Assembly: GCA_040388535.1 (NCBI GenBank)
Contig: JAZKBR010000002.1
Coordinates: 1,148,838 to 1,212,837, forward strand
DNA length: 64,000 nucleotides
Direction of reading: 5' to 3'
Source of the DNA: Gemmatimonadota bacterium
Lineage (GTDB): Bacteria > Gemmatimonadota > Gemmatimonadetes > Gemmatimonadales > GWC2-71-9
The notes under the pieces are model-generated. The model did no database searches and was not told where the DNA came from. It saw nothing but the letters and a program-made list of their open reading frames with translations. Made by a program: the position numbers and the translations under genes. This document shows positions 1-64,000 of this stretch, piece by piece. The first letter of the stretch is position 1. Each line of letters starts with the position of its first letter.

Positions 1-1431
1 CTCGCCCTCTACGACCTGATCTGGAAGCGCACCGTCGCGTCGCAGATGAAGGACGCGAAGAAGACCTCGACCACCGCCGAAATCGCGGTGATGAACGCGA
101 CCTTCCGTGCCAGCGGCTTGCGCACCGATTTCGCCGGCTTCCTTCGCGCCTACGTCGAAGGCTCCGACGACCCGGAAGCGGCGCTCGAAGATCGCGACAC
201 ACCGCTGCCGCCGCTGAAGAGTGGCGACACGCCGAAGTGTTCCGCGCTCGAACCGGTTGGCCACGAGACCAAGCCGCCCGCGCGCTTCACCGAAGCGTCG
301 CTGGTGAAGGCGCTCGAAGAGAACGGCGTCGGTCGTCCGTCAACGTACGCGTCCATCATCGGCACCATCGTCGATCGCGGCTATGTCGTGCGCCAGGGCC
401 AGGCTCTGGTCCCCACGTTCACGGCCTTCGCGGTCACCGACCTGCTGATTCGCCACTTCGGCCACCTGGTCGACGTGGAGTTCACCAAGGGAATGGAAGA
501 CCGCCTCGACGAGATCTCCGAAGGGCAGCGCGATATGCTCGCCTACCTCAAGGAGTTCTACCTTGGTGAGGAAGGCCTCCAGCAGCAGACCGCCAATGGC
601 GAGCGCGACATCAAGCCGAACGAGGCGCGTCAGGTCGCCATCGACGGCCTCGGCGCCACCGTGCGCATCGGTCGCTTCGGGCCGTATGTCGAGCGCGAAG
701 GTGATGAGCCGCTACGCGCCTCGCTCCCGAAGGATGCCACGCCCGCCGATCTCGATCCGGAGCGCGTCGAAGCATTGCTCCGTCAGCGCGCCGAAGGGCC
801 CGCGTCGGTCGGCACCCATCCGGAGAGTGGCGAAGCGATCTACGTGCTCGATGGCCAATACGGCCCGTACGTGCAGCTCGGTCAGCAGGAAGAGGGAAGC
901 AAGGTCAAGCCGAAGCGCTCGTCTCTCCCCAAGGGTGTGAAGCCCGATGCGGTGACACTCGAGATGGCGATCGGCCTGCTCTCGTTGCCGCGCCTCCTCG
1001 GTGAGCATCCCGAGAGCAAGCGCCCGGTGAAGGCCGGCCTCGGTCGCTTCGGTCCGTACATCCTGCACGATCTCGGCAAGGGTGAAGTCGAGTTCCGCTC
1101 GCTCAAGGCCGGTGATGATGTGCTCACCGTGCAACTCGATCGCGCGGTGGCATTGCTCGCGGAGCCGAAGGCCGCACGTCGCGGGCGCGGCGCGAATGCC
1201 ACGCCGCTGCGCGAGATCGGCGCGCATCCGTCCGATGGCAAGCCGGTGCAGCTCTTCGATGGCAAGTATGGTCCGTACGTGAAGCACGGCGAGCTCAACG
1301 CCTCGGTCCCTAAGGGAACTGATCCGATGACCTTCCCGCTCGAGTCGGCCGTCGCACTGCTCGCCGACAAGGGGAAGGCGCCCAAGGCGAAGCGGGGCGC
1401 AGCGGGCAAGCGGCGCTCCGTCACATCGTGA
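1..1431 (+). CDS. topA: DNA topoisomerase I, C-terminal part (5' end outside window)
   Basis: The reading frame is open from base 1, so this is the C-terminal 476 residues of type IA topoisomerase, which relaxes negative supercoils. The stretch ARFTEASLVKALEENGVGRP followed by STYASI is the conserved block of the central gate region. The rest carries at least four copies of the topoisomerase C-terminal repeat, recognisable by GRFGPYV, GQYGPYVQLG, GRFGPYILHD and GKYGPYVKHG, ending in a basic Lys/Arg tail that probably contacts DNA. The catalytic Tyr and Toprim domain lie upstream of the window. The stop codon overlaps the GTG start of trmFO, which argues for translational coupling. No frameshift is seen. 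Confidence 0.95.
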   Translation, partial: LALYDLIWKRTVASQMKDAKKTSTTAEIAVMNATFRASGLRTDFAGFLRAYVEGSDDPEAALEDRDTPLPPLKSGDTPKCSALEPVGHETKPPARFTEASLVKALEENGVGRPSTYASIIGTIVDRGYVVRQGQALVPTFTAFAVTDLLIRHFGHLVDVEFTKGMEDRLDEISEGQRDMLAYLKEFYLGEEGLQQQTANGERDIKPNEARQVAIDGLGATVRIGRFGPYVEREGDEPLRASLPKDATPADLDPERVEALLRQRAEGPASVGTHPESGEAIYVLDGQYGPYVQLGQQEEGSKVKPKRSSLPKGVKPDAVTLEMAIGLLSLPRLLGEHPESKRPVKAGLGRFGPYILHDLGKGEVEFRSLKAGDDVLTVQLDRAVALLAEPKAARRGRGANATPLREIGAHPSDGKPVQLFDGKYGPYVKHGELNASVPKGTDPMTFPLESAVALLADKGKAPKAKRGAAGKRRSVTS

Positions 1432-2738
1432 GCGGCACCACCCGCCACGCCACGGTGGTTGGCGGCGGACTCGCAGGATCCGAAGCCGCCTGGGCGCTCG
1501 CCGAGCGCGGCATCAGCGTCACGCTGGTCGAGATGCGCCCGGTTGTGAAGACCCAGGCGCACCAGACCGACCGGATCGGCGAACTCGTCTGCAGCAACTC
1601 CTTCAAGTCAGTCGAACTCGAGAACGCGCACGGGCTGCTCAAGGCCGAGCTGCGTGACTTGGGCTCCATCCTGCTGCCGATCGCCGATCTCGCCCGCGTG
1701 CCGGGTGGTGCGGCGCTCGCCGTCGATCGCGAAGTCTTCTCCACGCTCGTCAACGAGAAGATCCAGTCGCATCCGCTGATCACCATCGCGCGTGAAGAGT
1801 CGGTCGCGCTGCCATCGCCGGGCATCGTCGCCACCGGCCCGCTGACGAGCGACGCGCTCGCCGCTGCGATCGCCGAGCGCCTCGGCACCGGCGCCCTCGC
1901 CTTCTACGATGCCATCGCGCCGATCATGAGTGCCGAATCGCTCGACATGGACGTGCTCTACGCCAAGTCGCGCTGGGGCAAGGGCGACGGCGATGACTAT
2001 CTCAACGCGCCGATGGACAAGGAGCAGTACGAGGCCTTCATCGACGCCCTCACTGCGGCCGATCAGTTCCACGGCCACGAGTTCGATGCGGTGCCGTACT
2101 TCGAAGGGTGCCTGCCGGTGGAGGAGATGGCGAAGCGTGGCCGCGAGACGCTGCGCTTCGGCCCGATGAAGCCGATCGGCCTGCATCACCCGGTGACGAA
2201 CCTCGAGCCCTACGCGGCCGTGCAGCTCCGCCGCGAAGACAAGGCCGCGCAGATGTGGAACCTCGTCGGCTTCCAGACCCGCTTGCGCATTCCCGAACAG
2301 ATTCGCGTGCTGCGGAGCATTCCGGGATTGGCCAACGCCGAGTTCCTGCGCTACGGCTCCATCCATCGCAACTCGTACATCAACTCGCCCGGATCGCTGG
2401 GGCCATCGTTGCAGGCACGCGATGGCGCGCCGCTCTTCTTCGCGGGGCAGCTGACTGGTGTGGAGGGGTACACCGAGTCGCTCGGCACCGGCCTCCTCGC
2501 GGGAATCAACCTCGCGCGAGTGATGAATGGCGAAGCAGTGGTGGCGCCACCGCCGACCACGATGCTCGGCGCGCTGTTGCGCTACTTGCGCGAGGCCGAC
2601 CCGAAGCACTTCCAGCCGATGAATGCGAACTTCGGCCTGGTGGAGCCGCTCGAGGGGCGCGTCAAGAAGGATCAGAAGAAGGCGTTGCTGGTGGAGCGCG
2701 CACGGCGCGATTTCGCGGCGTGGCGAGCAACGGTGTGA
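1428..2738 (+). CDS. trmFO: Folate-dependent tRNA (uracil-5-)-methyltransferase TrmFO
   Basis: 436 residues, normal for TrmFO, which makes m5U54 in the tRNA T-loop using methylenetetrahydrofolate and FAD. The N-terminus has the FAD dinucleotide fold (VVGGGLAGSEAAWALAERG, then VEMRP). CSNSFKSVELENAHGLLKAE and the C-terminal YTESLGTGLLAGINLAR block are family hallmarks. Translation starts at a GTG overlapping the topA stop (GTGA), and the stop overlaps the GTG of xerC in the same way. The topA-trmFO-xerC order is found in several phyla, including Firmicutes. Cytoplasmic enzyme. Confidence 0.96.
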   Translation: MSGTTRHATVVGGGLAGSEAAWALAERGISVTLVEMRPVVKTQAHQTDRIGELVCSNSFKSVELENAHGLLKAELRDLGSILLPIADLARVPGGAALAVDREVFSTLVNEKIQSHPLITIAREESVALPSPGIVATGPLTSDALAAAIAERLGTGALAFYDAIAPIMSAESLDMDVLYAKSRWGKGDGDDYLNAPMDKEQYEAFIDALTAADQFHGHEFDAVPYFEGCLPVEEMAKRGRETLRFGPMKPIGLHHPVTNLEPYAAVQLRREDKAAQMWNLVGFQTRLRIPEQIRVLRSIPGLANAEFLRYGSIHRNSYINSPGSLGPSLQARDGAPLFFAGQLTGVEGYTESLGTGLLAGINLARVMNGEAVVAPPPTTMLGALLRYLREADPKHFQPMNANFGLVEPLEGRVKKDQKKALLVERARRDFAAWRATV

Positions 2739-3649
2739 CGCGCGAGCGGATCACCGAATTCCTCACCCACCTCGAGAAGGCGCGCGACAACTCGCCCCAC
2801 ACCATCTCGGCCTATCGCCGCGACCTCGACGCCTTCGCCGACTTTCTCGACCGGCGGCACGGTGGCGCCACCTGGAGCTTCACCACCGTCGACCGACTCG
2901 CGCTGCGCGGCTTCCTCGCCGAGATGGATCGGCGCGGGCTGGCGAAGCGGAGCGCGGCGCGGACGTTGTCGGCGGTGCGGTCGTTCTACAAGTGGCTGCA
3001 CGTGCATCACGACGTCGATATCCCGGCAATCCGCGCGGCGCGGTTGCCGCGACTCGAAAAGCGTCTGCCGACCTACCTCCTCACCGAGCAGGTCACGGCG
3101 CTTTTCAAGGTCGCCGAGGGGCTCGCCGAGACGGGAGAGGTCGATGCGATGCGCGACCTCGCGATGCTGGAGCTCTTCTATTCGTCGGGGCTCCGTCTCT
3201 CGGAATTGCGGATGCTCGACGTCGGCAACCTCGATCTGCTGAGTGACCAGGTGAAGGTGCTGGGGAAGGGGCGGAAGGAGCGGATCGTCCCGGTGGGGAC
3301 CCGGGCGTCGATTGCGCTCCGGAAGTACCTTCAGGCGAGGGAGCCGCTGGCGGGGCTGCCGGGGGCCGAGCGGCGGGCGGTCTTCATTGGCCGTCGCGGC
3401 AAGCGGCTCAGTGCGGTCACCGTCCAGCGACGGATGCACAAGCTCTACGATGCCATTGGCGCCAAGGAGATGCGCACCCACTCGATGCGCCACACCTTCG
3501 CGACGCACCTGCTCGATGCCGGAGCAGATTTGCGGGCGGTGCAGGAGCTGTTGGGGCATGCATCGTTGAGCACGACGCAGATCTACACGCATACGAGTGT
3601 CGAGCGGCTGAAGCAGGTGTATCGGGATGCGCATCCGAGGGCGAAGTAA
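2735..3649 (+). CDS. xerC: Tyrosine recombinase XerC
   Basis: 304 residues. XerC with XerD resolves chromosome dimers at dif. An N-terminal SAM-like core-binding domain (residues 1-95) precedes the catalytic domain. The active-site set is complete: Arg154 (SGLRLSEL), Lys178 (GKGRKERIVP), His249 and Arg252 (HSMRHTFATH), His275 (LLGHASL) and nucleophile Tyr284 (TQIYTH). The start is the GTG overlapping the trmFO stop; an upstream in-frame extension exists but would run deep inside trmFO. The chromosomal operon context favours a housekeeping XerC over a phage or integron integrase. Confidence 0.93.
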   Translation: MTRERITEFLTHLEKARDNSPHTISAYRRDLDAFADFLDRRHGGATWSFTTVDRLALRGFLAEMDRRGLAKRSAARTLSAVRSFYKWLHVHHDVDIPAIRAARLPRLEKRLPTYLLTEQVTALFKVAEGLAETGEVDAMRDLAMLELFYSSGLRLSELRMLDVGNLDLLSDQVKVLGKGRKERIVPVGTRASIALRKYLQAREPLAGLPGAERRAVFIGRRGKRLSAVTVQRRMHKLYDAIGAKEMRTHSMRHTFATHLLDAGADLRAVQELLGHASLSTTQIYTHTSVERLKQVYRDAHPRAK

Positions 3650-3659
3650 CCGATTCATC

Positions 3660-3778
3660 GTGATGCCCGGGCCGAGACCGGTGGTGCCGCGCTTGCGCGG
3701 CACCGGTCTCTCCGAATAATCGAAGCTCTGGCTCCCCGTTTCGCGAGCACCGGTGCCGCGCAAGCGCGGCACCACCAT
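3660..3778. repeat. Two palindromes of the GTGCCGCGC family between xerC and hslV
   Basis: Two hairpins lie in the xerC-hslV spacer in opposite orientation. The first (about 3683-3714) pairs GTGCCGCGC with GCGCGGCAC around a TT loop and is lengthened by GAGACCGG and CCGGTCTC arms. The second (about 3750-3776) has the same arms around AA. No T-run follows, so they resemble REP-type elements more than intrinsic terminators. Similar copies occur near 18290 and 37385, and a sequence variant near 27340. Confidence 0.75.
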
Positions 3779-3797
3779 CGAACGAGGCAGGATCGCA

Positions 3798-4336
3798 ATG
3801 AGCGTTGAATTCCACGGCACCACCATCCTCGCCGTCCGCAAGAACGGCCGCGTCGCCCTCGGCGGCGACGGCCAGGTCAGCATCGGCGACACCATCATGA
3901 AGTCGCAGGCGACCAAGGTGCGCGCGCTCAAGGGCGGTCGCATCCTCGCCGGCTTCGCCGGGTCGGTTGCCGATGCGCTGACACTCTTCGAGCGCTTTGA
4001 GGAAAAGTTCGATCGCTACCCCGGCAACCTCACGCGGGCCGCGACCGAACTCGCGAAGGACTGGCGTGGCGATCGCTACCTGCGCCGGCTCGAGGCGCTG
4101 CTGATCGTCGCCGACATCGATCACGTCTTCCTGCTCAGCGGCACCGGCGAGCTGATCGAGCCCGATGATGGCGTGCTGGGCATTGGCTCCGGCGGCACCT
4201 TCGCACTCGCTGCCGCGCGCGCGTTGCTGCCCGATGAGCGCCTCAGTGCCAAGGAGATCGTCCAGCGTTCGCTCGAGATCGCTGCCGACATCTGCGTCTA
4301 CACCAATCGTCACCTGACCGTGCTGGAGTTGCCCGC

Positions 4337-4340
<4 letters not shown>
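3798..4340 (+). CDS. hslV: ATP-dependent protease peptidase subunit HslV (ClpQ)
   Basis: 180 residues. HslV is the N-terminal-threonine peptidase that forms a double hexameric ring capped by HslU. The catalytic Thr is expected at residue 8 in HGTTILAV, so seven residues (MSVEFHG) must be removed to expose it; many HslV proteins carry only Met before this Thr. [13 protein letters not shown] and the [14 protein letters not shown] block are typical. The ATG at 3798 is chosen because the upstream in-frame ATG at 3753 lies inside the palindromic repeat. The stop overlaps the TTG start of hslU. Confidence 0.95.
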
Positions 4341-5731
<1,391 letters not shown>

Positions 5732-5936
5732 CGATGGGCGATGGGCGATGGGCGATGGGGGAGTTGTCACCCTGAGCGAAGCGAGGGGGCGAAGCTCACC
5801 CGAGGATTGTCACCCTGAGCGAAGTGAGAGGGCGAAGCTCACCCGAGGATTGTCACCCTGAGCGCAGCGAGGGGGCGGAGTGTGGAGCCGACGCGATGCC
5901 TTGCCCCCTCACTTCGTTCAGGGTGACACCCCCGGA
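5732..5936. repeat. Repeat-filled spacer: 7-bp tandem repeat and CACCCTGAGCG elements
   Basis: Directly after the hslU stop, CGATGGG is repeated four times (5734-5761). Then come three direct copies of the unit CACCCTGAGCGAAGCGAGGG (starting near 5767, 5809 and 5851) and one inverted copy (near 5903-5927), so the outer copies can fold together. The inverted arrangement could act as a bidirectional transcription stop, but there is no T-run. No gene is visible here. Confidence 0.85.
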
Positions 5937-5990
5937 ACCAAAGCCCAACGCTAGTCGTATATTGCCAACACTCGATTTCCGGATCTCCTG

Positions 5991-6638
5991 ATGTCTCACG
6001 CACGACGCGATTTCCTGGGCAAACTGGTGGCCGGCAGCGCGCTCGCGGCCACCGGTGGCGCCTTTGCCCCGCTCTCGGCCTCGGCCCCGCCGGAACAGAA
6101 GCTCACCCCCGTGAGCACCGACTGGGACATGTCCTGGACCGACCGCGTCAACGGCAAGATACGCGCAGTCTTCGACATCCCGCAGGTCGGCGAAGAGATG
6201 GCCTTTTCTCGCGCGACCGGCTGGCGCTCCGACGCGATGGCAGTCTACGGCATCAAGGCCGAAGAGGCCTCACTGGTGATGGTCTTCCGGCATATGGCGA
6301 TTCCGCTGGTGATGAACGACGCCTACTGGGAGCGGTTCAAGATTGGCGAGGAACTCAAGATGGGGCAGGGGCGCGACAGCGGCGCCTACTACACCACCAA
6401 TCCGATCGGCACCGCGAACTTCGCATCGTTCCTCGCGAGTGGTGGCGTGGTGCTCGGCTGCAATCGCGCCTTCTCGATGGTTGTGGCGAAGTTCCGCCGG
6501 GCCGACAACTCCACGCGCGACGAAGCGACGGCCGCGGCAAAGCAGTTCCTCATTCCCGGCGTGATCCTGCAACCGACCGGCTTGTTTGCTGTGGTTGCGG
6601 CGCAGCAGGCCGGATGCGGGTATGTCAGCACGACCTGA
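5991..6638 (+). CDS. Tat-exported DsrE-like protein
   Basis: 215 residues. The N-terminus has a twin-arginine motif (ARRDFLGKL) and a hydrophobic stretch ending near ASA, so export by Tat to the periplasm is likely. The mature part has MVFRHMAIPLVMNDAYWERF, GVVLGCNRAF and a final block with LFAVVAAQQAGCGYV. This pattern resembles Tat-tagged DsrE/DsrF-like proteins, whose role is unclear outside sulfur relay. Two Cys are present (GVVLGC and QAGCG). A TATATT hexamer lies at 5958-5963 as a possible -10, without a convincing -35. The neighbour at 6684 is co-oriented 45 bases downstream. The DsrE-like label is a family-level guess. Confidence 0.7.
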   Translation: MSHARRDFLGKLVAGSALAATGGAFAPLSASAPPEQKLTPVSTDWDMSWTDRVNGKIRAVFDIPQVGEEMAFSRATGWRSDAMAVYGIKAEEASLVMVFRHMAIPLVMNDAYWERFKIGEELKMGQGRDSGAYYTTNPIGTANFASFLASGGVVLGCNRAFSMVVAKFRRADNSTRDEATAAAKQFLIPGVILQPTGLFAVVAAQQAGCGYVSTT

Positions 6639-6683
6639 TGGACGCAACATGACCTGTTTTCTTTTCCACTTCGAGGAGTCACC

Positions 6684-7361
6684 ATGAACGTCTCGCGCAT
6701 TGCCCTGATGGCTGCCATCGCCTTTGCCGCGGTGTCGCCGCTCGGCGCACAGGATCACGACCCGACGACGGCCGTGAAGGGAACCGGTCTTCCGGCCGGC
6801 TGGATGGTTCGCTTCGACCCCGCGTACCCGGGTCGTCCGACGCCGACGGTGGCCGACGTGAATTTCCGCGTGATGGGCCCGGGCTTCCATCACACCTCTG
6901 GTCCGGCCGGCATCTACTACAAGGAAGCCGACGCCTCCAAGGGCAACTACACCGTCAGCGCCACCTTCGGGCAGCGGAAGAGCTCGCAGCACGAAGCGTA
7001 CGGCCTCTTCATCGGCGGCAAGGACCTCCAGACCGCCACGCAGAACTATCTCTACTTCATCGTGAAGCCGGTCGACGGCACCTTCCTGATCAACCATCGC
7101 ACCTCTGATGGCAAGCCGAAGTCGGTCGTCGCCTACACCGCCTCCGACGCGATCAACAAGGACTCGCCGACCGACGGCTCCGCGACCAACAAGCTCTCGA
7201 TCAAGGTCTCGGGCGATGTCGTGAGCTTCATGGTCAACGACAAGGAAGTGAAGTCGCTGAAGAAGTCGGAGCTCGATGGCGCAAGCACCGATGGCCTGGT
7301 CGGGATGCGGCTGAATCACAACCTCGATCTGCACATCGCCGATTTCGGGGTGAAGCACTAA
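6684..7361 (+). CDS. Secreted concanavalin-like (DUF1080-type) protein
   Basis: 225 residues with a Sec signal peptide (cleavage after LGAQ). The mature sequence reads as a beta-sandwich: GPGFHHTSGPAGIYYKEAD, NYTVSATFGQ, EAYGLFIGGKDL, YLYFIVKPVDGTFLINHRTS, and the closing DGLVGMRLNHNLDLHIADFG. This is the layout of LamG or DUF1080-like concanavalin folds that bind sugars or other ligands. No catalytic residues can be assigned. A GAGGAG Shine-Dalgarno sits just upstream of the ATG. It may be co-transcribed with the Tat protein upstream. Confidence 0.75.
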   Translation: MNVSRIALMAAIAFAAVSPLGAQDHDPTTAVKGTGLPAGWMVRFDPAYPGRPTPTVADVNFRVMGPGFHHTSGPAGIYYKEADASKGNYTVSATFGQRKSSQHEAYGLFIGGKDLQTATQNYLYFIVKPVDGTFLINHRTSDGKPKSVVAYTASDAINKDSPTDGSATNKLSIKVSGDVVSFMVNDKEVKSLKKSELDGASTDGLVGMRLNHNLDLHIADFGVKH

Positions 7362-7659
7362 GCCTGGTGGCTGTCACCCTGAGCGAAGCGAGGGGGCGGA
7401 GTTCTCCTAAAAGGCTGTCATCCTGAGTTGGGAAGGGCTGTCACCCTGAGCGAAGCGAGGGGGCGGAGCCAAGTGCGGAAACGTTGCTCCGCCCCCTCAC
7501 TTCGTTCAGGGTGACAGCTCGCGGGGCCTCCGAAGTCGAATGGGCAGGACAATCGAGTAAACGCACGAACCAGCCGCCCCCCCCGCCAGGAGGGCGGCTG
7601 GTTCGTATCCACGTTAGCTTCAATCAGCAGGCCACAGGCACCCCCTTCCTGAGCGCCGA
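7362..7659. repeat. Repeat-rich spacer with a 15-bp perfect hairpin and a shared 33-bp leader
   Basis: CACCCTGAGCG elements lie near 7374, 7440 and (inverted) 7488-7511, with a diverged copy near 7418. A reversed GGAGGCCCC-type fragment follows (7515-7540). A perfect 15-bp stem (7564-7578 with 7591-7605; arm CGAACCAGCCGCCC) encloses a 12-base loop. Bases 7627-7659 are a 33-bp sequence (starting GCAGGCCACAGGC) that recurs at 9932-9964 and ends directly at the ATG of the next gene. Confidence 0.8.
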
Positions 7660-8874
7660 ATGCACTTCCCGCCGATACCGCGCACACACCATCTCACGGC
7701 GCTCTGCTGCATTGCCTTCGGCGTGATGCGATTGCCTGCCCAACTCGCCGGCCCGCCGCTCCACTACACCGAATCCCTCCGCCTCGACGGCACACAACAT
7801 TCCTTCGTCCCGATCAGTCAGATCGCCGTCGCGCGCGACGGCACCATGGCCGTGTGGCAGATGCAGGATTTCAAGGTCCTCCTCTTCACCGCCGAAGGGC
7901 GCCCGATCGGCTCCTTCGGAAAAGGTGGCGAAGGCCCCGGCGAGTTTCGCGTGGTCGGTGCGAGTGGCTGGGTCGGCGACACGCTGTGGATTCTCGATGC
8001 TCGACTCCATCGCACCACACTGCTCACACCACGTGGTGAGCTGGTTCGCACCTGGACCTGGCCCCCGTCGCTCTACCTCCCCGGACCCAATCCACAAAAT
8101 CTCCCGGACGCGCTCGGTGGCATTGCTCCCGGCGCGATCTTTTCCGACGGCAGTTTCGTACCGCTCCCCGGCATCAGGCTCCCAGCTCGGCGAGCGGCGC
8201 CCTCGACCACCACTCCATCTGATTCGGAAAATGTGGTGCGTGTCTCCGCTCGGGGCGAGTTGAAGGGAGTGCTCGCCCGGATCCCCGTCCTGCGGACACC
8301 CGCCACGTGCGTGCAGAGCTGGCAGGCGGGGGCAGTGAGCGGTGCGATCGCCGCACCCTTCTGCGCCGCACCAACCAAGGCGTTCTCCCCCGATGGTGCG
8401 CGGATCCTGTTCGTGAGGCAGCGCAACGAGACCGGGAAGACAGGTACGTTCAACCTGCTCGTCCTCTCCACGCGAGGCGAGACGCTGCTGCATCGAGACA
8501 TCGCCTATGTCCCGCAACGGATCAGCGACTCCGCCTGGAAGGCCGAGGAGGCCGGGCGGCTTTTCGATCCGCGCCTCGGTCCACCCCCCAAGGCCTACCG
8601 TGATGCGAGGAAGCGCGTCGAACGCCTCGCTACCTATCCACCTGTCCGCCGAGCCATTCTGGGCCGCGATGGCAGCATCTGGCTCGAACTCTTCGGCGAG
8701 TCGCCTGGGCACCGGTGGGCGACGATCGACCCGAAGGATGGCCACGTCATCGGCGTCCTCGACGTGCCGGCGAACGTGACCATCCGCACTGTCGCGCGCG
8801 ACATGCTCTGGGCCAGCTCGGTCGACGAAGATGATGTGCCGAGCGTCGTGGTGCTGAAGGTGAGCGGGGGGTGA
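7660..8874 (+). CDS. Secreted six-bladed beta-propeller protein (subfamily B)
   Basis: 404 residues with a signal peptide (LTALCCIAFGVMRLPAQ). The hallmark GKGGEGPGEF is at about residues 86-95, in the blade 2 turn that marks the 6-bladed/NHL-like propellers abundant in Gemmatimonadota and Bacteroidota. Repeating blade motifs (GDTLWILDARLHRTTLLTPRGE, GRDGSIWLELFGE, RWATIDPKDGHVIGVLDVP) are visible. It resembles the proteins at 34486 and 42314 in its middle block (AFSPDGARILFV) and closing blade. The binding partner is unknown. The ATG directly follows the 33-bp repeat, so no normal Shine-Dalgarno spacing exists. Confidence 0.85.
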   Translation: MHFPPIPRTHHLTALCCIAFGVMRLPAQLAGPPLHYTESLRLDGTQHSFVPISQIAVARDGTMAVWQMQDFKVLLFTAEGRPIGSFGKGGEGPGEFRVVGASGWVGDTLWILDARLHRTTLLTPRGELVRTWTWPPSLYLPGPNPQNLPDALGGIAPGAIFSDGSFVPLPGIRLPARRAAPSTTTPSDSENVVRVSARGELKGVLARIPVLRTPATCVQSWQAGAVSGAIAAPFCAAPTKAFSPDGARILFVRQRNETGKTGTFNLLVLSTRGETLLHRDIAYVPQRISDSAWKAEEAGRLFDPRLGPPPKAYRDARKRVERLATYPPVRRAILGRDGSIWLELFGESPGHRWATIDPKDGHVIGVLDVPANVTIRTVARDMLWASSVDEDDVPSVVVLKVSGG

Positions 8875-8884
8875 GAGGTCGTCG

Positions 8885-9838
8885 CTACGGACCGCCGATC
8901 GGCTGCCTGGCCTCGATCCAGGTATCTCCGGCCAGAACCGAAGCGCTCCTGGCGAGTGCGTCGCGTGACACACTCCCGTTGAAGTATGCGGTAATCGCGA
9001 CTGGACGGATGAATACCGTGCCGGTCTCACTGAACTGAGGCTGGATACACGAAGCGTCCGATCCCGCAGTTCCACGAGGGCTCTTCAGCGTGACCCTGAC
9101 GGCGAGTCCGAGGCCCCGCTGCTGAAGCGCCAAGTGCGACCGCCGAAGCCTGTCAATTCGAGCAGGGACAACTTCGTCGATGAGCTCCGACCAGCGGGCT
9201 CGCTCGTCGCGGACGGCACAGGTGTAGGTCGACTCTCTGTCCAGGAGCAGCAGGTATTCTGTGCCGCTGCCGTTCACGATGGCGACGCTATCGAAGTGGA
9301 TCACTGGCTGAAGCAGCTTCACCAGCTGCATACGATCCTCTGCAGAGACCAGGTTCGATGTCTCTCCGAATATCCGATTCGAGATGGCCTGGTGGTTCTC
9401 CTCGAGAACCTTCGTCGTATCCGCTGCAGGCGAGAGCACAAGGCGAAGCACGCGGCTGGCCTCCGCCGCAGGAGCAACTAGTTGAATGCGGCCATGGTGC
9501 TCCGTCTTGAACCGAATCGATATCGTTCCGCGTGCCGGATCCTTGACCGCGGACTCAACGGTCGCCGGTTCGCTCAGGACATAGCCGGTGCCCATCCAGC
9601 GCTTGCTCCCATTCACAATGGCACTGCCATCGGGGGCGAGTTGGAGAAACGCGGTGGAAAACTGTTCCCCATCGCTCGCTCGCACGGGGAAGGGCGCGAA
9701 GAGAGCCGGGGGAATGCGAAGGGCGTACCCTGAGCCAGGAACAAGGGATGGACCATTCGCCTGGGCGGATGCTTGCCCGACGTATGCGGCAAGCGCGGCA
9801 AAAGCGATTGTCAGGCAGGCTGGCGGCATCTTTCGCAT
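8885..9838 (-). CDS. Secreted protein of unknown function
   Basis: 317 residues read on the minus strand, with a signal peptide (MRKMPPACLTIAFAALAAYV, cleavage near ASA). It is not assigned to a family. The mature part begins with a proline-rich beta-like stretch (YALRIPPALFAPFPVR), has a likely helical middle (DRMQLVKLLQPVIHFDSVAI) and two Cys spaced widely (YTCAVRDERARW and DASCIQPQF) that could form a disulfide. It converges with the propeller at 7660 (10-base gap). The two genes together lie between the two copies of the 33-bp repeat. Confidence 0.7.
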   Translation of the reverse strand: MRKMPPACLTIAFAALAAYVGQASAQANGPSLVPGSGYALRIPPALFAPFPVRASDGEQFSTAFLQLAPDGSAIVNGSKRWMGTGYVLSEPATVESAVKDPARGTISIRFKTEHHGRIQLVAPAAEASRVLRLVLSPAADTTKVLEENHQAISNRIFGETSNLVSAEDRMQLVKLLQPVIHFDSVAIVNGSGTEYLLLLDRESTYTCAVRDERARWSELIDEVVPARIDRLRRSHLALQQRGLGLAVRVTLKSPRGTAGSDASCIQPQFSETGTVFIRPVAITAYFNGSVSRDALARSASVLAGDTWIEARQPIGGP

Positions 9839-9931
9839 GCTTCACCAATGAGTGGTCGCCCGGTTAAATCAGGAAGCGCCAGGTGGCGCGTACCGCTAGA
9901 ACAAAGTTAGCCGAGGGGCTAGCTTCCTCGG

Positions 9932-9964
9932 GCAGGCCACAGGCACCCCCTTCCTGAGCGCCGA
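9932..9964 (+). repeat. Second copy of 33-bp leader repeat
   Basis: Identical over 33 bases to 7627-7659 (starts GCAGGCCACAGGC, ends GAGCGCCGA). Weaker similarity (TAGCTTC) continues about 13 bases upstream. It abuts the TTG start of the next CDS, as copy one abuts an ATG. Confidence 0.85.
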
Positions 9965-10507
9965 TTGAACTCTCCGCGTTCCAGTCTCGCTGCACTCCTC
10001 CTCGTCCTCGCCCCGAGCGTCGCTGCCGCGCAAGCGCCCCTGCGTCTTGAAGTCGCGGCTGGCGCCGACCTCCTGGGAGATGATGCACCTGGCTCGCCGT
10101 TCGGTGCCTACCTCGCCGCCGGCGTCCGGCGCCGCGTCGGTGCCTCTCCATGGGAGCTGAGTGCGGCCGTGGTGCACATCGGTCGCAACTCGCGTTCGGC
10201 GGCGACCCGGAATCACATCGGAATGACGGGTGGTCGGCTCTCCTTCGGCTTCGCTATGGTGCGGGGAGTCTGGTCGTTGTACAGCAACTTTGGCATCGGT
10301 GGCTATGGCGTCACTTCGCGGACGCAGAGCCCCGGTCTGCCGGATGACCGGGACAGTGGCAGCGTCCTCGGCATCGACGCAGTCGTCGGTTTGCGGCGAG
10401 GAGTCGCGACCCACGAACTCGCCCTGGAGACGCGTCTGGTCCAGATGCAGGGTCCGCTGGATACCAGATCGAATACGTTGATTGTTGCGGGGGTGGTGAC
10501 GTGGTGA
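9965..10507 (+). CDS. Secreted outer-membrane-type beta-barrel protein
   Basis: 180 residues from a TTG start immediately after the 33-bp repeat. The signal peptide is SSLAALLLVLAPSVAAAQ. The mature part alternates polar and apolar residues in short strands (LRLEVAAGADLLG, GAYLAAGVRRRVG, WELSAAVVHIG, LSFGFAMVRGVWSLYSNFGI, HELALETRLVQMQG) and closes with a strand ending VVTW, typical of small outer-membrane barrels (OmpW/porin-like). No exact family is recognised. The stop overlaps the start of the next gene. Confidence 0.7.
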   Translation: MNSPRSSLAALLLVLAPSVAAAQAPLRLEVAAGADLLGDDAPGSPFGAYLAAGVRRRVGASPWELSAAVVHIGRNSRSAATRNHIGMTGGRLSFGFAMVRGVWSLYSNFGIGGYGVTSRTQSPGLPDDRDSGSVLGIDAVVGLRRGVATHELALETRLVQMQGPLDTRSNTLIVAGVVTW

Positions 10508-10848
10508 GAAATGCAGGCAGAACACTTGCCAGAGCGGTCGTACTGTGTGTGGTTGTCGCATTGCTCTCCGCAGAGCGGGTAGAGGCGCAGCGCGCATCCC
10601 AGGTGCGGGCCGGGATGTCGGCACGGCACACTGAAGCGGCCGCACTTCCTGTCGTCCGCTCTGAATCTCGGCAGTCGTACTGGTTCACTGGAGCAATGAT
10701 CGGGGGGAGCCTGCTCGCGATCCCGCTTTTCCTACATGAGTTGGAGGTAGACACCTCCGTCGGGCGAAAACTTCAGGTGACGATCATGGGCTTCCTGTTC
10801 GGCATGATCCCTGGTGCGTTCATCGGGTCGCTCTTTCACAAGGAGTAG
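10501..10848 (+). CDS. Small membrane protein, unknown
   Basis: 115 residues. GTG starts at 10501 or 10504 overlap the stop of the barrel gene. A signal-like hydrophobic N-terminus (VLCVVVALLSAERVEAQ) is followed by two predicted membrane segments, YWFTGAMIGGSLLAIPLFL and VTIMGFLFGMIPGAFIGSLF. The layout (signal, linker, two helices, G.KL..T..G between them) is shared with the product of 11022, so the two may be distant paralogs. Function unknown. Confidence 0.65.
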   Translation: MVRNAGRTLARAVVLCVVVALLSAERVEAQRASQVRAGMSARHTEAAALPVVRSESRQSYWFTGAMIGGSLLAIPLFLHELEVDTSVGRKLQVTIMGFLFGMIPGAFIGSLFHKE

Positions 10849-11021
10849 CGCCGAGGCAAGCCGCCTTATCGCTCCTCCAACTCGAGCACACGGGGCCACG
10901 GGGTCGCGCATTATTTCTTCACTGATCGCCTCGTTCTCGAGCGAGTCGTCGGAGGGATCGACGGCGCCTGCCTGCCGCGCGGTCCGCGGCCGTCCACGCG
11001 AGCGAAGCAAGGAGAATGACG

Positions 11022-11363
11022 ATGAGCCGTTTCGGACTGCTGTTGGCGCTTGTGCTTGTCGGGGCGGCGACGGTTACGCCACTGCAGGCCCAACGCCCCG
11101 CACCCGTCGGCCTCGTCGCACCACGCCGTCCGCCCGTCGCGTTGACCAGGGAATTCGCCGTCGCGCACGGATCGGGAAAGGCGACCGCGCGTCCTGTCAT
11201 CATCGCCTACGCCATCGGTGTTGCGCTGGTCGGCGCCATCGCCTTCAGTCCACACGAGGGAAGTCCCCACACCCTCGGTGAGAAGTTGGTGCTCACGTTT
11301 CTCGGCGGGGCGGGAGTGGCGATACCAATTACCGTCATCGCGATTCTGTTAGGGGCGCGGTAG
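11022..11363 (+). CDS. Small membrane protein, unknown (paralog-like of 10501)
   Basis: 113 residues from the ATG at 11022, which has AAGGAG seven bases upstream; the ATG at 11016 is too close to that site. It has a signal peptide (LLLALVLVGAATVTPLQAQ), a proline-rich linker, and two hydrophobic segments (ARPVIIAYAIGVALVGAIAF and LTFLGGAGVAIPITVIAILL) with LGEKLVLTFLGG between them. It ends two bases before the lipoprotein gene. Function unknown. Confidence 0.65.
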   Translation: MSRFGLLLALVLVGAATVTPLQAQRPAPVGLVAPRRPPVALTREFAVAHGSGKATARPVIIAYAIGVALVGAIAFSPHEGSPHTLGEKLVLTFLGGAGVAIPITVIAILLGAR

Positions 11364-11365
11364 CA

Positions 11366-11854
11366 ATGCGCAACTCCGTGCTTTCCGCGCTCGGTACTGC
11401 ATTCCTGCTCGCCTGCGCTCGCACTATGGCCCCGACTTCGGGCGCGCGCCCCGCGGACCCTCCCTCACGACTCTCCGAAAGGGGTGCCATTTTCGTGGAG
11501 GTCTACCGGCACGACCTGGACACCCTGCGCTACGCGAAAGTCGTGATCGACAGCGCCTCACTGCGACGAGTCGCCGGAATGGAGGATGCCGACCTTATCG
11601 CGATTGGTACGGCATTGGCCGGCCGCGGCGCCCTCGGTGTCGCCGGTAGCGGGTGCACCGAGTCCGGGCCGTGTACAGGAATGAAGGTGGCAACCTGGGA
11701 AGGGAAGGAGGAGTGGACCACGGTGAGGCTGTTCTGGACAAACATGACGCCGAAGTGCACGCCATCCACAGAGACGACGTCAATTCTTCGTCGCCACCTC
11801 GGCGTGACCAGGGCGCGTTCGAGGGTAGTACTGACCTACGAGTGCGAGCAATGA
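11366..11854 (+). CDS. Putative lipoprotein, unknown
   Basis: 162 residues. The signal sequence ends in a lipobox (FLLAC, Cys at residue 17), so anchoring to a membrane is likely. The mature protein has four further Cys (GSGCTESGPCTG, PKCTP, YECEQ), which could form two disulfides. No family is recognised. It probably belongs to one transcript with 9965-11363, given the tight spacing. Confidence 0.65.
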   Translation: MRNSVLSALGTAFLLACARTMAPTSGARPADPPSRLSERGAIFVEVYRHDLDTLRYAKVVIDSASLRRVAGMEDADLIAIGTALAGRGALGVAGSGCTESGPCTGMKVATWEGKEEWTTVRLFWTNMTPKCTPSTETTSILRRHLGVTRARSRVVLTYECEQ

Positions 11855-11874
11855 GGAGGACACACGCACCCCTG

Positions 11875-12324
11875 TCAGGCCGATAGCCCCAACACCTCCC
11901 CCCGCCGCACCAACCCGATCGCCGCCACGCTCGAATCGGCCCCGAGTCCGATGAACCACACTGCCGCCCACAGCAACGTCTCAAGTTCGAGCGGTGCGCC
12001 GAGTAGCAATCGTATTCCACCGAACAACGGCACGAACGCGACCGCCGCGACCGACCCCAGGATCTTCACCAGCTTGCGCGAACGTTTCTCGCTGCCGTTG
12101 CGCGCAAACACCAATGTGAAGAGGTAACCGGCCATCGTGCCCACGGTCGCGGCGACGACGCCCTGGCCCAGAATGAATACGGGGCCGAATTTGCCGAGGG
12201 TGTCATTCTCGAGGAAGAACTTCAGCAGCGTGTAGAACGCCATGGCGGTGCCGAGGATTCCCCAGCTCACGCCCCAGGTGAAGGCGATGCTGGAGGCGGC
12301 GCGAAGGAAGCGGCGGAAGGGCAT
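11875..12324 (-). CDS. Four-helix membrane protein, unknown
   Basis: 149 residues on the minus strand with a good AGGAG six bases before the ATG. Four hydrophobic segments are visible: FTWGVSWGILGTAMAFYTLL, PVFILGQGVVAATVGTMAGY, ILGSVAAVAFVPLFGGI and LLWAAVWFIGLGADSSVAAI. A basic loop (ARNGSEKRSRK) separates helices 2 and 3. No conserved catalytic motif was seen. It converges with the lipoprotein gene upstream. Confidence 0.7.
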   Translation of the reverse strand: MPFRRFLRAASSIAFTWGVSWGILGTAMAFYTLLKFFLENDTLGKFGPVFILGQGVVAATVGTMAGYLFTLVFARNGSEKRSRKLVKILGSVAAVAFVPLFGGIRLLLGAPLELETLLWAAVWFIGLGADSSVAAIGLVRRGEVLGLSA

Positions 12325-12364
12325 GGGGATCTCCTACGAGAGGAGGGCGGCGGTGGTGCCGCCG

Positions 12365-12535
12365 GGTCTGTCGCCCTGAGCGCAGCGAGGGGGCAAGGCA
12401 TCGGTACGGCTCCAGACTCCGCCCCCTCGCTTCGCTCAGGGTGACAACCTTTGATCAGCGCTCCGCCCCCTCGCTTCGCTCAGGGTGACAACCTTTGATC
12501 TGCGCTCCGCCCCCTCGCTGCGCTCAGGGTGACTG
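12365..12535. repeat. CACCCTGAGCG repeat cluster
   Basis: One direct copy (from about 12370) faces three inverted copies (about 12420-12446, 12466-12490 and 12509-12533). The last two repeat the context ACAACCTTTGATC before the next element. The facing copies can form long stems. Confidence 0.85.
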
Positions 12536-12624
12536 CTCTCCCCTCTCCCGGCCCTCACCCCACCCCCACGGCACTCATCCCACCCCCACACCCTCCCCGC
12601 CGCGTCCTGCCCTACTTTTCCCCG

Positions 12625-13743
12625 ATGACCGCCGCCCCGCGACCACGCCTGATCTCGCCCCAGCTGGGCGCCGCGATCTGGATCGGACTCGCCGCCGTCT
12701 TCACGGTGTCAGGGATCGGCCTCTACGCCGTGAAAGGCTCCCCCGTGAGGCCCGATCAGATCTTCTGGTGGATGGGCGCCGAGTTTCTGCTCTATGGCCT
12801 CGCCTCACCGCTGGTCTTTGCGGTGCTGCGCACCACGCCACTCGATCGCGCCTCGCTGCCGAAATCCCTGCCACGGCTCTTCATCACCTGGCTCGTTTTT
12901 CATTGCGCGGTGCAACTGGGCTATGTGCTGCTCGAACGCACCTTTCTGTTCGGCGACTTCACCGGCGCCATGGCCTTCCCGCGCCACATCCTGATGTTCC
13001 TCCTCAAGAAGGCAGCATTCACCGCCGTCGTCTTCTCGGGGATGGCCCTCGTCCAGCACCTCGGCGATCTCTACAGCCAGGCCCGCGATCGCGAACGCCG
13101 CGCCGCGCAGCTCCGCGCCGATCTCGCGCAGAGCAGGCTGCAGGCGCTCCGCGGTCAGCTCCATCCGCACTTTCTGTTCAACACGCTCAACACCATCGCC
13201 GCCCTGGTGCATAGCGACCCCGATGGCGCCGAACGGGTGACCTCACGCCTCGGCGACCTGCTGCGCGAGACATTGCAGGACGACGGCGAAACCGAAGTGC
13301 CGTTGCGCCGAGAACTCACCTTCCTCGAACGCTACGCCGAGATCCAGCAGACCCGCTTCGCCGATCGCCTCTCGGTCGAGGTCGATGTACCGGCTGATGC
13401 CCTCGATGCCCTGGTGCCGTCGCTGATTCTGCAGCCACTCGTCGAGAACGCCATTCGCCACGGCATCGAGCCGCGCGCCGCGAAAGGCACTGTGCGCGTG
13501 ACCGCACGCCGCAACGGCGACCGCCTCGAACTCGAGGTGCATGATGACGGCGTCGGCATCGGGCCCGACGGCTGCAATGGCCACGACACCAGCGGTTGCG
13601 GCGTAGGCCTGCGCAACACGCGAATGCGCCTGCAGGAACTCTACGGCGAAGGAAAGAGCGCCTTCTCGATCGGCCCCGCCGAAGGTGGCGGCACCGTCGC
13701 CCGCGTCTCGTTGCCGTGGAACAGCACCGGGAGCGAGGCGTGA
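12625..13743 (+). CDS. LytS-type sensor histidine kinase
   Basis: 372 residues. The N-terminal half has about four membrane helices (GAAIWIGLAAVFTVSGIGLY, FLLYGLASPLVFAVL, ITWLVFHCAVQLGYVLL, and a helix before VQHLGDLYSQA). A short coiled coil leads to the His_kinase box QLHPHFLFNTLNTIAALV with the phospho-acceptor His near residue 180. The N box (LQPLVENAIRHGIEP) and G box (GVGLRNTRMRLQELYG) form the ATPase domain. The ATG at 12625 is preferred; the longer frame from 12529 begins inside the repeat. The stop overlaps the GTG of its partner regulator. Confidence 0.9.
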   Translation: MTAAPRPRLISPQLGAAIWIGLAAVFTVSGIGLYAVKGSPVRPDQIFWWMGAEFLLYGLASPLVFAVLRTTPLDRASLPKSLPRLFITWLVFHCAVQLGYVLLERTFLFGDFTGAMAFPRHILMFLLKKAAFTAVVFSGMALVQHLGDLYSQARDRERRAAQLRADLAQSRLQALRGQLHPHFLFNTLNTIAALVHSDPDGAERVTSRLGDLLRETLQDDGETEVPLRRELTFLERYAEIQQTRFADRLSVEVDVPADALDALVPSLILQPLVENAIRHGIEPRAAKGTVRVTARRNGDRLELEVHDDGVGIGPDGCNGHDTSGCGVGLRNTRMRLQELYGEGKSAFSIGPAEGGGTVARVSLPWNSTGSEA

Positions 13744-14504
13744 CTGCACTCCGCGCGCTCATCATCGACGACGAACCCCACGCCCGTGCCCGCATCCGCG
13801 AGCTGCTCGAACGCGAAGCCGATATCGTGATTGTGGGTGAAGCCGGCGACGGCGACGAGGCCGTGCGCCAGATCGTGCTGCACGCGCCTGATGTCGTCTT
13901 CCTCGATGTCCAGATGCCCGAACGCGATGGCTTCGCCGTCCTCGCGGCGCTCGAGGTGCCGCCACCCGTGGTGGTCTTCACCACCGCGTACGACGACTAC
14001 GCCCTCCGCGCCTTCGAAGTCCACGCGCTCGACTATCTGCTCAAGCCGTTCGATCGCGATCGCTTTGCCCAATGCGTCGAGCGCGCTCGTCAGGCCCTCG
14101 CCCGACTCGGCGGCGCCACCGATCAGCGACTCACCGCACTGGTGGAAGAGCTGCGCACCGGCTCGCGCTACCTCACGCGCATCGCGGTCCGCAGTGGTGG
14201 CAAGATCCGGATCGTGGTCGCGGCCGAAGTCGATTACGTGGAGGCCTCGGGCAACTACGTCCGCCTCCACAGCAAGGGGAGCTCGCACCTGCTGCGCGAG
14301 ACGATGGCGCGAGTCGAGAGCCAGCTCGATCCGGCGCAGTTCGCCCGCATTCATCGCTCGGCGATCATCAACCTCGATCGCATCGCCGAACTCGAGCCCG
14401 ACCTCCACGGCGACTACACCGTGAAGCTCCTCGACGGCCGCAAGCTCCCGCTCTCCCGCTCCTACCGCGATCGCCTCAAGGGCCGCCTCGGCCCGGAGTT
14501 CTGA
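13740..14504 (+). CDS. LytTR-family response regulator
   Basis: 254 residues. The receiver domain (residues 1-120) has the acidic pair IIDDEP, phospho-acceptor Asp56 (VVFLDVQMPERDG) and KPF with the conserved Lys. The LytTR DNA-binding domain follows (about residues 150-250), with VDYVEASGNYVRLHSKG, FARIHRSAIINL and LPLSRSYRDRLK. LytTR proteins bind pairs of short direct repeats. The GTG start overlaps the kinase stop, so the pair is coupled. The target is unknown; the DUF5916 gene starts 104 bases downstream. Confidence 0.92.
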   Translation: MTALRALIIDDEPHARARIRELLEREADIVIVGEAGDGDEAVRQIVLHAPDVVFLDVQMPERDGFAVLAALEVPPPVVVFTTAYDDYALRAFEVHALDYLLKPFDRDRFAQCVERARQALARLGGATDQRLTALVEELRTGSRYLTRIAVRSGGKIRIVVAAEVDYVEASGNYVRLHSKGSSHLLRETMARVESQLDPAQFARIHRSAIINLDRIAELEPDLHGDYTVKLLDGRKLPLSRSYRDRLKGRLGPEF

Positions 14505-14607
14505 TCGCGAAAACCCGGGATTCATCCCGTCGTGCCGCCACTCGCCCCATCGCCCGCAACTCCCCACACTGCCGCCCGGTACGGTCGCTGTCCGCTACCC
14601 GGGAATC

Positions 14608-17193
14608 GTGCGAATGTGGCTAACCGCAGCAGTCGTGATCGTGAGCGCCGCCTTCGATACCGCGCGCGCCGCCCCCGCCCGGCCACTCCCGCGCCTCGAT
14701 GGCCGACTTGATGACGCGGCGTGGGCCCAAGCCACCCCGATCACCGGCTTCGTGCAGCGCACTCCCGACTGGAATCAGCCGGGCACCGAACGAACCGAGG
14801 CCCGCGTCCTCTACGGCCCCGATGCGCTCTACGTCGGCGTGCGCGCCTTTGATCGCGAGCCCGACAAGATCCTCGCGCCCCTCACTCGTCGCGATGAGCC
14901 GAGCGCCAGCGATCGGATCACGCTCTACATCGACTCCTGGCACGACCGCCGCACCGCCTTCGCCTTTTCGGTAAATCCTGCCGGCGTCAAGATCGATCAG
15001 TATGTCTACGACGACTTCAACTTTGACCCCTCGTGGGATGCGACCTGGGAGGTCGAAGTCTCGCGCGACAATACCGGCTGGAGCGCCGAGTTCCGAATTC
15101 CGTTCTCGCAGCTGCGCTTCGGCAGCAATGCCGCGCCACTCTTCGGCTTCAACGTGATGCGCTCCATCGCGCGCAAGAACGAAGTGCAGCTCTGGCAGAT
15201 CGTGCCGCAAGACCTGTCGCAGTTCGTCTCGCGCTTCGGTGACCTCGCCGGCATCAGCAACATCGCCGCGCCGCGTCGCGTCGAGGTGATTCCATACGTG
15301 CTGGGGAAGGGAACCCTCGATGGCACCGTCCGCGGCAATCCGCTCAGGTCCGCCAACGTCGGGACCGGTACGGCCGGCGCAGACATCCGCCTCGGCCTCG
15401 GTGCCGCGATGACGCTCACTGCCGCGATCAATCCCGACTACGGCCAGATCGATGGCGACCCCTCCGAAGTGAACCTCGGCCCCACCGAACTCTTCTACCC
15501 GGAACGCCGCCCCTTCTTCTCCGAGTCGAGCGACGTCTTCCGCGTCTCGCTCACCGGAGCGAGCGGTTTCGAGAGCGTACTCTACTCGCGGCGAATCGGC
15601 CGAGCACCGCAGGTTGCGGCCGACAGCCGCGGCGGCTGGGTCGATGCCCCGCGCGAGACCACCATCCTCGGTGCGGCGAAGCTGGTGGGGAAGTCGAGTG
15701 GTGGCTGGACCATCGGCGGCCTCGCGGCAGTGACCGATGAAGAACGCGCGCGCGTCGCAACTCCCGACGGCGGCCGCTTCTCCGACCTCACCGAACCGCG
15801 CACGCTCTACGGCGTGGGTCGGCTCGCGCGCGACCTGCGCAATGGCCGCACGGTGCTCGGTGCCGTCGCCACGGTGGTGCATCGCTCGCTCGATTCCGTG
15901 AGCGCGACCACGCTGCGCAGTGATGCCTTCACCACCGGGCTGGATCTCGCCCATCGCTGGGGGCGCGGCGATGGCTATCAGCTCCGTGCGGGATTCACCG
16001 GCTCGCTGGTTGAAGGGAGCGAGGCCGCGATGGCGGCGACGCAGCGCTCACCGGTGCGCTACTTCCAGCGCGCAGATAACGGGGCCGCGAGCTTCGACTC
16101 GACCCGCACATCGCTCAGCGGCGCCAACGCGCTGCTCGCGGTCGAGAAGCGCACCGGTGACTGGCGCTTCAAGGTGCAGAGCACCCTGCGCACTCCGGGC
16201 TTCGAGGCCAATGATCTCGGCATCCACTTCTGGTCGGGGCGGCAGGCCACCGATGCGTCGCTCACCAAGCGGTGGACTCGTTCATCGTTTGCGCAGAACG
16301 CCGAGCTGCGGCTCAATGCCAACGACTACCGCACCACCGATGGCGACCGGATCAATCAGGCGGTGAGTGCCGTGGGCCGGATGACGCTGCGCAACAACTG
16401 GTTCCTCTACGGCGAATACGTCGTGCGCCCTGGCGGTGTCGACCCGACCGCGCTCCGCGGCGGCCCCGCACTCGCCTTTGCCGGCAACATCTACTCCTTC
16501 TGGCGCATCGAGAGCGACCCCGCTCGGCCGTTCCGCGTGGCACTCCAGGGTGAGGAGTGGAACTACTGGGCCGGCAACCGCCACGCCTTCGCGCTCAACC
16601 CCACCGTCACCTGGCGGCCAAACCCGCGCAGCGAACTCAGCGTCGGTGTGCAGCGTCGCACGCAGGTCGAAGACCGGCAGTACATCGGCACCACCACACT
16701 CGCCGGTGCCACGCGCTATCTCGTGGGCGAGGCGACGCAGCGCACGGCCGGCATCACCATGCGCAGTTCACTGATCTTCTCGCCGCGACTCTCGCTGCAG
16801 CTCTGGGCCGAACCGTTCACGACCTCGGGGAGCTACCGCGATCTCAGGATGGTCACCAACCCGCGCGCAACCGATGAGCGTGATCGTTTCGAATCGGTGG
16901 ATGCGCGCGTCACCCGTGCCGATGGCCGGTTGCGTGGCGATCTCGACGGCGACGGCAGCAACGATGTCGACCTCAGCGAGCCCGACCTCACCACCTCTTC
17001 ACTCCGCTCGAACCTGGTGCTGCGCTGGGAGTTCCGGCCGTCGTCGGCGCTCTTCGTCGTCTGGCAGCAGGAGCGCAACCAGCAGCGAACCGACGGCTTC
17101 TACAGCGCGGGGAATGCCTTCTCCGATCTCGCGAGCGCACCGACGCGGAACCTGCTCGCGGTGAAGCTGAGCTGGTGGTGGACGCCGGGATAG
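14608..17193 (+). CDS. CBM9-like / DUF5916 outer-membrane protein
   Basis: 861 residues from GTG 14608 (ATG 14614 is equally possible). A short signal-like N-terminus (AAVVIVSAAFDTARA) precedes a CBM9-type beta-sandwich (PRLDGRLDDAAWAQA, ALYVGVRAFDREP, ITLYIDSWHDRRTAFAFSV, about residues 25-220). The rest is DUF5916 with many amphipathic strands ending in VKLSWWWTPG, the terminal aromatic strand expected of an outer-membrane barrel. GDGSNDVDLSEPDL resembles a Ca-binding turn. Proteins of this type are common in Gemmatimonadota and Bacteroidota, and substrate and role are not established. It may be under the LytTR pair upstream. Confidence 0.85.
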   Translation: MRMWLTAAVVIVSAAFDTARAAPARPLPRLDGRLDDAAWAQATPITGFVQRTPDWNQPGTERTEARVLYGPDALYVGVRAFDREPDKILAPLTRRDEPSASDRITLYIDSWHDRRTAFAFSVNPAGVKIDQYVYDDFNFDPSWDATWEVEVSRDNTGWSAEFRIPFSQLRFGSNAAPLFGFNVMRSIARKNEVQLWQIVPQDLSQFVSRFGDLAGISNIAAPRRVEVIPYVLGKGTLDGTVRGNPLRSANVGTGTAGADIRLGLGAAMTLTAAINPDYGQIDGDPSEVNLGPTELFYPERRPFFSESSDVFRVSLTGASGFESVLYSRRIGRAPQVAADSRGGWVDAPRETTILGAAKLVGKSSGGWTIGGLAAVTDEERARVATPDGGRFSDLTEPRTLYGVGRLARDLRNGRTVLGAVATVVHRSLDSVSATTLRSDAFTTGLDLAHRWGRGDGYQLRAGFTGSLVEGSEAAMAATQRSPVRYFQRADNGAASFDSTRTSLSGANALLAVEKRTGDWRFKVQSTLRTPGFEANDLGIHFWSGRQATDASLTKRWTRSSFAQNAELRLNANDYRTTDGDRINQAVSAVGRMTLRNNWFLYGEYVVRPGGVDPTALRGGPALAFAGNIYSFWRIESDPARPFRVALQGEEWNYWAGNRHAFALNPTVTWRPNPRSELSVGVQRRTQVEDRQYIGTTTLAGATRYLVGEATQRTAGITMRSSLIFSPRLSLQLWAEPFTTSGSYRDLRMVTNPRATDERDRFESVDARVTRADGRLRGDLDGDGSNDVDLSEPDLTTSSLRSNLVLRWEFRPSSALFVVWQQERNQQRTDGFYSAGNAFSDLASAPTRNLLAVKLSWWWTPG

Positions 17194-17502
17194 ACGAGAA
17201 GCGAGAGGCGAGAAAGGGTTGTCACCCTGAGCGCAGCGAGGGGACAAGGCATCGCGCCGGTTCAACGCTCCGCCCCCTCGCTGCGCTCAGGGTGACAAAC
17301 CAGGCCGTCGCCCTGAACGAAGTGAGGGGGCAAGACATCGCTGCGGTTCCATACTCCGCCCCCTCGCTGCGCTCAGGGTGACAAACAAGGCTGTCGCCCT
17401 GAACGAAGTGAGGGGGCAAGGCATCGCGCCGGTTCCACGCTCCGCCCCCTCGCTGCGCTCAGGGTGACGGGATCCACATACATCCACAACACGGAGCACT
17501 AC
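17194..17502. repeat. Spacer of six alternating CACCCTGAGCG elements
   Basis: Direct copies begin near 17220, 17310 and 17395; inverted copies end near 17298, 17383 and 17467. The direct-inverted pairs sit about 85 bases apart, so a whole hairpin unit has been copied three times in tandem. The copies differ at few positions. No gene is seen. Confidence 0.85.
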
Positions 17503-17940
17503 ATGTCCATCCGCATCAATTCACTGTTCCTCGCCGCCCTCGCCACCGCCGCTCTCACTGCACCCACGCTCGCCCAGAGCGCCGAGGAAAAGGCCGCGCG
17601 CATCCCCCTCGAGGCCTACATCACCGCGCACGGCACCGGCGACGCCGACGTGATGGCCACCGCGTTCGCGCCAGGCGCCCGAATGACCTTCATGAGCGAC
17701 ACCGGCCTGGTCATCATCCCGATCACCGAATACGTCGCGCGGATGCGTGCTGGCACGAAGCGGCCGCCCGATGGCAAGCCACGCACCATCGCCATGCTCG
17801 ACATCCACGGCACCGTCGCCGTCGCGCGCATCGACATGGATCTCGGCGAGTTCAAATTCAACGACTACATGACGCTGCTGAAGCTGCCGGAGGGGTGGAA
17901 GATCGTGAACAAGAGCTTCTATCGTGTGGCGGGGAAATAG
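17503..17940 (+). CDS. Secreted NTF2-like (SnoaL/lumazine-binding type) protein
   Basis: 145 residues from the ATG at 17503. A signal peptide (LAALATAALTAPTLAQ) leads to a small alpha+beta cone: EKAARIPLEAYITAHGTGDA, MATAFAPGARMTFMSDTGL, ITEYVARM, TVAVARIDMDLGEFKFNDYM and LPEGWKIVNKSFYR. This strand order is typical of periplasmic NTF2-like proteins with a putative lumazine-binding label. The function is not known; most such proteins bind small ligands. Confidence 0.8.
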   Translation: MSIRINSLFLAALATAALTAPTLAQSAEEKAARIPLEAYITAHGTGDADVMATAFAPGARMTFMSDTGLVIIPITEYVARMRAGTKRPPDGKPRTIAMLDIHGTVAVARIDMDLGEFKFNDYMTLLKLPEGWKIVNKSFYRVAGK

Positions 17941-18342
17941 GCGCCCTGCGGGTTGTCGCCCTGAACGGCCTGCCCTGAGCTTGTCGAAGGGAAGTGAGGG
18001 GGCAAGGCATCGCTGCGGTTCCAAACTCCGCCCCCTCGCTTCGCTCAGGGTGACGCGGTCCCTGTCGCCCCGGGCCACTGGGCAGGCGGGTGCTCAATGC
18101 CGCGACGCCTGGGGCCTCCGAGGTCGGATGGGCAGGACCGCAGAGAGAACGCGACAATGCTCGAAACGCAGTTCTCAACGCTAAGCGATTGTCCTGCCCA
18201 CCCCGGCTTCGGAGGCCCCAGGCGTCGCCGCCCGATGTTCCCGTCAAGTCGGCGGCCCGGGGCGACAGGATTTCAGTCGTCGCGGAGACCCGTGCCGCGC
18301 AAGCGCGGCACCACCGGTCGCGTCGGTGAGATCGCGATCATT
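17941..18342. repeat. Repeat-rich spacer: CACCCTGAGCG, GGAGGCCCC and GTGCCGCGC families
   Basis: An imperfect direct CACCCTGAGCG copy near 17955 carries extra bases (CCTGAGCTTGTCGAAGGG) and faces an inverted copy near 18028-18053. Two facing GGAGGCCCC-type elements follow: 18066-18135 (reversed) and 18190-18275, each ending in CCCGGGGCGAC or its complement. A GTGCCGCGC palindrome is at about 18290-18315. No gene is seen. Confidence 0.8.
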
Positions 18343-19806
18343 CTACTTGACCCGCCTCCCCCCAATCATCACAAAACTCACCTTCTCCATCACCGTCACA
18401 TCGCTGAGCGGATTCCCCGGCACGGCGACGAGATCGGCGAGCTTGCCGACGGCGATCTCGCCGCGATCAGGAGTACCAAGCAGGTCGGCGCCATTCAGCG
18501 TCCCGGCGCGGATCGCGTCGATCGGACTCATCCCCGCCGCGACCATCGCCGCGAACTCCTTGGCATTCATCCCGTGCGGCATCACCGCGGCATCGGTGCC
18601 GAGCGCGATCTTCACGCCGGCCGCGACGGCCTTCCGGAATGACGCATCAGCGAGCGGCATCACCTCATCCATCTTGGCGCGGATCGGCGGCGGCAGCACG
18701 TTGCGGTCGAGCAGCCCCGCGAGCGCACGCGTCGGCACCAGGTAGGTTCCGCGCTCCTTCATCATCGCGATCGCCTCGTCGTCGAGCATCGACCCGTGCT
18801 CGATGCTCGCGACCCCGGCGCGGATCGCGGCCTTGATCCCGGCCGTGCCGTGCGCGTGCGCCGCGACCTTGAGCCCGTGCCGGTTCGCTTCCTCGACCAC
18901 CGCACGCAATTCGGCATCACTCATCTGCTGCGCGCCCACGGTGGCATCAAACGAGAGCACGCCTGCGGTCGCGCAGACCTTGATCACCTTGGCGCCGTAC
19001 TTCGCCTGCAGCCGAACCGCCTCGACCATCTGGTCGGCGCCATTCGCCACACCATCAATGGGCCCAAGCGGGAGGAGCCCCGGCGCGAAACCGGTGATGT
19101 CGCAGTGACCGCCGGTGATCCCAATCGCGTTGCCGGCCGGAATAATCCGCGGGCCGTCGGTCTCGCCGCGCTCGATCGCGTGCATCAGCGAGATGTCGGC
19201 GAAGCCGGGGGCTCCCAGGTTGCGGACGGTGGTGAAGCCGGCCAGCAGGGTCTTCCGGGCATTGAAGGCGCCGTGCAGCGCCTGGTCGGCGAGGGTCTCC
19301 CGCACCGCGATCATCTCGAAACCGGGGCGGATCTCGTCGGTGAGGTGCACATGCGCATCGATCAACCCCGGCATCAGGGTCACATCGCCCAGATTGATCA
19401 CCTCGGCCCCGGCCGGCGCCGCGCCACCCACCTGGATGATCTTGCCGTCCTGCACCACCACCAGGGCGTTGTCGGTGATCCGGCCCGAGCGGACGTCGAG
19501 CATCCGCGCCGCGCGGATGACGACGGGAGGGAGCGGTGTCACCCTGAGCGCAGCGTGCGCAAGAGTTGTCACCCTGAGCGCAGCGAGGGGGCCAGAGCCC
19601 ACCACGGTCGTCACCCTGAGCGAAGCGAGGGGGCCAGAGCCCACCAAGGTTGTCACCCTGAGCGCAGCGAGGGGGCCAGAGCCCGCCAAGGTTGTCACCC
19701 TGAGCGAAGCGAGGGGGCCAGAGCCCTCCGCCGCAGGAACACCCACTCCGCCACGCGAAGAACCCGCCACAATCGTCGTCAGCAGCGCCAAAACGTTCAG
19801 CAGCAT
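18343..19806 (-). CDS. Secreted amidohydrolase with repeat-derived N-terminal insert
   Basis: 487 residues on the minus strand. From about residue 95 it is an imidazolonepropionase/prolidase-like amidohydrolase: LMPGLIDAHVHL (metal His pair), GFTTVRNLG, AKVIKVCATAGV (the Lys position), GLKVAAHAHG, SIEHGSMLDDEAI and ALGTDAAVMPHG (metal Asp), ending in GKLADLVAVPGNPL. A short signal-like N-terminus (MLLNVLALLTTIVAG) is separated from it by residues 28-90, which are four tandem 14-residue units of the type GSGPLASLRVTTL. These units are translations of the intergenic repeat. If translation instead starts near Met101, the first beta strand would be lost. Substrate unknown. Confidence 0.85.
   Translation of the reverse strand: MLLNVLALLTTIVAGSSRGGVGVPAAEGSGPLASLRVTTLAGSGPLAALRVTTLVGSGPLASLRVTTVVGSGPLAALRVTTLAHAALRVTPLPPVVIRAARMLDVRSGRITDNALVVVQDGKIIQVGGAAPAGAEVINLGDVTLMPGLIDAHVHLTDEIRPGFEMIAVRETLADQALHGAFNARKTLLAGFTTVRNLGAPGFADISLMHAIERGETDGPRIIPAGNAIGITGGHCDITGFAPGLLPLGPIDGVANGADQMVEAVRLQAKYGAKVIKVCATAGVLSFDATVGAQQMSDAELRAVVEEANRHGLKVAAHAHGTAGIKAAIRAGVASIEHGSMLDDEAIAMMKERGTYLVPTRALAGLLDRNVLPPPIRAKMDEVMPLADASFRKAVAAGVKIALGTDAAVMPHGMNAKEFAAMVAAGMSPIDAIRAGTLNGADLLGTPDRGEIAVGKLADLVAVPGNPLSDVTVMEKVSFVMIGGRRVK
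19537..19727. repeat. In-frame 42-bp tandem repeats inside the amidohydrolase gene
   Basis: Four direct copies of the CACCCTGAGCG element with its flanks are spaced 42 bases apart, plus a partial one with AGCGCAGCGTGCG at the 19540 end. The spacing is a multiple of three and no stop codon arises on the minus strand, so the gene stays open. Copies alternate between GAGCGAAGCG and GAGCGCAGCG, encoding Ala-Ser or Ala-Ala. Confidence 0.9.
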
Positions 19807-19849
19807 CGTCAGTCGGCTCGATGAGGGAGATAGCTATATAGTACGACCC

Positions 19850-20360
19850 CTCCGGCAGATGCGCAGGGTGCTCCGTTGGGCAAAACACCCCCTCCGTCAC
19901 GCCGCCACCCTCGTCCGTCACGCGAACCGCCTCCTCCGTCAGGAAATCAGGCCGTCCGTCACGCTGCCACCCTCTCGCGTCACGCGAACAGGGCCGTCCG
20001 TCACGCTGCCACCCTCGTCCGTCAGGCGAACAGGCCACTTCGTCATCGCGACCAGGCCCTCCGTTTTCCGAACCGGGCCTCGCGCTAACAATTCAGGGTG
20101 CCGCGCTAACATGACCGGGCCTCGCGTCATGCGAACCGACCGTTTCGTCAAGCGATCCGACCGTTTCGTCACGGCGACAGGGCGCTCCGTCAGAGCGACC
20201 ACCCCGTCCGTTTTACAATCAGGGCCTCGCGCTAACAAATCAGGGTGCCGCGCTAACACGACCGGGTGTTTCGTCATGCGGACAGGGCGTCGCGTCATTC
20301 GAACCGGGTGGATCGTCATGGCGAACTGCTCGCGCGTCATTGAGGTCGGGGACTGCGCGA
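19850..20360. repeat. Degenerate 21-bp tandem array (about 23 units)
   Basis: Anchors CGTC, CGTT or CGCT recur at a fixed 21-base step from 19874 to 20335 (one unit, at 19937, is 20 bases). The typical unit is CGTCATGCGAACCGGGCCT plus two bases. Positions 1-5 (CGTCA or CGCTA) and the AACCGGG or GACAGGG block are conserved and the rest varies. A three-unit block with CGCTAACA twice occurs at 20083-20124 and again at 20230-20271, so larger pieces were duplicated. Both strands are largely open because of the GC content, giving heptapeptide shadows. It lies in the 1035-base spacer between divergent genes. Confidence 0.85.
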
Positions 20361-20775
20361 CTTCGGAGGCCCCAGGCGTCGCGCGTCCGAGCTCCCGGTT
20401 ATTCGACGGCCCGGGGCGACGGACTGTCATGGCAATCTCCGCCGCGCGCCGAGAGGATCGGGGCGAGGTGCGGGGGGGCCGTTCGAAGAGAGCCGGCTGT
20501 CTGAGCGAGCGCAGCGAGCGAGTTCCGGCACGATGAGAACGGCTTCCCCCCGACTGAGCCCCTGCGGAGACGGTCACGTGCGTTCCCTCTGCGGTCCTGC
20601 CCATCCGACTTCGGAGGCCCCAGGCGTCGCGTGTCGGAGCGCCCGCCTGCCCGATGGCCCGGGGCGACAGCTTTTCAGGTGAGTATCGCTCCCTCGACTT
20701 CGCACCCTTCGGGTGCTTCGCTCAGGATGACAACTTTCCGGACTTCGCCCCCTCGCTACGCTCAGGGTGACACAC
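20360..20775. repeat. Mosaic of dispersed repeats upstream of argF
   Basis: It holds a GGAGGCCCC element (20361-20430), the 120-bp structured repeat copy A (20444-20564), a second GGAGGCCCC element (20596-20673) and two inverted CCTGAGCG elements (20690-20730 and 20745-20771). The spacing leaves almost no unique DNA. No gene is supported; minus-strand frames here cross several repeat families. Confidence 0.8.
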
Positions 20776-20841
20776 CTCCTCCCTCCCCGCTTTTCAGGTA
20801 TCTTTCTGCCATATTGGCCGACCCCACCCTCCGGACCGGTA

Positions 20842-21741
20842 ATGACCAAGCGCGACTTCCTCTCCTTTGCCGACTTCAGCCGCGACGAATGCCTCGCGCT
20901 GCTCGATACTGCCGTCGCGATGAAGAGCGGCGCCTATCGCGAGAAGCCGCTCCTGGGAAAGTCGCTCGCGCTCATCTTCGCCAAGAGCAGCACCCGGACC
21001 CGCGTCTCCTTTGAAGTCGGCACCCGCCAGCTCGGCGGCGAGCCCATTTTTCTCTCGCACAAGGACATTCAGCTGGGGCGGGGCGAGCCACTCAAGGACA
21101 CTGCCCGGGTGCTCTCGCGCTTCGTCCAGGGGATCATGATCCGCACCTACGGCCAGGCCGAACTCTTCGAGCTGGCCCAGTACGCCACCATCCCGATCAT
21201 CAACGGCCTCACCGACCTGCTCCACCCCTGCCAGCTGCTCGCCGACCTGCTCACCGTGAAGGAAGAGTTCGGGACGCTCGAAGGGCGCGTCGTCGCCTGG
21301 ATCGGCGACGGCAACAACATGGCAAACTCCTGGATCGAGGCCGCCGGCCTGCTCGGCTTCGAGCTGCGGCTGGCCTGTCCCGAGGGATACGAACCCGATC
21401 GTGCGCTGTTCGACGCCAACAGCCGCAAGACCAAGATCACCATCACCGAAGATCCCGAAGAAGCGGTCGCCGGTGCCGATGTCGTGAACACCGATGTCTG
21501 GGCCTCGATGGGGCAGGAAGAGGAATCGCTCGCGCGGCGGCAAGCGTTCAAGGGCTACATCGTCGATGAGGCGCTGATGCGCGCGGCCGAGGTGAATGCC
21601 ATCGTGCTGCACTGTCTGCCGGCGCATCGCGGCGAGGAGATCTCCGAAGGTGTGCTCGAAGGCCCGCGGTCGCGCGTGTGGGATCAGGCCGAGAATCGGT
21701 TGCACGCGCAGAAAGCGCTGCTGGCGCTGGTGATGGGATGA
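20842..21741 (+). CDS. argF: Ornithine carbamoyltransferase
   Basis: 299 residues from the ATG at 20842. It transfers carbamoyl phosphate to ornithine to give citrulline in arginine synthesis. The carbamoyl-phosphate loop is STRTR at residues 50-54, followed by HPCQLLADLLT and the ornithine-side motifs DVWASMGQEEE and HCLPAHRGEEI. HPCQ rather than HPTQ, with the DxW.SMG loop, favours the ornithine over the N-acetylornithine enzyme. No other arg gene is adjacent. The stop overlaps the ATG of the next CDS. Confidence 0.93.
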   Translation: MTKRDFLSFADFSRDECLALLDTAVAMKSGAYREKPLLGKSLALIFAKSSTRTRVSFEVGTRQLGGEPIFLSHKDIQLGRGEPLKDTARVLSRFVQGIMIRTYGQAELFELAQYATIPIINGLTDLLHPCQLLADLLTVKEEFGTLEGRVVAWIGDGNNMANSWIEAAGLLGFELRLACPEGYEPDRALFDANSRKTKITITEDPEEAVAGADVVNTDVWASMGQEEESLARRQAFKGYIVDEALMRAAEVNAIVLHCLPAHRGEEISEGVLEGPRSRVWDQAENRLHAQKALLALVMG

Positions 21742-22727
21742 GCACGCTGCTCGAGGAGCATCGCACGTTGGTGACCGGGGCCGGGAGCTATACCCCGGCA
21801 GGGCTGGGGCAGTTCGAGGTCACCGGTGTCGATGCGCACGCGTTCGTCAATCGTGTCGCGACATTGGATGTGTCGCTGCTGCCGCCGGGGCGCTTCGCCC
21901 ACGCGCTGATCCTGCGCGATGATGCCGCGATTCTCGATCGCGTCACGGTCTATCGCTTTCCCGATCGGATCATGCTGCTCGTCGATGCGCAGTTCCGTCA
22001 TCCGGCGTGGGATTACATCGTCAGTCGCAAACGCGGCAATGTTCGTTTGCGCGATATCTCCGAAGATGTCGGGCTGGTCACGGTGCGCGGCCCAGCGTCG
22101 GCGACGCGATTGCAATCGTTGATGGATCCGATTCCGATGGAGCCAGGCGACGTCGAGACCGCGCGCTTCGCCGGCGTCGATGTCTTCGCAGGCCGCGCCA
22201 CGCTTGATGGTCCCGATGGTGTGGACTTGTTCTGCCGCCGTCGCGATCGCGATTCACTCGAGAGCGGACTCGGTCACGCCGGCATCTATCCAGTGTCGCG
22301 CGAAGCGTGGGAACTCCTCCGACTCGAGTGGGGTGTCGCACGCGTCGGCATCGAGATCGACTCGATCGACACACCGGTCGAAGCTGGCCTCGAATCGCTG
22401 GTCGCCGAAATGAAGGGCGCACCATTCCCGGGCGAGACGGCGCTTGCGTCACGTCGCCGCTCCGGTGCGATGAAGCGGATCGTCGGCTTCCGGGTACAGG
22501 GCGACGACATCCCGCCCGTCGGTGCCCGCGTTACGGTCGCGGGCCTGCTCATCGACCGGATCCGCTCCGTCGGTCGCTCGCCGCGCGTCGGCATCATCGG
22601 GATGACCGCCCTCCCCACCTCGGCCGGCACTCCCGGCACGCCGCTGCTCTTCGAGTCGGGCGCGCAAACGTGGCACGGCGAAGTCGCCCGCCGCCCATTT
22701 GTGAACCGGGCCGGCACCGAACAATGA
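21738..22727 (+). CDS. GcvT/YgfZ-like folate-binding aminomethyltransferase-family protein
   Basis: 329 residues from an ATG overlapping the argF stop. The fold markers are FEVTGVDAHAFVNRVATLDV, RFAHALILRDDAAILDRVTV, LVTVRGPASATRLQSLM, YPVSREAWELLRLEWGVARVG and ETALASRRRSGAMKRIVGFRV, which match glycine-cleavage T proteins and YgfZ. Whether it acts in glycine cleavage is doubtful because no gcvH or gcvP is nearby. A YgfZ-like Fe-S role is possible, but the KGC(Y/F)xGQE motif of YgfZ is replaced by KGAPFPGETA. It overlaps the next gene by four bases. Confidence 0.8.
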   Translation: MSTLLEEHRTLVTGAGSYTPAGLGQFEVTGVDAHAFVNRVATLDVSLLPPGRFAHALILRDDAAILDRVTVYRFPDRIMLLVDAQFRHPAWDYIVSRKRGNVRLRDISEDVGLVTVRGPASATRLQSLMDPIPMEPGDVETARFAGVDVFAGRATLDGPDGVDLFCRRRDRDSLESGLGHAGIYPVSREAWELLRLEWGVARVGIEIDSIDTPVEAGLESLVAEMKGAPFPGETALASRRRSGAMKRIVGFRVQGDDIPPVGARVTVAGLLIDRIRSVGRSPRVGIIGMTALPTSAGTPGTPLLFESGAQTWHGEVARRPFVNRAGTEQ

Positions 22728-23206
22728 CGCCACGCATCGCCGTGCTGATCATCTCCGACTCGGTCACGAGCGGTGAACGGACCGACAAATCCGGTGCGGC
22801 AATAGTCGCGTGGGCCGGCGTGCACGACTTCCGGGTCACGGCGCAGGCTGTCGTGCCCGATGAAGTCGGAGCGATCATCTCGCAGCTCTGCGCCTGGGCC
22901 GATGGCAACATCGCCGATGTCATCCTCACTACCGGCGGCACCGGCTTCGGCCCCCGCGATGTGACTCCGGAGGCCACCAGAGCCGTCATTACTCGTGACG
23001 CTCCCGGAATCCCCGAGGCGATTCGCGCCGCGGCGTTTCCAACCACACCAAAGGCCGCCCTCTCCCGCGCCATCGCGGGGACCCGCGCCGCCTCCCTGAT
23101 CGTGAACCTCCCCGGCTCCCTCGGCGGCGTCCGCGACGGGCTCGCAGTGATGACCTCACTGGTGCCCCACATCGCGCAGCTCCTCCAGGGCGACACGGAG
23201 CACTGA
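22724..23206 (+). CDS. MogA/MoaB-type molybdopterin adenylyltransferase
   Basis: 160 residues. This family adenylates molybdopterin during molybdenum cofactor assembly. VLIISDSVTSGERTDKSG, the TTGGTGFGPRDVTPEAT loop and the NLPGSLGGVRDGL block are the MPT-binding signature. The frame opens far upstream, but the ATG at 22724 overlaps the preceding stop and starts right at the first beta strand. No other moa/moe genes lie in the window, so it is a detached cofactor gene in a mixed operon. Confidence 0.9.
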   Translation: MTPRIAVLIISDSVTSGERTDKSGAAIVAWAGVHDFRVTAQAVVPDEVGAIISQLCAWADGNIADVILTTGGTGFGPRDVTPEATRAVITRDAPGIPEAIRAAAFPTTPKAALSRAIAGTRAASLIVNLPGSLGGVRDGLAVMTSLVPHIAQLLQGDTEH

Positions 23207-23209
23207 TAT

Positions 23210-24757
23210 ATGGCATCACAAGTCGTCATCACCCTCGCCGATCTCGAGACCGCCGTCCCGCTCGATCGCGCGCTCGAAGCCGCCGGCGTGAGCTGCGCCC
23301 TCGTGAATGGCGCCGACGAAGGGCGCCACGCGATGCGCCGCGATCATCCCGCGCTGTTGGTATTGAGCGGCGGTGTCCACGATCCGCAGGCGCTGCAACT
23401 CGCCGCCTACGCGCGCGATCACGAAATCGCCGTGCTCGCCCTGCTCGAGCCCACGGATTCCGACCGCACCGAACGTGCGATGCGCATCGGCGCGACCGAA
23501 GTGATGATGAAGCCCGTGGCCACCGATGATCTGGTCGCGACGGTGCGTCGACTGGTCGAGCGCCGCGAGCTGCAGCGTCGTACCGGGATCTTCGGCGAGA
23601 GCGCCGCGATCCAGGAAGTGCTGGTCAAGATCGAACAGATGGCGCCGGTGTCGAGTACCGTGCTGATCCAGGGCGAGAGCGGCACCGGCAAGGAACTGGT
23701 AGCAAAGGCGATCCACGATCTCTCGCCGCGCCGCGGCAAGCCGTTCATCGCGATCAACTGCGCCGCACTCCCCGAGACGCTGCTGGAGAGTGAACTCTTC
23801 GGTCACGAGAAGGGCGCCTTCACCGGCGCCGCCGAACGGCGTCTTGGTCGCTTCGAACTTGCCGACACCGGCACAATCTTCCTCGACGAAATCGGCGAGA
23901 TTCCCGCGTCGGTGCAGGTCAAACTGCTCCGCGTACTCGAGACGCGCTCCTTCTTCCGACTCGGCGGCGTCGCACCAATCAAGGTGGATGTGCGTGTCGT
24001 CGCCGCGACGAATCGCGCGCTGAAAGAACAGGTGGCACTCAGAGAGTTCCGCGACGATTTGTACTACCGCCTCAACGTCTTGAGCATCTACCTGCCGCCA
24101 CTGCGCGAGCGGCGCGAAGATATTCCGCTGCTGCTCAAGCGTTTCGTGCGCGAGTTCGCGGTGCTGCACGACCGCACCTTTCCTGGTATCACGCAGGAAG
24201 CGATGCAGCGGCTGGTCGCGGCGCAGTGGCCGGGGAATGTTCGTCAGCTCCGCAACCTGATCGAATCGATGGTGGTGCTGGCACTTGGGAGCGAGGTCCG
24301 GGCGGCGGATATCCCGGCCGACGTCACCGAGGGGAGCGGCTCGCTGCTGCCGATGCGGCTCCCCAGAATCGACACCCGCGACGGGCCGGTGGTGGGCGGG
24401 GCCGAGTTCGAGTTCATCCTCAGAAGCCTGATGGAGCTGAGGGTCCAGCTCGAGGAACTCAAAAGGAAACTGGGAGAACGCCACGAGCCCGTGCACGTTA
24501 TCGAGGTCTCCGACCCCTCGATTTCGCAGACTGTCGCAATTCCGGTCACCTCGTTGGGGCCAGTATCGGCCGAAGAGGAGCCGGAGCCCGAGGCGGTGGT
24601 AGTCTATCGGGCCGGAATGACCATGGCGGAGGTCGAACGGGTCACTATCGAGACCGTTCTGGAACAACTCCGGGGCAATCGGCGGCGGGCGGCCCAGGTC
24701 CTGGGGATCGGTGAGCGCACGCTCTACCGCAAGCTCAAGGAGTTCGGGATCGCCTAA
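23210..24757 (+). CDS. Sigma-54-dependent activator with a degenerate receiver domain
   Basis: 515 residues. Residues 1-118 have the receiver fold, but the expected phospho-acceptor position in HPALLVLSGG is Ser, while the conserved Lys101-Pro remains. The AAA+ domain is complete: Walker A GESGTGKE (155-162), the sigma-54 loop GAFTGA (202-207), Walker B TIFLDE, and an Arg-finger region. A linker rich in Glu and Pro (residues 390-470) contains a short coiled-coil-like segment (LMELRVQLEELKRKLGE). The C-terminal Fis-type helix-turn-helix is NRRRAAQVLGIGERTLYRKL. It starts three bases after the MogA gene. Activity is probably not controlled by aspartate phosphorylation. Confidence 0.9.
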   Translation: MASQVVITLADLETAVPLDRALEAAGVSCALVNGADEGRHAMRRDHPALLVLSGGVHDPQALQLAAYARDHEIAVLALLEPTDSDRTERAMRIGATEVMMKPVATDDLVATVRRLVERRELQRRTGIFGESAAIQEVLVKIEQMAPVSSTVLIQGESGTGKELVAKAIHDLSPRRGKPFIAINCAALPETLLESELFGHEKGAFTGAAERRLGRFELADTGTIFLDEIGEIPASVQVKLLRVLETRSFFRLGGVAPIKVDVRVVAATNRALKEQVALREFRDDLYYRLNVLSIYLPPLRERREDIPLLLKRFVREFAVLHDRTFPGITQEAMQRLVAAQWPGNVRQLRNLIESMVVLALGSEVRAADIPADVTEGSGSLLPMRLPRIDTRDGPVVGGAEFEFILRSLMELRVQLEELKRKLGERHEPVHVIEVSDPSISQTVAIPVTSLGPVSAEEEPEPEAVVVYRAGMTMAEVERVTIETVLEQLRGNRRRAAQVLGIGERTLYRKLKEFGIA

Positions 24758-24866
24758 GTCACGATATGGCAATTTGTTGAGTGGGGTCACCTCTTGACAC
24801 TTCTCAAGGATCTTGCCAACTTGCAGGGGATTACTCCTTTCGAGTTACCCTGAGCCCCGGGCTCTC

Positions 24867-26546
24867 GTGCACCTCGCCGTCGACTCTGCTCGCTGTGTAG
24901 CCTGCCTGGCCTGCGTCCGGGTCTGCCCGACCGACGCCATTGCCCTGCCGCCAGAGGCGCGAGTCGTCGAAATCGTCGAAGAAAACTGCATCCGCTGCGG
25001 CGAATGCGTCCCGGCCTGCCCGCACGACGCCATTGCCGCCACCGGAGCCGTCGATAAAGCCCTCGCCATCGCCGAAGCCGGCACTGGCGCGCTGATCCTG
25101 GCCCCCGAGGCCGTCGCGCATTTCCATCCCGCCACTCCCGAACAGCTGGTCAACGCCTGCTACGAAGCGGGTTTCCGGCTGGTCAGCCGCGGGGTCATCG
25201 GCGACGAACTGGTGGCGCAGGAATACCTCAACCTGTGGGAAGACCCCGACTGGGGGACCCTGGTTCGGAGCACCGATCCGGTCGTCGTGGCGGCCATCAC
25301 CGCCCACTATCCCGAGCTGGTCCCCTATCTGGCTCCTATTACCCATCCCTGCGTGGCAGAGGCGCGATTCCTGCGTCAAATGCACGGGAATGGCCTCCCG
25401 GTGGTCTATGCCGGGATGAGTGCCCCAAGCACCATTGGTGAGCTGGATGCGATGCTCACCTTCAACGATCTGGAACAGCTTTTCGCCCTGCGGGAGGTCC
25501 GGCCGGCCACATTGCCGACGACTTTCTCGCGGGTTCCGCCTGAGATGCGGCGGCATATGTCGGTGGCAGGGGGTTTGCCACTGGAAATGGTGGTGAGCGG
25601 GTCGAGCCGGGGCCGCAGGCTCCTCACGGTCCGCGGACTGGAAGCGCTTCCAGCGCTGGCGAGGGCTGTCGGGCACGACCGGATCGACCTCGGTTTCGTC
25701 GATATCCAGGGGCATCCCGGGGCATTGGGGCACCCTGCCGCCGGGCCGAAGCAGGATCTCTACCGCCGTCGGGCTTTGATCCAGCAGTACGAGCCGGCCC
25801 GGAGCCGGACGCCGGTGGTGCTGGAAGAGGTCGATGTCGCCGCCGCGTTCGCCTTCGGGCAGCGCCGGCAGCAGGCTGAACCCGCCGCCGTGCGGACGAT
25901 ACTGGAAGCAATCGGCACGGGGCCGAACGGGAAGGCGTGGGATTGTCGGGCGTGTGGCTATCCGAGTTGTCACCGCTTTGCGCAGGCAGCCGCTCTTGGG
26001 CGCGCGTCGCTCCGCCAGTGTGTGCCGTGGCTGAGTCAGCGGGCCGACGATGCGAGTCGCGATGCGAGTACCGACGCTCTCACTGGCCTGGCGAGTTACC
26101 GGTCGTTGCAGCAGCGGTTGAATCACGAGATGGAGCGCAGCAAGCGGAGTGGCGACAATTTCGCCGTCCTCTTCCTCGATCTCGATCACCTGAAGTTGCT
26201 GAACGATCGCTACGGCCACGAGCGTGGCAACGCGGTCCTGCGAATGGTGTCCGACGAGTTGCGGCGGACGATTCGTGCGACGGACCTCGCGGCGAGATAT
26301 GGTGGCGACGAGTTCGTGATTCTGCTGACCCGGACCGATCGTGCCGGTGCCTTGCGAGTGGCCGATGCGGTGCGTGAGCGGGTCCTGAGTGCCGGCTCGG
26401 CCCAGGGGTACAGCGAAGGCGAAGTCTCGGTGAGCATTGGCGTGGCGGAGTACGATCCCGCCGCGCCGCAGGAAGGGCCGCTGCTCGATCAGGCCGATCG
26501 GGCGCTCTACCTGGCGAAGTCGGCGGGGCGCAATACCGTTGCCTGA
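24867..26546 (+). CDS. Ferredoxin / hydrogenase-like / Fe-S / GGDEF fusion protein
   Basis: 559 residues from GTG 24867 (a TTG at 24813 would add 18). Two [4Fe-4S] ferredoxin motifs come first (Cys10, 13, 16, 20 and 41, 44, 47, 51). Residues about 65-330 align in style with the Fe-only hydrogenase large-subunit C-terminal domain (LVPYLAPITHPCVAEA, PVVYAGMS, LDAMLTFNDLEQLF), but the usual H-cluster cysteines are mostly missing. A further Fe-S motif (Cys360, 363, 368, 385; AWDCRACGYPSCHRFA) follows. The C-terminal diguanylate cyclase keeps RYGGDEF (479-483) and an inhibitory RxxD (RATD, 470-473). A redox- or gas-sensing c-di-GMP synthase is the likely role. Confidence 0.88.
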   Translation: MHLAVDSARCVACLACVRVCPTDAIALPPEARVVEIVEENCIRCGECVPACPHDAIAATGAVDKALAIAEAGTGALILAPEAVAHFHPATPEQLVNACYEAGFRLVSRGVIGDELVAQEYLNLWEDPDWGTLVRSTDPVVVAAITAHYPELVPYLAPITHPCVAEARFLRQMHGNGLPVVYAGMSAPSTIGELDAMLTFNDLEQLFALREVRPATLPTTFSRVPPEMRRHMSVAGGLPLEMVVSGSSRGRRLLTVRGLEALPALARAVGHDRIDLGFVDIQGHPGALGHPAAGPKQDLYRRRALIQQYEPARSRTPVVLEEVDVAAAFAFGQRRQQAEPAAVRTILEAIGTGPNGKAWDCRACGYPSCHRFAQAAALGRASLRQCVPWLSQRADDASRDASTDALTGLASYRSLQQRLNHEMERSKRSGDNFAVLFLDLDHLKLLNDRYGHERGNAVLRMVSDELRRTIRATDLAARYGGDEFVILLTRTDRAGALRVADAVRERVLSAGSAQGYSEGEVSVSIGVAEYDPAAPQEGPLLDQADRALYLAKSAGRNTVA

Positions 26547-26574
26547 CGAATTTATTTTTCCGACGAGGGACCGT

Positions 26575-27318
26575 GTGACCGCATCGCCTCAACATCTGTT
26601 CGACGCGTCACAGCCGCGGCCCGGAGGAGCACCAGTGGATCCAGCGACCGACCCGTGGGGTGTGCGCCGGGCCGAGAATCTGCTGACCTCGCTCGAGGGG
26701 ATCCTCTCGGCGCGGGTGGTGACGACGCCGCTCGGCGAAGTGAGCGAGATCCACATCCTGGCGCAGGCGGGCCAGGCACCGAAGCAGGTGGTGCGCAACA
26801 TCGAGAGCGCCTTGCTCGCGCATCTGGGCTTGAAAGTGGACCATCGGAAGATCTCCATCGCGCAGACCGCCGATGTGAAGCCGATGGCGGCGCTGGAGCA
26901 GAGTGCGTTGCAGGCGAACGTGATGACGCGGGTCGTGTTGTTTGATGACCTGGTGATGGCGACGGTGCCGCATCAGCGGCGGGTCACTGCCACGGTCACG
27001 CTCACGGCGAATGGCCGGATCGAGAGCGGCACCGAGGAAGGTCCCGACACGGCGCGCTCACGAGTGGAGTGTGCGGCTCGTGCGGCGGTGCAGGTGCTCG
27101 AGCGGTTGATTGCCAAGCATTCGTTGGCGCTCGAAGGGGCGCAGCTGATCGAGGCGTTCGACAAGCACTATGTGATGATCGGCGTGCATGCGATCGGTGG
27201 CCGCGAGAGCAGGCTGCTGGTCGGCACGGCCGAGGTGCGGGAGAGCAGTGAGCACGCGGCAGTGTATGCGGTGCTCGATGCGACGAATCGTTGGGCCGCG
27301 GCGCGCCAGGCGCGTTGA
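26575..27318 (+). CDS. Conserved protein of unknown function next to the GGDEF fusion
   Basis: 247 residues from GTG 26575, which has GAGGGA four bases upstream; a TTG at 26539 that overlaps the GGDEF stop is an alternative. The first half holds LLTSLEGILSARVVTTPLGE, SEIHILAQAGQAPKQVVRNI and LKVDHRKISIAQ, a pattern I know from uncharacterised proteins of Clostridia and Gemmatimonadota. The second half has VVLFDDLVMATV, a long beta-like stretch and HYVMIGVHAIGGRESRLLVG. No catalytic motif is evident. The link to the upstream sensor is by position only. Confidence 0.65.
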   Translation: MTASPQHLFDASQPRPGGAPVDPATDPWGVRRAENLLTSLEGILSARVVTTPLGEVSEIHILAQAGQAPKQVVRNIESALLAHLGLKVDHRKISIAQTADVKPMAALEQSALQANVMTRVVLFDDLVMATVPHQRRVTATVTLTANGRIESGTEEGPDTARSRVECAARAAVQVLERLIAKHSLALEGAQLIEAFDKHYVMIGVHAIGGRESRLLVGTAEVRESSEHAAVYAVLDATNRWAAARQAR

Positions 27319-27512
27319 GAAAGCGGCGAAGCCGCCGTAGGTGCGGCGCTCGCGCCGCACCATGCTAGTCGAAGGATGAAGCTCAAGGATTGTCATCCTG
27401 AGCGAAGCGGCCCAAAGGGCCGCGCAGTCGAAGGAGCCGAAGCTCGATGACAGGACGTTGTCATCCTGAGCAAGCCCGCGCAGCGGGCGCAGTCGAAGGA
27501 GCGGTTCTCAAT
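27319..27512. repeat. Palindromes and CATCCTGAGC repeats downstream of 27318
   Basis: A small hairpin GCGGCGAAGCCGC comes right after the stop, then a 10-bp palindrome GGTGCGGCGC / GCGCCGCACC (27340-27361) around a 2-base loop, which resembles the GTGCCGCGC family. Two CATCCTGAGC elements follow (about 27399-27440 and 27462-27502), each ending in GCAGTCGAAGGAGC. The first pair of hairpins may help end transcription of the upstream operon. Confidence 0.75.
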
Positions 27513-27754
27513 TGTGAAGTAACGATCATCGATGATCGATCGACGATCGACGAGCATAAATAGCCCGACGCGCGAGGATCTCTGTCTCGCGCGAACGCAG
27601 CATCAGAATAGAGGAGAAACAGGGGGGGAATCCCAGGGCCCGGCTGAGCGGAGCCGAGCGCGACACCACAAGCGAAGCGTCTGGTAGATCACGAGCGGGA
27701 TCTGCCCCTCCAAAAGTTCAGACTTTTGAGTGGTACCAGGAGGAGGTGACGCAT
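27513..27754 (+). promoter_or_regulatory. Candidate structured 5' leader with four hairpins
   Basis: After an ATCGATGATCGATC-type palindrome (27525-27545) and a TAAATA that could be a -10, four stems follow: CGCGCGAG with CTCGCGCG (27569-27576/27586-27593), CGGCT with AGCCG (27641-27645/27652-27656), AGATC with GATCT (27686-27690/27699-27703), and CAAAAGT with ACTTTTG around TCAG (27711-27717/27722-27728). The last stem ends 12 bases before a perfect AGGAGG. It does not match the c-di-GMP-I riboswitch core as I know it. No family is assigned. Confidence 0.4.
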
Positions 27755-27829
27755 ATGCTGGAATGGTTGGCTGCGGCCGTCGATTTCATCGCGAGCATTT
27801 TCCTCGCGGAGACCGTGACCTGGATCTAA
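27755..27829 (+). CDS. 24-residue hydrophobic peptide ORF with strong ribosome binding site
   Basis: ATG to TAA, 24 codons, with AGGAGG at 27741-27746 exactly eight bases before the ATG, the best site in this part of the window. The peptide begins MLEWLAAAVD, has a hydrophobic core (FIASIF) and ends LAETVTWI, so it could be a single membrane-inserting or amphipathic helix. It sits after the structured leader and 34 bases before the HD-GYP gene, which itself lacks a good ribosome site. It could be a leader peptide, a membrane microprotein or a signal. A GGGGATTTCCC stem with TTTTT (27841-27860) lies between them. Confidence 0.5.
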   Translation: MLEWLAAAVDFIASIFLAETVTWI

Positions 27830-27863
27830 ATGCCCAACTCGGGGATTTCCCTTCCTTTTTATC

Positions 27864-29336
27864 ATGTCCATGAGCCGTGCTGTCCAAACCTACGTAGGAT
27901 CAGTCGCCATCGCAGCCCTAGGGTTGCTCTGGTTCATGACTGGTCTGCCACGCCCAAGAGTAGACTACTGGGCGTTGATTTCGTTGGGTGTAGTGGGCTG
28001 CCTCATGGAGACGGGACGCACCGCCAACAAGTCCCGATCGATGGCCGGATCCTTGGTGTTCGTGATGCACTTGGCGATCGGTGTTGCACTTGGCGGATTG
28101 TGGGGATCGCTCACTGCAGGCTGCATCACCGCCGTGACCCAACTCTACGCGCGTGTGTCGCCGCTAAAGGTCCTCTTTAATGTTTCGGAGCGGATCGTAA
28201 GCGTTGGCCTCGCTTTCAGTGTGTACCACTTACTCGGAGGCGCGCATCCACCGGCAATCTTGGTGGCGGGCGGTGCGCACCTACCCTTCGAGAGTGCCCT
28301 TACGGACATCGGTAAGTTCCTCGCGGCTGCTTGCGTCTACTTCATCGTGAATTCGATCGCCGTCAACACGGCTGTGGCTCTCGCAACGCACAAGCCGATC
28401 CTTTCAACCTGGCGCTCGAATACACTGTGGGTACTCGGATACGACATGGCTGCGAGCCTCATGGCTCTCGGCGTGGCATACTTATTCGTCAGATTTGACA
28501 ACGAGAAGGGCATCGGACGCTTCGGTTTCGTGGGCATATTCATCCCGTTTATTGCGGTGCGGAACGTGTATGGCAAGCTCAATACCGTTCAAGACCTGTA
28601 TCGAGAGCTTGACAGCGCTTACGCCGAGCTTGAACTGAATGTCCGCGAGCAACTCGCGATGATGGTTAAGGCCATCGAGGCCCGAGATCCCTATACTTCC
28701 GGCCATTCCCGCCGCGTATGCGGACTCTCTCGCGCAATCGCGACAGATTTCGGGCTAACCCCGGAAGAAATTGAAGAGATTGAGAATGCAGCGTTGCTAC
28801 ACGATGTAGGAAAGATTCATGAGGAGTTTGCCCCGCTTCTACAAAAGGAGGGCAAACTAACGGAAGAGGAATGGGCAGTAATGAAGACCCATTCTGCAAA
28901 AAGTGCGGAACTCGTATCCTCGTTCTCGAGGTTTCAGGGTTACGTAGTCGCCTGCGTCCGTCACCACCACGAACGCTGGGATGGTCGTGGGTACCCGGAT
29001 GGCATCGCCGGAGAAGCGATCCCACTAGGCGCTAGGATCATCACAATCGCGGATACCATCGACGCAATGACAACGAACCGACCTTATCGGAACGCGCTGC
29101 CGGTGGATGTTGTGCTTGCAGAACTGAACAAAGGTCGATCGTCACAATTTGACGCAAGGTTGGTTGAGTTGACGGTCAACTCCGTAACTGTTCGACGCCT
29201 AATAGCTGATCCGTCTTCAATCCCCGATCACATGCCCCAGCCGAGAATCCGAGCGCGGGCAGATGAGGCGAGGCGGTCCGGGCGAGCAATAGGCCAGCGC
29301 CCGCCGCACGATCGTGCCGTGAACGAGGCGCCTTAG
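27864..29336 (+). CDS. Membrane-anchored HD-GYP domain protein (probable c-di-GMP phosphodiesterase)
   Basis: 490 residues. The first 240 hold about seven to eight hydrophobic segments (VGSVAIAALGLLWFMTGL, LVFVMHLAIGVALGGLWGSL, FLAAACVYFIVNSIAVNTAV, MAASLMALGVAYLFV, FVGIFIPFIAV), like MASE-type sensors. A short coiled coil (LYRELDSAYAELELNV) joins them to the HD-GYP domain: DPYTSGHSRRV, AALLHDVGKI (HD pair), HHHERWDGRGYP and ITIADTIDAMTTNRPY. HD-GYP proteins cleave c-di-GMP. Base use is visibly less GC-rich than in the flanks. Its TAG overlaps the stop of the convergent regulator gene. Confidence 0.88.
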   Translation: MSMSRAVQTYVGSVAIAALGLLWFMTGLPRPRVDYWALISLGVVGCLMETGRTANKSRSMAGSLVFVMHLAIGVALGGLWGSLTAGCITAVTQLYARVSPLKVLFNVSERIVSVGLAFSVYHLLGGAHPPAILVAGGAHLPFESALTDIGKFLAAACVYFIVNSIAVNTAVALATHKPILSTWRSNTLWVLGYDMAASLMALGVAYLFVRFDNEKGIGRFGFVGIFIPFIAVRNVYGKLNTVQDLYRELDSAYAELELNVREQLAMMVKAIEARDPYTSGHSRRVCGLSRAIATDFGLTPEEIEEIENAALLHDVGKIHEEFAPLLQKEGKLTEEEWAVMKTHSAKSAELVSSFSRFQGYVVACVRHHHERWDGRGYPDGIAGEAIPLGARIITIADTIDAMTTNRPYRNALPVDVVLAELNKGRSSQFDARLVELTVNSVTVRRLIADPSSIPDHMPQPRIRARADEARRSGRAIGQRPPHDRAVNEAP

Positions 29337-32300
29337 CCGACTTCTCGGATACCCCACGCGCCCTTTTCGCCAACCGGCGAGACACCCAGTCTCCGGATCA
29401 TCGACTGAGTTGGCCCTGGGAGCCGCCCGAGTCGTTCTCGCGCTGCCTCCCGCTTTCCTTCCGTGTTTCCGCCAATCGAGTTCTCAAGAATTGCGATTGC
29501 TGCGAGGATTTCGGCCTGATCCTTCGCGTCATGGCGGTCGATTTCCTCTATCTGCCGCTCAAGTCTCGCGAGTGCGCCCGCTGCAGTGCCGGTCCTAATA
29601 CCGGTGAAGGCAACCCAGCGTGCATATGGTCCGGCAAAGCAGTCGTGATGAAGCTTCTTGTGAACCCCACTCGTACCAATCTTCCCTGCGAGCAGGGCCT
29701 TACGCTCTTTCCCGGCAAGTGCCAACACATCTGCCTTGCATAGTTTCCATGCCTGCTGAACCCATTCTGGACGTCTTTTGTCAAAGCGCGAGTCAAACGC
29801 GGCCATCGCGCTTTCTGCCTCGACAAGCCGTCCTTCGATGGCTAGGCCCAGCCCTTGATCATACGCCGCGCTAAGTAAGCAGATGCCCCACTCCTCAGAA
29901 CTAGAGGCCCGGATGGCTTCGCGCGCAAACGATATCTGTGCAGACGGGTTGCCTAGGCGACCCTCAACCAACGCCAGGCCAGATGCCGCGTTTGCGATGA
30001 ACGCTGGATTACCAAGGGCTTTGGCGATCGAGTAAGCTTGGTGAAGCACCGGCGCTGCCTCGAGGTAATTTCCCGTCTGACACAATGACACTCCTGCTCC
30101 GAGGAGAAGGCGGGTCGTGATTGAGTCTGCTGGGCATGTCTGGCTGATCGTCGTGACGCCCTCCAGGAGCACCGGGAGCGCCACCCGCGGACCACCACGT
30201 TGTGCCAAAAACCACGCACGGGCGTGATATGCGTGAAGTGCGTCGTGGCCGGCCAATGGAACGGCCATCAATTGGCTGGTCACATCGCCAAGCTGAGCAA
30301 TGTGTTTGTCGTTGCGACTTGAGGAAATGAGAGCGGTCGAGGTTGAGGCAGCTCTTGTACGGAGAGAAGGAGTGAAGCTGTTGTCCCCGGCAATGTTGAG
30401 CGAAGCCGTGATCGCCTCGCCAAGTCTCGCTCCTACTAGTCTTCCGAGAAAGCGATCGTTCGTAATCCGAAGGAGCCGTTCCTGTGCCAACTCAGTGTTG
30501 CTTAGCATTTGTGGCAAGGACTCGAGCGCCAGATGAGAGGCCTCCCAGCAGCCGATCTCTTGTAGTGCTTCCGCGCGAAGGAGGGCGAAGCCGGAGTGGT
30601 TCAGGCTGGCCGCGACGGTGGGCGCATCGGAGAGCATGGCAGCGAGGCGTCCGCTGTGACCTTGACGAAGCAGATCCTCACCAACCGTTAGAAGAAATTC
30701 CATTGCCTTCGCAGGCGTCCTCCCTCGCCCAAGATGCCACCCAAGTTCTAACGGATCTACCTCAGTTGAACTCACTCCGTGTTGCATCAGGTGGCTTCCG
30801 ATAATGTCGTGGAGCGAAGCACGATGCGAACAGCTAAGGCTGGCATAGGCACAATCCCTCGCCAGTTGTGAGGCAAACGAGACGCGCGCATTGGCTGAAA
30901 CGAAAATATTGTTGGCGGCCAGTGTACGCAGTGCCCGCGCCGCCGCAGGAAGAGACAGCCCTATCCATTCGTATAGCTCAAGGTGATCCATGCGTGAACC
31001 GAGCAAGGAAGCCAACTGCACAAACGCAAGTGCCTCATCGTCGACGGCGAGCAGGGCACTTCTGATAGCCTCGGAGTGGCTGTCGGCCGGCGCTAGAGGT
31101 GTATCCTCATGCAAGGCACTGAAGGAACTACGGAACCTTGGCTTCCCTGCGCGTTGCCACTCGGTAGCGATTGCGCTCAGCGTACTTGGGATGCCTGAAG
31201 CATACTCTATGATCGCACGCACATCCTGAAAGTGCTGCATATCGAGCGGGCCTGTGATGCCCACAATAAGTTCGCGGGCGTCATCACTTGATAGCGGATC
31301 AAGGTCGACGGTCTGTACCCACTCGTTTGGTATAGCGATCAAAGCGGCGGCGTGACTAGTATGGCCGATCCGATGAATCTGGGCTGAGAGCAAGATCATC
31401 ACCGGCTCCCGGAGCAGGCGACGAAGTAGGTAGTGAATAATGGCCGATGATTGCTCGTCCACCAGGTGTGCATCATCGATGACGAGCAGCACCGGCTGCT
31501 CGCCTGCTATTGCGGAGATCAGAGCGGATATGGCCTCAGCAAGGCAAACGTGTGCGGCAGGAAGTGAGGGCTCGTCTGTGGTCGAGATCCCGGGGAAGTA
31601 GTCCGCGAGGCTAGGTGCCCAACTAGCGAGGACCTTGAGGTGCGCAGGAGAAATCGCTCTGGCGCCGGGGTGATTGCATAAGGCGGTCACGAGCGAGAGA
31701 ATCCCGCCCAAAGCGATTCTCTGTTCGGCTGCAGCGCAGCGGATCTGAAAGACGGCTGCTCCTCGTAAGTTGATTATAGTTGCCAGTTGGCTTGCGAGGA
31801 CCGACTTCCCGATGCCCACACACCCGCGAAGCAGGAGATGCGGCGAGGCGCATGCGGTTGCCCGCTCCCATATTTCGAGACATCGTTGGGTTTCTTGAGA
31901 ACGACCGGAGAGTCCTCGATCTGCGTAGGCCGAGGTAGGCTGGTCAGCCAATCCGCCGATGTGACCGGACGGGAGCGAAGCAAGTCGCAGCCGCGTCGCG
32001 ATCCGTTCAAAGTCTCCGCTTGGCACTGCGCCAAGCTCGGTGGCAAGTCGCCGCTTCCAGTCATCGAACACCCTAAGTGCTCCGATCCGGTCACCCACTA
32101 TGGTGCGCGCCTCGAGCTGGGCCCGCGCTGCCTCCTCACTCAAATGATCCAAGGCTCGCAAACGCTCCGCAACTTCTTCCATCCACCGAGCGTTCCCTTG
32201 CCGTCGAGACTCGCTTAGCTGGCCTGACAAGACCGACTGGATTCGCGGAAGCAATCGAATTCGCTGAGCGTCGCACCATTGTTGAAAGTCCGGAGCGTCA

Positions 32301-32668
32301 TCTATGCAAAATTCCTCCAGAAAACTCGCAGGGAAAAGAGTTGAATCGAAGGCGACTTCAAGGGAATCGAGATCCGTGGTGACTCGCCCTTGAATCAGAC
32401 GGACAGCGTCCCTGCTTGAGTCAAATGCGTCAGCACCAAGTCTCCCACGAAGTACAGACAGTGCGGTTGCCAGGGAATGCCTGGCCTCCTCCATCGCACT
32501 CGCCGGCCAGAGCAAGGTCGCCAGTTTATCCCGCCGATGCGCCACCGGCCTCTCCACCGCGAAATAGACCAGCAGCGCCAGATGCTTCCTGGTCCGGAAC
32601 CGGATCGGGTCGCCATTCGGCGCCCGGAGCTCCGGGCTCCCAAGGACGGTGAGATGAAAGGGGTTCAC
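29333..32668 (-). CDS. Large BTAD/SARP-type regulator with AAA ATPase and TPR regions
   Basis: 1111 residues on the minus strand from a GTG with GAGGAG six bases upstream. The N-terminal winged helix resembles Trans_reg_C (FRTRKHLALLVYFAVERP, HRRDKLATLLWP, ARHSLATALSVLRGRLG), followed by a bacterial transcriptional activator domain (LEEFCIDDAPDFQQWCDAQR, about residues 90-240). The ATPase domain has Walker A GCVGIGKSVLA and Walker B PVLLVIDDAHLVDE. The C-terminal 500 residues look like helical TPR repeats. No LuxR-type helix-turn-helix is present. This layout fits signal-integrating activators; the signal is unknown. Codon use is less GC-biased than in most neighbours. Confidence 0.85.
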   Translation of the reverse strand: MNPFHLTVLGSPELRAPNGDPIRFRTRKHLALLVYFAVERPVAHRRDKLATLLWPASAMEEARHSLATALSVLRGRLGADAFDSSRDAVRLIQGRVTTDLDSLEVAFDSTLFPASFLEEFCIDDAPDFQQWCDAQRIRLLPRIQSVLSGQLSESRRQGNARWMEEVAERLRALDHLSEEAARAQLEARTIVGDRIGALRVFDDWKRRLATELGAVPSGDFERIATRLRLASLPSGHIGGLADQPTSAYADRGLSGRSQETQRCLEIWERATACASPHLLLRGCVGIGKSVLASQLATIINLRGAAVFQIRCAAAEQRIALGGILSLVTALCNHPGARAISPAHLKVLASWAPSLADYFPGISTTDEPSLPAAHVCLAEAISALISAIAGEQPVLLVIDDAHLVDEQSSAIIHYLLRRLLREPVMILLSAQIHRIGHTSHAAALIAIPNEWVQTVDLDPLSSDDARELIVGITGPLDMQHFQDVRAIIEYASGIPSTLSAIATEWQRAGKPRFRSSFSALHEDTPLAPADSHSEAIRSALLAVDDEALAFVQLASLLGSRMDHLELYEWIGLSLPAAARALRTLAANNIFVSANARVSFASQLARDCAYASLSCSHRASLHDIIGSHLMQHGVSSTEVDPLELGWHLGRGRTPAKAMEFLLTVGEDLLRQGHSGRLAAMLSDAPTVAASLNHSGFALLRAEALQEIGCWEASHLALESLPQMLSNTELAQERLLRITNDRFLGRLVGARLGEAITASLNIAGDNSFTPSLRTRAASTSTALISSSRNDKHIAQLGDVTSQLMAVPLAGHDALHAYHARAWFLAQRGGPRVALPVLLEGVTTISQTCPADSITTRLLLGAGVSLCQTGNYLEAAPVLHQAYSIAKALGNPAFIANAASGLALVEGRLGNPSAQISFAREAIRASSSEEWGICLLSAAYDQGLGLAIEGRLVEAESAMAAFDSRFDKRRPEWVQQAWKLCKADVLALAGKERKALLAGKIGTSGVHKKLHHDCFAGPYARWVAFTGIRTGTAAGALARLERQIEEIDRHDAKDQAEILAAIAILENSIGGNTEGKREAARERLGRLPGPTQSMIRRLGVSPVGEKGAWGIREVG

Positions 32669-32703
32669 TGATGGCTCCTCAGGCTGGGGGAGGTCCCGGC
32701 CAG

Positions 32704-32733
32704 CTTAGCGTGGGGCGATCAACCAATCGTCAA
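32704..32733 (-). promoter_or_regulatory. Candidate promoter of the BTAD regulator
   Basis: On the minus strand, TTGACG (32728-32733) is followed after 18 bases by GCTAAG (32704-32709), about 36 bases before the GTG. The -35 is strong and the -10 is weak. Confidence 0.4.
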
Positions 32734-32737
32734 ATCG

Positions 32738-33000
32738 GGGCAGGGGGCCGGCGGGCGGCCCGGGGTGGTTTGGGGCGGGAAAGCCCCGAAATCACCGATT
32801 TTTCTCCTTATATATAGGCGCGTTTTTGGGGGCGGGGGGAGGGGGCGGAACGGCCGCGATTTCCGGGGGTGGCCCGGGGTCAGTCGGCCTCGGGGTCTGC
32901 CCGGAACGATGCTTCGCTCCCTCGACTTCGCCCGCTCCGCGGGCTCCGCTCAGGATGACACCTTCCTGCGTCCGCCGCGCGACGTCAAAATCCGGTAAGC
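32738..33000. repeat. Spacer with TATATATA element and CATCCTGAGC repeat
   Basis: A 55-base element at about 32779-32835 (AAAGCCCCGAAATCACCG, then CTCCTTATATATA and GCGTTTTTGGGG) matches 37101-37160 closely. It is followed by G-rich DNA and an inverted CATCCTGAGC repeat (about 32910-32962) with the spacer CCCGCTCCGCGGGCTCCG. No gene is visible before 33085. Confidence 0.75.
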
Positions 33001-33084
33001 CCCGAAATCGCCCTACTCCCCACCCCCGCCGGACAGTACACTTCCCGCTGGCCGACCCCCATCGCTCCCAGCTCGGAGAGTCGC

Positions 33085-34179
33085 GTGAATCTCGTCCGCT
33101 CCACCCTGGCGCTCGCTGCACTCGCCATCTCCATCGCGACCCCGGCGCGCGCACAGAACGTCTCCAGCTACACCGAGTGGTTCTCGAAGACGACCGACGC
33201 GCTGGTCGCGCGCACCAAAGCGCCAGCCCTCTCGGTTGCCGTGATGGAGAACGGCAGGCAGATCTACAGTGACGCCGGCGGCTCCGTCGAAACACCGCCG
33301 CGCCGGGGTCCCGGCCCGAGCACGATGTATCGCATCGGCTCGGTGAGCAAACTCTACACGGCGAGCATCGCGGCACGACTCGCGAGTCGCGGCATCATCA
33401 ACCTCGATGCCAATGTGCGTCAGTACGTGCCGGAGTATTCCGAGAAGAATGCGCCGATCACCCTGCGCCAGCTCGCCGGCCACCTCTCAGGGATTCGCCA
33501 CTACGGTGCCCGCGAGTTCATCAGCACCACCGCGTTCGATTCGCTGGCACCGACCATCGCGATCTTCGCGCAGGACTCGCTCCTCTTCGCACCCGGCACG
33601 AAGTACTCCTACTCGAGCTACGGCTTCAACCTCCTCGGCCTCGCCCTCGAACGCGCCGCCCACAAGCCGTTCCTCCGCCTGCTGCACGACGAAGTGATCG
33701 AGCCGCTCCACCTCAAGCTCACCGCGCCCGATATGCCGGGCGCGAAGCTCCCCGAACGCGCCACCACCTTCGACGTCAACGCAGAAGGCGTCGCAACGCC
33801 CACCACGCCAGACAATCTCTCCGATCGCTGGCCGAGCGGGGGATTGCTCGCGAGCGTCACCGATCTCGCGCGCTTCGGGACGGCGTTTGTGCGCCCGGGC
33901 TTCCTCCCCGATTCGATGATCACGATGATGACCACGCATCAGCACCTCGCCTCGGGTGCGTCCTCTCTCGTCGGCCTCGGCTGGCGTATCGGCGTTGATT
34001 CGGCCGGCCGCACCATCTGGCACCATGGCGGCACGTCGAATGGCGGGCGCGCGCTGCTGGTAGTCTGGCCCGAGGAGAAGCTGGTGGTCGCGATCGCGTC
34101 GGATGCACTGGTGCCGTTTGATCTGCCCAATGCCTATGCGTTTGCGAATATCGCGCGGGAAGGGAGGAAGTACCGGTAA
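33085..34179 (+). CDS. Secreted serine hydrolase of the class C beta-lactamase / PBP4-like family
   Basis: 364 residues from GTG 33085 with GGAGAG five bases upstream. The signal peptide is LALAALAISIATPARAQ. The SxxK nucleophile motif is SVSKLYTA (near residue 94), followed by RQLAGHLSGI, the tyrosine motif region YSYSSYGFNLLGLALE and the third motif WHHGGTSNGG (HxG type). Such proteins act as D-aminopeptidases, esterases or penicillin-binding proteins in the periplasm, and most are not true beta-lactamases. It has no obvious partners; repeats surround it. Confidence 0.88.
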   Translation: MNLVRSTLALAALAISIATPARAQNVSSYTEWFSKTTDALVARTKAPALSVAVMENGRQIYSDAGGSVETPPRRGPGPSTMYRIGSVSKLYTASIAARLASRGIINLDANVRQYVPEYSEKNAPITLRQLAGHLSGIRHYGAREFISTTAFDSLAPTIAIFAQDSLLFAPGTKYSYSSYGFNLLGLALERAAHKPFLRLLHDEVIEPLHLKLTAPDMPGAKLPERATTFDVNAEGVATPTTPDNLSDRWPSGGLLASVTDLARFGTAFVRPGFLPDSMITMMTTHQHLASGASSLVGLGWRIGVDSAGRTIWHHGGTSNGGRALLVVWPEEKLVVAIASDALVPFDLPNAYAFANIAREGRKYR

Positions 34180-34485
34180 GCCTGGTTCCAGGCTTGTCAT
34201 CCTGAGCGAAGCACCCCGAAGGGGTGCGCAGTCGAGGGAGCACCCTCTCGCCGTTAGGTATCGCTAGCTCGACTTCGCGCGATTCGCGGGGTTCCCTTGG
34301 ACAAGCTCAGGGCAGGCTACTCAGGATGACAACCTTCGGGATATCCATCATCCGTCATCCATCACCGAGCGCAGCCCCGGATAGCTGGTAACGGCTCCGT
34401 ACCAGACGCCGAGGGAAATCAATCGCATAGCTGTGCGTCGCGGGATATGCTGTGAATTTACAGCACCGCCTCTACCGAGCTGGCG
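34180..34485. repeat. Spacer with facing CATCCTGAGC repeats
   Basis: A direct copy (about 34195-34243, with spacer ACCCCGAAGGGGT) faces an inverted one (about 34262-34330), which carries the extra CCTTGGACAAGCTCAGGGCAG variant. Between 34331 and 34485 there is a CATCCGTCATCCATC tract and the palindrome TGTGAATTTACAGCA near 34450. No gene is seen. Confidence 0.75.
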
Positions 34486-35622
34486 ATGTCATTCCTTCGT
34501 GCCTGTTGCGCGTTCCCGGTTGTCGTAGTCGCTTCACCCCTGAACGCCCAAAGCACGTGGCCAGTGGTGCCACTCTCCCCCGGCGTCACGATCAACGCGG
34601 ATCGGGAAAACCTGTCAGCGCTCTCCTTCGTCTCCGTCAGCAAGACCGGGACGATTGCGGTGGGCCAGCCGCAGGATAGCAAGGTGCGATTCTTTTCTTC
34701 CACTGGCACCTCACTCGGTACCTTCGGACGATCCGGCGGCGGCCCTGGTGAATTCGGTTATCTTGGCCCTACGATCTCAGTCTGGACCGGCGACTCACTC
34801 TGGGTGGGCGACAACGCGCTGCAGCGTTGGACACTGATCGGCCCCGACCGCGCGCTGGTCAAGACCGTGCGTGTTCCGGTCACTCTTGCTCTCCCTCGCC
34901 CGCGCGGAACGCCGGTTCCCGTGGGCGGGATCTACCTCCGAGGCGTGGTGAGTGCAGACACGGTGCTCGCCATTGGCACACGAGTCGATGCGCAGGGACG
35001 GTATTTTTCAGTCGCAGTCCGGATGCGACTCGATGGCACTCCCGTGAGCATTCTCGGTGAAGCGCTCAGTGATGCGAGTCGGAGCGACTGCACCATGCTT
35101 GGGTCCAGCCGGCCCGGTCTCGCGGTTGCTGTCCCCTACTGTCCCCGCTCTCAAATGGTGTTCTCGCCCTCGGGGGATCGGGTGGCTATTACCAGCCTCA
35201 CGCTCGAGCAACAGTCGCGAGGCGCGTTCACGCTTCATCTGCTCGGAGAAACCGGCGACACTCTTCGCTCAAGAGAATACATCGTCCCGACCGAGCGACT
35301 CGACTCGAAGGAGTTCGACGAAATAATCAACGCACTCCCTGCACAGGTGTCGTCGGGCCTGAAGGCGGCGAAGGCACCAGATCGGTACCCACCAGCATCA
35401 GCACTTCTCATCGGCTGGGATGGCAGCATCTGGGTTGGTCAGGAAGGGAAGAGCGACAGACTGTGGGTGATCATCGATCCGGCTGGCCGGGAAGCCGGGC
35501 AATTTCATCTACCGAAGAATGTCCGGCTCTGGACTGTCGGGAATGGACGGGTTTGGGGTGTGGCCGAAGCGGAGAGCGGTGCGCAGTCGATCGTGAGCTA
35601 TATCGTGACGTGGCGGCGGTAG
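34486..35622 (+). CDS. Secreted six-bladed beta-propeller protein (subfamily B)
   Basis: 378 residues, signal peptide ending near SPLNAQ. The hallmark is GRSGGGPGEF at about residues 81-90. Blade-like repeats include GDSLWVGDNALQRWTLIG, MVFSPSGDRVAITS, GWDGSIWVGQEGKSDRLWVI and IDPAGREAGQFHLPKNVRLW. The order matches the proteins at 7660 and 42314, including a Cys pair in the middle (SDCTML and VPYCPR) that aligns in position with the Cys pair at 7660 (TCVQSW and APFCAAP). The partner or ligand is unknown. Confidence 0.85.
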   Translation: MSFLRACCAFPVVVVASPLNAQSTWPVVPLSPGVTINADRENLSALSFVSVSKTGTIAVGQPQDSKVRFFSSTGTSLGTFGRSGGGPGEFGYLGPTISVWTGDSLWVGDNALQRWTLIGPDRALVKTVRVPVTLALPRPRGTPVPVGGIYLRGVVSADTVLAIGTRVDAQGRYFSVAVRMRLDGTPVSILGEALSDASRSDCTMLGSSRPGLAVAVPYCPRSQMVFSPSGDRVAITSLTLEQQSRGAFTLHLLGETGDTLRSREYIVPTERLDSKEFDEIINALPAQVSSGLKAAKAPDRYPPASALLIGWDGSIWVGQEGKSDRLWVIIDPAGREAGQFHLPKNVRLWTVGNGRVWGVAEAESGAQSIVSYIVTWRR

Positions 35623-35644
35623 GGCGGGCAACGGCCCGTTTCTT

Positions 35645-35735
35645 CTGCTGTCCGGCCCACCAGTCTTCGGAGGCCCCAGGCGCCGCGTCCCGGAACTTCC
35701 GCGTGCCCGGCGGCCCGGGGCGACCTAGCTGCGTC
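35645..35735. repeat. GGAGGCCCC-type dispersed repeat
   Basis: Copy with TTCGGAGGCCCCAGGCGCCG, about 22 variable bases, and GGCGGCCCGGGGCGAC. It shares both conserved ends with copies at 18190, 20361 and 20596. Confidence 0.75.
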
Positions 35736-35823
35736 TCGGCCATCGCCCAATCCCATACTCTTGCTAAGTTTGAATCGGTCCGGCGTTTGCCTCACGTCAA
35801 CCGCACATCTCAGGTGACCCCCC

Positions 35824-36039
35824 ATGTTTATCGGCATCCGAGTTCGCAAGAGTGTCGCGACGAAAGTCATCTCCGCCGGAATCGAAGGCGCGGTGATCGG
35901 ATCCATCTGCAACTATTTTGATCCGCCGGAGGGTTCGCTGTTGGTCGCCCCACTGGCGGGGTCCATCGCCTGCATCAGCGTGGTGCTGGTCTTCCAGTGG
36001 TTCGATGATCGTCAGCGGAGAAAAGCGCTTGAAGAGTGA
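35824..36039 (+). CDS. Small membrane protein, unknown
   Basis: 71 residues with two hydrophobic stretches (ATKVISAGIEGAVIGSIC and LVAPLAGSIACISVVLVFQW) and a charged tail (DDRQRRKALEE). There is no clear Shine-Dalgarno. A second frame overlaps its end and continues as a hydrophobic stretch (LFSIFFGVMSGGLAVTAAV) leading into the next gene, so a small two-gene membrane unit or an old frameshift is possible. Function unknown. Confidence 0.45.
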   Translation: MFIGIRVRKSVATKVISAGIEGAVIGSICNYFDPPEGSLLVAPLAGSIACISVVLVFQWFDDRQRRKALEE

Positions 36040-36160
36040 TGGCCTCTTCTCGATCTTCTTCGGCGTGATGTCTGGCGGGCTGGCGGTGACCGCGGCCGTG
36101 AATCTCTGGCGGAGTCGATTTGCTGCGGCGAGCAAACAGTTGGCCCGGCGTCGGATGCTG

Positions 36161-37081
36161 ATGCGCGAGCGGCTGATCCCCCTTGCACTTTTGGCGGGGC
36201 TCGGCTGTTCCTCTCCGAGCGGCTCCTCTGCAGGTTCATTCTTTGCGGAGGAGCCGCTCGGTAGCATCGTGTTTATGTGGCGTCCAGTCGCGGGTACGCC
36301 CCAGCCATATCGAATCAGCCCTGACGGCACCAATTTCCTTCCGATTTCGACGCCATCCCTCGCCGACAAGCCTCAACCGAGCCCTGATGGGAACAGGTTG
36401 ATGTACAATTTCGCTGGCAATCAGTATGTGATGGAATACGACAACAGCCTGCTGAGCCAAGTCACGACCGACCGCCACCGGCTGTGGGCGCGGTGGGCGC
36501 CGGACGGGCAACGGATCGTGGCTGTCAGGTACGACGACCAGGGTAACCAGGAACTCAGGATCACGGAGCTTGATCGATCAGCGGACCGCACGATCACGCC
36601 ATTGCTCTCCGCGTACGACGGGTACCTGTCGCATCCGAGTTTCTTTCCCCGCGGCGACAGTCTGCTCTACGTACAACACGACAATAATGGCAATGGCACG
36701 CTCTGGATCGCGTACGCCAGCGGAAAATCTCCACGCCTCTTCACCTCGCCGTGGGGGAATAGCGTCCCCAGGTTCGCACTCGCGCGCAACGGTGAGGCGA
36801 TGGCGGTCACCGGCCTCGCCACCGGGGACGACACACCCGACTACCATACTCTTCGGATATCGAAGAACTGGGGTGGCCCCCTCCTGTCGATCGACCTTGG
36901 GGATGTCTGGGTCGAGGAGCTGGTATTTTCTCCGGACGCCAAGTTCCTCGTACTGACCCTTGAACGTCCGCAGTCGGGGGTGACCTGGTTGGAGCTGCTC
37001 GAGGTTTCGACCCTGCGGCATCGGCGAATCTCGCCGGAAGTGGGGAAGAGTTCCGCGATCGATGCGGCGTGGGGCTTTTAG
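36161..37081 (+). CDS. TolB/WD40-like beta-propeller lipoprotein
   Basis: 306 residues from ATG 36161 (ATG 36155 is also possible). The signal sequence ends in a lipobox (LLAGLGC). Repeats of the TolB/WD40-PD40 type are clear: PYRISPDGTNFLPIS, PQPSPDGNRLMYNFAG, RWAPDGQRIVAVRYDDQGNQ, HPSFFPRGDSLLYVQHDNN and LVFSPDAKFLVLTLERP. Unlike the GPGEF propellers it lacks that signature. The frame is open far upstream (from 35918), and an alternative start near 36029 would add a membrane segment. Function unknown; such proteins usually bind other proteins in the periplasm. Confidence 0.75.
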   Translation: MRERLIPLALLAGLGCSSPSGSSAGSFFAEEPLGSIVFMWRPVAGTPQPYRISPDGTNFLPISTPSLADKPQPSPDGNRLMYNFAGNQYVMEYDNSLLSQVTTDRHRLWARWAPDGQRIVAVRYDDQGNQELRITELDRSADRTITPLLSAYDGYLSHPSFFPRGDSLLYVQHDNNGNGTLWIAYASGKSPRLFTSPWGNSVPRFALARNGEAMAVTGLATGDDTPDYHTLRISKNWGGPLLSIDLGDVWVEELVFSPDAKFLVLTLERPQSGVTWLELLEVSTLRHRRISPEVGKSSAIDAAWGF

Positions 37082-37511
37082 CCAGGGCGGCGGTCCGGGG
37101 TCGAAAAGCCCCAGGATTTATCGGTTCTTCTCCTTATATATACGCGCGTTTTTGGGGCGGGCGTTAGTAGCCTCGGAAGTCTGGGCTGCGCCGAGAGGAT
37201 CGGGGCGAGGTACGGGGGGGCCGTTCGAAGAGAGCCGGCTGACGGAGCGCCGCGCAAGCACGGCGCGAACAGCGGCTTCCCCCCGACCGAAGCCCCTGAA
37301 CCCGGATCCGGTGCGCGTCAGTCGTCCTGGAGATCTGCGCGGCGCGAGGCGCCGCGCGAGCAGGCCCAACGTGGGGCGGAGACCGGTGCCGCGCGAGCGC
37401 GGCACCACCGACCGACCTCTCCCTCCTTCGATCACATAGCGCCTCCCGGTTCCGGGCGCTAATCTCACACGAACTCCCCCACGCGCACGCCCTCACCACA
37501 GGCCCCTCGCC
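37082..37511. repeat. Repeat-only spacer: TATATATA element, structured repeat copy B, GTGCCGCGC palindrome
   Basis: It contains the second TATATATA element (about 37101-37160), copy B of the 110-120-bp structured repeat (37187-37298), and a GTGCCGCGC palindrome (about 37384-37408). A gene is not visible, although minus-strand frames stay open through all of it. Confidence 0.8.
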
Positions 37512-38087
37512 ATGACCACGACCTACCGCGTCGGCTACTTCATCGGCTCGCTCTCGAGCACCTCGATCAATCGGATCCTCGCGACCGCGCTCATTCGTCT
37601 CGCGCCGAGCGAGCTCGTGTTCACCGAGATCCCGTTCAAGGATCTGCCGCTCTACTCGCCTGATCACGAGCACAACTGCCCCGACCCGGTGGTCGCACTC
37701 AAGGCCGCGCTCGCGGCATCCGATGCCGTGCTCTTCGTGACGCCGGAATACAATCGCTCGATTCCCGGTGGACTCAAGAACGCGATCGACTGGGCCAGCC
37801 GCCCCTACGGCCAGAACTCCTTCAACCGGAAGCCGAGTGCATCGATCGGCGCCTCACCCGGCCCCATCGGCACCGCCGTTGCCCAGCAACATCTTCGCTC
37901 CCTCCTCGGCTATTGCAACGCCCCGCAGATGAACTCCCCCGAGGGGTACATCCGCTTCACCCCCGGGCTCATCGACGCCGACGGCACGGTGAGTGATCCG
38001 GGAACGGAAGAGTTCCTGCGCAATTACATGAAAGAGTTCTACGGGTTCATCTCGAGGGTGTACCTGGCGATCCCGAAGCCGGGGTAG
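37512..38087 (+). CDS. NADPH-dependent FMN reductase family protein
   Basis: 191 residues with the flavodoxin-like fold. The phosphate loop GSLSSTSINRILA binds FMN, TPEYNRSIPGGLKNAIDWAS is the second FMN-contact region, and GASPGPIGTAVAQQHLRSLL follows. These match NADPH-dependent FMN/quinone reductases (ChrR/YieF type), which protect against oxidants or reduce metals and quinones. No signal peptide is present, so it is cytoplasmic. It stands alone between repeat-rich spacers. Confidence 0.9.
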   Translation: MTTTYRVGYFIGSLSSTSINRILATALIRLAPSELVFTEIPFKDLPLYSPDHEHNCPDPVVALKAALAASDAVLFVTPEYNRSIPGGLKNAIDWASRPYGQNSFNRKPSASIGASPGPIGTAVAQQHLRSLLGYCNAPQMNSPEGYIRFTPGLIDADGTVSDPGTEEFLRNYMKEFYGFISRVYLAIPKPG

Positions 38088-38099
38088 GGGGGCTCCGAA

Positions 38100-38465
38100 G
38101 TTGTCATCCTGAGCGTAGCGGCCGTAGGCCGCGGAGTCGAGGGAGCGGAGCTTCGGCTCCTTCGACTGCGCCCGCTTCGCGGGCTCCGGTCAGGATGACA
38201 ATGTCGACGGCCGGGGGCGACATTGCTTGATGTCCGGACGCGCGCCGAGAGGATCGGGGCGAGGTACGGGGGGGCCGTTCGAAGAGAGCCGGCTGAACGA
38301 GCGCCGCGCGAGCACGGCGCGAACAGCGGCTTCCCCCCGACCGAGCCCCTGGACGACAGCTTTTCTGGATAGTATCGCTCCCTCGACTTCGCACCCTTCG
38401 GGTGCTTCGCTCAGGATGACAACGTTCCTGACACCGCCCCCTCGCTTCGCTCAGGGTGACAACCT
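38100..38465. repeat. Facing CATCCTGAGC repeats and structured repeat copy C
   Basis: A direct copy (about 38101-38147) faces an inverted one (about 38155-38201). Structured repeat copy C lies at 38239-38351. Two further inverted elements are at about 38372-38422 and 38436-38462. No gene is supported. Confidence 0.8.
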
Positions 38466-38522
38466 CAGGGCGCTCATTCTTCTCCCGATCCGCCCGATAA
38501 TCCTCGCGTCTTCTCTCGCGGG

Positions 38523-38550
38523 TTGACCTGACGCTTTCCCGACGTATCCT
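38523..38550 (+). promoter_or_regulatory. Candidate promoter for the 38667 peptide gene
   Basis: TTGACC (38523-38528), 16 bases, TATCCT (38545-38550). The ATG is about 115 bases downstream. Confidence 0.45.
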
Positions 38551-38666
38551 CTTGGCCCCCCTCTGCTCCAGTCGCGGATTTCCCGCGCTGGAGATGTCGC
38601 TCCGTGCGCCCCGAGCCCTGTCCCATTCGCTGGTCCCACTCAATCCATTCTTCAGGAGTATTTCCC

Positions 38667-38921
38667 ATGTCCATCGGACGCCGTTTCCTCAATGCTGGTC
38701 TCTCTGTTCTGTTCCTCGTCGGCATCCAGACCTACGCCAAGGCCGAAGATGCCGGCGGCGGGCTCTGGTTCTGCGCTTACAACGGCTCGTTCTGCACCTT
38801 CACCGACGGCTCGTACTGGTCGGGCTGCCTCACCGGCTACGAGTCCGGCTACATCTGGACCTTCGTCGCCAACACGATGTGCACCTCGTACACCCCGAAG
38901 CAGGGCGCCGGCGGCAACTAG
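38667..38921 (+). CDS. Small secreted four-cysteine protein, unknown
   Basis: 84 residues from ATG 38667 with AGGAG eight bases upstream. A signal peptide (LSVLFLVGIQTYAKA) leaves a mature peptide of about 60 residues rich in Gly, Tyr, Trp and Ser, with four Cys (LWFCAYNGSFCTF, WSGCLTGYE, NTMCTSYTP) that could make two disulfides. No family is recognised. It is followed by a propeller lipoprotein, as the second Cys-rich peptide (41286) is. This recalls the pairing of small NVEALA peptides with propellers in Bacteroidota, without sequence similarity. Confidence 0.7.
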   Translation: MSIGRRFLNAGLSVLFLVGIQTYAKAEDAGGGLWFCAYNGSFCTFTDGSYWSGCLTGYESGYIWTFVANTMCTSYTPKQGAGGN

Positions 38922-39008
38922 CTTCCACGCAGCACGCTCGTCCTAGTACCCTGCTCGGGGCGCCGGACGTCGACAACGGAATTCTGATCTGCACGAAGTG
39001 AGAGTCTT

Positions 39009-40097
39009 GTGAAAGTGATGTCACGCAGTACCAGCAGCATTGTTCTCCTTCTCCTGGCGGGGTGCGGCGGTGAACGCGCACCCGCGCCAGCGGCTCCGCC
39101 ATCGCGCGTGGCGCCGGCGATGCCGACGCTGGTGGCGATGCCCACCAGCAACGACGTCGCCGCGTCACCGCATTCTCCGACGTCGCCGATTCGCATCGGC
39201 CTGCATGGTGATGTGTTGCTCGCCGATCTCTCGCTCGACGGCAAGGTCTTGCGCACCATTGATACGCTGGGCCACGTGCACTGGCAGGCGGGGCGACGTG
39301 GCGAGGGGCCGGGTGAAGCGCGGCTCGCGTTGCCGCTCGAGATTACCGATTCAAGTATCATGGCATTCGATCTTGCCACCCGCCGGCTCACCGAATGGGA
39401 TTCCACCGGCAAGATGTTGCGCACCACGTTGTCGTTACCGCGCATTCCCCTTGCGCGGACACGCGAGAACGAGTGGCTCGGCTGGGAGCCCGATCAGCCG
39501 CGCTATGGTGTGGTGCTGGTGGATGCCGAAGGGCACACGCGCGAAGTGCTGGACCACGCCGAGGCGCACTATGTGGAGATGTTCCCGGCAGTGAGCGATC
39601 CGCGGATGATCGTGCCGCCGGCGCTGGGGAGCTGGCGCGGCGGGATCGTGGTCGCGAACGGGAAGACGTATCAGCTCGCGCTGTATGACTGGAACGGTAT
39701 GCTGAAGCACACCGTCAGCAGGGTGTTGCCCGAGAATCATCTTTCGGCGAAGCAGGTCGATGCCGAGCTTGGCGGACTCGCCGGCCGGCCGGGGCAGCGG
39801 AGCGAGAATCAGGAGTTGCGGCGGGCGCAGCTCGCGGCGCAGGTACGGCCGTGGTTCACGCATCTCACGCCGCTGGGACTTGATAGTGCGGGCCGCATCT
39901 GGGTCGTGGGGCAGCAAGGCGATACGACCTTTGCGGAGGTCTTCACGGCCGAGCAGTTCGTGGGACGCATCGTATTGCCGTGCGCAGGATTCCAGGGGCG
40001 GTGGGCGATGCGCGGTGAGTGGTTGGCGCTGGTCTGCGCGCCGGATGATGCGAGTGCCGTGGGAGATGCGGTGGTGAAGCGGTGGAGGGTGAGGTAG
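39009..40097 (+). CDS. Six-bladed beta-propeller lipoprotein
   Basis: 362 residues from GTG 39009 (ATG 39018 possible). The lipobox is LLLAGC, followed by a Pro/Ala-rich tether (ERAPAPAAPPSRVAPAMP). The signature GRRGEGPGEA lies near residue 97. Blades show DLSLDGKVLRTIDTLGHVHW, MAFDLATRRLTEWDSTGKML, YGVVLVDAEGHTREVL and GLDSAGRIWVVGQQGDTTFA. It is co-oriented with the Cys-rich peptide gene 87 bases upstream and may share its promoter. Probable location is the periplasmic face of a membrane. Confidence 0.85.
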   Translation: MKVMSRSTSSIVLLLLAGCGGERAPAPAAPPSRVAPAMPTLVAMPTSNDVAASPHSPTSPIRIGLHGDVLLADLSLDGKVLRTIDTLGHVHWQAGRRGEGPGEARLALPLEITDSSIMAFDLATRRLTEWDSTGKMLRTTLSLPRIPLARTRENEWLGWEPDQPRYGVVLVDAEGHTREVLDHAEAHYVEMFPAVSDPRMIVPPALGSWRGGIVVANGKTYQLALYDWNGMLKHTVSRVLPENHLSAKQVDAELGGLAGRPGQRSENQELRRAQLAAQVRPWFTHLTPLGLDSAGRIWVVGQQGDTTFAEVFTAEQFVGRIVLPCAGFQGRWAMRGEWLALVCAPDDASAVGDAVVKRWRVR

Positions 40098-40300
40098 GGG
40101 GCGTTTCGTGGCTGCGCCTCGCGGCGATCTGGATGTGGGGCCCGAAGAGGGGAGTGGAAACCCGGCGAATAGATGACATTTGTGTAAGAGTTTTTCTCCT
40201 TATTCAGGCGAGGGGCTAGGTAATGAAAGCCGCACGGCGTGCGGGCTGCGCTGGGATCAGTGTCAAGAGATTGGGCGAAAAAATAAGGGTTTTCCCTATG

Positions 40301-40329
40301 TTGACGCAGTAAGACTTTGCCGCTACCGT
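40301..40329 (+). promoter_or_regulatory. Candidate promoter of the 40389 regulator
   Basis: TTGACG (40301-40306), 17 bases, TACCGT (40324-40329), about 60 bases before the GTG start. The same layout (TTGACG, 17, TAGCGT) occurs at 41162-41190. Confidence 0.5.
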
Positions 40330-40388
40330 CCTATGAGTAGTATCCACCCGCTTCAGACCCGCCACCTGCCCACCCCCAGGGTACCCCC

Positions 40389-41063
40389 GTGACCGTTGCC
40401 GCCAGGCCTACTGTAGTGGTTGCAGATGATTACCCCCTCGTCTCGAAGACCCTCCTACGGATGGTGGCTCAACGGTTCAACGGCGTCGAGGCGGTCCAAT
40501 GTCTCGAGACGCTCGCGACCGCGCTGGAGGAGCATCAGCCCGACATCGCGCTCGTGGACGTCCGGATGCAGGAGGAGACGTCGACGCTGGATGTGTTGCC
40601 GCAGCTGATGGAGATATCGTCGGCAACACGCTTCATCTTGATCACGGGCTTCCCTGATTGGGCGCCGGCGGGGCGGCTATTCGCCCTCGGCGCGAGAGGA
40701 CTTCTTGCGAAGCCATTTGTGCCCAAGGAACTCTGGCGGGCGATTGATGTCGTCCATTCCGGAGGCTCATATTTGTCCGAAAGTCCCCTAATGCGAGACG
40801 GTACAAGGGTTCTCCGGCCCTTGAAGCAACTTTCCGAGACCCAGGCCAAGGTATTCGCGCTGTTGAGGCAGGGGCTTTCCTATGCACAGATCGAGGAGCG
40901 TATCGGTCCAAAGGAGAGCACGATCGGGAAACATGTGCGCTTTGTTCGGGAAAAGCTCGGGATCGCCACCGAGCCAGGGTACGTCCGATGGGAGCATATC
41001 GTGTGCCCGTGTATGGATCGCCTGGAAGACCGATTTCCGCGTGGGCCGTCCTCTGCCCGCTGA
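40389..41063 (+). CDS. NarL/FixJ-like response regulator
   Basis: 224 residues from a GTG. The receiver domain has VVVADDYP (acidic pair), phospho-acceptor DIALVDVRMQEE (Asp in VDVR), FILITGFPDW and KPF. The C-terminal region (LSETQAKVFALLRQGLSYAQ, then IEERIGPKESTIGKHVRFVR) is a LuxR/sigma-70-region-4-like helix-turn-helix. A Cys pair (VCPCMD) sits near the C-terminus, which is unusual and could be redox-active or metal-binding. No kinase gene is adjacent. The next gene, 222 bases downstream, is the Cys-rich peptide of the HTTM cluster, so it may control that cluster. Confidence 0.85.
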   Translation: MTVAARPTVVVADDYPLVSKTLLRMVAQRFNGVEAVQCLETLATALEEHQPDIALVDVRMQEETSTLDVLPQLMEISSATRFILITGFPDWAPAGRLFALGARGLLAKPFVPKELWRAIDVVHSGGSYLSESPLMRDGTRVLRPLKQLSETQAKVFALLRQGLSYAQIEERIGPKESTIGKHVRFVREKLGIATEPGYVRWEHIVCPCMDRLEDRFPRGPSSAR

Positions 41064-41161
41064 GAGTATGAAACGAGTATCCGCCTCGAATGGGTTGAAG
41101 GTGTTCACCGAAGCTTGGACGGCTCAATTGGATAGGGGCTTTCGCCTTCAGATCCCCCACG

Positions 41162-41190
41162 TTGACGTCCTATCCTGTGAACCGTAGCGT
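41162..41190 (+). promoter_or_regulatory. Candidate promoter of the Cys-rich peptide cluster
   Basis: TTGACG (41162-41167), 17 bases, TAGCGT (41185-41190), about 95 bases before the ATG at 41286. The -35 is identical to that of the regulator at 40301. Confidence 0.5.
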
Positions 41191-41285
41191 TCCAGTCGTC
41201 GCTGAGCTTGAGTTGAATCGGTCGTGTTGCTCTCACCCGAGCACTGGCGACACCTGAACCATCTTCCCTTCCCAAGGAGAATCAG

Positions 41286-41555
41286 ATGCGAAGGACCGAC
41301 AAGATCACGGCTATTGCCACACTAGTGACCATGCTCGCGCTGTTTGGCGGCAGCTCGCAGGAAGCACAGGCGCAGGATGCGCTGGGGGGGGCGTGCATCA
41401 TGTGCGTCGAGTCCTGCAATGGCGTGAACCCGACCGGGATGTGTCAGGCCATGACCGGGTGCGGTGCGGAGGGTCAGTGCATCAACGGTACAGCGACCGG
41501 ATGCGACTGGGACACCGACAGCCAGGATGAGCGGATCTTCTGCTTCCAGGCCTGA
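41286..41555 (+). CDS. Small secreted eight-cysteine protein, unknown
   Basis: 89 residues with AAGGAG six bases before the ATG. The signal peptide (IATLVTMLALFGGSSQEAQA) leaves a mature part of about 60 residues with eight Cys: GGACIMCVESCNG, GMCQAMTGCGAEGQCING, TGCDW and FCFQA. Even number and dense spacing suggest four disulfides or a metal site. It also has several Glu and Asp residues late in the chain (DWDTDSQDERI). No family is recognised. It heads a run with a DsbA-like thioredoxin, a propeller, an HTTM protein and a DCC protein, all potential handlers of this peptide. Confidence 0.75.
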   Translation: MRRTDKITAIATLVTMLALFGGSSQEAQAQDALGGACIMCVESCNGVNPTGMCQAMTGCGAEGQCINGTATGCDWDTDSQDERIFCFQA

Positions 41556-41639
41556 TTCGGTAAGTGCTCGGACGTCGCCGCGACCTCTGTGGCGACGTTC
41601 GAGCATCGGGTATCTACCATTTTGCCCTGCGAGACTCAG

Positions 41640-42317
41640 ATGTCAGAACCGAACACAAGCATTATTTCCCGAGTCATGATGACAGTTGCCGTATCATGCG
41701 CCGTGGTCACCACGGGGCTCGTTGTACGGCGAGAGCTATTCACACCGCCCCCCGTAGCTGCGGCCGGCGTACCACGCCCCGTGAAAGGATGGGAGTCTTT
41801 CCAAGAAGGGGGGCAACTCCTGGGAGCTGCGAATGCGCAGATCAAGATGGTCGTATTTTCGGATTTCCAATGCGGTTTCTGTCGAAAGTTTGCCCTCGAG
41901 ACCTGGCCGGAGATCCATGCGAAGTATGGTGATAAGGTCGCCATGGTAGTCCAGCACTGGCCGCTGAATGGCCACAGCGAAGCGTACCCAGCGGCACGAG
42001 CAGCCGAGTGTGCTGGCAGGCAGGGAAAGTTCGAGCAATACAGTAAGGCCTTGTTTAGCCAAAGCGACTCGATCGGCAAGAAGGCGTATGGGCGATTTGC
42101 CGTCGAGGCCCAAGTTCCTGACACGATTGCATTTTCCGCCTGCGTGGCTGAACCAGGGAAGGTGGCGGTCATCGAACGCGGAATGGCGGGTGCTACAACA
42201 CTGGGCTTGACTGGCACCCCATCAATTATCATTGACGGCATGCTCTCACCTAGCGGAGCGCTCTCGCGTGTCACGTCAATGCTTGACGAAGCACTCAAGG
42301 CCAGGGAATCGCGTTGA
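41640..42317 (+). CDS. Membrane-anchored DsbA-like thioredoxin-fold protein
   Basis: 225 residues. One N-terminal membrane segment (VMMTVAVSCAVVTTGLVV) anchors a thioredoxin-fold domain with active site CGFC (Cys78-Cys81), the typical VFSDFQCGFCRKF start, an HWPLNGHSEAYPAARAAEC helix region and the cis-proline loop GTPSIIIDG. It matches the DsbA/BdbD group that makes or rearranges disulfides of exported proteins. ATG 41640 is chosen because the in-frame upstream start would add a region without signal features. The TGA overlaps the TTG of the propeller gene. Likely substrate: the Cys-rich peptide upstream. Confidence 0.88.
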   Translation: MSEPNTSIISRVMMTVAVSCAVVTTGLVVRRELFTPPPVAAAGVPRPVKGWESFQEGGQLLGAANAQIKMVVFSDFQCGFCRKFALETWPEIHAKYGDKVAMVVQHWPLNGHSEAYPAARAAECAGRQGKFEQYSKALFSQSDSIGKKAYGRFAVEAQVPDTIAFSACVAEPGKVAVIERGMAGATTLGLTGTPSIIIDGMLSPSGALSRVTSMLDEALKARESR

Positions 42318-43582
42318 TCGCAATTGCTGGCGAACTTGGGAAGCCCGTCGGGCTGATCGTCGCACTTGGTATCCTCGCGTGTGGCGCGCCGACTGGGGGG
42401 CCTGACCAAAGTAAGGATCCCGTAGCGCCAAGCCCGGTTGAGCTTGGTGGGGTCCACTTAGTCGTGGATACTCTCATCCCCGTACTTCGGATCGATGGCA
42501 CGTCAGCACGCTTCTCAGAGGTGGGTGGGGTCTTCGCCTCGTTGTCTGGAGTAATCGCCATCCTTCAACGACAAGACAATGCTGTTCGGCTCTTCGGTAT
42601 TGGCGGGAAGGAGATTGCGACCTTTGGCCGTGCTGGCGAAGGACCTGGCGAGTTCCGGTTCATTTCTCGTCTGGGGTGGATAGCCGACACGCTCTGGATC
42701 ACTGACATGGGCCTGCGACGAGTTACGCTGATCTCTCCAAGTGGTGCGTTTCTACGGGCATTTCGATACCCGACGCCCCACGCCGAGCCGGAGGATTCCG
42801 CGAGTTTCCCGGTCTACGGTGCCTCAACCAGCTTTCCATGGGCCATTCTGTCAGACTCCCAATTTGTGACTTTCGCCAATGAGCGGCCCGGCAGTCCGGC
42901 GGTTCCCGAAGGAGTCACTGCTTCCGCCCTCCTTACCGGGGCAAGTGGCGCGATTCAGCGACGCATTGCCTACCCGCAACCCGACGATGCCGAGGGGTAT
43001 GTGGAGTTTGAGGCCAAGAACGGACCGGCAGCTCGCCATTCTGTGCCACTCGTTCAGAAGCCTCAGTGGGGAATTTCGCCGAATGGCCGGTACATAGCAG
43101 TGACTTCCGCGCTTCTGACGCGTTCGAAGGATCTTCGATACTTCACCGTGCAGGTGTTGTCGACAAGCGGAGACACGGTCTTTTCGCGGGATCTGTCGGT
43201 TGCGGCCGTGAACGTACCACCGGAGGTACGAGCCTCAGAAATGGGTGAGGTCAGCCATAGCCAGATGATACGGCTTTCTGCGAAAGATCCCTCATCCGTC
43301 TCGGTCGCGATTTCGAACCGTATTCCAAATACTTTCCCGGGGGTTACGGGGCTGCTTGTTGCCGAGGATGGCCGAGTGCTCTTGGGCCAGTATTCGGTGG
43401 CCAACGGCCAGCCTTGGGTAGTGCTCGACCGATGTCAGGGTACTCCCATCGCCTCCTTCATCGCTCCAAGGGGAACATTCCTCACCAGCGTTAATCAAGG
43501 CCTTGTGTACGGTGTTGAGCGGGACTCGGTCGGAGTGGAGAGTGCAGTCGTCTTCCGAATGCCGCCGGCTCCGAAGTGCTAG
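42314..43582 (+). CDS. Six-bladed beta-propeller lipoprotein (subfamily B)
   Basis: 422 residues from a TTG that overlaps the thioredoxin stop. The lipobox is LGILAC at about residue 23. The signature GRAGEGPGEF is near residues 105-114, followed by ADTLWITDMGLRRVTLISPS, QWGISPNGRYIAVTSAL, LLVAEDGRVLLGQYSVANGQ and IAPRGTFLTSVNQGLVYGVE. Related in layout to 7660 and 34486. Codon use is less GC-rich than in the propeller island downstream. The coupling with a thiol oxidoreductase and HTTM protein suggests a shared exported process. Confidence 0.87.
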   Translation: MIAIAGELGKPVGLIVALGILACGAPTGGPDQSKDPVAPSPVELGGVHLVVDTLIPVLRIDGTSARFSEVGGVFASLSGVIAILQRQDNAVRLFGIGGKEIATFGRAGEGPGEFRFISRLGWIADTLWITDMGLRRVTLISPSGAFLRAFRYPTPHAEPEDSASFPVYGASTSFPWAILSDSQFVTFANERPGSPAVPEGVTASALLTGASGAIQRRIAYPQPDDAEGYVEFEAKNGPAARHSVPLVQKPQWGISPNGRYIAVTSALLTRSKDLRYFTVQVLSTSGDTVFSRDLSVAAVNVPPEVRASEMGEVSHSQMIRLSAKDPSSVSVAISNRIPNTFPGVTGLLVAEDGRVLLGQYSVANGQPWVVLDRCQGTPIASFIAPRGTFLTSVNQGLVYGVERDSVGVESAVVFRMPPAPKC

Positions 43583-43590
43583 CGCCAGGC

Positions 43591-44943
43591 ATGAGAGGGC
43601 TCCACGCCCGCTGGAGCGACGTGCGACGGAAGGGTTTGCTCGCAGTCGATGCCTCGTCGGTCGCGGTCGTGCGGATCCTGATGGCTGCAATCATCCTGTG
43701 GGAGGTAGTTAGGTATTTCACGCACAATTGGATCAAGAGCTACTGGATAGATCCATCATTCCATTTCACCTACTTCGGGTTCGGATGGGTACACCCTTGG
43801 CCCGGCAATTTGTTGTACCTCCATTTCGCTTTGATGGGCCTTGCGGCTCTTGCAGTGCTTTTCGGACTGTACTACAGGGCTGCGAGTGTCTTTCTTGCAA
43901 TCAGCTTTGCCTACCAATTCCTGCTTGAACAGGCGCGATACCTCAACCATTTCTACGCGGCGCTACTTATACTCGTGCTATTGGCCGTCCTACCGGCGCA
44001 TGCAGAATGGTCCATCGACCGCAGGCGTCGTCAGGATTATGAGCCCGCGACTGTACCGGCGTGGGTGATATGGGTGCTGCGCTTTCAAGTTGGTGTAATT
44101 TACTTCTACGGCGGGCTCGCGAAACTCAACGTTGATTGGCTCGGCGGTGCTCCTACCGGATTGTGGATGAATCACCGAGCGACTGTGCCCTTTGTCGACT
44201 TCTTGCTGAGGCATGGGCTGCATGGTGTATTCTTTGGGGTTGGAGGAATGCTATTTGACCTCTTTGTGGTGCCTTTCCTCTTGCTCAGGCCCACGCGCCC
44301 CTACGCATTCATCGCTGCGATTTGCTTCCATTTTATCAACGCCCAGCTCTTCCCGATCGGAATCTTCCCATGGATGATGGTCGCAACAACCACGATCTTC
44401 TTCGTACCGAGTTGGCCCCGAAGTGTCTTGACCTATTTCTCTGCGCCGAGAGTGCCACGAAGTAAGGAGGTCTCGACCTTTGACGAACCGCGCCGGCCGT
44501 TGCTGGCCTTCCTTGCTGCGTTCATGGTAGTCCAATTGACAGTCCCCTTTCGACACTGGCTCTACCCCGGTGATGTGGCCTGGACCGAAGAGGGGCATCG
44601 ATTTTCGTGGAGGATGATGCTCCGCGACAAAGCAGGTAGTGCACAGTTTTTGGTGGTCTCTGGCTCCGACACAGCGTGGGTGAGCGCACAGCAGTACTTG
44701 CGCCCATGGCAGATGGGAGCGATGATAGGCAACCCCGACATGTTGCTCCAGTTTGGTCATCATCTCCGCGATGAATTTCAACGACGGGGCAAGAATGACG
44801 CACGCGTGTATGTGCGTTCGCTAGTGTCCTTGAATGGCCGCAAAGCAATTCCGATCATCGCCGATACCAGCGAGCTGGGCCGTATCCCCCGTACCCTGGG
44901 TCACGCCAACTGGATCACCGCGGGGCCCGGTGACAAGGAGTGA
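43591..44943 (+). CDS. HTTM / vitamin K-dependent gamma-carboxylase-like membrane protein
   Basis: 450 residues from ATG 43591 (GTG 43576 overlaps the previous stop and is possible). Several membrane segments occur between residues 22 and 290. The family block YFYGGLAKLNVDWLGGAP is complete; its Lys178 aligns with the Lys used by the mammalian gamma-glutamyl carboxylase. CFHFINAQLFPIGIFPWMMV and EEGHRFSWRMMLRDKAG are also typical. Human GGCX carboxylates Glu residues in secreted proteins with vitamin K. In bacteria the reaction is mostly unproven. The C-terminal 150 residues are probably extracytoplasmic. It is flanked by a propeller and a DCC thiol protein. Confidence 0.88.
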   Translation: MRGLHARWSDVRRKGLLAVDASSVAVVRILMAAIILWEVVRYFTHNWIKSYWIDPSFHFTYFGFGWVHPWPGNLLYLHFALMGLAALAVLFGLYYRAASVFLAISFAYQFLLEQARYLNHFYAALLILVLLAVLPAHAEWSIDRRRRQDYEPATVPAWVIWVLRFQVGVIYFYGGLAKLNVDWLGGAPTGLWMNHRATVPFVDFLLRHGLHGVFFGVGGMLFDLFVVPFLLLRPTRPYAFIAAICFHFINAQLFPIGIFPWMMVATTTIFFVPSWPRSVLTYFSAPRVPRSKEVSTFDEPRRPLLAFLAAFMVVQLTVPFRHWLYPGDVAWTEEGHRFSWRMMLRDKAGSAQFLVVSGSDTAWVSAQQYLRPWQMGAMIGNPDMLLQFGHHLRDEFQRRGKNDARVYVRSLVSLNGRKAIPIIADTSELGRIPRTLGHANWITAGPGDKE

Positions 44944-44965
44944 CAGCCAGGTTCACGACGGAAAG

Positions 44966-45355
44966 GTGAACCCGAGCAGCGCGCGCTGGACGGTCCTTTT
45001 CGATGGCGGATGTCCCCGCTGCCGACGGACAATCAAACTAATGCAGGCATGGCTTCCTGATATTAGTGTTGAAGCGGTTGACTTCACCACGGCCGGGGAA
45101 GGCGACACTCCTACCCTTCGTGCCGTGTCACTCCACAACGCAATGAGCGCTATGCATGTGCTTGCGCCGGACGGAACAACGTACCGCGGTTATGATGCCT
45201 TTGTTGCACTTGCGCGCGCCTCGAGGCGCTGGAAGGTGGCTGGCTTGATCGGACAGCTCCCATTGCTTCGTTGGATCGGGCGTATTGTGTATGGGCTGTT
45301 TGCCAGAAGTCGACGGCGTGTAGGATGCGAGGCAGGGACCTGCACATTAATCTAG
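44966..45355 (+). CDS. DCC family thiol-disulfide oxidoreductase-like protein
   Basis: 129 residues from GTG 44966, which puts the conserved WTVLFDGGCPRCRRTIKLM at the usual distance from the start; a GTG at 44930 overlapping the HTTM stop would add 12 residues. The DCC motif with CPRC lies near residue 15. The C-terminal helices (LLRWIGRIVYGLFARSRRRV) end with CEAGTC, another Cys pair. DCC proteins are commonly found with HTTM proteins and may shuttle electrons or support quinone cycling. This is the last gene of the 41286-45355 cluster. Confidence 0.85.
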   Translation: MNPSSARWTVLFDGGCPRCRRTIKLMQAWLPDISVEAVDFTTAGEGDTPTLRAVSLHNAMSAMHVLAPDGTTYRGYDAFVALARASRRWKVAGLIGQLPLLRWIGRIVYGLFARSRRRVGCEAGTCTLI

Positions 45356-45923
45356 AGGTGCGCGCGACAGGAACCGAGCGGTCGCTGATTGGGCACTGCG
45401 CGAGGGCTACCGTACAATGTGAACGAACCCGCGATTCACCTTCAGGCGGCCATGACCACCACGCCGGGATGCGGGAGGGGGAGCGGACCCGGATGCGGTG
45501 GACTGTCGCGAGCAGCGCACCGGCCGACTCTGCTGTACTTTGCTTTCGCTTCTATCAAAATCACCCTGTACACCTCCTCGGCCGCATCTCCATTCGCATC
45601 CCCTCGCCACCTCACCGCGCCATCATCCACGAATCCAGTCGCATGGAAGTTCCCGCCGGGTTGAATTCGGCGCAGACCTCGTGTTCCCTCCGCGGTCCAT
45701 CCAGATCCCGCAGCCAGGTGTGGCCATTCGGCGTCGCGAGAATCACCGAGAAAGACGGCAACCGGACCTTCAATCCCGGTGGGCTCACTGACGGGGCCCC
45801 TCCTCGCCGCATTTGCACGCTGCGCTGGGTGGCGACCACGATGTACTTTCATGGAGTCCTCTGGCTATCCGGCCGGGTGGGACCCTACGATTCTAGCGGG
45901 ACCTAGACTAGTGGAAACGTCAG
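45356..45923 (-). pseudogene. Degraded C-terminal fragment of a propeller gene in a 568-base spacer
   Basis: On the minus strand between about 45840 and 45540 two frames carry pieces of a propeller C-terminus. One reads LPSFSVILATPNGHTWLRDL, then AEFNPAGTSMRL, and then hits a stop. The next frame continues RWRGDANGDAAEEVYRVILI. Both match the final blade layout of six-bladed propellers (WLRD..., FNPAG, VEEVYRV), so a frameshift and small deletion is the simplest reading. The rest of the spacer shows no gene. Confidence 0.45.
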
Positions 45924-47132
45924 ATGATCCTCGCCTCGAACGACTTGCGCCTCGCATTCCGCTGCTGGGCGGCCATCGGCGCCGCAGCCTGCATCGTGAG
46001 TGTGCCGCTCGCGGCTGCTCAGGCCCCCGGCAGGGAAGAGGGCCACGCTGTCGCTTCCGAGCAGCTCCGGGTCAGCGGAGCTGCTGACACCGAGCCCTTC
46101 GGCAGAATCGATTGCATCGCGGCCACCCCGGATGGTGGCGTTGCGCTCTTCGATGGCAAGGGTATGGACGGCCCAACCCTGTTACTCCTCGACGAGAACG
46201 GCAAGCTTCGCCGACGCCTCGGGCGCAAGGGCGCAGGCCCGGGTGAATATTCCTCCCTGCAACTGTCCGACTGCATCTCGGTCACCGCCGATGGCACGAT
46301 AGTGCTGCTCGACCGAGGGCTGTCGCGAATCGTTCGCTGGGATCGAAATGGAAAGCTGCTTCCGGCGGTTTCCGTTCCTGTCCGGCCGAGCGGCCTCCCG
46401 CCGTACTTGGTACCGCTTCGTGACGGCTCATTCTACGTGCATTCCGTCATCAGGCCGCCGACGCCCGGGGGGGTCTTTGATGGCGGCGACTACGGCTACA
46501 TCCACCTGAGTGCGGCGGGGTCGATCCTTGACACGCTCCGGCCCTCGGCGATGGCGCTGCGCAAACGCGGCCACCGGATCGGCGATCCGAACGTGCAGTG
46601 GTTTCCCCGGATCGATGGGAGCGTCCTCGAGGCCGATCAGGCGGAGTTGGGCTACCGCCTTCGGGATCTCAAGGGCGCCTGGCATCCAGTGAGCCACCCG
46701 CGCCCGGCCATCCCGTTCTCTACCGCCGAACTGGCGGAGGAAGCTGCCATCCAGGAATGGACCAGACTCTTGACTCGTGGCGCGGTTCCGGCGGGCGAGT
46801 TGGCAGAAACCAAGCCGGCATTCGAGAGGATTTTCAGTGATGCAGGGATGCGGGTATGGTTGCTTCGACGCGTCCCTGCCGAGGCTGGCATTCCGCGTCC
46901 GGAGGGTGGCCCTCCCAGTATTGGCGCGACGCCGCGACCAGCCCGGCATCTCTTCGAACCGCCGGTCTGGGTGCGCTTTTCGGCCAAGGGCAAGTACGAG
47001 GGGGAGGTGCGTTTCCCCTTGGAGAGCGCCTCGGGAAGCGCCTTTGTCGCGACGGGCAATACGGTCTGGTCCGCGTCGCTCTCGAAGGAGGGTGAGCCGG
47101 TAGTGATCAAGTGGCTGATCGAGATGCACTGA
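45924..47132 (+). CDS. Secreted six-bladed beta-propeller protein (subfamily A)
   Basis: 402 residues, signal peptide ending SVPLAAAQA. After a short linker comes TEPFGRIDCIAATPDGGVAL and then GRKGAGPGEY at about residues 100-109. The closing strands are VWVRFSAKGKYEGEVRFPLE followed by GNTVWSASLSKEGEPVVIKW. This N- and C-terminal pairing (FGRID ... FDGKG, EVRFPL ... VVIKW) is shared with 51337 and 54867 and defines subfamily A here. No Shine-Dalgarno is obvious. It opens the propeller island. Confidence 0.85.
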   Translation: MILASNDLRLAFRCWAAIGAAACIVSVPLAAAQAPGREEGHAVASEQLRVSGAADTEPFGRIDCIAATPDGGVALFDGKGMDGPTLLLLDENGKLRRRLGRKGAGPGEYSSLQLSDCISVTADGTIVLLDRGLSRIVRWDRNGKLLPAVSVPVRPSGLPPYLVPLRDGSFYVHSVIRPPTPGGVFDGGDYGYIHLSAAGSILDTLRPSAMALRKRGHRIGDPNVQWFPRIDGSVLEADQAELGYRLRDLKGAWHPVSHPRPAIPFSTAELAEEAAIQEWTRLLTRGAVPAGELAETKPAFERIFSDAGMRVWLLRRVPAEAGIPRPEGGPPSIGATPRPARHLFEPPVWVRFSAKGKYEGEVRFPLESASGSAFVATGNTVWSASLSKEGEPVVIKWLIEMH

Positions 47133-47139
47133 ACTGTTG

Positions 47140-47247
47140 CTCTGGTTCGCGATGTCCGAAGCCGAGCAGCGGCGGAGGGTACAGCTGCTGAATATTGGAG
47201 AGCGGGACGGGGTGGAGAGTGTGCGGTTCAAGGTGGCGGTGCGGTGA
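47140..47247 (+). pseudogene. Remnant of a propeller C-terminus
   Basis: A short plus-strand frame ends with LNIGERDGVESVRFKVAVR and a stop at 47245-47247. It has the shape of a final propeller blade (compare DSVGVESAVVFRM in the 42314 protein) without any upstream domain. A leftover from a partial duplication or deletion is likely. Confidence 0.4.
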
Positions 47248-47307
47248 TCAGGGCAGGATAACCCGGCCCCGCGAGTAAGGCTTTCCTCCTCGCGATCCAT
47301 AAGTATC

Positions 47308-48432
47308 ATGGCGTGGAAATTCCCGACCGTCTGTTGCATTGCCCTCGGGTTTGGGGGAGCCGGCTGCTCCCAGCCTGAGGAGGTTCCCACCTCCCAGCTC
47401 ATCGATATCGTTGTCGACAAATCGATCGATGAGGACTCGCTCTGGACAGCCGCAGCCAAACGTGCAGGGTTGCGAGTTGTTCTCGGCAGTTCAGAATATC
47501 AGTTCGGCCACGCTGCCGCCTCCGATGGTGCTGAACTCGGTGTCGTCGATTTCGGGGTGTTGCTCGGTGATGGGCGCGCGGTGATCTCGGACTTCAGCAA
47601 GCATCGCCTGGTCTACCTCTCGCCACGCGGTGAACTGCTGAGCCTGTTTGGGCGGCGAGGCGAGGGTCCCGGCGAGATCGGTCAGGCCGGCGGGATGTAC
47701 CTCCAGGCCGACGGCAACCTGGTCTTCCGCGACAACCAGTTACAGCGGGCGACCGTGCTGACCCCGGCCGAAAATTCGCTCGACCTGCGGCGCTCGTATC
47801 CCGTGGCCTCGTACGCACGGCCCATCTGCGCCCTTGCCGACGTAACCGTCGGAGTTCGCTACCGGCCGCAGGTGCAGCGTACCATCGAAACACGGTCGCT
47901 TGATGGAAAGCGTGTCAACTACATCGGCCTGCCGCTCTTCAAAGCGACGAACAATCTCAACGTCATTGCGACCAACGGCTCCTTGCTCTGTCTGCCAGAC
48001 AAGGCACAAGTGGTCTTCGCGGCGCAGACTGGCGACCTGCTCGCCTATCGCCGTGATGGGTCGGTCGCGTGGCGTCGCAAGCTTGCCGATTTTGTGCCAA
48101 GTCAGGTCAAGGAGGTCGGCAGCGGCGTTCTGTTGACGGCGGCCCCGCCGCCACTGAATCGCAGTGTCACGGTGCGCGCGCTCGTGCGGCTCGACAGCAT
48201 CACGGCACTCCTGCAGATGGTGATGCTGGTGCGGAGGGGGGAGGGGAAGACCAGCGTCGTCGAGCGAAGCGGCATCGAGTCGCGAATTATCGCCCTTGAG
48301 GATGGCGCCGAACTGGGCCGACAGACCGACCTGCCGCTGATGCTCGACGTGCGGGACGGGATGGCGCTGACGTACGCCGAGGAGCCGGAACCGATGGTGG
48401 GACTGGTGCGGCTGCGCCTGATGCCGAGGTGA
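47308..48432 (+). CDS. Six-bladed beta-propeller lipoprotein
   Basis: 374 residues. Lipobox FGGAGC near residue 20. A helical linker (DSLWTAAAKRAGLRVVLG) precedes the blades. The signature GRRGEGPGEI lies near residue 115, flanked by VISDFSKHRLVYLSPRGELL and NLVFRDNQLQRATVLTPAEN. Two Cys in blades 3-4 (ARPICALADV and SLLCLPDKAQVV) could pair. It is most like its neighbours in overall layout, with a divergent C-terminus (TYAEEPEPMVGLVRLRL). No specific function. Confidence 0.84.
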   Translation: MAWKFPTVCCIALGFGGAGCSQPEEVPTSQLIDIVVDKSIDEDSLWTAAAKRAGLRVVLGSSEYQFGHAAASDGAELGVVDFGVLLGDGRAVISDFSKHRLVYLSPRGELLSLFGRRGEGPGEIGQAGGMYLQADGNLVFRDNQLQRATVLTPAENSLDLRRSYPVASYARPICALADVTVGVRYRPQVQRTIETRSLDGKRVNYIGLPLFKATNNLNVIATNGSLLCLPDKAQVVFAAQTGDLLAYRRDGSVAWRRKLADFVPSQVKEVGSGVLLTAAPPPLNRSVTVRALVRLDSITALLQMVMLVRRGEGKTSVVERSGIESRIIALEDGAELGRQTDLPLMLDVRDGMALTYAEEPEPMVGLVRLRLMPR

Positions 48433-48494
48433 TGCCTGCACGCGATTCCTCGCGTCCCCGTCGGGGTCACCTTCCCACGGCCTTCCCGCGCCGA

Positions 48495-48932
48495 TCAAGC
48501 CGCGATACCCTCCTGCGCGACCCCGGCCGCAACCAACGCCTTGAGGAATGCACTCTTCTCCCGCGGGGAGATCACCACACTCTGCCCTTTGCCATAGCTG
48601 ATCGCCAGTCGATCGAGCGAGAGGGCGGGGGCAGAGAGGATCGACCGGGTCGCGACGACTTTCGTCACCAGACGCAGTGGTACCCGTTGCACCTGCGGAC
48701 CGCAGCGAACGATCAGCGTATCACCATCGATCGTATACGACGTGCCGAGGAGCATCCAGAGCGGTAGTCCGAGTGCGATGGGTGCAGGGATCGCGATCGC
48801 CAGCCAGCTTCCGATCGACGGCCGGGCGTGACCGGCCAGCGTCACGACGGCCGTCCCCAGCACGATAATCGCGACACCAACCAACAGCAGGATGAACCAG
48901 CTGTCGACCTTCGACTTGAACTGCTGTGCCAT
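48495..48932 (-). CDS. Membrane protein with bacterial PH-like (bPH_6) domain
   Basis: 145 residues on the minus strand; the ATG at 48932 has GAGGTG close upstream, while the longer frame to 49064 has no signal features. Two membrane segments (SWFILLLVGVAIIVLGTAVV and LAIAIPAPIALGLPLWMLL) precede a PH-like beta domain: YTIDGDTLIVRCGPQVQRVP, LRLVTKVVATRSI and VVISPREKSAFLKAL. Such proteins are widespread and uncharacterised. It interrupts the plus-strand propeller island and converges with the 47308 gene. Confidence 0.75.
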   Translation of the reverse strand: MAQQFKSKVDSWFILLLVGVAIIVLGTAVVTLAGHARPSIGSWLAIAIPAPIALGLPLWMLLGTSYTIDGDTLIVRCGPQVQRVPLRLVTKVVATRSILSAPALSLDRLAISYGKGQSVVISPREKSAFLKALVAAGVAQEGIAA

Positions 48933-49085
48933 GGACACCTCGGGAAGGCGAGTGCGTCGCCATCGCACGCCACGCGCTGTGCAGTATGCCGGGCGCGCAC
49001 GGGGGAACGCAAGGACGGCTTCACCATCACGATTCTCCTTGCGCTGGCTACCGGCCAGGAGCACCTTTCTTCGACTTCCCGGTAC

Positions 49086-49130
49086 AGCTGATCGTCCTAT
49101 TGGCCCCCGCTATAGGGTATCGCTATTCGC
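49086..49130 (+). repeat. Shared 5' leader repeat, copy 1
   Basis: CAGCTGATCGTCCTATTGGC, then CCCCGCTATAGGGTATCGCT and ATTCGC. It matches 53630-53674 with few differences. Both copies end a few codons from the start of an exported-protein gene, in the same reading phase. The TATAGGGTAT part could be promoter-like. Confidence 0.8.
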
Positions 49131-51272
49131 AGCAACGTCCGGCATCACTGCCTTGCAGCACTCGCCTCGTTAGCCGTCGCCTTCGCGGCCCCGCTCCACG
49201 CGCAAGACCTCACCGATCGCGCGAACACACTCGCGACGAAGCTCGAAGGCGCGTCCATCACCGAGCGACAGGCGAACGCGGGCGCAGCGAGAGCGCTGCT
49301 CACCGAACTCAACGGCCGAGCACTCGATCGCGCCTCCGTCCGCGCGATTGCGCGAGTCTCTTTGGCGATGGCGGCACCGCTCTCGCCGATCGGGATCGTC
49401 CCGTCACGCGAGGAAGCGCGGTGGCGGAGCAGTGCCGTGCGGGCACTGGTCCGGCTTCTCTCGCGGGACACCCTCGACCTCTGGAGCGCAGAGCAGCTGG
49501 AAAGGATCGCCCCGTATCCCAGCATCTGGGCCGAACCCGCAGTGGAGCTCAAGCTGCTTCGCAAGCTGCGCGTGCCCAGCAACAATTTGCCGCGCGCTGT
49601 CGCAGCCGCCGTGGCCGGGCTCGAGATCGAAGCCGGTGATCCACTCGCGGCAGTGAAACTCCTCGAACGCCCGTTTCCTGGCGCCCTGGGCGAGGCGCAG
49701 CGACTGCACCTTCTTGCTGCGGCACACTTTGCCATTGGTCGGGATTCGCTCGCGAGCGCGACCTACTACGCCGGGGCGGCGGCCATCCGCGACTCGGCCG
49801 ACGCCAATGTGTTCGGGCGGGAACTGCAGGAGATCGCTGAGGGTGCGGAGCTGCGCGAGTGGCGATCGACCGCGCTGGTGCCGACGGCGCGAGCGGCGTG
49901 GCTCGGGAAGTTCTGGGCCCGCGAGGACCTCGCCGATGGCCGCCTGCCGGGCACCAGATTGCGGGAACAGTTCTCCCGCTGGCGCCTGGCGCTGCAGCAG
50001 TATCGCTGGGACACCGACGGCACCCTCGCGTTGGGCGGCATACCGCCTCGTGGCGCAGCGCAGGATGGCAGCGAGGGTGACGTGCTCTTTCCGCGCGACG
50101 AAGGGACGGCCCCACCGGTCTATGACGCGCGCTATTTCGAGCGAAACAGCGTGATCGATGACCGCGGGCTACTAGTGCTCCGGCATGGCGCGCCCACGAA
50201 CACCATTACCTCGGCAGGCGTTGCGGCGCTGGCCCAGGAGTCCCTGGTCTGGAGCGTGGCGAGTGCGAACGGCGATGGCGGGCCGGAGCTTCGTATCGTC
50301 TCCTTCTCACGAGCGGCGGTGCGCAAGATTGGTGTGCCATCTTTTCATTTCGGGATGCTCGCGCGCAACGTCCCGATGGGTGATCTGATGTCGCTCTGCC
50401 AGGTCGACGCCCGTCTCTGTGCTCTCGCCGGCCCCGGAGATGCGCGGGTACGTGCGAATCTGATCCTGCAGAACTTCACGGCCATGCGGACGAACGCCGA
50501 GGTGACGCAGGGGAACCCGCAGCGGTTCAACCATCCGCTTCGGGCGGTCGTGCAGGCATTTGGCATCCCCGACGGTGGCGTGCTTGTGGTCATGGCGGTT
50601 CCGCTGGCAAGTCTTGCCGCTGCGCACGACGCCGGCTCGGCGGCCACATCACTGAAGCTGCGTGTAATAGTGGGTGACCCGCTGAGTGGCGAAATTACCG
50701 GCACGGTCGACACGATTCGCCATTGGCGACTGGCGCAGCCAGTGCCAGTGGCGGGATTCCTGAGTTTCCTCACCATCGTGCCGGCAGGAATCGGCACCTG
50801 GCAGGTCGCGGTGACGGCGGCGGACATTGCTGGTGAAACCGGGGGTACCACCTGGATCAGCAATGTTCCCGTGATCGCGACGGCAAACGACGCGCTCACA
50901 CTCGGTGATCCGATCCTGGGCCGCGTCGGCGGGGGGCTCGAATGGCAGTGGCAAGGGCAGCCGGTACTGCTCAATCCGACCAACGCATGGCACACTACGG
51001 AGCTGGCGACCTTGTCGGTCGTCGCGAGCGGCCTGCGCGCCGGTGAAGACTACGGCTTGCGGCTCGAGCTCTGGCCCAGTGATACCACGGCGAAGAGCCC
51101 GCGCCTCACGATTACTTCCGACCTTCGCGCCAACGCATCGACGATGATGCTGCAGCGTTCGCTCGATCTGTCGAGGATCGGGGCTGGCGACTATCGCCTG
51201 GTGCTTCGTCTTTCAGGTAAGAATGGTGCGACGACCACCATTCGGGAGCGACGGGTTGCGGTGCGGAAGTAG
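49125..51272 (+). CDS. Secreted GWxTD-domain-like protein, probable ATT start
   Basis: 715 residues if translation starts at ATT 49125. The frame from there encodes a clear signal peptide (RSNVRHHCLAALASLAVAFA, then APLHAQ), and the first ATG is inside the mature domain at 49368. The helical N-terminal half has TPR-like repeats. The second half has the WLGKFWAREDLADG segment and VIDDRGLLVLRHGAPT, which match the WLTAFWNTRD and VFDDRGVVYIRQGPPD blocks of the 59603 paralog, the GWxTD domain. C-terminal beta sandwich. Function unknown. The next gene starts 64 bases downstream. Confidence 0.75.
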   Translation: MRSNVRHHCLAALASLAVAFAAPLHAQDLTDRANTLATKLEGASITERQANAGAARALLTELNGRALDRASVRAIARVSLAMAAPLSPIGIVPSREEARWRSSAVRALVRLLSRDTLDLWSAEQLERIAPYPSIWAEPAVELKLLRKLRVPSNNLPRAVAAAVAGLEIEAGDPLAAVKLLERPFPGALGEAQRLHLLAAAHFAIGRDSLASATYYAGAAAIRDSADANVFGRELQEIAEGAELREWRSTALVPTARAAWLGKFWAREDLADGRLPGTRLREQFSRWRLALQQYRWDTDGTLALGGIPPRGAAQDGSEGDVLFPRDEGTAPPVYDARYFERNSVIDDRGLLVLRHGAPTNTITSAGVAALAQESLVWSVASANGDGGPELRIVSFSRAAVRKIGVPSFHFGMLARNVPMGDLMSLCQVDARLCALAGPGDARVRANLILQNFTAMRTNAEVTQGNPQRFNHPLRAVVQAFGIPDGGVLVVMAVPLASLAAAHDAGSAATSLKLRVIVGDPLSGEITGTVDTIRHWRLAQPVPVAGFLSFLTIVPAGIGTWQVAVTAADIAGETGGTTWISNVPVIATANDALTLGDPILGRVGGGLEWQWQGQPVLLNPTNAWHTTELATLSVVASGLRAGEDYGLRLELWPSDTTAKSPRLTITSDLRANASTMMLQRSLDLSRIGAGDYRLVLRLSGKNGATTTIRERRVAVRK

Positions 51273-51336
51273 TCCGGGCAATCGAGATGGACGCGCCGCC
51301 TTGCCTGAAGGAGTAGGTGACTTCCTCCGCACTACC

Positions 51337-52548
51337 TTGAGGTGGAGCGTCTTGATCCTGAGCTGTCTGCCCACGATCGGCGTCGCGCAGTCATCCAAAC
51401 CGCCAGAGACCGCTCTCGTGCGATCGACCGGCCCAGGCCGTTGGGGCGCACCCTCTCTCGCCATTGAGGAAGTGCGTGTCGGCGGCGCAGGATCGGGAGT
51501 AGAGCTCGGATCGGTCGATTGCATTGCCGCTCTCCCCGATGGTGGCGTGGCAGTCTTCGATAGCCGGGGCCTGAGTGGTCCGGCGCTGCGTGTTCTCGAT
51601 TCGCACGGAGTGCTTCGCCGTTCAATCGGACGCCAGGGCGCAGGCCCCGGCGAATTTGGGGCGCGCGGAATTTCCGGCTGCCTCGCCGCCAGGGATGATG
51701 GCTCGCTGCTCATGCTCGACTACAGCAACAACCGCGTGAATCGCTGGACCGCAAACGGCGAGGTGCTCTCGAGTATTCCGCTGCCGCCTGGGCTGGGGGG
51801 CCCCGCGCCGTACCTGCTCGCCGGACCGGCGCAGTCGGTCTATATCAGGGTGGCCGTGACGCGACCCCGCGCCGGCGTCGGGATGGACTGGAGCGCCTAC
51901 GGATTCGTGCGGGTTGCCGCCGATGGCAAAGTCCTCGACACGCTGCCACGACCCCGATCAACTGGCTCGAACGCGCCGCCACGACTCTTCGATCCGATGG
52001 AATTCATCCTTCCTCAGGCTGATGGTCGCATCGTACGATCGTTCTCTGATCGTCTCGCCTTTGACGTATGGCTGCCCGGAGCCACTCGGGCCGCGATCTC
52101 GGCGGAGCGCCCGCTCCCTGCCACGCGAGTGCTGCCGGCCGAGCGGAGCGAACTCGAGGCGGGGCTCGCATTCTGGACTGCGCAAACGAAAGGGATGGTA
52201 CCGAACCCTGGAGTCGCGACGACGAAATCCGCCTTCGCCGATATGCGCGTTGACCTTGAGGGTCGCCTCTGGTTCCAGCGCAACGTCACCGCGGTGAAGG
52301 GTGCGATGGTCCATCCGCCGGGGCTTCCGGGGCAGCCCGCACCACCGGGGCAGATGTACCAGGTGCCGCCGGTCTTCGCCGCTTTCGATCGCAGCGGTGC
52401 CTACCTCGGCGAAGTGCGGCTGCCGCTGCGGCAGGCGTACCTGCTCAACTTCACCTTCGCCGGTGATCATGTCTGGGGGACTTTCACCGATGCAGAGGGG
52501 GTGCCGGTGGTCGTGAAGTGGCGGATTGTTGGGGCGGGGAGGAGGTAG
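51337..52548 (+). CDS. Secreted six-bladed beta-propeller protein (subfamily A)
   Basis: 403 residues from TTG 51337, which gives a compact signal peptide (RWSVLILSCLPTIGVAQ); the frame is open to 51223 inside the previous gene. Subfamily A marks are ELGSVDCIAALPDGGVAVFD, GRQGAGPGEF (about residues 98-107), FAAFDRSGAYLGEVRLPLRQ and GVPVVVKWRI. It is close to the 45924 protein. No exact Shine-Dalgarno fits this start, so the N-terminus is uncertain. Confidence 0.82.
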   Translation: MRWSVLILSCLPTIGVAQSSKPPETALVRSTGPGRWGAPSLAIEEVRVGGAGSGVELGSVDCIAALPDGGVAVFDSRGLSGPALRVLDSHGVLRRSIGRQGAGPGEFGARGISGCLAARDDGSLLMLDYSNNRVNRWTANGEVLSSIPLPPGLGGPAPYLLAGPAQSVYIRVAVTRPRAGVGMDWSAYGFVRVAADGKVLDTLPRPRSTGSNAPPRLFDPMEFILPQADGRIVRSFSDRLAFDVWLPGATRAAISAERPLPATRVLPAERSELEAGLAFWTAQTKGMVPNPGVATTKSAFADMRVDLEGRLWFQRNVTAVKGAMVHPPGLPGQPAPPGQMYQVPPVFAAFDRSGAYLGEVRLPLRQAYLLNFTFAGDHVWGTFTDAEGVPVVVKWRIVGAGRR

Positions 52549-52551
52549 GGC

Positions 52552-53568
52552 ATGCGATCGTCCTTGCTCGCGATTCTCTTCACCCTCGTCACTGCTGCCA
52601 ACGCGCAGCGCGCCCCGACGACGGCCGTGATCTTCGGCATCGGCGCCCCTTCGGGGAATGACTCGCCCGCGAAGCTCGGGCCGGTGGCGATCGATCGCAG
52701 CGGCCGGATCTTCCACCTCGACGTGGCCGAGGCGTCGATTGTGGCGTACTCGGGCGCGGGGAAGCGACTCTTCGCCATCGGCCGACGAGGCGATGGGCCG
52801 GGCGAGTTCCGGAAACCAGTCGCAATGGTGATCGATAGCGCCAACCATCTGCTCGTGATGGACGAGGCGCAGCGAGCGGTACATCGATTCGATCTGTCGC
52901 GGTCAGGCCCGCCGCGCCTTCTCGACCGGATTCCGGTCCCGCTGACCGGCCATTCGATCTGTATTCTCGGGAGCCAGCTGGTGGTGCTGAAATCATCGTC
53001 GGCAAGTGCCCCGGTGATTCACCTGCTCGCACTCCAGGATGGCGGTGCCACAATCGTGCGCAGCTTCGCGCCGGCCAACATCGTTGACAAGCGCGCCAGC
53101 AGCATCGTGATCCGGATGATGCTCCTCGATGAAGGCCGACTCGCCTGCAACTCAGCGCAGCAGCTGGTTGCGCTCGCAGCCGAGGGGAGTGGCACGTTCC
53201 ACGTGTATGACAAGCGCGGCAGCGAAGTAGCGAGGGGAGCGGTTCCGGGGTTCGCCGAAATACCGGTGATGCAAGACGGCCCCGAGCGGTTCATAGTACG
53301 GGCAGGGCCCGGAGGGGTGATGTCCATCTCGGCGATGGAGGTCGCGGCCGATGGCAGTGTCGCGCTGCAGGCGAGTACCCAACCTCGCGATTATTCGTCC
53401 GCGCAGGGGCCATCGCAGCAATTCTGGTTCGACCCCGCTGGTCGGCTCACGCGAAAGGCAGCTCCCACGCGGATGTGGCGCGTTGCCGCTCGCGACGGCA
53501 TACTCCTCTGCGGTCTCGCGGAGCCGGAGCCCACGCTGGTGGTGACGACTGCGGGGAGTTGTCCTTAG
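52552..53568 (+). CDS. Secreted six-bladed beta-propeller protein
   Basis: 338 residues, starting three bases after the previous stop. Signal peptide SSLLAILFTLVTAANAQ. The first blade reads LGPVAIDRSGRIFHLDVAEA, then GRRGDGPGEF at about residues 77-86, and VMDEAQRAVHRFDLSRSG. Three Cys (HSICILG, LACNSAQQ, ILLCGLAE) and a C-terminal Cys (AGSCP). Shorter than its neighbours. It is probably co-transcribed with 51337. Confidence 0.84.
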   Translation: MRSSLLAILFTLVTAANAQRAPTTAVIFGIGAPSGNDSPAKLGPVAIDRSGRIFHLDVAEASIVAYSGAGKRLFAIGRRGDGPGEFRKPVAMVIDSANHLLVMDEAQRAVHRFDLSRSGPPRLLDRIPVPLTGHSICILGSQLVVLKSSSASAPVIHLLALQDGGATIVRSFAPANIVDKRASSIVIRMMLLDEGRLACNSAQQLVALAAEGSGTFHVYDKRGSEVARGAVPGFAEIPVMQDGPERFIVRAGPGGVMSISAMEVAADGSVALQASTQPRDYSSAQGPSQQFWFDPAGRLTRKAAPTRMWRVAARDGILLCGLAEPEPTLVVTTAGSCP

Positions 53569-53629
53569 CGCCAGCGACCGACTTGCGCCCCCACTATAGC
53601 ACGGGCACTTTTCGACCGCCTTCCCAGCT

Positions 53630-53674
53630 CATCGATCGTCCTATCGGCCCCCGCTATAGGGTATCGCTATCCGC
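53630..53674 (+). repeat. Shared 5' leader repeat, copy 2
   Basis: CAGCTCATCGATCGTCCTAT, then CGGCCCCCGCTATAGGGTAT and CGCTATCCGC; same as 49086-49130 apart from a few bases and an ATCG duplication. An extra partial CCCACTATAGC lies at about 53589. It leads into the lipoprotein gene at 53684. Confidence 0.8.
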
Positions 53675-53683
53675 ATTGCCACG

Positions 53684-54838
53684 ATGGCCTCCCTCCTGCT
53701 TGCCATCACCGGTTGCTCGACCGGTGCGCCTCGCAGTGCCACGAACGGGGCAGCGTCGAGCGGCGTGATCCCCGAACAGATCATCAGCGCGCGCGACACC
53801 ACCCCCGCATGCCCCCAGTGCGTCATCGCACTCGATTCTCTCACGACCCTCGGCCTCGAAGATGATTCGGTCACCCCACGCGACCCGACGAGCGTCGTTC
53901 AGGGAGCTGATCAGTTGTTCTATGTGGCGCCGATGTCGGAACAGGGGCGAGTCGGCGTCTATGGCTGGGACGGCCATCTGGTTCGACTGCTCGGCCGCAC
54001 CGGAGACGGACCAGGCGAACTCCGCTGGGCGGCCTCCGTGGCCGCCGCCCCGGATGGATCCCTCGGCGTGCTCGATTTCAACCGGATCCTCTGGTATCCA
54101 CTCCTGGGCGGCGCACCGATCACCCAAGTGCTCGACCAGCCCCTCGGAGAATTCCGGACGCTTGCGCTGCCGGGTCGTGGTCTCGTAGTGGCGACCGAGC
54201 AGTCGATGCCGGGTCGAGCGTTTGTGTATGTCGATTCATTGGGGAATCGCCGCGACTTTGGGGACTCCCTCAAGGCCCGCGCCACGGTCGGCGATGGCTT
54301 TGCACCCCATTCGCTCGCCGCTTCTGGCGGCGGCCACTTCTACGCGATGCCGTGGTACAACACACCCAGGATCGATGAATGGGACACGAACGGCCGCCTC
54401 CTCCGACGCTATCAGCTGCCGGCGCCGTGGTTCACACCATATGGGATCGAGCCACTCCGTGAACTGCAACGTGTCGGGGTGCGTGGCCTGCGGCTCGCCA
54501 TCTCAAGCAGCGCGTGGCGTGATAGGGCTGGACTGCTCTGGACCATCACCAACGTCGCCGATCCGCGCTGGAAGGTGGTCGCCGACATTGGCCAGAAGGA
54601 TGAACTGGGCGCCCGACAGCCACTCCTTTCCGGCTACGACAAGCGCCTGGTGCAGGATGCGATCATTGCGGTCTATCGTGTGACCGACACGTCTGTGGCG
54701 CTGGTTGCGTCGCGGCGCGTGGATATGCCACTCTCACGATTCCTCTCCGATAGTGTCGTGGCCGAGCGGACCCAGGCAGGTCGCGAGGATGTGGGGTTCA
54801 ATCTCTTCCGATACAGGCTCCGTGGGCTCTTGCAATGA
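53684..54838 (+). CDS. Six-bladed beta-propeller lipoprotein
   Basis: 384 residues from ATG 53684. The lipobox is LAITGC near residue 11, giving a very short n-region without a basic residue. The frame is open upstream through ATCCGC and ATTGCC of the leader repeat, so a start in the repeat is possible. The signature GRTGDGPGEL is near residue 104. Two adjacent Cys (TPACPQCVIAL) follow the lipid Cys. The last blade is LFRYRLRGL. The stop is 28 bases before the next GTG. Confidence 0.83.
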   Translation: MASLLLAITGCSTGAPRSATNGAASSGVIPEQIISARDTTPACPQCVIALDSLTTLGLEDDSVTPRDPTSVVQGADQLFYVAPMSEQGRVGVYGWDGHLVRLLGRTGDGPGELRWAASVAAAPDGSLGVLDFNRILWYPLLGGAPITQVLDQPLGEFRTLALPGRGLVVATEQSMPGRAFVYVDSLGNRRDFGDSLKARATVGDGFAPHSLAASGGGHFYAMPWYNTPRIDEWDTNGRLLRRYQLPAPWFTPYGIEPLRELQRVGVRGLRLAISSSAWRDRAGLLWTITNVADPRWKVVADIGQKDELGARQPLLSGYDKRLVQDAIIAVYRVTDTSVALVASRRVDMPLSRFLSDSVVAERTQAGREDVGFNLFRYRLRGLLQ

Positions 54839-54866
54839 TCACATCTCATCGCAGAGGAGCAACCGG

Positions 54867-56084
54867 GTGAATCGCGCCACCTTGCTCAGCACTGCCCTCG
54901 CGATCACGCCGGCGTTGCTCGCAGCCCAATCGCCGCAGGAACATCGGCGAATTCATGGAGACACGACCTTCGTCACCTCCTCGAAAGCCGCTCATGTTCC
55001 AATACTCGAAGCCACTCGACTCCGCACACTCACCGCTGGGCCCGATGGCGCTCCATTCGGCCGCATCGACGCACTGGCACTCGGCCCCAACGGCAGCCTT
55101 GCCGTGTTCGATGGCAACGGCAACACCGGCCCCGAGCTGAGTATCCTGTCGCCAGGTGCCAGCGCACTCAGGCGTATTGGCCGCGAGGGCGATGGTCCTG
55201 GTGAATATCGTGGCGGCGGGCCTGGGCTCGCGATTGCGGCCGACGGCACCATTCTGTTGCGTCAGTTGAAGGGCGTGATCAACCGTTATCGGGCCGATGG
55301 CCGATTCATTAACTCGTTCTTCATCAGTGGGATTGGCGGGCTCATCGACATCTTTCCCGGACCGCACCACACTTTCTACACCCACGCAGGGCCCACCCGC
55401 GGCGCCGCACAATTTTCATTTCTTCAGTTGCCACTACTCCAGCTGGACAGCATGGGAGTGATCCTCGATACCGTCCCGGCCCCGCCGCCAACAGCGGGTG
55501 CCGTTGATTCGAAGTTCGCTCTGTCGGTGCTTTGGACCGTCATTCCCGATGGCAGGAGGCTCGCACTCCGATCGGACAAGCTCGGATATACCCTACAGGC
55601 GCTAGAACCGAGGGCTAGCCTGCTCCGAACCGATGTCGAGGCGACGCCGCCACGATTTCTGCCAGAGGAGCGACAGGAATTGCAGCTCGTGCTCGACTTC
55701 GGCCAGCGGCTGCCGCCGGGGATGCGGAGCCCGATCACTCGCATGCCTGAGCTGAAACAGCTCCTCGCCGGGGCGCCTGCGTTCGACTGGTCGCAGCGCA
55801 TCTGGCTGCCGGTACACACCGCAGGCGTGAAGCAGGGAATCCGCGCGCTTGGCAGGCACGAGAGTGCTCGAGGCCAGGTTGAGTCCGTCAGCGTCAGCTA
55901 CGATGAACCACCAGAATTCGCCTCATTCGATCTCTCCGGTCACTACTACGGGCGCGTCCGCTTTCCCCTCGGCGCCACTCGGTTGGTGTTCTTCGGCAAC
56001 ACCGCGTGGGGAGTCATCACTGGCCCCGATGATGAGCCGGCACTCGCTGAGTTTCGGCTGCCGGCGGCGCTCGATGCTCACTAG
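54867..56084 (+). CDS. Secreted six-bladed beta-propeller protein (subfamily A)
   Basis: 405 residues from GTG 54867, with GAGGAG seven bases upstream; the frame extends to 54705 inside the previous gene but has no signal there. Signal peptide LLSTALAITPALLAAQ. Subfamily A marks are APFGRIDALALGPNGSLAVF, GREGDGPGEY (about 105-114), FASFDLSGHYYGRVRFPLGA and GNTAWGVITGPDDEPALAEF. It overlaps the next gene by 11 bases. Confidence 0.86.
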   Translation: MNRATLLSTALAITPALLAAQSPQEHRRIHGDTTFVTSSKAAHVPILEATRLRTLTAGPDGAPFGRIDALALGPNGSLAVFDGNGNTGPELSILSPGASALRRIGREGDGPGEYRGGGPGLAIAADGTILLRQLKGVINRYRADGRFINSFFISGIGGLIDIFPGPHHTFYTHAGPTRGAAQFSFLQLPLLQLDSMGVILDTVPAPPPTAGAVDSKFALSVLWTVIPDGRRLALRSDKLGYTLQALEPRASLLRTDVEATPPRFLPEERQELQLVLDFGQRLPPGMRSPITRMPELKQLLAGAPAFDWSQRIWLPVHTAGVKQGIRALGRHESARGQVESVSVSYDEPPEFASFDLSGHYYGRVRFPLGATRLVFFGNTAWGVITGPDDEPALAEFRLPAALDAH

Positions 56085-57075
56085 TGGGACAAGGTTACGG
56101 GCCGTACTTCCCGTGGTGTGCGTCCTTGCCATCGGCTGTCGCAGTGCAGCTCCAGCCGGAAGAGTTGTGGTCGACCTGCAGTGGGATACCGTCTGGCAAA
56201 GCGGCAAGGCTGGCTTGGATTCCGCGCTGTTGGCGCCAAGTCTTCTGACCTACAATCGCGGCACCCTCTACGTGTTCGACAACGCCGAGGCGCGGATAGT
56301 GGCGCTGGATGCGACAACGGGTGCATCGCGCTGGAAGGTGGGCCGCGCTGGCGCTGGGCCCCTGGAGTTCGGTGGCGTCGCAGCGATTGCCCCGGATCGC
56401 GACGGAGGGGTCGCCGTTGTCGACATCCGCGACCGGCGCGTTACGCGCTGGAGCGGCAATGGCGAGCTCGTGGGCACCATCTCGCTCGGCGCGATGGGCG
56501 GGCAGCCGAACCAACTCTGCGCGCTCAGCAATGACCGACTACTTCTCGCCGACGTCTTTGCAGCGAGCCTCAACGAAATGGATTCCACCGGAAAGCCGGT
56601 CGCGAAGCGCGCCCCGATCTGGCCAGATCTCGTGGGCGCGAAGTGGGAGTCGCATCAGGTGGTGCTGCGGAACAGTCCCGATCTGGCCCTCTGCATCGCG
56701 GCACTCACATCAGGTCGCGGCTTCGCGATTCTTACGGAGCGTAGGCCACCGAGGGTCGTTCGGTATGTCGAGAGCTTCGACGCCTATGCCGTTGGGCCTC
56801 GCAAGGATGAAAAGGAGATGAGCTACTGGGCCACGTTCGATGCGGCGATCACCGCCGACACCGTGATGGTGCTCTTCGCAGGGCGGACCGCGGATCTGAA
56901 CCGCCTGATTGACCGCTACAGCGCGACGTCGGGCGGCTATCTCGACAGCTATCGCTTGCCCTTCGCAACGAAGCGCTTCGCAGCGGGTGGCGGCCTGATC
57001 TTCGTGGCGGACTCCACCGGCACCAGCGTGCTTGGCCTTCGTCCGGGTCGTCTCAAATCGGTTTCCGGGAGGTAA
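56074..57075 (+). CDS. Six-bladed beta-propeller lipoprotein, degenerate signature
   Basis: 333 residues from ATG 56074, inside the end of the previous gene. Lipobox VLAIGC. The blade signature is GRAGAGPLEF (about residue 90) with Leu for the usual Gly. Other blades: LYVFDNAEARIVALDATTGA, VAVVDIRDRRVTRWSGNGEL, LLLADVFAASLNEMDSTGKP. The close is FVADSTGTSVLGLRPGRL. Tight overlap and eight-base gap to the next CDS mean an operon. Confidence 0.84.
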   Translation: MLTSGTRLRAVLPVVCVLAIGCRSAAPAGRVVVDLQWDTVWQSGKAGLDSALLAPSLLTYNRGTLYVFDNAEARIVALDATTGASRWKVGRAGAGPLEFGGVAAIAPDRDGGVAVVDIRDRRVTRWSGNGELVGTISLGAMGGQPNQLCALSNDRLLLADVFAASLNEMDSTGKPVAKRAPIWPDLVGAKWESHQVVLRNSPDLALCIAALTSGRGFAILTERRPPRVVRYVESFDAYAVGPRKDEKEMSYWATFDAAITADTVMVLFAGRTADLNRLIDRYSATSGGYLDSYRLPFATKRFAAGGGLIFVADSTGTSVLGLRPGRLKSVSGR

Positions 57076-57083
57076 TCGAAGAT

Positions 57084-58172
57084 ATGAAGGACAACTTAGT
57101 GCGACACCGCGCCTTGATTGGCGCAGCCCTCGCCATCACCGCCACTGCCCACCCCTGCGCAGCCCAGCGCGCGCTCGACTTCACGCGCGCACCGGAGCGC
57201 ACCATCAGCACCGGCGTCACCAGCGTGAGTCACGGGATCCAGATCGCCGATGGCCGCTTCGTCTTCGCCGATATGACGACGCCGGCCATCATCGTCGCCG
57301 ACTTTGCCAACGACAAGCTCGTCACCCTCGGCCACAAGGGCGCGGGCCCGAACGAGTATCGGGCCCCCGTGGGCGCGGTCACTGATGGCGCTGGTGGTGC
57401 CGTCGTCCCCGATATGGCGCTCGGGCGCGCGCTCGGCGTCAGCGCTGCCGGGGCGCTGACCGGCACCCGCTTCAGCAGCAACGACCTCAACGGCGCCGGG
57501 CTCGCGACGGTGCGCGGGATGAATCGCGATGGCACGCTCTTCTATGCCGGGCGACCGCCGCAGGGTCGACCCGATTCGCTGCTGATCCTGCGCGGGCTCC
57601 CCGCATCGGCCACGCCGCAAACCATCGGGTACTGGCCGATGGTGCCGGTGACGTTCGGCCCGCCGGTTACCGGAGCTGACGGCCGAGTGTCGCGCTCCAT
57701 TCTTGGGGGATCCTGGGCGAACCGCACCGAATGGGTCTCGCTTCCCAACGAGACCGTCGCGATTGTCCGGCCGCTGCCGTTCCGCGTCGACATCTTCCAC
57801 CCGGATGGCTCACGAATCATCGGACAGGCCGTCGACTTCCGGCCGGTACTCTTCGACGACAAGGTAAAGGCCGCCTATCGTGAGCAGCGCGGGCCGATTC
57901 CCGACGGCAATTTCCCGGCTGCGCTGCCGCGCTTCGAAAGTGGGGACGACGTCATCGCCTCCGACCGCAACGAGGTCTGGGTCCAGCGACTGCGGCCGCC
58001 GTCAGACCAGGTGCCCGTGTACGACATCTTCGACGGCAACGCGCGCTACACCGGCACGGCGAAGCTCCGGAACGCTTCAAAGGTTGTCGGCTTCGGGCCG
58101 GGTGTGGTGTATGTCGCGCGCGAAGCCGCCGAGGATGGCTTCTGGTATCTGGAGCGGTATCGCAGGCCGTAG
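57084..58172 (+). CDS. Secreted six-bladed beta-propeller protein, degenerate signature
   Basis: 362 residues. Signal peptide LIGAALAITATAHPCAAQ. The signature appears as GHKGAGPNEY (about residue 83), with Asn for Gly. Blades: FVFADMTTPAIIVADFANDK, VVPDMALGRALGVSAAG, VDIFHPDGSRIIGQAVDF, VWVQRLRPPSDQVPVYDIFD. The last is YVAREAAEDGFWYLERY. It is the final member of the propeller island. Confidence 0.83.
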   Translation: MKDNLVRHRALIGAALAITATAHPCAAQRALDFTRAPERTISTGVTSVSHGIQIADGRFVFADMTTPAIIVADFANDKLVTLGHKGAGPNEYRAPVGAVTDGAGGAVVPDMALGRALGVSAAGALTGTRFSSNDLNGAGLATVRGMNRDGTLFYAGRPPQGRPDSLLILRGLPASATPQTIGYWPMVPVTFGPPVTGADGRVSRSILGGSWANRTEWVSLPNETVAIVRPLPFRVDIFHPDGSRIIGQAVDFRPVLFDDKVKAAYREQRGPIPDGNFPAALPRFESGDDVIASDRNEVWVQRLRPPSDQVPVYDIFDGNARYTGTAKLRNASKVVGFGPGVVYVAREAAEDGFWYLERYRRP

Positions 58173-58224
58173 CGCAGCTCGGTTCGGGCGCTCGATCCGC
58201 GTTTTGTGGTACGCTTGTGCCGAA

Positions 58225-58252
58225 CGGGAAGGGGTGATAGCGTGTATATACA
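58225..58252 (+). promoter_or_regulatory. Candidate promoter and operator of brnTA
   Basis: A TTGTGC (about 58215) and TAGCGT (about 58238) pair separated by 17 bases is overlapped at its downstream edge by the perfect palindrome TGTATATACA (58243-58252), 15 bases before the ATG. BrnA antitoxins repress their own operon, so this is a likely site. Confidence 0.5.
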
Positions 58253-58267
58253 GCCGCATCGTAGGCG

Positions 58268-58561
58268 ATGCGATTCACCTGGGACCCCAACAAGAGTGAG
58301 AGGACCCGCCTCGAACGCGGCTTCGACTTCGATTTTGCCAGCGCAAGCTTCGCCGGGCGGACTGTCGAATGGGATGATGTCCGGCGCGACTACGGTGAGC
58401 GGCGCATCGTGGCGGTCGGGGCAACTCGAGGCAGGATCCTGACCATCTGCTATACCGATCGGATGCAAGCAGGAGAGCACGTCGAGCGTCGCATCATTTC
58501 AGCCCGAAGGAGTAACCCCCGTGAGAAGAAATCGTACGCGGCTGGTGGTGAAAACGGCTGA
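58268..58561 (+). CDS. brnT: BrnT family toxin
   Basis: 97 residues. BrnT toxins are small RelE-like ribonucleases. The start MRFTWDPNKSERTRLERGFD is the standard BrnT opening (WDPxKxxxNxxKHGI-type), followed by FDFASASFAGRTVEWDD, RRIVAVGATRGRILTICYTD and ERRIISARRSNPREKKSY, which includes the IISAR.A..E...Y tail typical of the family. The last 41 bases overlap the antitoxin gene, as is usual. Unlike common members, the KHG is replaced by RG, so its activity is unsure. Confidence 0.87.
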   Translation: MRFTWDPNKSERTRLERGFDFDFASASFAGRTVEWDDVRRDYGERRIVAVGATRGRILTICYTDRMQAGEHVERRIISARRSNPREKKSYAAGGENG

Positions 58562-58868
58562 CCAGCTGGGGCCGGGCTTCGCCGATTTCGCGCGTATGGA
58601 CGCGATGACCGAGGAGGAGATCGAACGTACCTCTCCCCCGGAACTTGCCAATCTTCCTGATGATTTCTGGGTGGGTGGGAGAGTGGTCGAGCCCGTCATC
58701 AAGCTTCCGATCTCTATCCGAGTGGATGAGGACGTGCTCGACTGGTTTCGCAGCCAGGGTCCGCGCTACCAGACCAAGATGAACGCGGTGCTGCGCGCAC
58801 ATATGAAGGAGCATGCCAAGCCAGCGGCACGAAAGCCGGCGCCACGGAAGAAGCGCGCGAAGTCGTAA
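58521..58868 (+). CDS. brnA: BrnA family antitoxin
   Basis: 115 residues from GTG 58521, with AGGAG eight bases upstream. The N-terminal part (DAMTEEEIERTSPPELANLP) is followed by DDFWVGGRVVEP and the ribbon-helix-helix region KLPISIRVDEDVLDWFRSQG, then YQTKMNAVLRAHM. The tail is rich in Lys, Arg and Ala. It binds and neutralises BrnT and represses the operon. Confidence 0.87.
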   Translation: MRRNRTRLVVKTADQLGPGFADFARMDAMTEEEIERTSPPELANLPDDFWVGGRVVEPVIKLPISIRVDEDVLDWFRSQGPRYQTKMNAVLRAHMKEHAKPAARKPAPRKKRAKS

Positions 58869-58870
58869 GC

Positions 58871-58899
58871 TTGTCAATACCGTTCGACGGCCATAGCAT
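58871..58899 (+). promoter_or_regulatory. Candidate promoter of the VapB-like/VapC pair
   Basis: TTGTCA (58871-58876), 17 bases, TAGCAT (58894-58899). The ATG is 23 bases further on with GGAGG between. Confidence 0.55.
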
Positions 58900-58921
58900 A
58901 TGTAGAGCGGAGGACGAACCA

Positions 58922-59152
58922 ATGGGCACACCGGCGAAGGGCCCGCGCCTCAGGCGCAAGAATGTCATTCTCGATCAGCGCAAGATCGATCGGGCCAAGC
59001 GTGTGCTGGGTGCGGCGACCGAGACCGAGACCATCAGTCGTGCCCTCGATGCCGTGGCTGAAATGGCACGATTCCAGGCCGAGGTCGACGCGGGGCTGGA
59101 GGGTCTGGTGGGCCGCGGTGGCTTCCTCGACGCCTTCAACACCGCGTTGTAG
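58922..59152 (+). CDS. VapB-like antitoxin
   Basis: 76 residues from ATG 58922 with GGAGG eight bases upstream; a start at 58871 is inside the promoter and is not favoured. The sequence (RRKNVILDQRKIDRAKRVLG, AATETETISRALDAVAEMAR) has the compact basic N-terminus and alpha-helical pair of ribbon-helix-helix antitoxins that go with PIN toxins. The C-terminal end (GLVGRGGFLDAFNTAL) would wrap the toxin. It precedes the PIN gene by six bases. Confidence 0.75.
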   Translation: MGTPAKGPRLRRKNVILDQRKIDRAKRVLGAATETETISRALDAVAEMARFQAEVDAGLEGLVGRGGFLDAFNTAL

Positions 59153-59158
59153 TCACCG

Positions 59159-59596
59159 GTGTTGCTCCTCGATTCGAATATCTACATCGCGGCGTTCAAT
59201 GACTCGGCCTTCGGCAGGTCGTTTCGGGAATTCCATCGGGCGCAATTGCCGCAACTTCTCCTCAGTGCCGTGGTCGCCCACGAGTTGCTCGTGGGGGCCC
59301 GGACCCCGCGCAAGCTGCGTGACCTGACCCGGGGACTGCTCGAGCCGTTTCGCACAAGGCGGCGGCTGCACACTCCCGGATACTCGACCTGGCAGCTGGC
59401 CGCTGGCATCGACCGGCGCCTGCGGATCAGCGGCAAGTACGCCGCGAGCTTGGCGCAGCGGAGCTTCGCGAACGACCTCCTCATCGCGGCGACGGCACGC
59501 GAACTCGGCGCTACCATCGTGACCAGCAACCTCAGTGACTTCAGGCTGATCGCCGACGTCGTTCCCATCAAATTCGTCGCCCCCTGGCCGAGCTGA
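59159..59596 (+). CDS. PIN-domain toxin (VapC family)
   Basis: 145 residues from a GTG. The acidic residues of the PIN RNase site are visible: LLLDSNIYIAAF (first Asp), HELLVGART (Glu), FANDLLIAATARELGATIV (Asp) and TSNLSDFRLI (last Asp). VapC toxins cut tRNA or rRNA, and the upstream protein is the antitoxin. It is directly downstream of brnTA, so two unrelated toxin-antitoxin pairs are adjacent. The stop is six bases before the next ATG. Confidence 0.9.
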   Translation: MLLLDSNIYIAAFNDSAFGRSFREFHRAQLPQLLLSAVVAHELLVGARTPRKLRDLTRGLLEPFRTRRRLHTPGYSTWQLAAGIDRRLRISGKYAASLAQRSFANDLLIAATARELGATIVTSNLSDFRLIADVVPIKFVAPWPS

Positions 59597-59602
59597 GGGT
59601 TG

Positions 59603-61915
59603 ATGCGCCGCATTTTCGGATTCGCTTTCCTCATCATCACCGCCACGGCCAGCGCGCAGTCGCCGGCCCAGCGCGCGTGGCTCGATTCGGCTACCGCCAG
59701 CGCCCCGCAATGCAATAGCGGCACCGGTTCCCTCAAGCGACTCTGCGGTGGGCTCGCGGCCGTCCGGCGCGCGGCGGCCACTGGCGACGCCAGCGAGGCG
59801 TCGAAGTCGCTGCTGACCTTCGAACGCGCCGTCCTCGACGACCCCACCTGGCCGCTCGCCTGGTACGGCCTCGGCCTCGCCCGGGTGCAGGCGGCGCGCG
59901 CGAAGCTCATCGCGCACGAAGGTGCGTTGCAGCCGCTCGGGATGAGCTTCGAGGCCGGGGCAGGCTTCGCCCTGATCCGCGCGCTCACGCTCGACGTGAG
60001 CTACCTCCCCGCGGCCGAGGCGCTCGCGCTGATCTCGATTCCACGGGAAGGGGCGTCACGACTGGTCGAGCGGATCGCGATGCTGCGCAAACTGCGGCCC
60101 AGACTCACTGGGACTGCCGACTACAGTGCCGCGCAGGTCGAACTCAACGGTGGCGATCCCGATTCGGCGACCGCCTTCCTGCACGACGCCCTGCAGCGCA
60201 CCGACATCGACAGTGGCGTGGTCCTCCTCGCGCTCGCACGCTCGCGCTATGCCGCGAAGGATCCGGTCGATGGGCGTAAGATGCTCATTCGCGGGGCGCG
60301 CGACAGTGCAAGTGCTTCGCGCGCGGCATACGCCCAGGAACTCAGCTGGGTCGCGACGCCGACCGAACTGCGGGAGTGGGATTCACTGCCATCGGCCGCG
60401 CGGGCCGACTGGCTCACGGCGTTCTGGAATACGCGCGATGTGAGCGATGGCCATGAGGACGGCGCGCGGCTGATCGAGCATTACCGGCGCTTTGAATACG
60501 CGATGAAGAATTACACGCTCCAGTTGCCGCGGACCGGCAAGCATCAGATCTCGCGTAGCTCGATGGCGGGGGACTATATCGACCTCGATGCCGTGGTGCG
60601 CGACGTGGGGCACGACGCCGACACGTCGGCGGCCGAGGCCGGGATCACCGAAATGGCGGCGAGCAAGCGCTTCTCGGGAACGGGGGCCGGGCTGGCACAG
60701 TTCCGCAGTCTCACGGTGGTCTTCGACGACCGTGGTGTCGTCTATATCCGTCAGGGACCGCCCGACCAGTTCGCGCGCACGGTGGGCGGCAAGGCGATCG
60801 AGGGGTGGCGCTACGATCGCGACGGCGGCACACCACTCGTCCTCTATTTCAAGGAAGAAGACTTCGATGGGCAGGCCGGCGCGTCGACGCTGACGCCGGA
60901 AATCCTGAGTTCGTATCCCCAGGAACGCGACCAACTCTGCCAGCTTGAGCCGGGCGACTGCACCTTTTCGGCGGATCCGCGCGTCACCACACTGGCGACC
61001 GGGCGCGATGTTGCGTCGCCGCGAAGCGGCTCGCCGCAGTCGCGCCTGCTGGCCGGGGCCGCACGCACCACGAGCACCGCGCGAGTCGCCGCCGCGGCGA
61101 CGCGGGGGAAGGCCAACATCGATACGGTGACAACGACCGATCGCTTTGCGCGGAAATTTCCCCACCAGGTCGAGCCAGTCGTGCAACTTCTCTCGGTGCG
61201 CCAGGCAGTCGAGGGGACCCCGCGTCTGCTCGTGGTCTTTGCCATCCCCGGCGATCAGCTCGCCTCGCTTGCGCTCGCCGAAGCGGGCGGTCGCACCGGC
61301 TATCCGGTGCACTTCGTGGTGAGCGCAGCACGTCATGGCGATGGCCGGCGCTTCGTGATGGATACAATCCGCAACTTCGCGACGCCACACCCGCTCAAGG
61401 CGGGCGAATTCCTGAGCGGAATGCTCGAATTGCCGATCGAACCGGGCGACTACACCGGCTCGCTGCTGATCTCGCAGCAGGATGGCCGTGGAGCCGTGGC
61501 ACGGCTCGGCCGGATCACGGTGATCGGCAGCAGGCAGCAACTGGCGATCAGCGATGTGGTGCTTGGCGTGGCCGGCAGCAAGACCCACTGGAACTCCGGG
61601 AGCAGCGAGGTTTCGCTCAATCCGATGAATGCGTTCAGCAGTGGCGGCGAGGCCGAACTTTACGGCCAGCTCAGCGGGATGAAGTCGGGCCAGGACTACG
61701 TACTCACCTTCGAGGTCTTCCGCGCCGACGATGCGGTTGGGAAGAAGCCGCGGCTCGCGATTTCCTTTCCACAGACGGCGCGCGACGGGCTGGTCGAGAT
61801 CCAGCGGAGCGTCGGGCTCAAGAGCCTCGATCCCGGGCGCTATCGCGTGAAGGTCGCGATTGCGGGTGCCGGTGAAAGTGCCTTTGCGATGACGGTGCTG
61901 ACGGTGGTGAAATAG
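59603..61915 (+). CDS. Secreted GWxTD-domain protein
   Basis: 770 residues from ATG 59603. Signal peptide FGFAFLIITATASAQ. The N-terminal half is helical with TPR-like sections (DDPTWPLAWYGLGLARVQAA, VSYLPAAEALALI). The GWxTD-type part has ADWLTAFWNTRDVSDG, EDGARLIEHYRRFEYAMKNY and VVFDDRGVVYIRQGPPDQFA. It closes with beta-sandwich strands (ELPIEPGDYTGSLLISQQDG). Function unknown; GWxTD proteins are common in Bacteroidota and Gemmatimonadota. It is close to the gene at 62012 at nucleotide level. Confidence 0.82.
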   Translation: MRRIFGFAFLIITATASAQSPAQRAWLDSATASAPQCNSGTGSLKRLCGGLAAVRRAAATGDASEASKSLLTFERAVLDDPTWPLAWYGLGLARVQAARAKLIAHEGALQPLGMSFEAGAGFALIRALTLDVSYLPAAEALALISIPREGASRLVERIAMLRKLRPRLTGTADYSAAQVELNGGDPDSATAFLHDALQRTDIDSGVVLLALARSRYAAKDPVDGRKMLIRGARDSASASRAAYAQELSWVATPTELREWDSLPSAARADWLTAFWNTRDVSDGHEDGARLIEHYRRFEYAMKNYTLQLPRTGKHQISRSSMAGDYIDLDAVVRDVGHDADTSAAEAGITEMAASKRFSGTGAGLAQFRSLTVVFDDRGVVYIRQGPPDQFARTVGGKAIEGWRYDRDGGTPLVLYFKEEDFDGQAGASTLTPEILSSYPQERDQLCQLEPGDCTFSADPRVTTLATGRDVASPRSGSPQSRLLAGAARTTSTARVAAAATRGKANIDTVTTTDRFARKFPHQVEPVVQLLSVRQAVEGTPRLLVVFAIPGDQLASLALAEAGGRTGYPVHFVVSAARHGDGRRFVMDTIRNFATPHPLKAGEFLSGMLELPIEPGDYTGSLLISQQDGRGAVARLGRITVIGSRQQLAISDVVLGVAGSKTHWNSGSSEVSLNPMNAFSSGGEAELYGQLSGMKSGQDYVLTFEVFRADDAVGKKPRLAISFPQTARDGLVEIQRSVGLKSLDPGRYRVKVAIAGAGESAFAMTVLTVVK

Positions 61916-62011
61916 CTGCGCTGAGGCCCGGCTTGACTGTCGCGATGGCCGGGTCGCAGTAGATTCAGGACGCTGGCTTCCCGGCAGTTCGGACCCCCGA
62001 CCGGACCCACG

Positions 62012-64000
62012 ATGCGTCCACCGCTGGCCATCGCTCTCCTCTTCATCACCTCCGCCGCGAGCGCGCAGTCGCCGGCGCAGCGGGCGTGGCTCGACTCCGC
62101 CACCACCAGCGCCCAGCCGTGTACCACTGGCACCGGCTCGCTCAAGCGACTGTGTTCCGGGCTCGTCGCCGTGCAGCGCGCCGCAGCTACTGGCAATTCC
62201 GGCGACGCCTCGAAGGCGATGGCCATCTTCGAGCGTGCCGTCCTGGATGACCCCACCTGGCCGCTCGCATGGTACGGCCTCGGCCTCGCCCGGGTGCAGG
62301 CGGCGCGCGCGAAGCTCATCGCGCACGAAGGCGCCTTGCAGCCGCTCGGCGTCAGTTTCGAGGCCGGGGCGGGGTACGCCCTCGTCCGCGCGCTGACCCT
62401 CGACATCAACTATCTCCCTGCTGCCGAGGCACTCGCGCTGATCTCGATTCCGCGGGAAGGCGCGTCGCGACTGGCCGAGCGGGTGGCGATGCTGCGACGG
62501 GTACGTCCGAAGTTGTCGGGAACGGGTGCGTATGGTGCCGCGCAAGTTGAGCTCACCGGTGGCGATCCCGACTCGGCCACGGCGTTCCTGCGCGACGCAT
62601 TGCGGCGCAGTGATATCGACAGCGGGCTGGTGCTCCTCTCGCTTGCGCGGGCACGCTATGCCGCAAAGGATCCCACCGAGGGGCGACAGCTCCTGATTCG
62701 TGGCACGCGCGACAGCGCGAGTGCGTCGCGCGCGGCCTACCGCCAGGAACTCAAATGGGTCGCCACGCCGGCGGAGATGGTGGAGTGGGATTCGCTTCTG
62801 GCGAGCGCGCGTCCGGAATGGCTCACGGGGTTCTGGGGCACTCGCGATGTGAGCGATGGACAGCAGGATGGGGCGAGGCTGGTGGAGCACTACCGGCGGT
62901 TTGAGTATGCCATGAAGAGCTACACCCTCGAACTGCCACGCACGGGCAAGCACAGGATCTCGCGGAGCTCGATGGCGGGCGACTACATCGATCTCGATGC
63001 CGAAGTCCGTAGCACCGAATTCGCGACGGGTGACGATCCCGCGGCGGCGGCGATTGCTGATGCCCAGCAGCTCAAACGGATGTACGGCGGCGCAGGCAAC
63101 CTGCGGCAGTTCAAGAGCAGCACGATCGTCTTCGATGACCGCGGTTTCGTGTATATCCGACAGGGTCCACCGGATCATTTCGCTCGGACGGTGGGCGGGC
63201 AAGCCATTGAAGGGTGGAGCTATGAGCGTGACGGCGGCACGCCGCTGGTGCTTTACTTCAAGGAGGAGGACTTCGACGGTCAGGCCGGCGCGAGCGCACT
63301 GACACCGCAGATCCTCACGAGCTACCCCCAGGAGCGTGGGCAACTCTGTCAGCTCGACCCAGCTACTTGCCCGTTTTCGGCGGACCCGCGCGTCACGACG
63401 CTTGCGACCTATGGAGGTAGGACGCCGTCGCCTCAGCGCAGGATGCTGGCGGGCGCCGCGGGCACGACCAGCAATATCAGCGTTGTCGCCGCTGCGACGC
63501 GTGGCAAGGCGAGCATCGACACGGCGACTTCGACCGATCGCTTCGCGCGGCGGTTCACGCGGGCCGTGACGCCGACGGTGCAGATCCTCTCGGTTCGACA
63601 GGCCGTCGACGGTACCCCACGGATGCTCCTGGTCTTTGCCCTGCCGGGGGAGCAATTATCGAGCGTGGCCCTCGCCGAGGCAGGTGGTCGCACCGGGTAT
63701 GCGGTGCATCTCGTGGCCAGTGCCGCGCGCCACGGCGATGGCCGGCGGTTCGTGATGGATACGATCCGCAACTTCGCGACGCCACACCCGCTCAAGGAGG
63801 GAGAGTTTCTCAGCGGGATGCTCGAATTGACGATCGAGCCCGGCGACTACACCGGCTCGCTGCTGATCTCGCAGGAGGATGGCCGTGGCGCCGTCGCGCG
63901 ACTCGGTAGGGTCGTGGTGAAGGGGAGTAAGGGAGGGCTCGCGATCAGCGATGTTGTGCTGGGGGTCGCCGGTAGCAGAACGCAGTGGAACTCGGGGAGC
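62012..64000 (+). CDS. Secreted GWxTD-domain protein, 3' end outside window
   Basis: A frame of at least 663 residues from ATG 62012, open to the window end. It is a tandem copy of the 59603 gene: signal peptide IALLFITSAASAQ, then SPAQRAWLDSATTSAQPC, GTGSLKRLCSGLVAVQRAAA, DDPTWPLAWYGLGLARVQAA, EWLTGFWGTRDVSDG and VFDDRGFVYIRQGPPDHFA. Long stretches differ only at scattered bases, so the duplication is fairly recent. The last bases still match the paralog near 61600. Confidence 0.85.
   Translation, partial: MRPPLAIALLFITSAASAQSPAQRAWLDSATTSAQPCTTGTGSLKRLCSGLVAVQRAAATGNSGDASKAMAIFERAVLDDPTWPLAWYGLGLARVQAARAKLIAHEGALQPLGVSFEAGAGYALVRALTLDINYLPAAEALALISIPREGASRLAERVAMLRRVRPKLSGTGAYGAAQVELTGGDPDSATAFLRDALRRSDIDSGLVLLSLARARYAAKDPTEGRQLLIRGTRDSASASRAAYRQELKWVATPAEMVEWDSLLASARPEWLTGFWGTRDVSDGQQDGARLVEHYRRFEYAMKSYTLELPRTGKHRISRSSMAGDYIDLDAEVRSTEFATGDDPAAAAIADAQQLKRMYGGAGNLRQFKSSTIVFDDRGFVYIRQGPPDHFARTVGGQAIEGWSYERDGGTPLVLYFKEEDFDGQAGASALTPQILTSYPQERGQLCQLDPATCPFSADPRVTTLATYGGRTPSPQRRMLAGAAGTTSNISVVAAATRGKASIDTATSTDRFARRFTRAVTPTVQILSVRQAVDGTPRMLLVFALPGEQLSSVALAEAGGRTGYAVHLVASAARHGDGRRFVMDTIRNFATPHPLKEGEFLSGMLELTIEPGDYTGSLLISQEDGRGAVARLGRVVVKGSKGGLAISDVVLGVAGSRTQWNSGS

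Follow-up and report, generated by a model that had tools for sequence, protein, structure and literature searches.

Do the closely spaced genes between 40.2 and 45.4 kb of this stretch of Gemmatimonadota DNA form a single system and, if so, which of them belong to it? A preliminary description of the window (the whole 64,000-nucleotide stretch analysed here) had proposed that a small Cys-rich peptide, a DsbA-like protein, a propeller, an HTTM/gamma-carboxylase-like protein and a DCC thiol protein act together upon the peptide. Our comparison with related genomes makes a smaller unit likely, in which the core genes and the adjoining regulator are one copy of a widespread, shuffling Gemmatimonadota cassette that makes disulfide-rich secreted mini-proteins, with DsbA oxidising or isomerising the peptide, the propeller binding or presenting it, and the carboxylase-like (VKGC) and DCC genes forming a separate module.

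Gene layout of the locus

All five open reading frames and the upstream regulator were found at the places described, on the plus strand, which also carries every other window feature given below. The regulator (40389..41063; PF00072, E 5.5e-13) is a response regulator with a receiver and a sigma70-r4/LuxR-type HTH; the VCPC motif reported at its C-terminus is present, but lies near the C-terminus and not at it. The two core parts follow, namely an 89 aa, 8-Cys secreted peptide (41286..41555), assigned from its signal, its Cys count, a profile search and relatives in 23/24 cassettes, and a membrane-anchored DsbA/Thioredoxin_4 protein with a CGFC motif (41640..42317; PF13462, E 4.6e-22), in agreement with its first description as a DsbA-like thioredoxin. 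Downstream lie an NHL-type beta-propeller that is probably a lipoprotein (42314..43582), a VKGC homologue with HTTM and VKGC lumenal domains (43591..44943) and a DCC1-like thiol-disulfide oxidoreductase family protein (44930..45355; PF04134, E 1.6e-18), the last being the DCC thiol protein recognised earlier. The four genes from DsbA to DCC are as tightly spaced as had been noted, with the DsbA and propeller genes overlapping, the HTTM and DCC genes overlapping and 8 nt separating the propeller and HTTM genes.

The regulator and peptide genes do share one kind of promoter-like motif, which precedes the former as TTGACG-N17-TACCGT (40301..40329) and the latter as TTGACG-N17-TAGCGT (41162..41190). 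These are the only two exact copies of TTGACG-N17-TANCGT in the window, where 0.44 matches would be expected even allowing one mismatch, and none of the other cassettes searched has the motif. The block from 40.2 to 45.4 kb is GC-poor (0.57-0.60 compared to about 0.65), which fits its acquisition as a unit. Further upstream, a second small secreted ORF (38667..38921; 84 aa, 4 Cys in the mature part) has no adjoining DsbA and is followed by another NHL-type propeller (39009..40097), recognised from the ORF list and propeller comparison.

A recurring cassette of peptide, DsbA and propeller

The window DsbA, used as a query, brought out a separate subfamily, of which genomes in the same genus have as many as five copies; G005 has 5 and G002 has 4. 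No match to this subfamily was obtained in plasmids. The neighbourhoods of 24 subfamily genes from four families of Gemmatimonadota were inspected (the window, L026, L104 (two), L105, L106, L107 (two), L108-L115, L125, L126, L127, L132, L133, L135, L142 and L084). A small, signal-bearing, Cys-rich ORF adjoined the DsbA gene at 23/24 of these loci (P = 1.6e-11 even at an assumed chance of 0.3 per locus), and because it recurs so often the association exceeds chance. The exception was L135, which has the DsbA and a propeller, with no peptide found in the stretch examined. Such an ORF was found alongside none of three generic DsbA genes (L116, L086 and L094), and a weak match to the window peptide in a sister species turned out to adjoin a DsbA.

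An NHL-type propeller adjoined 17/24 of the subfamily DsbA genes, so that the predicted co-occurrence of peptide, DsbA and propeller in related genomes was indeed recurrent; CarboxypepD_reg proteins stood instead of the propeller in L114 and L127, and a PDZ protein in L126. Gene order varied, with regulator, DsbA, peptide, propeller being common, and the window order of peptide, DsbA, propeller was also seen in L105, L107, L115 and L142, including the overlap of the DsbA and propeller genes in L107, in L115 (from another family) and in L142 (from a third). A DNA-binding regulator of the GerE, ECF sigma, AraC or response regulator type was often found upstream of the cassettes. No published description of this combination was found in the PMC literature, which is weak evidence as most subscription papers fall outside it.

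The peptide ORFs, and some of their start sites, had been picked by eye from the neighbourhoods, and for this reason a peptide profile (A7) was built from 11 cassette peptides and run over 395 genomes of the phylum. It gave 14 matches outside its training rows, of which five (in G219, G023, G167, G287 C70 and G008) had a subfamily DsbA gene on the same strand no more than 160 bp away, compared to about 0.03 expected (P about 1e-10). The DsbA genes used in this comparison were found by a separate search, and four of the five peptides were new, that of G008 having been known beforehand. Run over 189 genomes from the phylum to which a Myxococcota record (L035/G406) belongs, and with no positive control there, the peptide profile gave no match.

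The DsbA subfamily

Members of the subfamily have an N-terminal membrane anchor, a cis-Pro and two Cys pairs, the first of them in a CxxC motif; C78-C81, T193-P194 and the second pair, C124/C168, are invariant in 16 members. The window DsbA itself has a thioredoxin fold assignment with both CxxC and cis-Pro. When the DsbA profile was compared to the PDB, the nearest entries were 4pwo and 7unn, both structures of exported DsbA proteins (E 1e-29), followed by copper-resistance ScsC-like proteins (E 1e-13 to 1e-15).

The match to ScsC-like proteins, together with the Cys-rich nature of the peptide, would accord with periplasmic metal or redox handling, in which the peptide would serve as a metal binder or thiol buffer and be recharged by DsbA. 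We consider this quite unlikely, as the nearest structural relatives are exported DsbA proteins and not ScsC, and as the peptides have even numbers of cysteines at irregular spacing, as opposed to conserved CxxC/CxC metal clusters, and show strong sequence turnover.

The peptides

The window peptide has a signal peptide-like N-terminus with all 8 Cys in the mature part, its gene has an AAGGAG Shine-Dalgarno sequence shortly 5' of the ATG, and the GC content of its three codon positions is 0.54/0.54/0.80. Across the cassettes the peptides are 60-96 aa long and have little in common beyond their cysteines and a signal peptide at an early position; in many, the last Cys is directly followed by an aromatic residue. 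The Cys count of the mature part was even in 24/26 peptides and odd in 2/26 (P = 5e-6), as expected if the cysteines pair. Prediction by AlphaFold of the peptide alone gave a pLDDT of 52, too low for the model to be used. No family match was obtained in a Pfam and NCBIfam scan of 17 peptides, and the 60 relatives searched yielded no close orthologue of the peptide in the window; the DsbA subfamily can thus serve as a handle for finding peptides that family searches miss. In the tandem peptides of L132 the mature part has been kept, with a dN of 0.18 and a dS of 0.48 (dN/dS about 0.37); the signal part has diverged freely, with a ratio of about 1.

The peptides are far more variable than the DsbA proteins (about 17-31% identity to the window copy, compared to 31-39% for DsbA), and the DsbA copies within a genome are no more alike (identity 0.35) than those of different genomes. 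The high copy number and the fast turnover of sequences suggest that the peptides interact with other cells. This would be in keeping with a bacteriocin-like or recognition system working in the manner of the sublancin operon, whose BdbB forms the disulfides; hypervariable peptides would target other cells, and the part of immunity protein, receptor or scaffold would fall to the propeller or to a different neighbour; the five and four diverged copies in G005 and G002, the local regulators, the low-GC island in the window and the transposase-like ORFs close to L107 and L110 would also be in keeping with it. A net acidic charge was found for 23/26 mature peptides (mean -4.5), unlike typical cationic antimicrobials, and this, with the lack of a recurrent small immunity gene, argues against a standard bacteriocin. 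Neither a dedicated exporter nor any match to a known toxin, bacteriocin or immunity family was found for the cassettes, and so we regard this second explanation as possible but rather doubtful.

The propellers

The window propeller had been described as a propeller lipoprotein, and its GRxGEGPGEF block and lipobox-like LGILAC are consistent with this. Pfam alone gave no match to it, but a profile of four window propellers matched the NHL structures of TRIM2 and Thin (E 1.5e-15), from which the cassette propellers appear to be related to NHL propellers. An AlphaFold model of the propeller from the four-row alignment reached a pLDDT of only 37, at which blades are not countable. The propeller, put forward as receptor or scaffold in the preliminary description, may be a cognate receptor, but its divergence does not follow that of DsbA. 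Distances between DsbA proteins and between propellers were uncorrelated (Mantel r = 0.09, P = 0.27), suggesting either that the two are not a fixed pair and propellers have been exchanged between cassettes, or that the distance signal is saturated.

The VKGC and DCC genes

The resemblance of the HTTM protein to gamma-carboxylases was upheld by PF05090 (266 bits) and PF22777 (134 bits), both far over the cut-off, and residues 19-417 (399 residues) align with human VKGC (E 3e-32; PDB 9l20 and 9bvk), so that by sequence comparison it is a true homologue of vitamin K carboxylases. Its residues were mapped on human structures (PMC12589487). The human catalytic residues Lys218, Asn159 and His160 are kept as K178, N119 and H120, as is the vitamin K pocket (human F286/F294/F299/W223/M401), the kept positions of the window protein including W183, G218/G219, F246, N250, F254, F259 and M342/M343. 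The Glu pocket is altered (human Y395, N158 and R436 being His, Leu and Ala respectively), human K217 is replaced by Ala and the C99/C450 pair is absent. The protein has 450 aa compared to 758 in human, and as the alignment stops near human residue 476 the propeptide-binding part is missing.

The recurrent neighbourhood that had been predicted did not extend to these two genes. The VKGC domain was found in only 5/395 genomes of the phylum, and the other copies inspected were alone, with DCC (in G010, where there is no peptide) or behind imelysin genes (G330 and G289), none of them being beside a Cys-rich peptide. VKGC neighbourhoods in five other phyla likewise had no peptide, DsbA or propeller partner alongside. 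A role for VKGC as a core part of the cassette was rejected in view of this rarity and these neighbourhoods, and the VKGC-DCC pair is therefore best seen as a separate rare module, locally added as the tail of this copy's operon.

The preliminary description had further suggested that the small peptide is perhaps gamma-carboxylated, so that VKGC and DCC would modify it after DsbA has acted and all five genes would be one system. The genes do lie in a single low-GC operon, overlapping or nearly abutting, the catalytic residues and vitamin K pocket are retained, and a VKOR family gene is present in the same genome, some 49 kb upstream of the window start. Against this, VKGC lies beside a Cys-rich peptide in this copy only among those inspected, the mature peptide is Glu-poor, with about 4 Glu residues and no Gla-like cluster among them, and the VKGC protein has a partly altered Glu pocket and lacks the propeptide-binding half. 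The results thus weigh against the suggestion, and a five-gene system seems to us very improbable. Gamma-carboxylation of the window peptide is possible, but beyond adjacency nothing singles it out as a substrate. The prospect is slim that oxidation of this 8-Cys peptide by DsbA is combined with its gamma-carboxylation, or with another vitamin K-dependent modification, as a bacterial counterpart of Gla-peptide maturation.

A model for the cassette

Since a membrane-anchored DsbA and a peptide whose cysteines would form pairs are neighbours at nearly every locus inspected, dedicated oxidative folding of the peptide by this DsbA, much as BdbB does for sublancin, would be the simplest account. 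The adjoining DNA-binding regulator may switch the cassette on, after which the peptide would be exported by Sec and its signal removed. DsbA, tethered to the inner membrane through its N-terminal helix and with its CxxC outside, would then oxidise or isomerise the paired cysteines, and the exported propeller may bind or present the folded peptide or the peptide's target. In the window copy the VKGC-DCC pair, which keeps the vitamin K hydroquinone site, could modify some exported product or work on its own.

Few secreted effectors are known from the Gemmatimonadota, and the phylum is found here to carry many diverged cassettes for candidate disulfide-rich mini-proteins, each with a putative folding enzyme. 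These may yield stable scaffolds of new kinds and give clues to how common soil and freshwater bacteria handle their surroundings, and in the window copy the core of a vitamin K carboxylase, to all appearances intact, lies in a testable genetic context.

Comparison with known systems

In the SdpABC system, SdpB belongs to the HTTM family and is made together with a peptide toxin that has a disulfide. The window locus resembles it in having an HTTM protein beside a secreted Cys-containing peptide, but has neither SdpA nor SdpC, and the HTTM protein was rejected as an SdpB (21 bits compared to the TIGR04033 cut-off of 178.4). The NVEALA peptides of Bacteroidota are short, secreted and Cys-rich and are encoded near PF17170-type 6-bladed propellers, and so may be comparable to the cassettes in pairing such a peptide with a propeller; the 17 cassette peptides scanned against PF14055 gave no match up to E 0.5 and were not taken to be NVEALA peptides. 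With human GGCX the window VKGC has the catalytic Lys218, Asn159 and His160 and the vitamin K pocket in common, but it is shorter, with a partly changed Glu pocket and no propeptide-binding part.

The sublancin operon of Bacillus subtilis SPbeta, sunA-sunT-bdbA-sunS-bdbB, encodes BdbB, which forms the disulfides of the peptide (PMC6391423). Export of sublancin relies on SunT, an exporter/peptidase dedicated to it, and the peptide is S-glycosylated, whereas the cassettes have a Sec-type signal and an NHL propeller, and neither a peptidase-containing exporter nor a glycosyltransferase was noticed among the ORFs of those inspected; the cassettes are also found in a Gram-negative-type phylum and their peptides are unrelated to sublancin. 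What the two have in common is that the gene for a small secreted peptide is accompanied by one for a thiol-disulfide oxidoreductase of its own, an arrangement seen here at 23/24 loci.

A small secreted Cys-rich ORF is followed immediately by a propeller gene, without any DsbA, at 38667-40097 of the window, and in genome G037 a propeller likewise lies directly 3' of such an ORF, again without any DsbA (locus L027, 4861-6308), so peptide and propeller can occur as a pair on their own. NHL/6-bladed propeller genes are unusually numerous, with about 12 at 7660-58172 of the window, including a run of side-by-side paralogues at 51223-58172, and 43 matches in the whole genome. At cassette locus L132 (920-1359) one DsbA is preceded by two 60-aa peptides in tandem, which share ACCxTxFTSAxCCGxxCxSGWFNCSA.

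Judged from ORF lists only, transposase-like ORFs adjoin the cassettes of loci L107 (2490-3410) and L110 (108-776), which is consistent with mobility. A second GC-poor stretch of the window (27000-32700, GC 0.56-0.61) carries one gene for a MASE9-HD protein and another for a large BTAD/AAA regulator.

In another Gemmatimonadota family, a homologue of vitamin K-dependent gamma-carboxylase (VKGC) ends a gene run ordered imelysin (PF09375), di-haem oxidoreductase (PF06537), imelysin, VKGC (L041, 379-5693; L042, 1552-4064). This arrangement connects bacterial VKGC with a gene context of the iron-uptake type.
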